Source: an uncultured Gammaproteobacteria bacterium
GTDB taxonomy: Bacteria > Pseudomonadota > Gammaproteobacteria > UBA6429 > Thiohalophilaceae
Assembly (NCBI GenBank): GCA_913064945.1
Contig: CAJYAN010000020.1
Span: 1 to 32,304 of the forward strand
Length of the DNA: 32,304 nt
Direction: 5' to 3'
Under the pieces are notes generated by a model. The model worked only from the letters and a program-made list of their open reading frames with translations, had not been told where the DNA came from and ran no database searches. Positions 1 to 32,304 of the stretch are shown here, one piece after another. Both the position numbers and the translations under genes were made by a program. Each line of letters begins with the position of its first letter. The first letter of the stretch is position 1.

Positions 1-1
1 G

Positions 2-217
2 GAGGTCATGCTCATTTCTGATACCGGCGTCCCCGATCACTTTATCGCTCGAGACAAATGGGGCGCCATGACCATGAAGCGTCTGGATGATGGCTGGTGT
101 GCCGCCCTGGATAGAAACACCTTGCGCTGTACGATTTATCAGCGACGACCACAGATATGTCGTGACCTGGAAATGGGTGAAGCTGAGTGTCGCTCCATAC
201 GTGAGACGACGCTGTAA
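2..217 (+). CDS. YkgJ-type cysteine-cluster protein, 5'-truncated
   Basis: The frame is open to the left edge, so this is the C-terminal part of a longer protein. The visible residues carry a Cys pattern typical of YkgJ/UPF0153 (putative zinc- or iron-chelating) proteins: WCAAL, then RCTIYQRRPQICR, then AECRS, giving the C-x(9)-C-x(8)-C-x(9)-C spacing. The family's N-terminal CxxCC cluster would lie before the window. An internal ATG at position 8 exists, but a start there would remove the first cysteines, so I treat it as internal. The family's function is not established beyond probable metal binding. The gene converges on sixA with a 16-base gap. Confidence 0.75.
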   Translation, partial: EVMLISDTGVPDHFIARDKWGAMTMKRLDDGWCAALDRNTLRCTIYQRRPQICRDLEMGEAECRSIRETTL

Positions 218-233
218 ATCATTCACGTCTTAG

Positions 234-677
234 CTACGGTGATTCAAGCCATGCAATCCGCCAGTCATCACTGTCTTTTTGCAAACATATAATTGTCCCA
301 GGCACCATTGCCACGCCTGGCGGCTGGCCGGTCAACGTTATAAGTAGATTGGGGACAAAGGGCAGGTGACTGGCGATTAGGGTGTCCTGTTGCCAGCTTT
401 CAATCTCGGGCCACAGCAGGCTCGGGTCATCATCAGGTCTCATGCCTTTATGTACCCGTGGCGTTACCTCCGGAGCAAGAATACCGCTCATTATTTCCGC
501 GGTTTGTTGCGCGCGTGCCTTTTCGCTATGAAACACCTGCTCAAAATGGATACCCCTTGCTTGCAGACGCCGCGCCAGCTGCTCAACTTCGTGTCGGCCC
601 GCGCTGGTCAGGCCACGCTGCGGATCCACCTGCGGGCTGGCGGCCTGTCCGTGGCGCATGAGATAGAGTTTCATCAC
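234..677 (-). CDS. sixA: Phosphohistidine phosphatase SixA
   Basis: A 147-residue histidine phosphatase (phosphoglycerate-mutase fold). The N-terminal LMRHG motif carries the phospho-accepting His9. Further family signatures are the LTSAGRHE segment, the S-E-K-A-R-A-Q-Q-T-A stretch (second Arg of the active site) and ASHLPFVP, where the second catalytic His lies. SixA removes phosphate from phosphohistidine in HPt domains and, as later shown in E. coli, from the nitrogen PTS protein NPr. Its length is close to the family norm. Two adjacent ATG codons start the frame. A GGGAG sequence lies about 12 bases upstream, so the second Met (674) is equally possible. Confidence 0.9.
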   Translation of the reverse strand: MMKLYLMRHGQAASPQVDPQRGLTSAGRHEVEQLARRLQARGIHFEQVFHSEKARAQQTAEIMSGILAPEVTPRVHKGMRPDDDPSLLWPEIESWQQDTLIASHLPFVPNLLITLTGQPPGVAMVPGTIICLQKDSDDWRIAWLESP

Positions 678-1217
678 GTTTTTGAACTCCCTGAGTCAGT
701 CTTTGTTTAAGGTAGTGATAATTATTACCAGGACCCCATTGTGATACTACTCAATCCTCGCCGGGTCAATCCCATCGACGCTGCTCATTTCCAGCTTTCC
801 TGGTGCGGCAAGCCATCTCCTCTATACCATATGTTTCAAATCACATTGTGCGACTTTCTGTACTTCATTTTTTTGTCTAGCATAATGTCATTCAACATAT
901 CGCTTTAGCCGCTTTTCCGGCCCCCTTGTCGTCATTTACTGCTGAACCATGACTTAAAGTGACTGGGCTTAGCGTGCAGCTACCCCGTGATTAATTCCGA
1001 TACGCCGAATCCCTGCCGCTGGCGCGTTCGATGCATCCACAACACTGTGGCAACTGTGCCATATCAATCGCTTACAAAAAATGAAATACCCACGTACTCA
1101 CTCATCATCCAAGCCGTTGCTTAGCGCGATTTCTTTAAATCTGTAATATTCACTTACCCTTTGCCTGTAAATCTATAATAATGCAGCCTTGCGCATCGTT
1201 TTCACCGGAATCACCTT
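678..1217. other. Gene-free region between sixA and the S1-domain gene
   Basis: About 540 bases separate the divergent sixA and S1-domain genes. I find no convincing reading frame, structural RNA or repeat. The right end holds a TATAAT element that probably serves the S1-domain gene, and the left end presumably holds the sixA promoter. The middle part is unexplained. Confidence 0.5.
1151..1179 (+). promoter_or_regulatory. Probable sigma-70 promoter for the S1-domain gene
   Basis: A perfect TATAAT at 1174-1179 lies about 38 bases before the ATG at 1218. The matching -35 with 17-base spacing (CACTTA at 1151-1156) is poor, so only the -10 is well supported. Confidence 0.35.
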
Positions 1218-2048
1218 ATGATCACCATTGGCCAGACGTATCACCTCGACGTTGTTAAAACGATCAAATTTGGCGCTTATCTCGACGCCAAAGACCTCGG
1301 CGAGGTTTTATTACCTCAGAAATATGTCCCGCACAATCTGGCCGTTGGCGATACGATTGAGGTTTTTCTTTACCTTGATTCCGAAGACCGGCCGATTGCG
1401 ACGACACAGATACCAGAGGCCCGGGCTGGCGAGTTTGCCTATCTCAAGGTCGTGGATGTTAGCAAGGTTGGGGCCTTCCTTGACTGGGGACTGGATAAGG
1501 ACGTGCTGGTGCCCTTTTCGGAACAACATCAACCCATGGAGGTTGGCCACGCTTATCTTGTCTTCTTATATATCAATAAAGCCGATGGCCGCATTACCGC
1601 TTCGTCCAAAATCGATAAATTCCTCGACGAGGAGGTTCCGCATCACTACGCCCCACAACAGGCCGTTGACCTGATCATTGCCAATAGTACGGACCTCGGT
1701 TACAAGGCAATTATCAATCATCGTTACTGGGGTGTATTATATAAAGATGAGGTCTTTCAGCGCCTGAGTTTCGGCCAGAGTATTAAGGGTTTTATAAAGC
1801 GCCTCCGACCCGACGGCAAAATTGACCTCACCCTGCGCGGCGGCAAGCAAACCCGGGACAAATACGAAACCATCATTCTCAACTATCTTAAAAAACAAAA
1901 CGGCTTTGCCACCGTACATGACAAGTCTGATCCAAAATTAATTACGCAACTATTTGGCATGAGCAAGGTCGCTTTTAAAAAGGCGATTGGTAGTCTCTAC
2001 AGACAGAAGTTGATTACGATTAGCAAGGATGGTATCCGTTTAGTCTAA
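1218..2048 (+). CDS. S1-domain RNA-binding protein of the CvfB/YitL family
   Basis: A 276-residue protein with repeated S1-like OB-fold segments. Repeat one is at about 1-60 (FGAYLDAKDLGEVLLP), repeat two at about 70-130 (VGAFLDWGLDKDVLVP) and a third, more divergent, at about 145-215 (GYKAIINHRYWGVLY). A C-terminal winged-helix-like part follows (GMSKVAFKKAIGSLYRQKLI). This is the CvfB (conserved virulence factor B) or YitL architecture. CvfB binds RNA in Staphylococcus and affects virulence gene expression; the role in gammaproteobacteria is unknown. A GGA lies about nine bases before the ATG. It stands as its own transcription unit or leads the small genes that follow. Confidence 0.88.
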   Translation: MITIGQTYHLDVVKTIKFGAYLDAKDLGEVLLPQKYVPHNLAVGDTIEVFLYLDSEDRPIATTQIPEARAGEFAYLKVVDVSKVGAFLDWGLDKDVLVPFSEQHQPMEVGHAYLVFLYINKADGRITASSKIDKFLDEEVPHHYAPQQAVDLIIANSTDLGYKAIINHRYWGVLYKDEVFQRLSFGQSIKGFIKRLRPDGKIDLTLRGGKQTRDKYETIILNYLKKQNGFATVHDKSDPKLITQLFGMSKVAFKKAIGSLYRQKLITISKDGIRLV

Positions 2049-2090
2049 TATATTTACTTCACGTACAATTCACCTGCAGGTTAAAACTTC

Positions 2091-2309
2091 ATGGAAAAAA
2101 GCAAGAAATTCTCTATACGTATCGTGCAGGAAAACTCCTCCTGGAATGCGGAGGTCATTCGGCGTGTTACCTCAAAACAAAGCGTCGTCTCCAAACATCA
2201 GACTGGATTTCCCACCGAGGCCGAGGCACAACAATGGGCGCAGACAGAGCTCACCTCTTTTCTGGCGAAGCTCTCCACGCGTAACCGTCAACGTCGCAAG
2301 CAATCATAA
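2091..2309 (+). CDS. DUF3622 domain protein
   Basis: A 72-residue basic protein matching the DUF3622 pattern: a KKFSIRIVQENSSWNAEV start, an RRVTSKQSVVSK core and an FPTEAEAQQWAQTEL helix, ending in a lysine/arginine-rich tail. The family is common in marine and aquatic gammaproteobacteria and has no assigned function. The Trp and the central basic strand suggest a small beta-alpha fold. It follows the S1-domain gene by 42 bases with an AGG about ten bases before the ATG, so the two are probably co-transcribed. Confidence 0.8.
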   Translation: MEKSKKFSIRIVQENSSWNAEVIRRVTSKQSVVSKHQTGFPTEAEAQQWAQTELTSFLAKLSTRNRQRRKQS

Positions 2310-2336
2310 CGAACGGCTGAACCACCAGATGGGCTA

Positions 2337-2783
2337 ATGACTAATCGATCTAATTTACATCAACTGGTCTTGCGTCGGGATACTGCAACAGGGATGGCAC
2401 AGGTGGGCTGGGCGGATGATCTGCCAATGGGGCGCTTCGAACACATTCGCCTTATTTGCGAGACAGGTGATCACGCCTTACCCAACGCTGATAATCCACA
2501 TTTCCCTGCATACCATCTGGCCTGCCAGGCGGCGCGCGAGGCCAATGCCGAACTCATTCAGCAACAGATTAGACGCAACCTCGACCAGGGGTGGGTACTC
2601 GTCCCCTTTGGCCTTGCACCTGGGGAAACGCGGCTGGCCGCCGATGAGTTTGGAAACTACGCGGCCGCGGCCAGCCAGTTATTATTTCTGAATGTGCCAT
2701 CACCACCGCCAGGCCTGGGCGGTTATCCAGCGCGGCGAACTGGTGCATGTCCGCTCACGCAGGCCACCTCGTCGCCTCGATGA
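2337..2783 (+). CDS. Unrecognised protein, apparently frameshifted (N-terminal part)
   Basis: I do not recognise the family. About the first 118 residues read as a normal soluble protein, with segments such as GRFEHIRLIC, PAYHLACQAAREAN and DQGWVLVPFGLAPGE. From about position 2692 the frame turns into low-quality proline/arginine/threonine-rich sequence (VPSPPPGLGG onward), with GC at only about half of third codon positions. The overlapping +1 frame over the same bases keeps the strong third-position GC bias of a coding frame. The likely true product therefore crosses into the next entry, or stops being functional near residue 118. Confidence 0.5.
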   Translation: MTNRSNLHQLVLRRDTATGMAQVGWADDLPMGRFEHIRLICETGDHALPNADNPHFPAYHLACQAAREANAELIQQQIRRNLDQGWVLVPFGLAPGETRLAADEFGNYAAAASQLLFLNVPSPPPGLGGYPARRTGACPLTQATSSPR

Positions 2784-2907
2784 ACTTGCCTATCAGGTCT
2801 GGTATCACTCACAGCTGTCACAAATGACCGTAGTTGGTGAGCCCGTTGAAGGCCGATTGCTGGTCGCGGAAAGCGGTCTCTGGTTTTGTCCCCAGGCATC
2901 TATCTGA
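2692..2907 (+). CDS. Probable C-terminal part of the frameshifted gene
   Basis: This frame opens immediately after a TGA at 2689-2691 and gives 71 residues with well-behaved content (WAVIQRGELVHVRS, RRLDELAYQVWYHSQ, VEGRLLVAESGLWF). Its third-position GC is high right from 2692, where it overlaps the previous frame by 92 bases. It could be a separate overlapping gene starting with ATG at 2692, but no Shine-Dalgarno is evident. A single-base deletion splitting one protein of roughly 190 residues fits better. I do not recognise a domain. Confidence 0.45.
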   Translation: MCHHHRQAWAVIQRGELVHVRSRRPPRRLDELAYQVWYHSQLSQMTVVGEPVEGRLLVAESGLWFCPQASI

Positions 2908-3016
2908 CTATGCAGACCAACGCCAGATACTTATAATATGCTACGCAGTTACTTGACCCGCATTCGCCTGAAGCAACCGGCATCCCCGGCCTCTACTGTC
3001 TATCTGGAGTTTTACT

Positions 3017-3565
3017 GTGTCGTTTACAAATTATGCCCGCTGGCTAACGCTCGCTGCTATGTATCTAATCTCCTCTGTCACAACCGCGTCCGGCTTGAAT
3101 ACCGAAGAGGCCGGCACGCTGCTTCAGATACTGATCCCGGCGGCCGGACTGGGCGGCACACTTTTTTATGAGCAGGGCCATGAAGGCCTCGTGCAATTTG
3201 CCGAGGCCTTTGCGGCCTCACAGATCATCACGCATGGCCTGAAATATACCGTCAATGAACGTCGCCCCAACGGGATTTGCTGCAACTCCTTTCCGTCCGG
3301 GCATACCTCGGCGGCCTTTATGGGCGCGGCCTTTATCGAAAGACGCTACGGCTGGCGCTATGCCATTCCGGCCTATCTGGGTGCAACGTATGTCGGTTAT
3401 AGCCGGGTCAAGACCCGAAATCATTACTTAACCGATGTCATGGCCGGTGCACTCATCGGCACCCTGAGCAGTTATTATTTTACCCGCCCCTACAAAATCC
3501 CCATCACGCTTTCTCTGCTGACTCACGATACCTATCGTGGTGTCACACTTGACATAAAATGGTAA
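3017..3565 (+). CDS. PAP2-family phosphatase
   Basis: A 182-residue type 2 phosphatidic acid phosphatase (PAP2) protein. All three signature motifs are present: K76-x6-R83-P84, P93-S-G-H96, and S129-R130-x5-H136-x3-D140. The two catalytic histidines and the aspartate are intact. The N-terminus (residues 8-25) looks like a signal peptide or membrane anchor, and another hydrophobic stretch lies near 35-50. Likely substrates are lipid phosphates such as undecaprenyl pyrophosphate or phosphatidic acid at the periplasmic face; the sequence does not tell which. Translation starts at GTG 3017 with GGAG seven bases upstream. Confidence 0.85.
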   Translation: MSFTNYARWLTLAAMYLISSVTTASGLNTEEAGTLLQILIPAAGLGGTLFYEQGHEGLVQFAEAFAASQIITHGLKYTVNERRPNGICCNSFPSGHTSAAFMGAAFIERRYGWRYAIPAYLGATYVGYSRVKTRNHYLTDVMAGALIGTLSSYYFTRPYKIPITLSLLTHDTYRGVTLDIKW

Positions 3566-3571
3566 CAAAAA

Positions 3572-3646
3572 TGGCCGCCTGCGATACACGACTCAAGTCC
3601 TTGTATTGCCAAAACTTTTTATATAGCGGACAGACAATGGCGGCCA
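3572..3646. repeat. Inverted repeat flanking about 59 bases downstream of the PAP2 gene
   Basis: TGGCCGCC at 3572-3579 is perfectly complementary to GGCGGCCA at 3639-3646. The loop is long and no T-run follows the right arm, so it is not a standard terminator. The role is unknown and it may be chance. Confidence 0.3.
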
Positions 3647-3743
3647 GTACGGATATCGGACGGGAATTTCCAGCCTAAACTCCTCCAGGAGCGATGATAG
3701 TAGGCTTTATTTCAAGTCCAGGCGTTTGGTAACAAAGTTCCCC

Positions 3744-3776
3744 GTGTCATCAAACGGTCACATAAGCTTGTTAATT
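3744..3776 (+). promoter_or_regulatory. Pho box and promoter of pstS
   Basis: Two heptamers in the PhoB-box arrangement, GTGTCAT (3744-3750) and CGGTCAC (3755-3761), are separated by four bases (CAAA) and followed by AT. The consensus is CTGTCAT-N4-CTGTCAC-AT, so each half differs at one position. A weak -10 (TTAATT, 3771-3776) begins about ten bases after the box, the spacing seen at phosphate-starvation promoters where PhoB replaces the -35 element. PhoB-dependent induction of pstS follows by inference. Confidence 0.8.
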
Positions 3777-3851
3777 TTAGCGCCCATGAGGAGCCAATGA
3801 TTTTCGTCCTGCATGCCCTTTACAATTTTTACTGAAACTGAGGAGTTTAGA

Positions 3852-4928
3852 ATGCGTACAAAACTTGTTAAAACTGTTGTTAGCAGCGCTGCCCTGCTGT
3901 TAATTGCGCTAACGGGAACGGCCAATGCCGGCGACGTTACTGCAATTTCCGGTGCGGGTGCCACCTTCCCTTATCCTGTTTACGCCAAATGGGCCGAGAC
4001 CTATTCCAAGACCAAAGGCGTGAAAATGAATTACCAGTCCATCGGTTCAGGTGGGGGTATTAAGCAGATTAAGGCCAAGACCGTTGATTTTGGTGCCTCT
4101 GACGCCCCACTAAAGCCCGAAGCCCTGGACTCTGCTGGCCTGATGCAGTTCCCAATGGTCATGGGTGGCGTTGTCCCCGTAGTTAATGTCCCTGGCATCA
4201 AGCCTGGTAAGCTTCACCTGAGTGGCGAATTACTGGCCGCGATATACCTGGGTGAAGTTAAAAAGTGGAATGATTCACGCATCCAGGCACTGAACAAAGG
4301 CCTCAAACTGCCACACAGCGCCATCACCGTGGTTCACCGCTCAGACGGTTCCGGTACTACCTGGATTTTCACCAACTACCTGACCAAGGTAAGCAAAGAC
4401 TGGGCTGGTAAAGTCGGTAACGACAAGGCTGTTGCCTGGCCTGCCGGTGTTGGTGGTAAGGGTAACGAAGGTGTTGCCTCTTATGTGCGCCGTATCAAGG
4501 GTTCCATCGGTTATGTAGAATATGCCTATGCCCTGCAGAACAAAATGAGCTATGCCAAGCTGGAAAACAAGGCAGGTCATTTCGTTGCACCGACGAGCGC
4601 CAGCTTCCAGGCCGCCGCCGCCAATGCCGACTGGTCACATGCACCTGGTTTCTATATGGTGTTAACCGACCAACCTGGCAAGGCCAGCTGGCCAATTACG
4701 GGCGCGACCTTTATCCTCGTCTATAAGACTCAGGCTAAACCAGAGAATGGCGTAGCGGTATTGAAATTTTTTGACTGGGCCTATCACCATGGTGATAAAA
4801 TGGCACAGAAACTGGATTACGTACCAATGCCTGCCAGCGTAGTTAGTCTGGTTGAAAAGACCTGGGCTGCTAACATCAAGGATGCGTCCGGTAATGCTAC
4901 ATGGACGATGGACATGGTACAGAAATAA
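3852..4928 (+). CDS. pstS: Phosphate-binding periplasmic protein PstS
   Basis: The substrate-binding protein of the high-affinity phosphate ABC transporter. The start at 3852 is chosen over an in-frame ATG at 3813 because TGAGGAG lies six bases before it and a clean Sec signal peptide follows (MRTKLVKTVVS, hydrophobic core, cleavage after TANA). The mature protein opens with SGAGATFPYPVYAKW, the PstS phosphate-loop signature. It also has IGSGGGIKQI, DFGASDAPL and RSDGSGTTWIF, which contribute phosphate-contacting Ser/Thr/Asp residues. The 358-residue length is normal. It is the first gene of pstSCAB, downstream of a Pho box, and is separated from pstC by two hairpins. Confidence 0.97.
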   Translation: MRTKLVKTVVSSAALLLIALTGTANAGDVTAISGAGATFPYPVYAKWAETYSKTKGVKMNYQSIGSGGGIKQIKAKTVDFGASDAPLKPEALDSAGLMQFPMVMGGVVPVVNVPGIKPGKLHLSGELLAAIYLGEVKKWNDSRIQALNKGLKLPHSAITVVHRSDGSGTTWIFTNYLTKVSKDWAGKVGNDKAVAWPAGVGGKGNEGVASYVRRIKGSIGYVEYAYALQNKMSYAKLENKAGHFVAPTSASFQAAAANADWSHAPGFYMVLTDQPGKASWPITGATFILVYKTQAKPENGVAVLKFFDWAYHHGDKMAQKLDYVPMPASVVSLVEKTWAANIKDASGNATWTMDMVQK

Positions 4929-4951
4929 AAGCGGTTGAACGCTACCCCAAT

Positions 4952-4978
4952 CGAATGTCTGGTATAAACTGGCATTCG
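4952..4978 (+). other. First hairpin downstream of pstS
   Basis: CGAATG at 4952-4957 pairs with CATTCG at 4973-4978, extended inward by a G-U and a C-G pair to eight base pairs with an 11-base loop. It lacks a T-run. By analogy with other operons it could protect the pstS mRNA 3' end from exonucleases. Confidence 0.5.
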
Positions 4979-4982
4979 GGTG

Positions 4983-5020
4983 CGGAGGAGCCGTCGCTAG
5001 ACAGCTCCTCCGTTTTTTTT
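4983..5020 (+). terminator. Intrinsic terminator between pstS and pstC
   Basis: A nine-base-pair perfect stem (CGGAGGAGC at 4983-4991 with GCTCCTCCG at 5004-5012) and a 12-base loop are followed at once by eight T residues (5013-5020). This is a textbook Rho-independent terminator inside the pst operon. Partial read-through would give much more PstS than PstCAB. Confidence 0.85.
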
Positions 5021-5032
5021 AGACCATAGATA

Positions 5033-6022
5033 ATGACGGAGATAGCCTTGGAACAGCCAGCAACAGTAGGCGATCCGAGTAAGATACTGCGCCGTGGTGC
5101 GCGCCTGGATAGCCTCTTTCGTGGCGCTACCCGCGTTACGGCTATGCTGGTCTTCCTGGCCGTACTCAGCATCCTGATTATGCTGGTAATCGGCGCCTCT
5201 CCCGCTCTGGAGAAATTCGGCTTCGGCTTTTTATTTAGCACCGCCTGGAACCCGGTAACAGAAGACTTTGGCGCCCTGGTCGCCATATTTGGCACCCTGG
5301 TAACCTCTGCCATTGCGCTACTGATTGCCGTCCCCGTCAGCTTTGGAATCGCAATATTTATTACCCAGCTTGCACCGGAGTGGTTGAAACGCCCCATCGG
5401 TACCGCAATTGAGCTGCTGGCCGCGATACCCAGTATTATTTACGGCATGTGGGGCCTGTTTGTCCTCGCGCCATTGTTTGCCGATCATGCCCAGCCCTGG
5501 ATCACCGAACACCTGGGCGAGTGGCCCGTGATCGGCGCGCTATTTCAGGGACCGCCCATGGGCATTGGCATGTTTACAGCCGGACTGATCCTGGCCATCA
5601 TGATTATCCCCTTTATCGCTGCTGTGATGCGCGATGTGTTTGAAGTCGTGCCTCCGGTCCTCAAGGAATCGGCCTATGGCCTGGGTGCAACCACCTGGGA
5701 GGTGGTCTGGAACATCGTCCTGCCTTATACGCGGGTCGGTGTCGTCGGCGGTATTATGCTGGGCCTCGGCCGTGCCCTGGGTGAAACCATGGCGGTTACC
5801 TTTGTTATCGGGAATGCCCAGCAAATCAGCCCGTCACTGTTTATGCCGGGCAGTACCATTTCTTCCGCCCTGGCCAATGAATTTAACGAGGCCGTCGGTG
5901 AGATGTATACCTCGTCGCTGGTTGCGCTGGGGTTAATCCTGTTTATTATTACCTTTATTGTCCTCGCACTGGCAAGGCTGCTGCTCATGCGCCTGTCTGA
6001 ACGCGAAGGCACACATAGCTAG
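5033..6022 (+). CDS. pstC: Phosphate ABC transporter permease PstC
   Basis: An inner-membrane permease subunit, 329 residues, with hydrophobic segments at about 35-57, 85-110, 128-150, 180-203, 240-260 and 290-315, matching the six-helix PstC topology. The ABC-interacting cytoplasmic loop is visible as [21 protein letters not shown], the EAA-type motif, followed by [10 protein letters not shown]. The ATG at 5033 has no good ribosome site. An in-frame TTG at 5048 lies six bases after GGAG (5038-5041) and may be the real start, which would shorten the protein by five residues. It follows the intergenic terminator and precedes pstA by 12 bases. Confidence 0.95.
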
Positions 6023-6034
6023 CTGAGGACAGGC

Positions 6035-6880
6035 ATGAGTTACATCTACCTCCGTCGGCGACTACTCAACGCCTTCAACCTCACCATTTCGGTGCTGGCG
6101 ACCATTTTTGGCCTATTCTGGCTGGTCTGGTTGTTATGGACACTCCTGAGCAATGGTCTGCCGTGGTTGAATCTACAGGTCTTTACCCAGATCACCCCGC
6201 CGCCTGGCAGCGCCGGGGGTCTCAGCAATGCCATCGTCGGCAGCCTGATCATGACGGCTATCGGCGTGGCACTGGGTACACCCGTCGGTATCCTTGCCGG
6301 TACCTACCTGTCCGAATTTGGCCGTGCCTCCCGACTGGCGCCCATCGTCCGCTTTGTTAACGACATTTTACTCAGTGCGCCCTCGATCATCATTGGTGTT
6401 TTCGTCTATGAGGTCATGGTGGTCCGCATGGGCCATTTTTCCGCCTGGGCCGGCAGCTTTGCCCTGTCACTGATCATGCTGCCGGTTGTCGTACGCACCA
6501 CCGAAAATATGTTACGCCTGGTGCCCGACAGTATGCGTGAGGCGGCCGCGGCCCTGGGGGCGCCACAGTGGAAAGTGATCACGATGGTCGTCTATCGGGC
6601 GGCACGCGCCGGTATGCTCACCGGCGTTATGCTGGGTCTGGCGCGTATCAGCGGCGAGACCGCACCACTATTGTTCACTGCCCTCAACAACCAGTTCGCC
6701 AGCACCAACCTGAGCCAGCCTATTGCCAACCTGCCCGTCGTCATTTTCCAGTTTGCCATGAGTCCCTACGATGACTGGCATCACCTGGCCTGGGCCGGTG
6801 CACTGTTGATCACCTTTACGATCCTAATTTTGAATATCCTGGCACGTATCCTTCTTCGCACACGCAAAACGAGTCAATAA
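6035..6880 (+). CDS. pstA: Phosphate ABC transporter permease PstA
   Basis: The second inner-membrane permease, 281 residues, with about six hydrophobic helices (first at 15-38). Family motifs include [11 protein letters not shown] near the second helix, [27 protein letters not shown], and the EAA-type loop [19 protein letters not shown] followed by [18 protein letters not shown] lies eight bases before the ATG. It sits 12 bases after pstC and 2 bases before pstB, so the three are one transcription unit. PstA and PstC form the membrane channel that PstB energises. Confidence 0.95.
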
Positions 6881-6882
6881 TT

Positions 6883-7770
6883 ATGTCTGAAATATCCTCA
6901 TCAACTGATAGCAGTTATTCCCGCCAGACAGGTGACGAGCAAGCTGGTCAGGACAATGCACGTCAAATCAGGATTGACGCAGGCAAGACTGTGCCGACGA
7001 CACAAAACGAACCGGCAGAGGCAAAAATTTCTGTTCGTAACCTGAATTTTTATTACGGCAAGTTTCAGGCCTTAAAGGACATCAATCTCGACATCCCGGA
7101 AAAACGTGTCACGGCCTTTATCGGACCTTCCGGCTGCGGCAAGTCTACACTGCTGCGTGTCTTTAACCGCATCTACGAGTTATATCCGGGACAACGTGCC
7201 GAGGGTGAAGTCACCCTTGATGGACGCAATATTCTCAGCAAGGAACAACACGTCAATCAGGTCCGCGCCAAGGTAGGCATGGTGTTTCAGAAGCCGACAC
7301 CCTTCCCCATGTCGGTGTATGACAATATTGCCTTCGGCGTCAAGATGTACGAAAAACTCTCGCGCTACAGTATGGATGACCGTGTCGAGTGGGCATTAAA
7401 AAAAGCCGCCTTGTGGGATGAGGTCAAAGACAAACTGCGCCAGACCGGCACCGAACTCTCCGGCGGCCAGCAACAACGCCTGTGTATTGCCCGCGGCATT
7501 GCGGTAAAACCGGAAGTTCTGTTGCTCGACGAACCCGCTTCGGCACTCGACCCCATCTCAACACTAAAAATTGAAGAGCTGATTAGCGAACTCAAAGAGG
7601 ACTATACCATTGCCGTGGTGACCCACAACATGCAGCAGGCCGCGCGTGTCTCCGACTATACGGCCTTCCTGTATCTCGGTGAAATTGTTGAATTCGGTGA
7701 CACCAGCGATATCTTTACCAAACCGACCAAGAAACAGACGGAAGATTATATTACCGGGCGTTACGGCTAG
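6883..7770 (+). CDS. pstB: Phosphate ABC transporter ATPase PstB
   Basis: The cytoplasmic ATPase of the Pst transporter, 295 residues. Walker A is GPSGCGKST (81-89), the Q-loop lies in [11 protein letters not shown], the ABC signature is LSGGQQQR, Walker B is [12 protein letters not shown] and the switch His is in VVTHN. The PstB-specific ending DYITGRYG is present. About 47 residues before the conserved start of the domain ([12 protein letters not shown]) are hydrophilic, Ser/Asp/Gln-rich and probably disordered, longer than in E. coli PstB. The ATG at 6883 has no strong ribosome site but follows the pstA stop by 2 bases, suggesting translational coupling. No phoU follows. Confidence 0.96.
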
Positions 7771-8121
7771 GTCGATAGGCGCACCTGTTCACCAGCCATT
7801 AACTATTTACCGGCCCAATGCGCGTTATCGATAGCGACGGGCACTGAGTCATATTGATTTGCACCAGGGTTGCCATAGGCCTACGCCTTATCGTCATGGC
7901 GCTGTATAACGATAGTGTCAGCCAATTCAGATACTGCGCTGTTTTGTAGATGGAGACATAACAGGTTGCAGCACATCTATTGCACAACGGTGATGCTACT
8001 CACCACCTCTCCAGGATACGTGCCTAACTGACAGACTCCGTTCGACCAGGCCCCATTCCTGTGATTGGCCCGGACACGCCCCTGTCTCGAAACTCGACGC
8101 CATTAATCGAAATAACATTTC
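7771..8121. other. Gene-free region downstream of pstB
   Basis: About 350 bases after pstB with no credible gene on either strand. In many proteobacteria phoU sits here; it does not. No plus-strand terminator with a T-run is evident. Confidence 0.5.
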
Positions 8122-8144
8122 TTTTATTTTCGCTGAAAATAAAA
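8122..8144. repeat. AT-rich perfect hairpin next to the phoX-like gene terminator
   Basis: TTTTATTTTC (8122-8131), a three-base loop GCT, and GAAAATAAAA (8135-8144) form a ten-base-pair perfect hairpin. It directly abuts the terminator stem of the minus-strand gene. Confidence 0.55.
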
Positions 8145-8172
8145 AAACGCCTGCACGTGAGGGCAGGCGTTT
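8141..8172 (-). terminator. Intrinsic terminator of the PhoX-like gene
   Basis: Read on the minus strand, AAACGCCTGC and GCAGGCGTTT (8163-8172 and 8145-8154 of the plus strand) form a ten-base-pair stem with an eight-base loop. The stem runs into a string of T (plus-strand A at 8141-8147). It lies about 60 bases after the stop codon of the phosphatase gene. Confidence 0.85.
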
Positions 8173-8234
8173 GATATTCCAACATGACGATTGGCCAGAG
8201 TTAAAACGCCTTCACCATGGTCTTGCGGTGCGGT

Positions 8235-9791
8235 TTATATTCCTGCTCTAACCAGCTTCTTGATGAAGTTGGTATCGTCACTGTCACTACAGGTTTTCAC
8301 ACTATAACGTATGTGACTTTTATCATGCGGGAAACCTTCATGATGCCGCTGCTCATCGTCCTTATCCTTAATACAAGGTGGCGCGACCACGTCTTTCAGG
8401 TCGATCAACCATGTCGCATCACCCTGACCATTAATGGTATCACCGGTGCTCTCTGGATGCTGAATGTTAATAATGAACTGCGTTGGGTGGGCCGGGTTGA
8501 AAATCATACCGGTGTTTTCCGCGCCTTTCACCTGCAGACTCATGAAGTGATCCATGGATTCTGCAACACCATCACTATTGGTATCACGCAGAAACCAGAT
8601 ATCGCCGCCACGATTATCACCATTTGGCCAATCTTCTACCACGTAGATGTTACCCAGCGCATCCTGCGCCAGATTATCCGGTGAAGTAAGGTGCCCGGTG
8701 GTCGGCGCGTAGCCAACATTCTTCATGGTGCTTTCATCAGCCGCCAGACGTACCATGGCCTTGCCATGGCCCAGCTCTTCAATTGAGTAAACCGCCAGCT
8801 CTTCTGTGGCGTTGAAGTAGACGGCTTCATGGCCATTCTTCAGATAGCCAACTTCAACATCTTCCGGTCGACGATAAGGTGTACCGCTCAACTCATCCGC
8901 TGCGGCACGACCACCACGACTGGTATTGTCAAAAGGGTCTATGCGGGTCAGTGCAATACCGTTAATGTCGGTCATGGCAACCCATGTGGCAAGACCTGAG
9001 CGTTCAGCCGGGTTGTGATCAGGATACTTACCCGCCTGTGCGGAAGCATCACCGGTAAAACCATCTACTGAAAGAACAAACGTCTGACCCTTGGTGTAAT
9101 TACCCTTCACTAAAGGGACAAACTTGTAGATAGAGCCAGAGCGGTCTTCGTCAACAAAATACAACGCTGTACCGGTGTGGTTGAACTGTAAACCTTCGAT
9201 AGAGACATTCGGAATATTGGTCAGCTCATTGACGACAACCGTTTCACCTGCGGCCACATCGGCCATTGGGTTCATGACTTCAAACATACGACCCTGACCA
9301 GACCATTCTTCGGCCACTAACAGAGTATTGGCTGGCGTCCAGGTGGCGGGGTCCAGTGCACCGAAATCACCCTCCCAGTCACCGTGGGCACCATTCATAT
9401 TCCCCTTGAACAGGTTGATGGTCTTGTCTGTTTTCATATCGTAACGGCTGACACCGGCGCCGAACCGGGTTTCGTGTGGCAGGAAAATATAACGACCACT
9501 GGGGTCAAAGGCACTCATGTCGGTCATCGACGCGTTCGTCCCCAAACCAGGGACACGTAATGATGACTGCTCGGCATCGGCTTCGATTTCGTGCAGGCTG
9601 GTCAGATTTTTGTAGTGCACTCCGGCAGGTACCTGCCAGGGTGAGTTCAGTTCACTGACATGATTCGGCACCTGTGCAACGGCAGCAGATTGTGTCAGTG
9701 GATTAAAAAAGACACCTGTCCCCGCAATGGCTGTCTGGGCACTTCCCAGTAATACCCCTGTTAATATTAAATGTTTTGTAATGTGATGCAT
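8235..9791 (-). CDS. DUF839/PhoX-like secreted phosphatase
   Basis: A secreted beta-propeller protein of the DUF839 family that includes calcium/iron-dependent alkaline phosphatase PhoX. I start at 9791 (MHHITKHLILTG) rather than the ATG at 9803 because GGGGA lies about six bases before it. A Sec signal peptide with cleavage after TAIA follows. Propeller motifs include YIFLPHETRFGAG, LLVAEEW (159-163), VSIEGLQF, YFVDEDRSGSIYKF, RRPEDVEV, PDNLAQDALGNIYVVED and FIINIQHPE. Canonical PhoX carries a Tat signal and a TCEE segment with an iron-binding Cys; here the matching stretch appears to be VAEE. Phosphate scavenging fits the neighbouring pst operon, but no Pho box precedes the gene. The exact substrate is uncertain. 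Confidence 0.8.
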   Translation of the reverse strand: MHHITKHLILTGVLLGSAQTAIAGTGVFFNPLTQSAAVAQVPNHVSELNSPWQVPAGVHYKNLTSLHEIEADAEQSSLRVPGLGTNASMTDMSAFDPSGRYIFLPHETRFGAGVSRYDMKTDKTINLFKGNMNGAHGDWEGDFGALDPATWTPANTLLVAEEWSGQGRMFEVMNPMADVAAGETVVVNELTNIPNVSIEGLQFNHTGTALYFVDEDRSGSIYKFVPLVKGNYTKGQTFVLSVDGFTGDASAQAGKYPDHNPAERSGLATWVAMTDINGIALTRIDPFDNTSRGGRAAADELSGTPYRRPEDVEVGYLKNGHEAVYFNATEELAVYSIEELGHGKAMVRLAADESTMKNVGYAPTTGHLTSPDNLAQDALGNIYVVEDWPNGDNRGGDIWFLRDTNSDGVAESMDHFMSLQVKGAENTGMIFNPAHPTQFIINIQHPESTGDTINGQGDATWLIDLKDVVAPPCIKDKDDEQRHHEGFPHDKSHIRYSVKTCSDSDDTNFIKKLVRAGI

Positions 9792-9964
9792 GCTTTTCCC
9801 CATATGTTGTTAATTATTTACTGCTATTTACTACGACAACAACACTACAGGGTGCCTATGGCAACGTGATTAAACTTTTTTGACGTTCAGATTAAACCTC
9901 GGCGTAGAAGGCTATTCAGTGAAAATAAAGCCCGAAAATGACCACGACAAAATCCATACGAAGA

Positions 9965-10372
9965 CTAGCTATCACCAAAATCCAGTGTGGCAATAATTCG
10001 ATTCAGACGCCCCTGCTCGCCCATTTCCTTAGCCAGCAAGGCATTGGCGTCACCTGTATTGCGTGACATCAATTCGATACGTTCTATGTATAGGCGACTA
10101 CTCTCGACGACGGTCTCTTTTAGCCGCTCAAGAAATTCGGCTATCACATCCGGGCTTCTCACCCAGGCCTCAATATAGAGACCTTCTTTTTCTTTTATTT
10201 TAGGGGTGGCCGGGTGTTTTGCCATCAGCTCATTAAAGATACGACACCAGTCTGCAGGTGCCTGATGTGACAGCTTAAAAATGATATCTATATACGGTTC
10301 TTTCCTGATCATCGGTGGCCGCCTGTCATCGATGCCAGTAATTCTCAGGTCACTAATACCTTCCACGACCAT
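9965..10372 (-). CDS. Conserved-looking hypothetical protein
   Basis: A 135-residue soluble, mixed alpha/beta protein with no signal peptide and no domain I can name. Readable features are a DLRITGIDDRRPPMIRKEP opening, a KLSHQAPADWCRIFNELM helix, EGLYIEAWVRSPDVIAEF and a long C-terminal helix ending in NRIIATLDFGDS. The single Cys is not in a metal motif. AAGGAG lies only two bases before the ATG, so the GTG two codons later (spacing eight) may be the true start. It lies upstream of the phosphatase gene on the same strand with a 173-base gap, so a link to phosphate metabolism is only positional. Confidence 0.65.
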   Translation of the reverse strand: MVVEGISDLRITGIDDRRPPMIRKEPYIDIIFKLSHQAPADWCRIFNELMAKHPATPKIKEKEGLYIEAWVRSPDVIAEFLERLKETVVESSRLYIERIELMSRNTGDANALLAKEMGEQGRLNRIIATLDFGDS

Positions 10373-10804
10373 TGCTCCTTTTGTTAGCGTTATTCATTAT
10401 GCCATCGACCTTGTTGACCACGGTATCCGGCAGCTTAAATCATTCACACCGGAGGCTACTCTATCCTATATCCCTGCACAGAATTTCCTTTTCTGGACTC
10501 GTCTTTATCTCATCGACAGCCCTGACCAAGTCATCACTCAGGCCTCCCGCAGGCAGGCTGTTTGCCCTCATTGCGATTTAGCCCGCGATGTTCTTAAGGG
10601 TATAAAATCAAATCGTTACTCCGTCACTGTCTTGGCCGCCTCACGATGAAAATTTTACCCGGCTTGCAGTAATAGACGGGCTAAATTGCCGTCAATGTTG
10701 AAATCAACCGGGGGACTGTTAACGAATTTTCTGCCGCAAATGAACGCAGACCAGTATTAATGGTCAGTAAAATTGCACCATCATTTACAAATATTCATCC
10801 ACAA
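10373..10804. other. Gene-free region upstream of the hypothetical gene
   Basis: Part of a 700-base gap between the divergent hypothetical gene and the amidoligase cluster. A plus-strand frame at 10281-10649 runs antisense over the start of the hypothetical gene and has no ribosome site or recognisable domain. I see nothing else supportable. Confidence 0.45.
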
Positions 10805-10865
10805 TTACATGAAATTACTTTTCATCAGGCGTAGTATTAACCTTACATATGAAATTATCGTCAGG
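10805..10865. repeat. Two imperfect direct repeats upstream of the amidoligase cluster
   Basis: TTACATGAAATTA with a TCATCAGG end (10805-10829) recurs as TTACATATGAAATTA with a TCGTCAGG end (10843-10865), starts 38 bases apart. The surrounding DNA is AT-rich. Two similar sites about 215-275 bases before the operon could be a regulator's binding sites; no regulator can be named. Confidence 0.35.
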
Positions 10866-10895
10866 TTTCAATAATTTAATCAGCCATCTTAATTA

Positions 10896-11084
10896 ATGTA
10901 CATAAATCTGGAATGGAACTTGCTGGTTAATATCACCTTACTGGAAAACTCCAGAGCGGAAAAATTTTTCCCGTTGGCTTTTAAGGCGAGCGATACTGAA
11001 CGACTGCCACTAAGTATCCTGCTCTTGTCTCGCTCACGGGATAGCTTACATCAGCTAATAACACCTCTAAAGGCAGCAGCATGA
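10896..11084 (+). CDS. Possible small leader ORF overlapping the amidoligase operon start
   Basis: A 62-codon frame whose TGA overlaps the ATG of the transglutaminase-DUF2126 gene in an ATGA arrangement typical of translational coupling. The product is hydrophobic/basic and resembles no family I know. It has no clear Shine-Dalgarno before its ATG, and its third-position GC is unremarkable, so it may be chance. It is listed because a short peptide next to ATP-grasp and alpha-E genes would be of interest. Confidence 0.2.
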   Translation: MYINLEWNLLVNITLLENSRAEKFFPLAFKASDTERLPLSILLLSRSRDSLHQLITPLKAAA

Positions 11085-14000
11085 CCATACGTGTAGGCAT
11101 ACACCATAAGACCGTTTATCAATTTGATCGCCTGGTATCACTTAGCCCGCATCAGATTCGCCTGCGCCCGGCACCCCACGCCCGCACCCCTATCCACCAG
11201 TATTCCATCAAGGTTGAACCTGAAGAGCATTACATTAACTGGCAGCAGGACCCTTTTGGTAACTTTGTCGGGCGCTATGTCTTTAATGAAAAGACCCGAC
11301 GGCTCGTCATAGAGGTCGATATTGTGGTCGACATGGTCACCATTAATCCCTTCGATTTTTTCGTCGAGGAATCTGCCACAGAATTTCCCTTTCAATATGA
11401 TCCACAGCTCAACAAGGAACTGACACCGTATTTTGAACGCAGTGAATCTGGCCCCCTGTTAATGGAATGGCTAAAGAAGGTCTCCACCAAAAAGAAACGT
11501 ATTGAAGATTTTCTGGTTGATCTTAATCTGCAGCTCTCACAGGACATCGGTTATGGCATCCGTATGGAACCCGGCGTGCAAAGCTGTGAAGAAACCCTGA
11601 CCCTTGCCAAAGGTTCCTGCCGTGATACGGCCTGGTTACTCGTCCAGATACTTCGCCATCTGGGTCTGGCGGCACGTTTCGTCTCCGGCTACCTGATACA
11701 ACTCACCGCTGATGTTAAATCCCTGGACGGCCCCTCGGGACCAGAGAAAGACTTCACCGACTTACATGCCTGGGCCGAGGTCTTTATTCCCGGTGCCGGA
11801 TGGATCGGACTAGACCCCACCTCGGGTCTGTTTGCCGGTGAGGGCCATATACCTCTCGCCTGTACACCGGACCCGGTGAGCGCCGCCCCGGTAACCGGTG
11901 CGACCGATAAGTGTGACGTTGAATTTGAATTTGAAAACACGGTGACCCGTATTCATGAAGACCCGCGCGTCACCAAACCCTATTCCGACGAACAGTGGCA
12001 AAGGGTCATGGCACTGGGTGACCACGTCGAAGCCGACCTCATTGTTAACGATGTCAGGCTGACGATGGGCGGTGAACCCACCTTTGTCTCAATCGACGAT
12101 ATGGATAGCCCGGAATGGAACATTGCCGCCCTAGGGTCACATAAACGAGAGCGCGCAGAGGTGATCTTCAGACGGCTGTGGAAAAAATTTGCTGACGGTG
12201 GTGTGCTTCATCATGGTCAGGGCAAGTGGTATCCCGGTGAACCCCTGCCACGCTGGGCCCTGTCCTGTTACTGGCGGGAAGACGCACTCCCTGTTTGGCA
12301 GACACCTGAACTAATTGCCGATCCGCTACTGAAGGGCGCGCATTCTGCCGAAGAGGCAAAGGCATTTTCTACCCGCCTGGCACACCATATTGGCATCTCC
12401 CCCGAGTACATCGTACCTGGCTATGAAGATGTTCTCTATTATCTGTGGAAGGAAGGTAACCTGCCGGACAATCTCGATGTTCTGAATAACAAACTTGCCA
12501 ATAAAATCGACCGGCAACGCCTGCGCCGCGTCTTTGAGCAAGGGCTTGATCAAGTCGTAGGTTACACCCTGCCCATCGCCTGGGAACCGGTCACACAGCA
12601 GTGGCTCAGTTCTACGTGGCGCTTCCAGCGCGATCACATGTTTCTTATCCCGGGTGACTCCCCCATGGGTTTCAGGCTGCCACTGGATAGTCTGCGCTGG
12701 GAAAAGGACGCTGATCGTCACCAGCACATCGACGCCGATCCCTTTGCCGAGCGTGAACTCCTACCGGGTTCAGTCAGTGATCGTTACACCCGTTTTGAAG
12801 CCAGCATGAATAACGGTGATCCCCGTATCGAACAGGGCCTGGCCGATGATGAGCAACGTGAAGGTCTCTTCTTTGTCAGAACGGCCATGTGTATTGAACC
12901 CAGAGATGGCCACTTGCATATTTTTCTGCCACCCATCGCCCAACTCAATCACTGGCTGGAGCTGATCGGTCATATTGAAACCACGGCTAAAGAACTAAAT
13001 CTGCCGATTATTCTTGAAGGTTATGAGGCACCTCATGACCCTCGTCTGAAACGCTTTTCCGTCACGCCAGACCCCGGCGTCATTGAGGTCAATGTCCATC
13101 CGACCCATAACTGGAAAGAGCTGGTCACAAATACTGAGATCCTCTATGACGAGGCACGTCAGTCGCGTCTTGGTACCGAGAAATTTATGCTGGATGGACG
13201 CCATACCGGTACCGGTGGTGGCAACCATGTTACCCTCGGCGGGGCATCTCCGGCTGAGAGCCCGATGCTGCGTAAACCTGAATTACTCAGCAGTCTGATA
13301 CGCTACTGGCAAAACCACCCGTCACTCTCGTATCTGTTTTCCGGTATGTTTATCGGCCCCACCTCGCAGGCACCGCGTGTCGATGAGGCAAGGGACAGTA
13401 GTCTGTATGAACTTGAAATTGCCCTGCAACAGATCCCCAAAGGTGAAATCACTTCGCCCTGGATGATTGATCGCATTATGCGAAACCTGCTCATTGACAT
13501 GACAGGTAATACTCACCGGGCAGAATTCTGTATTGATAAACTCTATAACCCCAACTCCACGACCGGCCGTCTCGGTATTGTTGAATTCCGTGGTTTTGAA
13601 ATGCCACCACACCCACGCATGGCCATGGTGCAAAACCTGTTATTGCGTACCCTGGTAGCTCGTTTCTGGCAAACCCCTTACGAACAAAAACTGGTGCACT
13701 GGGGCACGGAACTCCATGACCGCTTCATGTTGCCCCACTACGTCGAACGCGACATGGCAGATGTGGTTGCGGACCTACGACGCTGGGGTTACCCCATGGA
13801 AAGAGAATGGTTTGACCCCTTTACCGAGTTTCGCTTTCCACATTACGGTCGCATTAATATCGACGATATTGAGCTTGAGCTACGCTTTGCCATTGAACCC
13901 TGGAATGTCCTCGGCGAAGAAGTCAGCACCCAGGGCACCTCGCGTTACGTCGACTCCTCGGTGGAACGCCTGCAGGTAAAGGTACGCGGCATGACCGACG

Positions 14001-14374
14001 GACGTCATATCATTGCCTGCAATGGACAGGCACTGCCATTACGTAATACGGGTACGCGAAGTGAATATGTGGCGGGCGTGCGTTATAAGGCCTGGAATCC
14101 AGTCTCAGGTCTGCATCCGACCTTACCCATTAACTCACCACTGGTCTTTGATGTTATTGATCGCTGGTCGAATCGATCACTGGGCGGCTGCACTTACTAT
14201 GTCGCCCATCCAGGCGGGCGTAATCCAGACACCTTTCCCGTTAATGCCTACGAGGCCGAGGCACGTCGGCTGGCACGCTTTACATCGATGGGACATACGG
14301 GCGGGAAGTTTCGCGTCAAGCTTAAACACCCACACCCTGATCATCCCTTTACACTTGATTTAAGAACTCGTTAG
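11081..14374 (+). CDS. Transglutaminase-like/DUF2126 protein
   Basis: A 1097-residue protein, first gene of the Anbu-type cluster. Residues 1-90 are the bacterial transglutaminase N-terminal domain (HHKTVYQFDRLVSLSPHQIR). Residues about 165-250 are the transglutaminase core with catalytic Cys180 (KGSCRDTAW), His229 (LHAWAEVF) and Asp245 (GLDPTSG). From about 320 to the end is DUF2126, with MGGEPTFVSIDD, HTGTGGGNHVTLGG and EFRGFEMPPHP. Comparative genomics has linked DUF2126 to the glutamine-synthetase-like amidoligase fold; I rely on memory for that. Lacking a signal peptide, it should be cytoplasmic. It probably makes or cleaves amide (isopeptide) bonds on a substrate not yet known. It is followed after 38 bases by the ATP-grasp gene. 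Confidence 0.92.
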   Translation: MTIRVGIHHKTVYQFDRLVSLSPHQIRLRPAPHARTPIHQYSIKVEPEEHYINWQQDPFGNFVGRYVFNEKTRRLVIEVDIVVDMVTINPFDFFVEESATEFPFQYDPQLNKELTPYFERSESGPLLMEWLKKVSTKKKRIEDFLVDLNLQLSQDIGYGIRMEPGVQSCEETLTLAKGSCRDTAWLLVQILRHLGLAARFVSGYLIQLTADVKSLDGPSGPEKDFTDLHAWAEVFIPGAGWIGLDPTSGLFAGEGHIPLACTPDPVSAAPVTGATDKCDVEFEFENTVTRIHEDPRVTKPYSDEQWQRVMALGDHVEADLIVNDVRLTMGGEPTFVSIDDMDSPEWNIAALGSHKRERAEVIFRRLWKKFADGGVLHHGQGKWYPGEPLPRWALSCYWREDALPVWQTPELIADPLLKGAHSAEEAKAFSTRLAHHIGISPEYIVPGYEDVLYYLWKEGNLPDNLDVLNNKLANKIDRQRLRRVFEQGLDQVVGYTLPIAWEPVTQQWLSSTWRFQRDHMFLIPGDSPMGFRLPLDSLRWEKDADRHQHIDADPFAERELLPGSVSDRYTRFEASMNNGDPRIEQGLADDEQREGLFFVRTAMCIEPRDGHLHIFLPPIAQLNHWLELIGHIETTAKELNLPIILEGYEAPHDPRLKRFSVTPDPGVIEVNVHPTHNWKELVTNTEILYDEARQSRLGTEKFMLDGRHTGTGGGNHVTLGGASPAESPMLRKPELLSSLIRYWQNHPSLSYLFSGMFIGPTSQAPRVDEARDSSLYELEIALQQIPKGEITSPWMIDRIMRNLLIDMTGNTHRAEFCIDKLYNPNSTTGRLGIVEFRGFEMPPHPRMAMVQNLLLRTLVARFWQTPYEQKLVHWGTELHDRFMLPHYVERDMADVVADLRRWGYPMEREWFDPFTEFRFPHYGRINIDDIELELRFAIEPWNVLGEEVSTQGTSRYVDSSVERLQVKVRGMTDGRHIIACNGQALPLRNTGTRSEYVAGVRYKAWNPVSGLHPTLPINSPLVFDVIDRWSNRSLGGCTYYVAHPGGRNPDTFPVNAYEAEARRLARFTSMGHTGGKFRVKLKHPHPDHPFTLDLRTR

Positions 14375-14412
14375 AAAACTGATAACCAAAATTTGGCATA
14401 CAGGTAAAATTT

Positions 14413-15867
14413 ATGGCGCTTGATCTAACTCAATATGACCCTGGTCGCTTTTATGATGAATCCATTTCGAGTAAAAACCGTGCGCGCAGCTCCTGCAAGG
14501 AACTTATCAAACGCCTACGCAAAATGGATGAGGATGACCTTGCCGCCCGGCAAACCGCCGCCGACCTGGCCATTAAAGAAATGGGGATCTCGTTTCGCAT
14601 CTATACCAAAAAAGAAGGCACCATCGACCGTAACTGGCCTTTTGATATTGTGCCACGCATTATTCTAAAATCGGAATGGGACACCATTGAAGCCGGCCTT
14701 ATTCAACGCGTCAAAGCCCTGAATCTCTTCATTGACGACCTCTATCACGAGCAAAAAATTATTAAGGACGGCGTCTTCCCGGCAGAGGTCCTGGCGGACT
14801 CAAAAAACTTCCGCCCGCAATGTGTCGGCGTATCACCGCCAGGGGGTATCTGGGCACATATCTGTGGTTCAGACCTGGTACGCGATGTCGACGGGACAGT
14901 CTATGTACTGGAAGATAATCTGCGCGTACCCTCCGGCGTCTCCTATATGCTCGAGAATCGGGAGGTCACCAAGCGGGTCTTTCCTGAGCTGTTTGAGGCC
15001 TACGCCCCGCTCCCTGTCGACGACTATCCAACACAGCTAAATGACATGCTGTGTTCTATCTCACCCAGGCGAGTCAAACGACCGGAAGTGGTTGTCCTCA
15101 CACCCGGCATCTATAACTCCGCCTATTTTGAACACGCCTACCTGGCCCATCAAATGGGCGCGGAGCTGGTCGAGGGCCGGGATTTATTTGTCGACAAGGA
15201 TGAATGCGTTTATATGCGTACCGTCGCCGGGCCACAACGAGTGGATGTTATCTATCGAAGGATCGACGATGAATTCATCGACCCGGAGGCCTTTCTGGAG
15301 GACTCTACCCTGGGTGTACCCGGCCTGATGCGTGCCTGGAAGGCGGGCAACGTCGGCCTCGCCAATGCCCCCGGCGCCGGTGTTGCCGACGACAAGGTCG
15401 TCTATGCCTTTGTCCCGGAGATTATTCGTTACTATCTTGATGAAGAACCCGGCATTCCCAATGTGCCGACCTTTCGTTGTATGTACAAGGATGAACGCGA
15501 CTACGTACTGGCGAATCTCGATACGTTAGTGGTCAAACCGGCAAATGAATCCGGTGGTTATGGCATGCTGATTGGGCCAAATTCGACTGAAGCCGAACGC
15601 ACCACTTTTGCCAGACTGATTAAGCGCAGCCCCCGTAACTACATCGCCCAGCCAACACTCGGTATCTCAACCGTGCCCACCATCATCGGCAATCACCTGG
15701 AACCTCGCCATGTGGATTTACGACCCTTCATCCTCAGCGGCAAACACACCACCGTCACAACCGGTGGCCTGACGCGAGTGGCGCTACGCAAAGGATCCCT
15801 GGTGGTTAATTCATCACAGGGTGGCGGCTCGAAAGACACCTGGATTGTTCCGGACGCGGGGGTATAA
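14413..15867 (+). CDS. Circularly permuted ATP-grasp type 2 protein
   Basis: A 484-residue protein of the CP_ATPgrasp_2 family (formerly DUF404/DUF407). Recognisable segments are LFIDDLYHEQKIIKDG, QCVGVSPPGGIWAHICGSDLVRD, VLEDNLRVPSGVSYMLENR, DVIYRRIDDEFIDP, LVVKPANESGGYGMLIGP and HVDLRPFILSG. The last two carry the nucleotide-binding Lys/Gly-rich loop and metal-binding residues expected of ATP-grasp carboxylate-amine ligases. No substrate is established; peptide-bond formation is inferred from the fold. An AGG lies about ten bases before the ATG. The stop is two bases before the alpha-E gene, so the two are translationally close and likely act together. Confidence 0.93.
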   Translation: MALDLTQYDPGRFYDESISSKNRARSSCKELIKRLRKMDEDDLAARQTAADLAIKEMGISFRIYTKKEGTIDRNWPFDIVPRIILKSEWDTIEAGLIQRVKALNLFIDDLYHEQKIIKDGVFPAEVLADSKNFRPQCVGVSPPGGIWAHICGSDLVRDVDGTVYVLEDNLRVPSGVSYMLENREVTKRVFPELFEAYAPLPVDDYPTQLNDMLCSISPRRVKRPEVVVLTPGIYNSAYFEHAYLAHQMGAELVEGRDLFVDKDECVYMRTVAGPQRVDVIYRRIDDEFIDPEAFLEDSTLGVPGLMRAWKAGNVGLANAPGAGVADDKVVYAFVPEIIRYYLDEEPGIPNVPTFRCMYKDERDYVLANLDTLVVKPANESGGYGMLIGPNSTEAERTTFARLIKRSPRNYIAQPTLGISTVPTIIGNHLEPRHVDLRPFILSGKHTTVTTGGLTRVALRKGSLVVNSSQGGGSKDTWIVPDAGV

Positions 15868-15869
15868 GC

Positions 15870-16811
15870 ATGTTATCGCGTGTTGCAGAAGCTATTTACT
15901 GGTTTGGTCGTTACCTGGAACGTGCCGAGAATACTGCACGACTCATTCGCGTCAATTCTCACCTGATGCTGGATACACCCAAAGGAATCTCACTCGGCTG
16001 GGAACCGCTAATCTCCATCACCGGCCTGGGTAAAAATTTTGATGATTTCTATACCGAGGCCACCGAGCGAAACGTCGTTAAATTTCTCATCGGCGACCTT
16101 AACAATCCCAGTTCGATCCTGAATTCGCTGGCGATGGCGCGTGAAAACTGCCGCACCGTGCGCGACATTATCCCGCGTACTGCCTGGCAAAATCTGAATA
16201 AACTCTATCTCTTCGCCAAAGAGAGTGTCAGCAGCGGCTTAACTAAAAAAGGCCGTGACGAATATCTTGATGGCATCATTGCCAGCTCACAACAGCTCAA
16301 TGGCCTGCTCTATTCTGTCATGTATCAGGATGAGGCCTGGCTATTCCTGCGTATTGGTAGAAATATTGAACGCGCGGAAATGACCACGCGTATCCTGGAT
16401 GTGCGCTCATCTGACCTGTTAACGGATGAAGAGGAACTCTTTGAATCCCGCAGCCTGGAAGGTGTGCAGTGGATCAGTGTTTTGAAATCACTCTCGGCTT
16501 ATTCCATCTATCGGCGTACGGTACAGGTGCGTGTTAGCCGGACGCCGGTACTCAATTTTCTGTTTCATGATACCCACTTCCCGCGTGCCATCACCCACTG
16601 TCTCAACTCGGTTGAAGAGAGTCTGGGAAATCTACCGAGAAATAACATTCCATTAAAGTCGTTACGACTACTGGTACAGAAGATTAATGCGAGGAAAATG
16701 GACCACCTGGAACAGGAGGCCCTGCACAAGTTTATTGATGAAATCCAGTCCAGTATTCGGCGCTTCCACCTCGCCATTGAGAAGCAATATTTTTTGCTTC
16801 CCCCTGACTAG
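15870..16811 (+). CDS. Alpha-E domain protein
   Basis: A 313-residue all-helical protein of the alpha-E family (formerly DUF403). The N-terminus MLSRVAEAIYWFGRYLERAEN is the family signature. Further matches are SILNSLAMARENCRTVRDII, WLFLRIGRNIERAEMTTRILD and a C-terminal helix bundle. It has no catalytic motif I can point to. It always accompanies ATP-grasp type 2 proteins and is thought to be a partner or scaffold. Its start is two bases after the ATP-grasp stop with a G-rich ribosome site (GGGGG) inside the upstream gene. Confidence 0.93.
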   Translation: MLSRVAEAIYWFGRYLERAENTARLIRVNSHLMLDTPKGISLGWEPLISITGLGKNFDDFYTEATERNVVKFLIGDLNNPSSILNSLAMARENCRTVRDIIPRTAWQNLNKLYLFAKESVSSGLTKKGRDEYLDGIIASSQQLNGLLYSVMYQDEAWLFLRIGRNIERAEMTTRILDVRSSDLLTDEEELFESRSLEGVQWISVLKSLSAYSIYRRTVQVRVSRTPVLNFLFHDTHFPRAITHCLNSVEESLGNLPRNNIPLKSLRLLVQKINARKMDHLEQEALHKFIDEIQSSIRRFHLAIEKQYFLLPPD

Positions 16812-16927
16812 GATAATTTTTTATAAGTCTTTTCAATATCTTAGATTGTCAGCGTTGATGGGGGTTTCAAGGCCTATGAATATGGCCCATACTACACGTT
16901 CCTTTCTATAACCTTAAAGATACACAT

Positions 16928-17752
16928 ATGACTTACTGCGTCGGACTCAGTCTGGATCAAGGCCTGGTATTCGCCTCTGACTCGCGGACAAATGCGGGGG
17001 TGGACTACGTGACCACCTACAGTAAAATGCACCTCTTTACTCCCGCACCGGATCGCCTCTTTGTGATCCTGTCCGCAGGCAATCTCGCCACCACTCAGGA
17101 AGTGATTAATCATATTCAGCGCGATATCGATTATCCAACCGGCGCGCCAAGCCTGACCAACGTAAAGTACCTGTTTGAGGCAGCGGAATACGTCGGCAAG
17201 ATCAGTCAGCAGGTTCAACAGGAACATAGCAGCGCCTTCGCCAAGTCAGGTGTCAGCGGTGCAACCACCCTGTTACTTGGAGGCCAGATTTCCGGACAGC
17301 CTCATGGACTTATTATGATTTACCCACAGGGCAATTACATTAGCTCCTCACCGCAGACACCGTATTTACAAATTGGTGAAAGCAAGTACGGCAAGCCCGC
17401 GCTGGATCGGATTGCCCATCCAGGGCTAACACTGGATGAGGGTGCCTGCCTGTCGCTGGTCTCACTGGACGCCACCACGCGATCAAACATTACCGTTGGC
17501 CCGCCTTTCGAAATTGCAACCTATCAAAAGGATAGCATGCAACTCAATTGCCGCTGCAGCTTTGACGAGTCAGACCCATACCTTATTAAGTTACGTGAGT
17601 CCTGGAACTCGGGCATTGTTAGCGTTTTTCAAAATCTGCCCCCTTTTGAAAACAATGTACCTCCGCAACTGTCGACTAATTTCCCGACCAACCAGAATCA
17701 GGCGCAGGCACAGGCAGAACTCATGATGAAACCCCAGCGTCAGATTACCTGA
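16928..17752 (+). CDS. Proteasome-like peptidase Anbu
   Basis: A 274-residue Ntn-hydrolase of the Anbu (ancestral beta subunit) family, related to HslV and proteasome beta subunits. After Met removal the nucleophile is Thr2 (MTYCVGLSLDQG). The accompanying catalytic residues are Asp18 (FASDSR) and Lys33 (YSKMHLF), the same spacing as in HslV. No propeptide is present. The C-terminal 40 residues are Pro/Asn/Gln-rich and probably flexible. Published structures of relatives show ring-like assemblies without a known ATPase partner; physiological substrates are unknown. It follows the alpha-E gene after 116 bases and may have its own promoter. A Shine-Dalgarno is weak. Confidence 0.93.
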   Translation: MTYCVGLSLDQGLVFASDSRTNAGVDYVTTYSKMHLFTPAPDRLFVILSAGNLATTQEVINHIQRDIDYPTGAPSLTNVKYLFEAAEYVGKISQQVQQEHSSAFAKSGVSGATTLLLGGQISGQPHGLIMIYPQGNYISSSPQTPYLQIGESKYGKPALDRIAHPGLTLDEGACLSLVSLDATTRSNITVGPPFEIATYQKDSMQLNCRCSFDESDPYLIKLRESWNSGIVSVFQNLPPFENNVPPQLSTNFPTNQNQAQAQAELMMKPQRQIT

Positions 17753-17820
17753 ACTGAACTATTCTCGGATTGTCCATGAACACGGACTTCGATTCTCCGC
17801 TACGTAACATGTACGCACAG

Positions 17821-17846
17821 GGTCCTCTGTCTCAATCTGGAGGACC
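17821..17846. other. Hairpin at the convergent Anbu/transglutaminase ends
   Basis: GGTCCTC (17821-17827) pairs with GAGGACC (17840-17846) over a 12-base loop. The right arm lies within the last codons of the minus-strand transglutaminase. No T-run follows on either strand, so a role in termination is uncertain. Confidence 0.35.
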
Positions 17847-18629
17847 ATTCAGTAACTCTACCCGAACATCCATACTACTAAAAATCGCTGGCGGGCCAAA
17901 CTGGTGATATATCGCCACATCAGCGGCATCACGGCCATAGGCCACGGCAATTCGCCCGCCGCGAAGCACAAGGTCCGTGGAATCGAAGGTGTACCAGCGG
18001 TCACCCACATAGGCTTCGAACCAGGCGTGCATGTCCATAGGCTCAAGCCCGTAGAGGAAACCGACAACCAGTCGTGCAGGAATACTGATACTGCGACATA
18101 GCGCGATGCCGAGATGGGCATGGTCACGACACACACCCTCACGCTGTGTATTTACCTCGGCAGCAGACAATGGATATTGGCTGGAACCCGGTGTATAGCG
18201 TACCGAATCACGAATCCAGTCACTGATTCTATTTACCTGATCGTAACCAAGCTGCACTCCCTCGACGATGTCTCTTGCCAGATCACCGAACCTGTCAGAC
18301 TCGCAATATCGGCTTGGGCGTAAATATGACAGGACGGTATCCGGCAGGTTTTGAATATCCACAAACAATGCCCCCGGGGCCTTGTCCATCATATCCGCCG
18401 TCTTTAGTACGGCGGAGGTATGTATCGAAAAATCGCCTACCGGCGCGGTCAGCCGCTGACAAAGATTGCCGAAGATATCGGTAAATTCCACCACCTGAAC
18501 ACTTGGTGATAGTGTATAGGTTTCCCGAGCTACCCACTGCTGCATACCGCTGCGTGGACGGAGCATGAGAATCAACGGTGTCGAGTCGCCCATTTCGAAT
18601 TCGAGATTACAGGTGGTTTGTATCCACAT
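17832..18629 (-). CDS. Transglutaminase-family protein (second, stand-alone)
   Basis: A 265-residue cytoplasmic transglutaminase-like protein. The start at 18629 ([13 protein letters not shown]) is preferred over the upstream ATG at 18683 because GAGGA lies about nine bases before it and the beta-sandwich N-terminal domain begins there. The catalytic triad is intact: Cys167 ([12 protein letters not shown]), His201 ([10 protein letters not shown]), Asp216 (TFDSTD). This type is a frequent member of Anbu/ATP-grasp/alpha-E clusters and could hydrolyse or form isopeptide bonds. Here it faces the cluster on the opposite strand, with its end 79 bases from the Anbu stop, so it is transcribed separately. 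Confidence 0.9.
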
Positions 18630-19105
18630 ACTGACTATTCCTCTTCTTTCTATGCTGACTCCGGTGGCACGACTATGAATCACAGCGATCTACATTCTAT
18701 ATACAGCAAATTCAGTCTGACATGGAAATTAACCTCCAGCTGAACACTGACAGAACATACTAAACCTGCGTTTTAATAATATCATTCATCTCTGTAACAA
18801 ATTATTTTGATTACCTTTAGCAGTCATAATTTTCCTGTTAAGCAGACATTATAAAAACCATTCTGTTCACCTATAAATAATGTCAGTGCCTCTACAAAGA
18901 TAACGACCCACCACCCTGACAATGTACGTTTCTCCTTTACTACAAGTATTAACGAATCTTTCATCGCTTGCCCCCTCTCAAGAAAGAGGCGCATAATTGG
19001 TTAAAGCCTGAAATTACCATAAAGCGACACCACGCTTTATAATTGCACCAAAGCAGTTCATTTATGTAGTCACCAGGGGCTGGTTTTATTTGCGCGAGAG
19101 AATAT
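18630..19105. other. AT-rich intergenic region before the VOC-like gene
   Basis: About 475 bases of AT-rich DNA between divergent genes. It must hold both promoters, but I cannot place a -35/-10 pair with confidence. No reading frame or structured RNA is evident. Confidence 0.45.
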
Positions 19106-20347
19106 ATGCTTAACTCACTTTCATTTGCACGCAATGGCGACAAACAAAATTCCGAATTCTTTGAGGAATACCTGATTCGTCTGCTCGAAGAGAGAGATGC
19201 CATCGGCCTGACGAGCATGATCCACGAGATCGAGGCCATCATGATTACCGTGGATCCCGGTCATTCCGTTCGCTATATTGCCGAGCTGTCTCTGATGACC
19301 CCCTATCATTATCTGGTGACACTGGAGAGTGAGAATCACTGGACGCATATCCTGCGTGTCGACATGGATTCACCCGACTTCCTGGTACGTGAAGTCAAGA
19401 ATGCCAATATTCAGGGGATCTTCCGCAGCCTCAACGAGATATACCCGATTGGGGCGCACAAGCCCAATAGCCGTTATATGGGGGAGATCCTCAGGGTCAA
19501 CGACCTGCATAGTGTTGTGCAACTACAACAGGAACGTGATTTTCGTTTTTTTACACAGGACCAGGTGCGTAAACTTGAACTGCCAGGCAACCTGGGCATA
19601 AGTAAGCCTTCGCCCTACACGCACAATATTATCGGTTATATGGAGCGGGCGCAGGACCAGTTGCGCGTCTATGCCCTGGGGGTGAGCAGCATCATGCCGG
19701 AAGTACAGGAGGCCTACTCAGCCGCCAAGGAATTGCAAAAGAAATTGCAAATCGATGACCTGATCCTTCCTGTCGATCACCTGGCGACGCGTATTTATAG
19801 CCAGAACCGTGAGGTTGCTATACTTGAGTGGTTATCACTATCCAGCTATTACTACTGGGGCTCTTATAATATTAAGGACCAGAATTCCTCTACCAACGTC
19901 ACCAAGAACGTACACTACGGTAATGAATTAAAAAGCCCTGCCAAGGTATTCACCGCTAACAATACCCCATACTTTGTCAATCACCTGCTCAAGCTGCCCT
20001 CACCCACTGAGACCTTTGTACGTAATTATGGTCCACGCCTGCATCATATCGCCATGGCCGTGCGCGACGGCGAAACCAATGGCATGGATAATATTAGTAT
20101 GGTGGTCAACCAGATTGCCTCGCAGGGTAAGGACTTCCTGCTTGACGTGATTGGCTCCAAGGAAGAGGGTCTCAAACAAATTTTCTCCAGCGCCTCCGAA
20201 CATTCTTCTTTAATTATTGAGTATGTTCAACGCTTCGGTGATTTCGATGGTTTCTTTGCCAGAGACAATGTTGCCGAGCTGACACATGCGGCCGGCATTG
20301 ATCAGGAGCTCAATCAACTCTCGCCTGAATCTGCTGGTAGATCGTAA
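19106..20347 (+). CDS. VOC-superfamily protein, HPPD-like C-terminal region
   Basis: A 413-residue protein whose C-terminal half reads as paired vicinal-oxygen-chelate domains. A metal-binding set like that of 4-hydroxyphenylpyruvate dioxygenase can be picked out: His225 (LPVDHLATRI), His313 or 314 (PRLHHIAMAV) and Glu372 (IIEYVQRF). The latter is followed by FDGFFARDNVAELT, much like the HPPD C-terminus. The N-terminal ~200 residues are not obviously VOC-like and are unrecognised. A 2-His-1-Glu iron dioxygenase or related enzyme is inferred; the substrate is unknown. A weak GAGAG precedes the ATG. It appears monocistronic and its position beside the Anbu cluster may be coincidental. Confidence 0.65.
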   Translation: MLNSLSFARNGDKQNSEFFEEYLIRLLEERDAIGLTSMIHEIEAIMITVDPGHSVRYIAELSLMTPYHYLVTLESENHWTHILRVDMDSPDFLVREVKNANIQGIFRSLNEIYPIGAHKPNSRYMGEILRVNDLHSVVQLQQERDFRFFTQDQVRKLELPGNLGISKPSPYTHNIIGYMERAQDQLRVYALGVSSIMPEVQEAYSAAKELQKKLQIDDLILPVDHLATRIYSQNREVAILEWLSLSSYYYWGSYNIKDQNSSTNVTKNVHYGNELKSPAKVFTANNTPYFVNHLLKLPSPTETFVRNYGPRLHHIAMAVRDGETNGMDNISMVVNQIASQGKDFLLDVIGSKEEGLKQIFSSASEHSSLIIEYVQRFGDFDGFFARDNVAELTHAAGIDQELNQLSPESAGRS

Positions 20348-20739
20348 GCTGCGTAAATAACCATCGCGGGAACCATCTTCTAACACGCTTTATTCAGACG
20401 GGCCTCCACATGGCCTGTTCATACTTAAACCTTGCCTCGCTGCCATCAAATTGACAACGCCATATTAAGAAACCCAGGCACGCCTGGCTCTGTTACGGCT
20501 ATGCACAATTCGATAGATATTATATTATAGTCACTTCAATTCGTCTGATGGCTTGCCTGACAGGGAACGCTTAAAACTGTTACATAAACGCAACAGGCTA
20601 TGCGACATTGAAATTCTAAATTGATGCCCGACCACGACGATGTCGCAGACGGTAATCTGGCCCGCGAAATGCGGCTCTAATGGCTACTGGGATCGAGCAT
20701 TCTTGCATCCCTGGCAAGGCCCTGATGAAGGAACTCGGT
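20348..20739. other. Intergenic region before uppP
   Basis: About 390 bases. A perfect TTGACA at 20451-20456 has no matching -10 at 16-18 bases. A TATTATATTATA tract at about 20518-20530 could be a -10 region. In-frame ATGs at 20680 and 20725 upstream of uppP lack the conserved N-terminus and are not used as starts. Confidence 0.4.
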
Positions 20740-21507
20740 ATGGATGTTGTACAGGCGATTATTTTAGGCATTGTTGAGGGCTTCACGGAATTTCTGCCCG
20801 TATCCTCTACCGGCCACCTGATTGTGGTCAGCCAGTGGTTGGCGCTGCCTCAGACCGATGCCAACAAGGCCTTTGAAGTCATTATCCAGTTCGCCGCCAT
20901 CCTGGCCGTCGTCGCCAACTACAAAAGTAAATTTTCACTGCAACACAAAGTCCTGTGGAGCAAACTAATCCTTGCCTTTATTCCTATAGGGATTGTTGGC
21001 CTTTTGTTCCATCATCAGATTAAAGAACTTTTCACGACTACCACCACGAGCATCATGTTCATCGTCGGCGGCATTATTTTTCTGGTGGTTGAATATTTCT
21101 ATCGGGAGACCGCCGCACAGACGACCGGCGTGGAATCGGTTACCTACAAACAGGCGCTGTGGATTGGCATTGCCCAGGTGTTTGCCCTGATACCCGGCAC
21201 CAGCCGCGCCGGTGCGACTATTATTGGTGCCATGCTGGTCGGCCTGAACCGTAAGGCCAGCGCCGAATTTTCCTTCCTGCTGGCGTTTCCGGTACTGGCC
21301 GCCGCCTCCGGCTTTGACCTGCTACGGCACTATCGCGATTTTGAGGGGGCCCACTTCCTGCCTATGCTGGTCGGTTTTGTCACGGCCTTCATCGTTGCCT
21401 ATCTCACCATGAAACTGTTCATCGGTTTTTTGCAGAAATATACTTTTGTAGGGTTTGGCGTCTACCGTATTTTATTTGGTATTGTCCTTCTCTGGATCAT
21501 GTACTAG
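20740..21507 (+). CDS. uppP: Undecaprenyl-diphosphatase UppP (BacA)
   Basis: An integral membrane phosphatase that recycles the undecaprenyl pyrophosphate carrier for cell-wall synthesis and gives bacitracin tolerance. The start at 20740 ([14 protein letters not shown]) follows AAGGAA by about seven bases and begins exactly where the family does. Motif 1 is E13[13 protein letters not shown]26 and motif 2 is [10 protein letters not shown] near residue 153; both hold the catalytic Glu, Ser and Arg residues. About eight hydrophobic helices span 255 residues, the usual size. It is the second lipid-phosphate phosphatase in the window after the PAP2 gene. It appears monocistronic. Confidence 0.95.
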
Positions 21508-21802
21508 GCGTCTGTATTTTATGCCGGGGTGACGAGCCTGCACACCAGAGCGAGGCCGGAATTGAAACTCAGCCCTGACCAGTGACAGAATCGCACCCTG
21601 CCTCGCCGCCTAAAACCCTCGCACCGGTCGTCCGTTCAGAGATGTCACTCCCTGCCCCTGCAGGTGCAGGTGCACTGACATAGTGAGACGCGGCTTCATT
21701 AGGCCACCGCTGGGATATCATTAATAAAACGATATAAAACATAATGTTATTTCGTTACTATTGGCTATCAGCGTTGTTCCCGCAAGCGATAGGACAGGTA
21801 AC

Positions 21803-22765
21803 ATGCATAGCCAAGCCGAATTTCTCACCCTGCGCGACCATATTCAGTCAGTCATCGTGGGCCAGTCCGAGCTCATTGACCGCATCCTGATTGCCGTCCT
21901 GACCGGTGGGCACCTGTTGCTCGAGGGACCGCCCGGCCTCGCCAAGACTACGGCGATAAAAAGCCTTGCCAGTGGCATCCATGCGGGGTTTCAGCGCATC
22001 CAGTTCACCCCGGACCTGATGCCCGCCGACCTCACCGGCAGCGACCAGTTTGACCCCCAGGCCAACCAGTTTAATTTCGTCGCCGGGCCGCTGTTTCACG
22101 AGATTATCCTTGCCGATGAAATTAACCGCGCCCCACCCAAGGTGCAGTCAGCGTTACTGGAGGCCATGGAGGAGCATCAGGTCACGGTCGGAAGCCAGAC
22201 CCATATCCTGCCAGACCTGTTCATTGTCATGGCGACCCAGAACCCACTGGAACAGGCGGGCACTTACCCATTACCCGAGGCACAGCTAGACCGGTTCCTG
22301 CTTCATGTACTGATTGACTATCCAACGGAGAAGGAAGAGCTGGAGATCCTCATGCGGGATCGTCAGCTGCACTTTGGTGAGGATCTACAAAAAGTCGACT
22401 CCCGCCTGCAACCGGAGACGGTCTTAAAGGCGCGCCGTGAGGTAGCGGAAATCCACATCGAATCCGTGCTGAATGAATACATCGTCAGGCTCGTCAATGC
22501 CACCCGCCAACCACAACTGTGGATACCGGCCTGGCAGGACTTTGTCGACTTCGGTGCCTCACCCCGCGCCACCCTCGCCCTGTCACGCGCCGCCTGCGCC
22601 AACGCCTATTTACAAGGCCGTCACTATGTCATTCCCGATGATGTCATTGTCCTGGCACCCGATGTCCTGCGTCACCGTCTACGCCCCAGCTTTGCAGCCC
22701 GTGCCGAACAGGTCGATGCGAATACCATCATTAATAAACTCATCGAGATCATCCCGATTCCCTGA
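21803..22765 (+). CDS. MoxR-family AAA+ ATPase
   Basis: A 320-residue cytoplasmic AAA+ ATPase, first gene of a six-gene MoxR/Bat operon. The start at 21803 (MHSQAEFLTL) follows AGGT by five bases; an in-frame TTG at 21761 has no ribosome site. Walker A is GPPGLAKT (42-49), Walker B is IILADEINRAPPKVQ (Asp105-Glu106), sensor 1 is ATQNP, and YPLPEAQLDRF is the typical MoxR segment. A lid domain closes the protein. MoxR ATPases act as chaperones with VWA proteins, for example in cofactor or metal insertion. The 295-base region upstream of the start shows AT-rich promoter-like DNA near 21720-21745. Confidence 0.94.
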   Translation: MHSQAEFLTLRDHIQSVIVGQSELIDRILIAVLTGGHLLLEGPPGLAKTTAIKSLASGIHAGFQRIQFTPDLMPADLTGSDQFDPQANQFNFVAGPLFHEIILADEINRAPPKVQSALLEAMEEHQVTVGSQTHILPDLFIVMATQNPLEQAGTYPLPEAQLDRFLLHVLIDYPTEKEELEILMRDRQLHFGEDLQKVDSRLQPETVLKARREVAEIHIESVLNEYIVRLVNATRQPQLWIPAWQDFVDFGASPRATLALSRAACANAYLQGRHYVIPDDVIVLAPDVLRHRLRPSFAARAEQVDANTIINKLIEIIPIP

Positions 22766-22770
22766 CTGTC

Positions 22771-23742
22771 GTGATCCGTCAACTCCACCAACTCTTGCAT
22801 CGGACCCGACATCGCTGGCGTGGTCCCGCTATCCAGCAGCCGCTACTCAACAGGCGCGAGCTACAGGACCTGCAACACTTCGCCCTCACCTGCTTTAACT
22901 CACCGCTTACCGCGCGCCGTGATGTACAGCAACAACTGCTGGGGGATCGGCTGTCACGCTTTTCGGGTAGTGGTTACGAATTTGCCGAAAATCGTCTGTT
23001 TCAAACCGGAGACGATGCCCGCTTTATTAACTGGCGTCTCTTTGCCCGTAGCGGCCAGTTATACCGCAAGGTTTTCCATGAAGAGCGCCGCCCACCATTA
23101 TGGCTAGTCCTCGATCGTCGCGGGCCGATGCGCTTTGGCACCCGCACGCGATTAAAAATCACCGCCGCCGTACGCCAGGCACTGGTATATCTCTATCAGG
23201 CACAGCAACAACAGCTCGCGGTCGGTGCCGTATTGCTCGACCAGCCGGAACAATGGTTTGACGTCAGCGCCTCCGGCACCAGCCAGCAGACGCTGATTGA
23301 TCATATGATTGCTGCCTGTCCCCCGCCCACCTCAGGAGATTTTTCCTGCGACATGGACACGATCGTGCGCCAGCTTCAAAACCGCTTACTACCCGGTAGC
23401 ATTGTCGTTCTGCTTAGTGACTTTCACGACTTGCAGGAACGCCACCTTGCCCACTTACACCATCTCTCACAACAACACTCCGTGATGGCGGTACAGGTAC
23501 TCGATGATATTGAACTACAGCTACCAAGCCATGGCCGCTATCGTCTTGCAAACGATGCCCATATTAATATGGTGCTGGACTGTAACGACCACGACAGCAG
23601 GCAAAAAATCGAACAGCAGCTCCGCGGGCATCAACAACAAGTAGAGCAGTGGTTACTTGCTGCCGGTCTTGAATACCACTGTCTGCTAACCAGCGATGAG
23701 CCCTTTCAGTTGTTACCGGAGCCTGCCGATGCCATTACCTGA
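22771..23742 (+). CDS. DUF58 domain protein
   Basis: A 323-residue DUF58 protein, standard partner of MoxR. The family core is GYEFAENRLFQTGDDARFINWRLFARSG with FHEERRPPLWLVLD, followed by a VWA-like Rossmann region (IVVLLSDFHDL). The first metal-site strand reads LDRRGPM rather than DxSxS, so a full MIDAS is missing, as is common in DUF58. It starts at GTG 22771, five bases after the moxR stop, with no clear ribosome site, which fits translational coupling. It overlaps the next gene by 14 bases. It is glutamine- and histidine-rich like its neighbours. Confidence 0.9.
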   Translation: MIRQLHQLLHRTRHRWRGPAIQQPLLNRRELQDLQHFALTCFNSPLTARRDVQQQLLGDRLSRFSGSGYEFAENRLFQTGDDARFINWRLFARSGQLYRKVFHEERRPPLWLVLDRRGPMRFGTRTRLKITAAVRQALVYLYQAQQQQLAVGAVLLDQPEQWFDVSASGTSQQTLIDHMIAACPPPTSGDFSCDMDTIVRQLQNRLLPGSIVVLLSDFHDLQERHLAHLHHLSQQHSVMAVQVLDDIELQLPSHGRYRLANDAHINMVLDCNDHDSRQKIEQQLRGHQQQVEQWLLAAGLEYHCLLTSDEPFQLLPEPADAIT

Positions 23743-24139
23743 ACAACCATCAGGTTCCTGGGTGGATATTCAGGCACTACCCGTCCCCGCCGAGGCTATC
23801 CATTCCTCGCTGATCCTGACTATCATCGGCGTGGTCATCCTGCTTGTGGTGCTTGGCTATTACCTCTGGCGACGCCCAAAATTTGTCGCACATCGCCAAA
23901 TTCGCCACCTGCAAAAGCATCCGAATACACGTCAGCAGCTTTTTTTACTGAATCAGGCCCTGCAGCAGGCTTTTCAGGTTCATAATATTGAACATATTAG
24001 CTTCGAAGGTCAGCTACAGCGCGACTGGCAGGCATTTTGTCACGAACTGGTTCACCAGCGCTTTGCTGCCCCAACACCAAGCAGGACTGACGTCAGTCGA
24101 CTGCACCTGCAGGCGTATGACTGGTTAAGAAGGGTCTGA
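23729..24139 (+). CDS. DUF4381 domain protein
   Basis: A 136-residue single-pass membrane protein. The start at 23729 (MPLPEQPSGSW) is chosen because GGAG lies about eight bases upstream. The frame extends further back inside the DUF58 gene but without support. A periplasmic stub of about 26 residues precedes one transmembrane helix (27-46, ending YYLWRRP), and a basic cytoplasmic domain follows with LNQALQQAF and FCHELVHQRF segments. This is the DUF4381 pattern found between DUF58 and the VWA genes in gammaproteobacterial Bat operons. The function is unknown. Confidence 0.82.
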   Translation: MPLPEQPSGSWVDIQALPVPAEAIHSSLILTIIGVVILLVVLGYYLWRRPKFVAHRQIRHLQKHPNTRQQLFLLNQALQQAFQVHNIEHISFEGQLQRDWQAFCHELVHQRFAAPTPSRTDVSRLHLQAYDWLRRV

Positions 24140-24144
24140 GTCCA

Positions 24145-25194
24145 GTGCATAAACTTATCAGTGACTTGCACTTTGACCATCCCGCTGCCCTGTGGCTACT
24201 CCCACTCAGTCTGCTTGTACTGACACTCTGCCTGCCCTGGCTTCGACGCTCTCTCTACCGATGGTCCTCCCTGCTCGAATTACAGCAACATCACTACCGT
24301 CATCCACAGCTCCAGCTGCTCAATACCATGCCCGCCACAACACCTGCATCGGCCTATCCTGGACTACTGAAACACTGGTTTGTCTACGCCGTCCTGTTTG
24401 TTCTATTACATCTCACCCTGGCACAACCCTATCGCCTTGGCGAGCGGCTACCCGCGCCTCCTCAATATCGTGATATTGTTTTCCTCGTCGATACTTCCGT
24501 AAGCATGATACTGCGCGATTACCTGGTCGCAGGCCAGCGTATCGACCGCATGCGTATGGTCAAGTCTGTGCTACACCACTTTATAAATCAGCTTACCGGC
24601 AGTCGGCTTAGCCTGGTGGCCTTCTCTGAAAAGACCTATACGCTGGTACCACTGACAACGGATCACGCCTTACTTCAATACCAGTTGCAACGCCTAGAAC
24701 CGGCCAGTCTTACCGGGCGCCGCACCGATCCCGGCAAGGCACTTTTATCTACCCTCAACGAATTATCGTCACGCCTGCACGCCGGTGAAAAACCGGTATT
24801 GGTGATGCTCACCGACGCCAATCGACCCGTCAGGGACATTGACCCTCGCATCGCGGCTGCACTGGTCAAACAACAAGGCCTGCGTCTGTACACCATTGCC
24901 ATCGGTGCCGGTAGCCAGGCAGGTAAAGAAAAGTCGAACAGCAACCTTATTTACCAACCCGCTAACATCAAGCTGCTGGCCAGCATGGCACTCGCTGGTG
25001 GCGGCCAGGCTTTCCGGGCCGATAGTCCGGCCAGCCTGCAGCAGGCCTTACAAACGATCCAGGCAGGTGCGCAGCAGCCAGTTCAGGCTGAACCCGTCTT
25101 TATTCGTCTGCCTTTATATTACTGGCCACTGGGCCTGGCCCTGCTCTGGGTGCTGCTGTGGCAAACCCTGCCATTGCTGAGGCCGGGCAAATGA
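24145..25194 (+). CDS. BatA-like VWA membrane protein
   Basis: A 349-residue protein with hydrophobic helices at about 14-31 and 77-93, a von Willebrand factor A domain at about 110-300, and a C-terminal helix at 326-343. The metal-ion-dependent adhesion site is intact: VDTSVSM (Asp116, Ser118, Ser120), a Thr in the TGRRTDPG region, and MLTDANRP. The order and topology match BatA of the Bacteroides aerotolerance set. It starts at GTG five bases after the DUF4381 stop and overlaps the next gene by four bases (ATGA). It is probably a membrane-bound partner of the MoxR ATPase. Confidence 0.9.
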   Translation: MHKLISDLHFDHPAALWLLPLSLLVLTLCLPWLRRSLYRWSSLLELQQHHYRHPQLQLLNTMPATTPASAYPGLLKHWFVYAVLFVLLHLTLAQPYRLGERLPAPPQYRDIVFLVDTSVSMILRDYLVAGQRIDRMRMVKSVLHHFINQLTGSRLSLVAFSEKTYTLVPLTTDHALLQYQLQRLEPASLTGRRTDPGKALLSTLNELSSRLHAGEKPVLVMLTDANRPVRDIDPRIAAALVKQQGLRLYTIAIGAGSQAGKEKSNSNLIYQPANIKLLASMALAGGGQAFRADSPASLQQALQTIQAGAQQPVQAEPVFIRLPLYYWPLGLALLWVLLWQTLPLLRPGK

Positions 25195-27020
25195 TGCTGG
25201 GCCACGCATTACACTGGCGCGAGCCCCTGTGGCTACTCCTTGCCCTGTATCCGCTACTGATGCTGGCCACGACCCAGGTCGTGTCCCGCTGGCAGCGCGA
25301 GCACTATGCCGACACCGCCTTACTCCCCTGGGCGCTTTCACGCCACACAAAACAACGCCGCTATTTACGCTGGCGTCAGCTGGCGCATTTTATTGCCTGG
25401 GGCTGTTTTGCGATGGCCATGGCCGGGCCGCGCTTTGCGGAAAAAATCTATCTTCACGACCATCGCCACGATGCTGAAGTGATGATGGTCATCGACCTGT
25501 CACAGTCCATGAGCGCCAGGGATCTCCTGCCCAATCGCCTGCAACGCGCCCGCCTGGAGTTACTCGACTTCCTGCAGACGAATAATCCCCTGCGAATTGG
25601 TATCACTGTGTTTGCCGCGCGACCACACCTGCTCAGCCCGCTGACCTACGATAAATCTGTCATACGCCATTATCTCACTGCCTTGAAGCCGGCACTGCTA
25701 CCAACGGCCGGTTCAAATATTAACGCCGCACTTTTATTTGCCGCGACACAGTTTACGCAAACACCAGCCACATCCCGCCGCCTGTTGCTGATCAGCGATG
25801 GTGATTCTGCCGGGCTCATTCCACCAGCGGTGCTACAACATACCGCCCAACAATTCAGACAACAGGGCATTCGTATCTATGCACTCGGTGTTGGCACCCC
25901 CGCCGGGCAGGCCGTCGTCGCGCACCTTGGCTCCGAGACGCGCCATGTACAAACCGCCGTAACAACCCTGCAGCGCTCGACACTACAGCAATATGCCCGT
26001 TTGACGAATGGTGGCTATGCTGATATCAGTAGCGACAATAGTGATTGGCAGCAACTCTACGATCAGGGTATGGCCGCGGTAGACGACACTACATCAAAAC
26101 AACAGGCCAGTGGCCAAAAAATTATCTGGCAGGATGTATATTCCTTCCCTCTGGTCTTTGGCTTGATCTTTTTTATTGCCAGTCTGCTCAACATCGACAG
26201 GTCGAAATCAAATAAGAAGGTCATCGCACCGCTTATTCTCATTCTGAGTCTTGGATTTATTATTGATACCTATCACCCGGTAGAGGCATCGACAAATACC
26301 TATGCACAGGCCTATCAACTCTATCAACAAGGCAAATACAAACAGGCTCATCAACTCTTCGCGCAACTCTCAGGCTATTTGGCCCGTCTGGGTGAGGCCA
26401 GCTCTCTCTATCAACAAAAAGATTATGCCACTGCGCGTGACGTCTACATCCAGGCGGTACTTGTCGCTGCTGACGATCGGCAGCGGGCAACGGCTCTGTT
26501 CAATCTCGCCAATAGCTATTACCAACTCAGGGAATTTCTTCAGGCGCAACAACTGTATACCGATGTATTACGTTATCAGGCTCAGTTTCCGGCGGCGAAC
26601 ATCAACAGGCTTCATGCCCAGCAACAGCAACGTTTAAAAGAAGCCAAGCAGGCACTTACCTATCGCCCCGGTAATGGTCCGCGCAATGCGCGGGCGGCGG
26701 ATAAGCTGGATGTCTCAAATTCACGTGTCTCAATGGGTCACTCCACTCCAAATAAACAATCGGCACTTCCCGCTGTGAAGACTGATGCCGTCTCCAGCTT
26801 ACCCCTGCTTGAGCAGACCGAGCTGGCCAGTCAGCAGGTTGAGAATGATGCAGATACCGACTGGACCTATCGACTTAATACACTATCCGCCGTTCGCTCC
26901 AGACAACTCAGCCTGCACGCAGAGACGAGTGACGTCTGGCAGCGCCTCTTCGAACAGGAAGAGGGCTTTCCCGCGCCGGTCTTACATCCCCACGTTCTGC
27001 CGGGTGTGTCGCCATGGTAA
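25191..27020 (+). CDS. BatB-BatC fusion: VWA and TPR protein
   Basis: A 609-residue fusion. The start at 25191 (MMLGHALHWREPLW) overlaps the previous stop as ATGA and follows GAGG by eight bases. Two N-terminal helices (about 12-27 and 63-79) precede a VWA domain with an intact MIDAS, MVIDLSQSM (Asp102, Ser104, Ser106), and LLLISDGDSAG. Hydrophobic segments lie near 318-336 and 343-361. Then come tetratricopeptide-type repeats (YAQAYQLYQQGKYKQAHQLF, RATALFNLANSYYQL) to about 490 and a Gln/Ser-rich tail. BatB and BatC are separate genes in Bacteroides; the joined form is common in proteobacteria. The TPR part would lie in the periplasm. Confidence 0.9.
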   Translation: MMLGHALHWREPLWLLLALYPLLMLATTQVVSRWQREHYADTALLPWALSRHTKQRRYLRWRQLAHFIAWGCFAMAMAGPRFAEKIYLHDHRHDAEVMMVIDLSQSMSARDLLPNRLQRARLELLDFLQTNNPLRIGITVFAARPHLLSPLTYDKSVIRHYLTALKPALLPTAGSNINAALLFAATQFTQTPATSRRLLLISDGDSAGLIPPAVLQHTAQQFRQQGIRIYALGVGTPAGQAVVAHLGSETRHVQTAVTTLQRSTLQQYARLTNGGYADISSDNSDWQQLYDQGMAAVDDTTSKQQASGQKIIWQDVYSFPLVFGLIFFIASLLNIDRSKSNKKVIAPLILILSLGFIIDTYHPVEASTNTYAQAYQLYQQGKYKQAHQLFAQLSGYLARLGEASSLYQQKDYATARDVYIQAVLVAADDRQRATALFNLANSYYQLREFLQAQQLYTDVLRYQAQFPAANINRLHAQQQQRLKEAKQALTYRPGNGPRNARAADKLDVSNSRVSMGHSTPNKQSALPAVKTDAVSSLPLLEQTELASQQVENDADTDWTYRLNTLSAVRSRQLSLHAETSDVWQRLFEQEEGFPAPVLHPHVLPGVSPW

Positions 27021-28441
27021 GGCGCGGGAAATATTTACTGTGGCTCAGCCTGCTGATAGGGCTCTCGGCGAATTCGACAGCCGCCACGTTTAACGTCCTG
27101 CTTGTCAAATCACAGGTCGAGCTTGGAAAGTACGTCTATCTTATGCTCAGCAGCGATCAGACCAGTCCCTCGTTACACTCGGTCGACTTGCGATCTCTAC
27201 AGGGGAATTTCTTTGTCGATAGCACCGCCGATATCGTCACACGACAACAGGGTCAGCACTGGAAACTACGGCTCTATCCCCGGCAGACAGGTCATCTCCG
27301 TGTCGCCCCATTAACGTTTGCGGGGATTCGTAGCCACTACCAGTCGCTTGATGTCGACCCTGCCATCGATTCTGTCACTGGACAGCAGCTTACGATTGAG
27401 ACCTCCATATCAGAGCGGACTGCCTGGCTTCGGCAACAGGTGTTACTCAAACTGAGCGTCTTATCCAGGGATCAACACGTCGTACTGGAGACCTCCAGCC
27501 CTCCGCTGCCTACAGGCGAGCTACACCGTTTTGAAACAGTAACCCAGGCCACAAAGACAGTGGATTTGCGGCGTCACACGATTGGCTGGGCCTATTTTCC
27601 AACACGCATCGGCAAGCAGACACTGCAGCTGCCACCGATATACTACAAACGCGACGGTGTCATCACCCATCGATTTTATTTTCCGATTCAGCACTTACAG
27701 GTAATGCCTCTACCGCTCTACGTGCCTGCTAATTTTGTGGTCGGAAGGCTCTCGCTTCAGGTCATGCCATACACACATTTTTTACTTAACCATCGGTTGC
27801 ATACCATCAATATTCGCCTCCATGCGGCAGGGGTCCTTCAGCAAGGACTACCTCAGCTTGAAAACTATTTACACAGTACGTCCGCCCTGCACTTATATCC
27901 TGTCAGCACGAATTTGCAACAAACCTCCACGAACACAGGTCTCAACAGTCAGGTCGATATACAGCTGCCTATACGCAGTGATAGTAATGGGTTGTCTCGG
28001 CTGGATGATATTGAGCTGCAATACTTTGAGCCCGGCAGTGGCAAGCTGCAAACGCTCCGTTATCACTGGTCGCCAATATTTTTTATCAGTCCCTGGTTAC
28101 TGGTACTGGGCGGTCTGTTAATCTTACCGCCCCTGGTCTATGGGATTATGAAGCTTCTCTTCATTATAAACGGCTACTGGCGACGCTATCGTGACTGGCA
28201 TTTGGCCCGACAGCAATTACTCGCCGCCACAACACCACAGGAAGTAAGGGTCGCCGTTTTACAGATGTGTCGTGCAGAATTTGGTATCGGCAATAAGACG
28301 CTAAAACAATATTCCGTGTATACCGGGATCGATTGTGAACCGCTAAATCGTGCCCTCTACGGGCGATCCGGGATTGATATTCAATTTCTCAAGCAGGTCT
28401 ATTTGCAGCTACGCCTGAAAAAATTAAAATTTATTATTTAA
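27014..28441 (+). CDS. BatD-like protein
   Basis: A 475-residue membrane-anchored protein. A Sec signal peptide (MVRRGKYLLWLSLLIGLSANS) leads into repeated immunoglobulin-like periplasmic beta domains; matches to BatD include VELGKYVYLML, RLYPRQTGHLRVAPLTFAG, RTAWLRQQVLLKLSV and IGWAYFPTRIGKQTLQLPP. One transmembrane helix lies at about 350-375, with a cytoplasmic tail of about 95 residues. It overlaps the BatB-BatC gene by seven bases and ends the operon. BatD is thought to bring periplasmic partners to the VWA proteins; experiments are limited. Confidence 0.85.
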   Translation: MVRRGKYLLWLSLLIGLSANSTAATFNVLLVKSQVELGKYVYLMLSSDQTSPSLHSVDLRSLQGNFFVDSTADIVTRQQGQHWKLRLYPRQTGHLRVAPLTFAGIRSHYQSLDVDPAIDSVTGQQLTIETSISERTAWLRQQVLLKLSVLSRDQHVVLETSSPPLPTGELHRFETVTQATKTVDLRRHTIGWAYFPTRIGKQTLQLPPIYYKRDGVITHRFYFPIQHLQVMPLPLYVPANFVVGRLSLQVMPYTHFLLNHRLHTINIRLHAAGVLQQGLPQLENYLHSTSALHLYPVSTNLQQTSTNTGLNSQVDIQLPIRSDSNGLSRLDDIELQYFEPGSGKLQTLRYHWSPIFFISPWLLVLGGLLILPPLVYGIMKLLFIINGYWRRYRDWHLARQQLLAATTPQEVRVAVLQMCRAEFGIGNKTLKQYSVYTGIDCEPLNRALYGRSGIDIQFLKQVYLQLRLKKLKFII

Positions 28442-28477
28442 TGTTTACTATCCGCTGCAGTGTCTAGTCAAGACATC

Positions 28478-28493
28478 AGCCATTTTAATGGCT
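28478..28493. other. Short palindrome between convergent batD and desaturase ends
   Basis: AGCCAT-TTTA-ATGGCT forms a six-base-pair hairpin in the 83-base convergent gap. No T-run follows on either strand, so it is at best a weak terminator. Confidence 0.3.
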
Positions 28494-28524
28494 CCGCGAA
28501 AATCTCATTTCGTGCCAGTCGTTA

Positions 28525-29601
28525 TCAGCCCGCTTCGCGTATTTCAAACGTTTTATTCTCCTCTAACCTGGAAGTTAAATCACCGTTAAAATCCAGCCAC
28601 TCATGACGCGCATAATTATACAGTTTGCAATCGCTCAAAGTCCTTAACATATCCCTGGCTCTGAATTGGTATATGTGCATTTTGTTATTCGAACCTTCTG
28701 TGAGAATTTTCTGTGCCTGCTTAAGTCTATATAAAGGTACTCTAGGGTTGAAATGATGGATTGGATGAAGATAAATATTGTGTGTAATTAAATTATACCA
28801 AAAAGGGTATTTTACGTGTGTCGCTATCTCCTCTGCTGAGTGTACGCTACTCTTCCACTCACTGAGAGACTCATACCATTTTATGGTCTGATGTGTGTGG
28901 TGCAGGTAAATTGTCATACCAACGGCATAGTTCCACACAATGAAGGGGACTAAAAATGCCCAGAATAAGCCACTCACTATCGACGTATGATGAAAATATG
29001 CGGTGGCGGAAATAATGCTGGCAAAGCCAACGAAATAGACAGCTAACAATGCTACATCCTTCCAGGCACGTTGGTGATAATTTTTGGGAATATGTTTTTT
29101 TGGGTATATTTTTTCTTTAAACCAGCGTTCGACAATATAATACGGACCAAAGCCCAGTGGGCTTCGATATATGCGCTCAACCGCCTGCCGCCAGCGGGGC
29201 ATCGCACTGTATTCATCCCAGCTCTTGGGTGACCAGGAATTCAGATTTTTGACATTCGGATAACCATGATGAATTTGGTTGTGGATATACAACCATAGAG
29301 AGTAATTATGCAGGCTGGGTAAAAAGCATAACCGTGCAATGAAGGCATTCAGTTTCTTATTAGGTACATAGGCCTGGTGTGCGGCATCGTGTGCAATGAC
29401 AAATAGCTGAGAAATCATGAAACCCGCCAGACCTGCACAGGCGGCTTTAATGAGCAGATCATCGCTCAGCAAGATTATGGCCACTGCACCAACATAGATC
29501 ACTATATCGACACTTAATATTAACAACGCGAGCGGTAGATTTGCCCTGGCCAGGCCAGAAATCTTTGACTTTGGTGAACCGAGCGTTGAGTATTTTTTCA
29601 T
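28525..29601 (-). CDS. Membrane fatty acid desaturase
   Basis: A 358-residue integral membrane di-iron desaturase. The three histidine boxes are present: HDAAH (71-75), HNQIHH (107-112) and HPIHH (279-283), with an additional HHTHQ at 234-238. Hydrophobic helices lie at about 22-46, 50-70, 184-202 and 206-232. It probably introduces a cis double bond into an acyl chain of a membrane lipid or acyl carrier; regiospecificity cannot be read from sequence, and carotenoid or sphingolipid hydroxylase/desaturase relatives are possible. AGGGA lies five bases before the ATG. It is divergent from an RpfC-like kinase with overlapping promoters, and is more AT-rich than genes to its left. Confidence 0.88.
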   Translation of the reverse strand: MKKYSTLGSPKSKISGLARANLPLALLILSVDIVIYVGAVAIILLSDDLLIKAACAGLAGFMISQLFVIAHDAAHQAYVPNKKLNAFIARLCFLPSLHNYSLWLYIHNQIHHGYPNVKNLNSWSPKSWDEYSAMPRWRQAVERIYRSPLGFGPYYIVERWFKEKIYPKKHIPKNYHQRAWKDVALLAVYFVGFASIISATAYFHHTSIVSGLFWAFLVPFIVWNYAVGMTIYLHHTHQTIKWYESLSEWKSSVHSAEEIATHVKYPFWYNLITHNIYLHPIHHFNPRVPLYRLKQAQKILTEGSNNKMHIYQFRARDMLRTLSDCKLYNYARHEWLDFNGDLTSRLEENKTFEIREAG

Positions 29602-29636
29602 AGCATCCCTGACCAGCGTAAATTTATTATTGCAAA

Positions 29637-29664
29637 ATTCTAACGTTATCTCGCCATTTGCCGA
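29637..29664 (-). promoter_or_regulatory. Probable promoter of the desaturase gene
   Basis: On the minus strand TAGAAT (plus-strand 29637-29642; five of six bases to consensus) lies 16 bases downstream of TCGGCA (29659-29664; four of six). The -35 overlaps that of the divergent kinase promoter. Confidence 0.45.
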
Positions 29665-29685
29665 TATGGATCAGCCCCTTATGAT
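29658..29685 (+). promoter_or_regulatory. Probable promoter of the RpfC-like kinase gene
   Basis: TTGCCG (29658-29663; four of six) and TATGAT (29680-29685; five of six) are 16 bases apart. Transcription would begin near 29692, upstream of both candidate start codons of the kinase. Confidence 0.5.
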
Positions 29686-29804
29686 TATTTATAGCTAATA
29701 ACCCAATAAGTGTGTACATGATAGATGAATTTGCGGCATCGTTAAAGCATTGCAAGTATCTGATAAATAAACATATTTCGTTTTCCTTAAAGGCCTATGT
29801 AGAC

Positions 29805-32304
29805 ATGTCGTCACTACGTCGCATCAAAACCGAGAAGGAACTCGAGCAGATACTTATTCGCCTGGTTATCGGCTTTGGCGTGCTCACCTATATGGTCTAT
29901 CTGGACTTCCATTTTGTGGCCAATTTCCTCAAGGGTGGATTTCGCACCATCCCTGTCGGTCTTGATTTAAGCCTTTTCTATTTCATTTCGCTATCTATTT
30001 TATTGTGCGCCCTCTGGTTCAGGCTCCTACAGCCCGCGGCAATTCGCTTTGCCTCACTCGTCATCGATATGAGTGTGCTCTCCTTTGCGATGGCACTAAT
30101 TACAGAATATGTCATCCCCATGTTCTTCCTCTATTATTGGGTTATCACGGGACATGCCTTTCGCTTTGGTCTACGTGATTTATTAATCTCTACGCTATTG
30201 GCCATCATCGGCTTCAGCACCGCTGTAATATTTGGAGAGTACTGGCACTCACACTACGACTACGCTGCCTGGCTTCTGCTCTCACTTGTATTACTTCCCG
30301 GCTACATCGGACTCTTTATTCGGCGCGAACATCAATATCTAGTTCAGCTTGAGTCTGAAAAAGTCAAAGCCAATGCGGCAAATCAGGCCAAGTCTGATTT
30401 TCTGGCGAACGTTACCCATGAACTTCGTACACCGCTTAATGGTATTGTTGCTGTCGGTGATCTCCTGCTAAAAAGCGATCTGAAAGGCAAGCAGACGGAG
30501 TATGCCGGTGTCGTTGTGCGATCGGCGAACATTCTACGCGCACTTATCAACAATATTCTTGATTATTCCAAGCTCGAAAATAAGGTTGTCGAAGCCGAGA
30601 ATATTCCGTTTGATCTTCACTCCGTTATCAACACAGTTAAATCCATTCTGGAACCTGTTGCCATTGAAAAGGGTATCGAATTTAATGTTAATCTGTACGA
30701 TTCAGTACCAGGCTCTGTTTTAGGTGACCATGTCAAGTTATCACAAATATTGATGAATCTTGGAAATAATGCGATCAAGTTTACTGATATTGGCTATGTA
30801 GGGATTAATATATTTCCAAAAAGTATCGATGAAAATAAGATAACCATACGCTTCGAAATTATTGACACGGGTATCGGTATCAAAAAAGATTCTCTTGATA
30901 CTATATTTGACCGCTTTAAGCAGGAGAATGAAAGCATCACGCGACGATTTGGTGGAACCGGTCTCGGTACAACAATTTCAAAATCGCTGGTTGAGGTGAT
31001 GGCAGGTAAAATTGGTGTCACCTCAGAAGAGGGGGTCGGCAGTCGTTTCTGGTTTGAGATACCGTTTGAAATTGGTGTAATAGAACACAATACAACCATC
31101 AATGCCGTGCACGTTATTATACTTGCAGACAACATGCTTAATGTTCATGACATCCGTACAAAGCTGGAATCATGGCAATATGAAGTCGATACCGTGACCG
31201 ATCTCAAGGATCTTATTAGCGCACAACAATCCTGCCATATCGAGATACCGGGTACTGTCATTGTACACAGCAATTCGTTTACCAATGCCTGCCGTACCAT
31301 CGAGAGACTTAATGAGACAACACGAAAAAATATAAATTTTATCCTGGCAGGGAACAATCTTTCAGGTACAAAATATAACACCGACCATTTTAATAACTTC
31401 CTTGCATTACCTATCAATACACGTGAGTTGTATCATACATTACATTTCAGACACCATGATTATGACTCCGTTGTCACCCCCATAAATGCCATTCGCAAAA
31501 ACAGCGGGGAAGGCAAGCAGGTTTGTTTTAATATTCTCGTCTGCGATGACGAAAAAACGAACCGCTATGTGATGAATGAAATGCTATTAACGCTTGGCCA
31601 TCAAGTCAGTCTCGCCGAGAACGGATACGAGGCCATGGACCTTCTGCAGGAAAAGAAATTTGACCTGGCAATACTTGATATGCAAATGCCTGATATTTCC
31701 GGTCTTGAGGTCGCCGAACTGTATCACTACTCCAGACCAGACGAAAAAGTACCATTAGTTTTAGCAACTGCCAATATGAATCACGAACTACCGGTTAATT
31801 CGCGTGAATTTTTTTCATATTTTCTGGAAAAACCCATCAATTTATCGACGCTTACTACACTCATCAATAAGTTTGTAAGCGATCAACTACCAGCAAATAA
31901 TCCAACCGCACAAAAAAACAGCCAGACATCGATTCCCTTATTTGATCATAATGCCTTCATCGAAGATTTTTATTCAGGATTGAATGACAGTAATTTTGCA
32001 GAGGAATTATTTCAGGTCTTTATCGATAATATCAAGGTAGTCTGGGCTGATATGAAAAATGCAATCTCCGCGCATGAATTTGACAAATTTAAAAAAACGA
32101 TTCATTCAATGCTAGGTATTGCATCCAATGTTAAAGCACTACAACTAACAGCCTTATTACGGGAAATACATCAAATCGACCAGATAGAATTCGCCAATGT
32201 CGACTCTATGGACAATCTTTCAAAAAAACTCCTGGCGTGCTTCAACAGTACAGAGAGAGAGATGCGTCACTGTCTTTTTGATATTAAAAAAAATCATCCA
32301 AAAC
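29805..32304 (+). CDS. RpfC-like hybrid sensor histidine kinase, 3' end missing
   Basis: At least 833 residues, with no stop before the window ends. Five or six hydrophobic helices fill about 16-171. HisKA follows with FLANVTHELRTPLNG (His205), then a HATPase (NNAIKFT, DTGIGI, GGTGLGTTISK) to about 420, a degenerate receiver-like stretch (435-552), and a true receiver (576-690) with Asp581/Asp582, phospho-acceptor Asp625 (LAILDMQMPD) and Lys676 (EKPI). Near the end is an HPt domain with His767 (IHSMLGIASNVKA). The membrane-HK-REC-HPt order and short N-terminus resemble RpfC, sensor of diffusible signal factor (cis-2-unsaturated fatty acids). An in-frame ATG at 29718 would add 29 residues; neither start has a strong ribosome site. 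No rpfF or rpfG is in view. Confidence 0.88.
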   Translation, partial: MSSLRRIKTEKELEQILIRLVIGFGVLTYMVYLDFHFVANFLKGGFRTIPVGLDLSLFYFISLSILLCALWFRLLQPAAIRFASLVIDMSVLSFAMALITEYVIPMFFLYYWVITGHAFRFGLRDLLISTLLAIIGFSTAVIFGEYWHSHYDYAAWLLLSLVLLPGYIGLFIRREHQYLVQLESEKVKANAANQAKSDFLANVTHELRTPLNGIVAVGDLLLKSDLKGKQTEYAGVVVRSANILRALINNILDYSKLENKVVEAENIPFDLHSVINTVKSILEPVAIEKGIEFNVNLYDSVPGSVLGDHVKLSQILMNLGNNAIKFTDIGYVGINIFPKSIDENKITIRFEIIDTGIGIKKDSLDTIFDRFKQENESITRRFGGTGLGTTISKSLVEVMAGKIGVTSEEGVGSRFWFEIPFEIGVIEHNTTINAVHVIILADNMLNVHDIRTKLESWQYEVDTVTDLKDLISAQQSCHIEIPGTVIVHSNSFTNACRTIERLNETTRKNINFILAGNNLSGTKYNTDHFNNFLALPINTRELYHTLHFRHHDYDSVVTPINAIRKNSGEGKQVCFNILVCDDEKTNRYVMNEMLLTLGHQVSLAENGYEAMDLLQEKKFDLAILDMQMPDISGLEVAELYHYSRPDEKVPLVLATANMNHELPVNSREFFSYFLEKPINLSTLTTLINKFVSDQLPANNPTAQKNSQTSIPLFDHNAFIEDFYSGLNDSNFAEELFQVFIDNIKVVWADMKNAISAHEFDKFKKTIHSMLGIASNVKALQLTALLREIHQIDQIEFANVDSMDNLSKKLLACFNSTEREMRHCLFDIKKNHPK

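Follow-up and report, generated by a model that had tools for sequence, protein, structure and literature searches.

The window, which is the whole of contig C20 (32,304 bp), carries at its right end two divergent genes, both of them real, one for a membrane fatty acid desaturase and one for an RpfC-type hybrid histidine kinase. It is likely that the kinase is a DSF sensor of the RpfC type, either orphaned or with its synthase gene left unassembled, lying beside an unrelated desaturase. The initial annotation had cast the desaturase as a partner replacing rpfF. This proposal fails, as the pair is absent from all other genomes searched, and the desaturase cannot be claimed to stand "instead of rpfF", because the contig ends where the rpfF genes of its relatives lie.

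The kinase gene (29712..32304, plus strand) encodes at least 864 amino acids, starting at position 29712 or possibly at an internal ATG at codon 32 (29805). Its reading frame has no stop codon within the window, since the contig runs out in its last codons and the stop lies past the contig end. All domains are encoded on the plus strand. The RpfC-type membrane input region (residues 39-210; 29826..30341), recognized by homology and modeled as six long helices, is followed by a HisKA domain (residues 226-290; 30387..30581; 64.3 bits), which carries its histidine inside an HELRTPLNG motif, by a HATPase_c domain (residues 338-453; 30723..31070; 81.8 bits) and by a response regulator receiver (REC) domain (residues 608-718; 31533..31865; 71.3 bits), each scoring above its Pfam cut-off. 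The C-terminal HPt domain (residues 765-821; 32004..32174) reaches 16 bits against a cut-off of 24.6, with its histidine aligned with that of relatives. A multi-helix sensor, HisKA, HATPase, REC and HPt are thus found on one chain, in the domain order of Xanthomonas RpfC, the sensor of the rpfF-rpfC/rpfG system of DSF quorum sensing. The order given in the initial annotation overlooked a weakly conserved stretch in the interval between HATPase and REC (residues 460-600; 31089..31511), which was detected by alignment and sets the kinase apart from Xanthomonas RpfC. Of 17 aligned rpfF-linked kinases, 14 have this stretch, and the present kinase is 12-20% identical to them across it; it may represent a degenerate receiver domain. 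The complete order therefore reads sensor-HisKA-HATPase-(weakly conserved stretch)-REC-HPt.

The kinship with RpfC includes the sensor, as had been proposed from the first reading. In a 46-row tree, the kinase is sister (100/99) to the rpfF-linked RpfC proteins of G008, G026 and G002, three genomes of the host family in which rpfC is convergent to rpfF. A search with the sensor only gave matches in 38 of 58 genomes, the best after its own copy having an E value of 1.8e-22. The eight best matches after its own copy lie in open frames of 859-1037 amino acids, from G008, G026, G015, G002, G050 and G038, along with two stretches of one G006 frame. Within the host family, RpfC-type input regions were retrieved from 33 of the 36 other genomes, many of them belonging to shorter kinases that fall outside the rpfF-linked group in the tree. 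Compared with the 17 rpfF-linked kinases, which served as a stand-in for Xanthomonas RpfC, the sensor shows 17-33% identity; no fold match to the sensor model reached an E value of 0.001 or better. Homology and domain order, together with the position in the tree, identify the kinase as an ordinary member of the RpfC family and as an RpfC orthologue.

In all eight other family genomes with an RpfC-type frame of at least 850 amino acids (G002, G006, G008, G015, G019, G026, G027 and G032), rpfF is convergent to rpfC and ends no more than 10 bp from its stop codon. The G032 copy is cut by a contig end, with the last 98 residues readable (75%), and the G026 product matches Xanthomonas RpfF (3m6m) with an E value of 5.6e-54. 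By the standard of these eight relatives, the contig end at position 32304, a dead end, marks the approximate end position of rpfF, so that the gene's place falls past the sequenced part. The initial annotation had noted that no rpfF adjoins the kinase; indeed, a search of the 22 contigs of this genome, which is rated 100% complete, detected none, but its absence is not shown by this result, because the contig ends at the expected spot. The best hit of the RpfF profile NF006452, a 683-amino-acid frame on C13, scored 80 bits against a cut-off of 177. A complete rpf locus elsewhere in the genome, which the first reading had asked about, was likewise not found. A REC-HD-GYP (RpfG-like) protein encoded on C4 is only 41-44% identical to three linked RpfG proteins and groups with them weakly, on a long branch. 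In genomes of other families, L057 and L104 are long RpfC-like kinases without rpfF in reach, and two of the five loci fetched for their rpfF (L187 and L189) have no long RpfC-like kinase.

With its position just past the contig end, rpfF is either in an assembly gap or lost. We give only a little less than even chances to the first option, in which rpfF directly follows the kinase in the gap, so that a normal rpfC-rpfF pair would have the desaturase on its other side. It agrees with the arrangement in all eight relatives and with the fact that the contig dead-ends at exactly that spot. The last 180 bases of the contig match only themselves and one 17-base stretch among the other contigs. On the other hand, no piece of rpfF was detected in the window or at the ends of the 21 remaining contigs, so the gap must hold the whole gene of ~830-900 bp. 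Moreover, the surroundings of the kinase differ from those in G026. There, a BI-1-like gene and a Bat-type operon, by its MoxR end, lie before the kinase, whereas in the present genome the desaturase gene and the other end of a Bat-type operon take that place, and the BI-1-like gene is located on C2. These differences hint at a rearrangement, which does not by itself settle where rpfF is.

The second option, a loss of rpfF that leaves an orphan RpfC detecting the signals of neighbors, is only slightly less probable than the first. In addition to the missing rpfF in a genome rated complete, the contigs carry no close counterpart to the KAS gene next to rpfF in G008 and G026, the best match (42%) lying in an apparent fab operon; in the other family loci, this gene is not found beside rpfF. 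There is precedent for such a state in two reports, which describe Leptospirillum ferriphilum ZJ as having lost its RpfF (PMC9040811) and PA1396 of Pseudomonas aeruginosa as an RpfC-like protein involved in interspecies sensing (PMC4504480). Against a loss stands the unsequenced spot past the contig end. We also considered whether the REC domain had decayed after a loss of RpfF. Its identity to four other rpfF-linked kinases is 34-39%, compared with 39-48% for the three sister kinases, but the HisKA domain differs in the same way (51-57% versus 59-73%), so there is nothing particular to REC and the idea was rejected.

The residues implicated in DSF sensing count against the reading as a DSF sensor. 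In X. campestris, the one species in which this need was established, RpfC requires R15, D17, S18, E19 and Q22; R15K retains function, whereas function is lowered by D17E and by all substitutions of S18 other than threonine (PMC5391125). The aligned residues of the present kinase are K, E, K, E and Q, so that it differs from Xanthomonas RpfC at the first three positions. The rpfF-linked kinases of the host family likewise deviate at D17 and S18, so the point holds for them as well.

The divergent neighbor (28525..29601, minus strand; 358 amino acids) is a membrane fatty acid desaturase (PF00487), as initially annotated. It scores 84.7 bits against the Pfam FA_desaturase profile (cut-off 29.7) and contains the three histidine boxes of this family, HDAAH (residues 71-75; 29377..29391), HNQIHH (residues 107-112; 29266..29283) and HPIHH (residues 279-283; 28753..28767), all on the minus strand. 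In an alignment of nine sequences, H71, H75, H107, H111, H112, H279, H282 and H283 are invariant, as is H235-T-H237. For its AlphaFold2 model (pLDDT 83), the top fold match in the PDB is chain K of 8xks, whose entry names a protein with a fatty acid desaturase domain, with FtAlkB as a further, weak match (E value 0.0095). The best homologues found (32-36% identity) are apparently from Burkholderiales, for instance on a plasmid of Paraburkholderia sprentiae, but they lack an adjoining RpfC-like kinase. The protein is best read as a separate membrane-lipid desaturase, unrelated to the kinase.

Conservation of the pair across genomes, suggested as a check in the initial annotation, was not found, whether the search started from the kinase or from the desaturase. 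Desaturase homologues were detected in none of the 36 other host-family genomes (E value 1e-10) and at none of 51 kinase/rpf loci. Conversely, none of 18 desaturase neighborhoods elsewhere contained an RpfC-like sensor, and one contained a generic kinase. The adjacency of the desaturase gene to rpfC, seen in this genome alone, is no evidence that the two act in one pathway. The GC content is 0.426 for the desaturase and 0.412 for the kinase, with 13.9% and 11.0%, respectively, of 173 ORFs in the fetched stretches of this genome at or below these values; base composition is too weak as evidence to conclude on a common foreign origin.

The build of DesK differs from an architecture with REC, HPt and an RpfC-type input region. 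It is nevertheless conceivable, though unlikely, that the kinase responds to the order of acyl chains, or to an unsaturated acyl product, and regulates the divergent desaturase gene, as a convergent counterpart of the Bacillus des-desKR system. The foothold of this idea is adjacency, the genes diverging from an intergenic region of 110 bp (29602..29711; 203 bp with a kinase start at 29805). In addition, no rpfF is seen on the contigs, and there is a precedent in Bacillus subtilis, where DesK-DesR, with a membrane kinase encoded next to a lipid desaturase, controls Des. However, the kinase is not of the DesK type, its closest relatives are rpfF-linked, the arrangement recurs in no other genome searched, no DNA-binding response regulator is encoded among the window ORFs on the sequenced side of the pair, and promoter-like matches between 28400 and 29900 (5, compared with a mean of 4.4 in shuffled sequences) show no excess. 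Even less probable is a change of role in which an RpfC that had lost its synthase was coupled to a recently gained desaturase and, as a sensor of membrane lipids and no longer of quorum signals, reads acyl chains altered by that enzyme and controls the divergent gene.

For the preferred DSF sensor, the multi-helix input region most likely senses cis-2-unsaturated fatty acids of the DSF type, and phosphate would be relayed His-Asp-His through the REC and HPt domains of the same chain to a response regulator on another protein, probably one of the RpfG-like HD-GYP type. The locus differs from that of Xanthomonas in that rpfF is not seen and rpfG does not lie on the sequenced side. It resembles PA1396 (PMC4504480) in that an RpfC-like sensor is viewed independently of any cognate synthase, but PA1396 is without HPt, whereas the present kinase has this domain, and its orphan status is only possible.

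Our analysis illustrates how a partner gene may seem to have been replaced when a window ends at a contig edge. Should rpfF indeed be missing from the organism, the kinase would respond to the signals of other bacteria, adding another RpfC that may sense a signal without making it.

On homology, the kinase encoded at 29712-32304 (forward strand) can be assigned to RpfC. A search of 58 genomes, its own included, with the input region alone (residues 1-223) matched an RpfC-type input region in 38 of them, including 33 of 36 further family genomes, with long kinases as the best matches. Reading the open reading frames around 15 of these sensor matches showed that all eight further genomes of the family in which the matching frame measures at least 850 aa (G002, G006, G008, G015, G019, G026, G027 and G032) carry a crotonase gene convergent on the kinase gene, overlapping it by a few bases or lying at most 10 bp away. 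These crotonases can be identified from their sequences as RpfF, the synthase of the DSF-type signal, because the NF006452 cut-off was exceeded in G006 and in three genomes outside the family (G038, G048, G050), and because the G026 copy hits the Xanthomonas RpfF structure 3m6m (E 5.6e-54). The G032 copy is truncated by a contig end; over the final 98 residues it shares 75% identity with the corresponding part of the G019 protein. In a 46-kinase tree, the rpfF-linked kinases of G008, G026 and G002 form the sister group of the window kinase (support 100/99), with two other G008 kinases and the second kinase of the window's own genome (contig C5) placed elsewhere.

The tree was built from sequences truncated after the HATPase domain, with seven duplicate rows removed; it omits loci without a sensor match and shorter family matches without a fetched locus, and it does not resolve the deep branches among RpfC-like rows. 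Eighteen rows are labelled rpfF-linked, a label enriched by choice, as three of them (L185, L186, L188) come from loci fetched for their RpfF; two more fetched in this way (L187, L189) lack such a kinase. Among loci outside the family that were found through their kinase, seven are rpfF-linked (G038, G048, G050, L105, L117, L119, L132), two have no rpfF within reach (L104 and L057, the latter with rpfF elsewhere in its genome), and the linkage of L106 is not readable at its contig end. The rpfF-linked RpfC of G006 (1031 aa; locus L052, 4358-7453, contig C4 of that genome) contains two successive stretches matching the sensor query, as if its input region were duplicated in tandem. The family commonly encodes short kinases with an input region of the RpfC type; the second kinase of the window's own genome (561 aa; locus L063, 5670-8473) also bears one, and its stop codon overlaps a gene whose product has a GGEEF motif.

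The RpfC domain order proposed in the initial annotation holds for HisKA, HATPase and REC, each above its Pfam cut-off, whereas HPt scores 16 bits against a cut-off of 24.6, with its histidine aligned to that of relatives, and an additional, weakly conserved stretch separates HATPase from REC. The frame lacks a stop codon, as the window comprises the complete contig C20 and stops within the last codons of the gene. Structure prediction of the sensor, also suggested there, yielded six long helices (pLDDT 88, 19 rows), in contrast to the five membrane helices drawn for RpfC in the available part of PMC5391125. According to the same paper, X. campestris RpfC requires R15, D17, S18, E19 and Q22, retains function upon R15K exchange and is impaired by D17E and by every change of S18 except that to Thr. 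A gapless local alignment places K, E, K, E and Q opposite these residues in the window kinase. Because D17 and S18 are likewise replaced in the rpfF-linked family kinases included in the alignment, the motif does not decide for or against DSF sensing; R-x-D-S-E is retained in the kinases of G207, G162, G048 and L104. The alignment of 19 sensors shows no variation at R50, D119 and R151 and almost none at the motif glutamine, which is Q46 of the window kinase. This kinase may recognise a ligand other than Xanthomonas DSF.

The search for rpfF elsewhere in the genome, suggested in the initial annotation, found none on the 22 contigs. The sole enoyl-CoA hydratase match lies within a 683-aa frame of contig C13 that reaches 80 bits against the NF006452 cut-off of 177, and tblastn with ten RpfF proteins (E 1e-3) recovered only this gene and no rpfF piece in the window, both ends of C1-C19 or the entire C21 and C22. 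The expected position of rpfF is unsequenced. When 300 bases of each of the 44 contig ends were compared, 37 ends shared 25-mers with some other end, in most cases in the number that an overlap of 127 bp yields, a pattern known from assembly graphs. At its start the window overlaps the end of C15; its other end belongs to the seven without any overlap, and its last 180 bases are single-copy, so that the expected rpfF site falls outside the sequence. The other six dead ends are C1_end, C7_start (carrying an apparent transposase fragment), C7_end, C8_end (with a frame open across all 6 kb fetched), C11_start and C14_end. Loss of rpfF and its location in the assembly gap appear about equally probable. 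The KAS gene adjoining rpfF in G008 and G026 has no close match in the genome, which tilts somewhat towards loss; the best match (42%) sits in what appears from its genes to be a fab operon. The linkage of rpfF in all eight relatives tilts towards the gap. A beta-ketoacyl synthase-like gene adjoins rpfF in two separate groups (L046, L047, L119, L132); its product might provide the acyl substrate for signal synthesis.

The divergent gene at 28525-29601 (reverse strand) encodes a three-histidine-box desaturase, as originally described: it scores 84.7 bits against the Pfam FA_desaturase cut-off of 29.7, and the boxes are invariant in nine aligned sequences. Its AlphaFold2 model (pLDDT 83, nine rows) matches a fatty acid desaturase domain protein (8xks chain K, E 7e-10) and, more weakly, FtAlkB (E 0.0095). 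The adjacency of the two genes suggested a module with the desaturase standing in for rpfF, or a DesK-like circuit. In the genomes and loci searched, the pairing was not conserved. No desaturase homologue was detected at 1e-10 in the 36 other family genomes, several of them incomplete, and two of 21 more distant genomes contain one. Wider samples gave matches in 8 of 368 further genomes from the class (1e-30) and in 11 of 397 further genomes from a phylum sample (1e-40), 29-36% identical and with two genomes common to both samples. The closest homologues come from two families of the class, taken for Burkholderiales because of a named plasmid match from Paraburkholderia sprentiae. In 18 desaturase neighbourhoods (roughly 5-18 kb), comprising the class and phylum matches and this plasmid record, neither an RpfC-type sensor nor RpfF or KAS was matched; in one of them (L213, G590) a generic histidine kinase with 23% identity in the catalytic part lies at a distance of about 1.4 kb. 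Conversely, the 51 loci of 3-23 kb fetched for kinases, a good part of them generic, or rpf genes contain no desaturase homologue at 1e-4. The genome has two further desaturase genes (C3, C7). The desaturase next to the kinase most likely acts independently on membrane lipids; a DesK-like circuit, suggested by the adjacency, would be the less probable alternative.

A gap of 83 bp separates the desaturase gene from the end of an operon of the MoxR-DUF58-Bat type (21761-28441, named by ORF reading); G026 (L047) also has one 5' of rpfC, reversed and with its MoxR end nearest. Farther upstream, 11081-18683 holds genes for a transglutaminase/DUF2126 protein, a circularly permuted ATP-grasp protein, a proteasome-like peptidase and a second transglutaminase, a cluster that resembles those around the Anbu peptidase.

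The search for rpfG elsewhere in the genome provided a candidate. Six HD-GYP matches fall in five frames, of which one on C4 has a REC-HD-GYP build and is 41-44% identical to three linked RpfGs; a quick tree joins it by a long branch and with weak support (SH-aLRT only, 86) to the family RpfGs. Beyond the homology, domain order, tree position and neighbours shown for it, the window kinase would sense a cis-2-unsaturated fatty acid, autophosphorylate and relay phosphate to an RpfG-like regulator, thereby altering cyclic di-GMP, as described for Xanthomonas in PMC4504480. Titles and abstract openings of literature naming both 'RpfC' and 'desaturase' mention no such gene pair; in the accessible portion of PMC4504480, 'desaturase' denotes an activity of RpfF. 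An RpfC system lacking RpfF has already been described: L. ferriphilum ZJ is reported to have lost RpfF (PMC9040811), and PA1396 is described as an RpfC-like sensor for signals from other species (PMC4504480).
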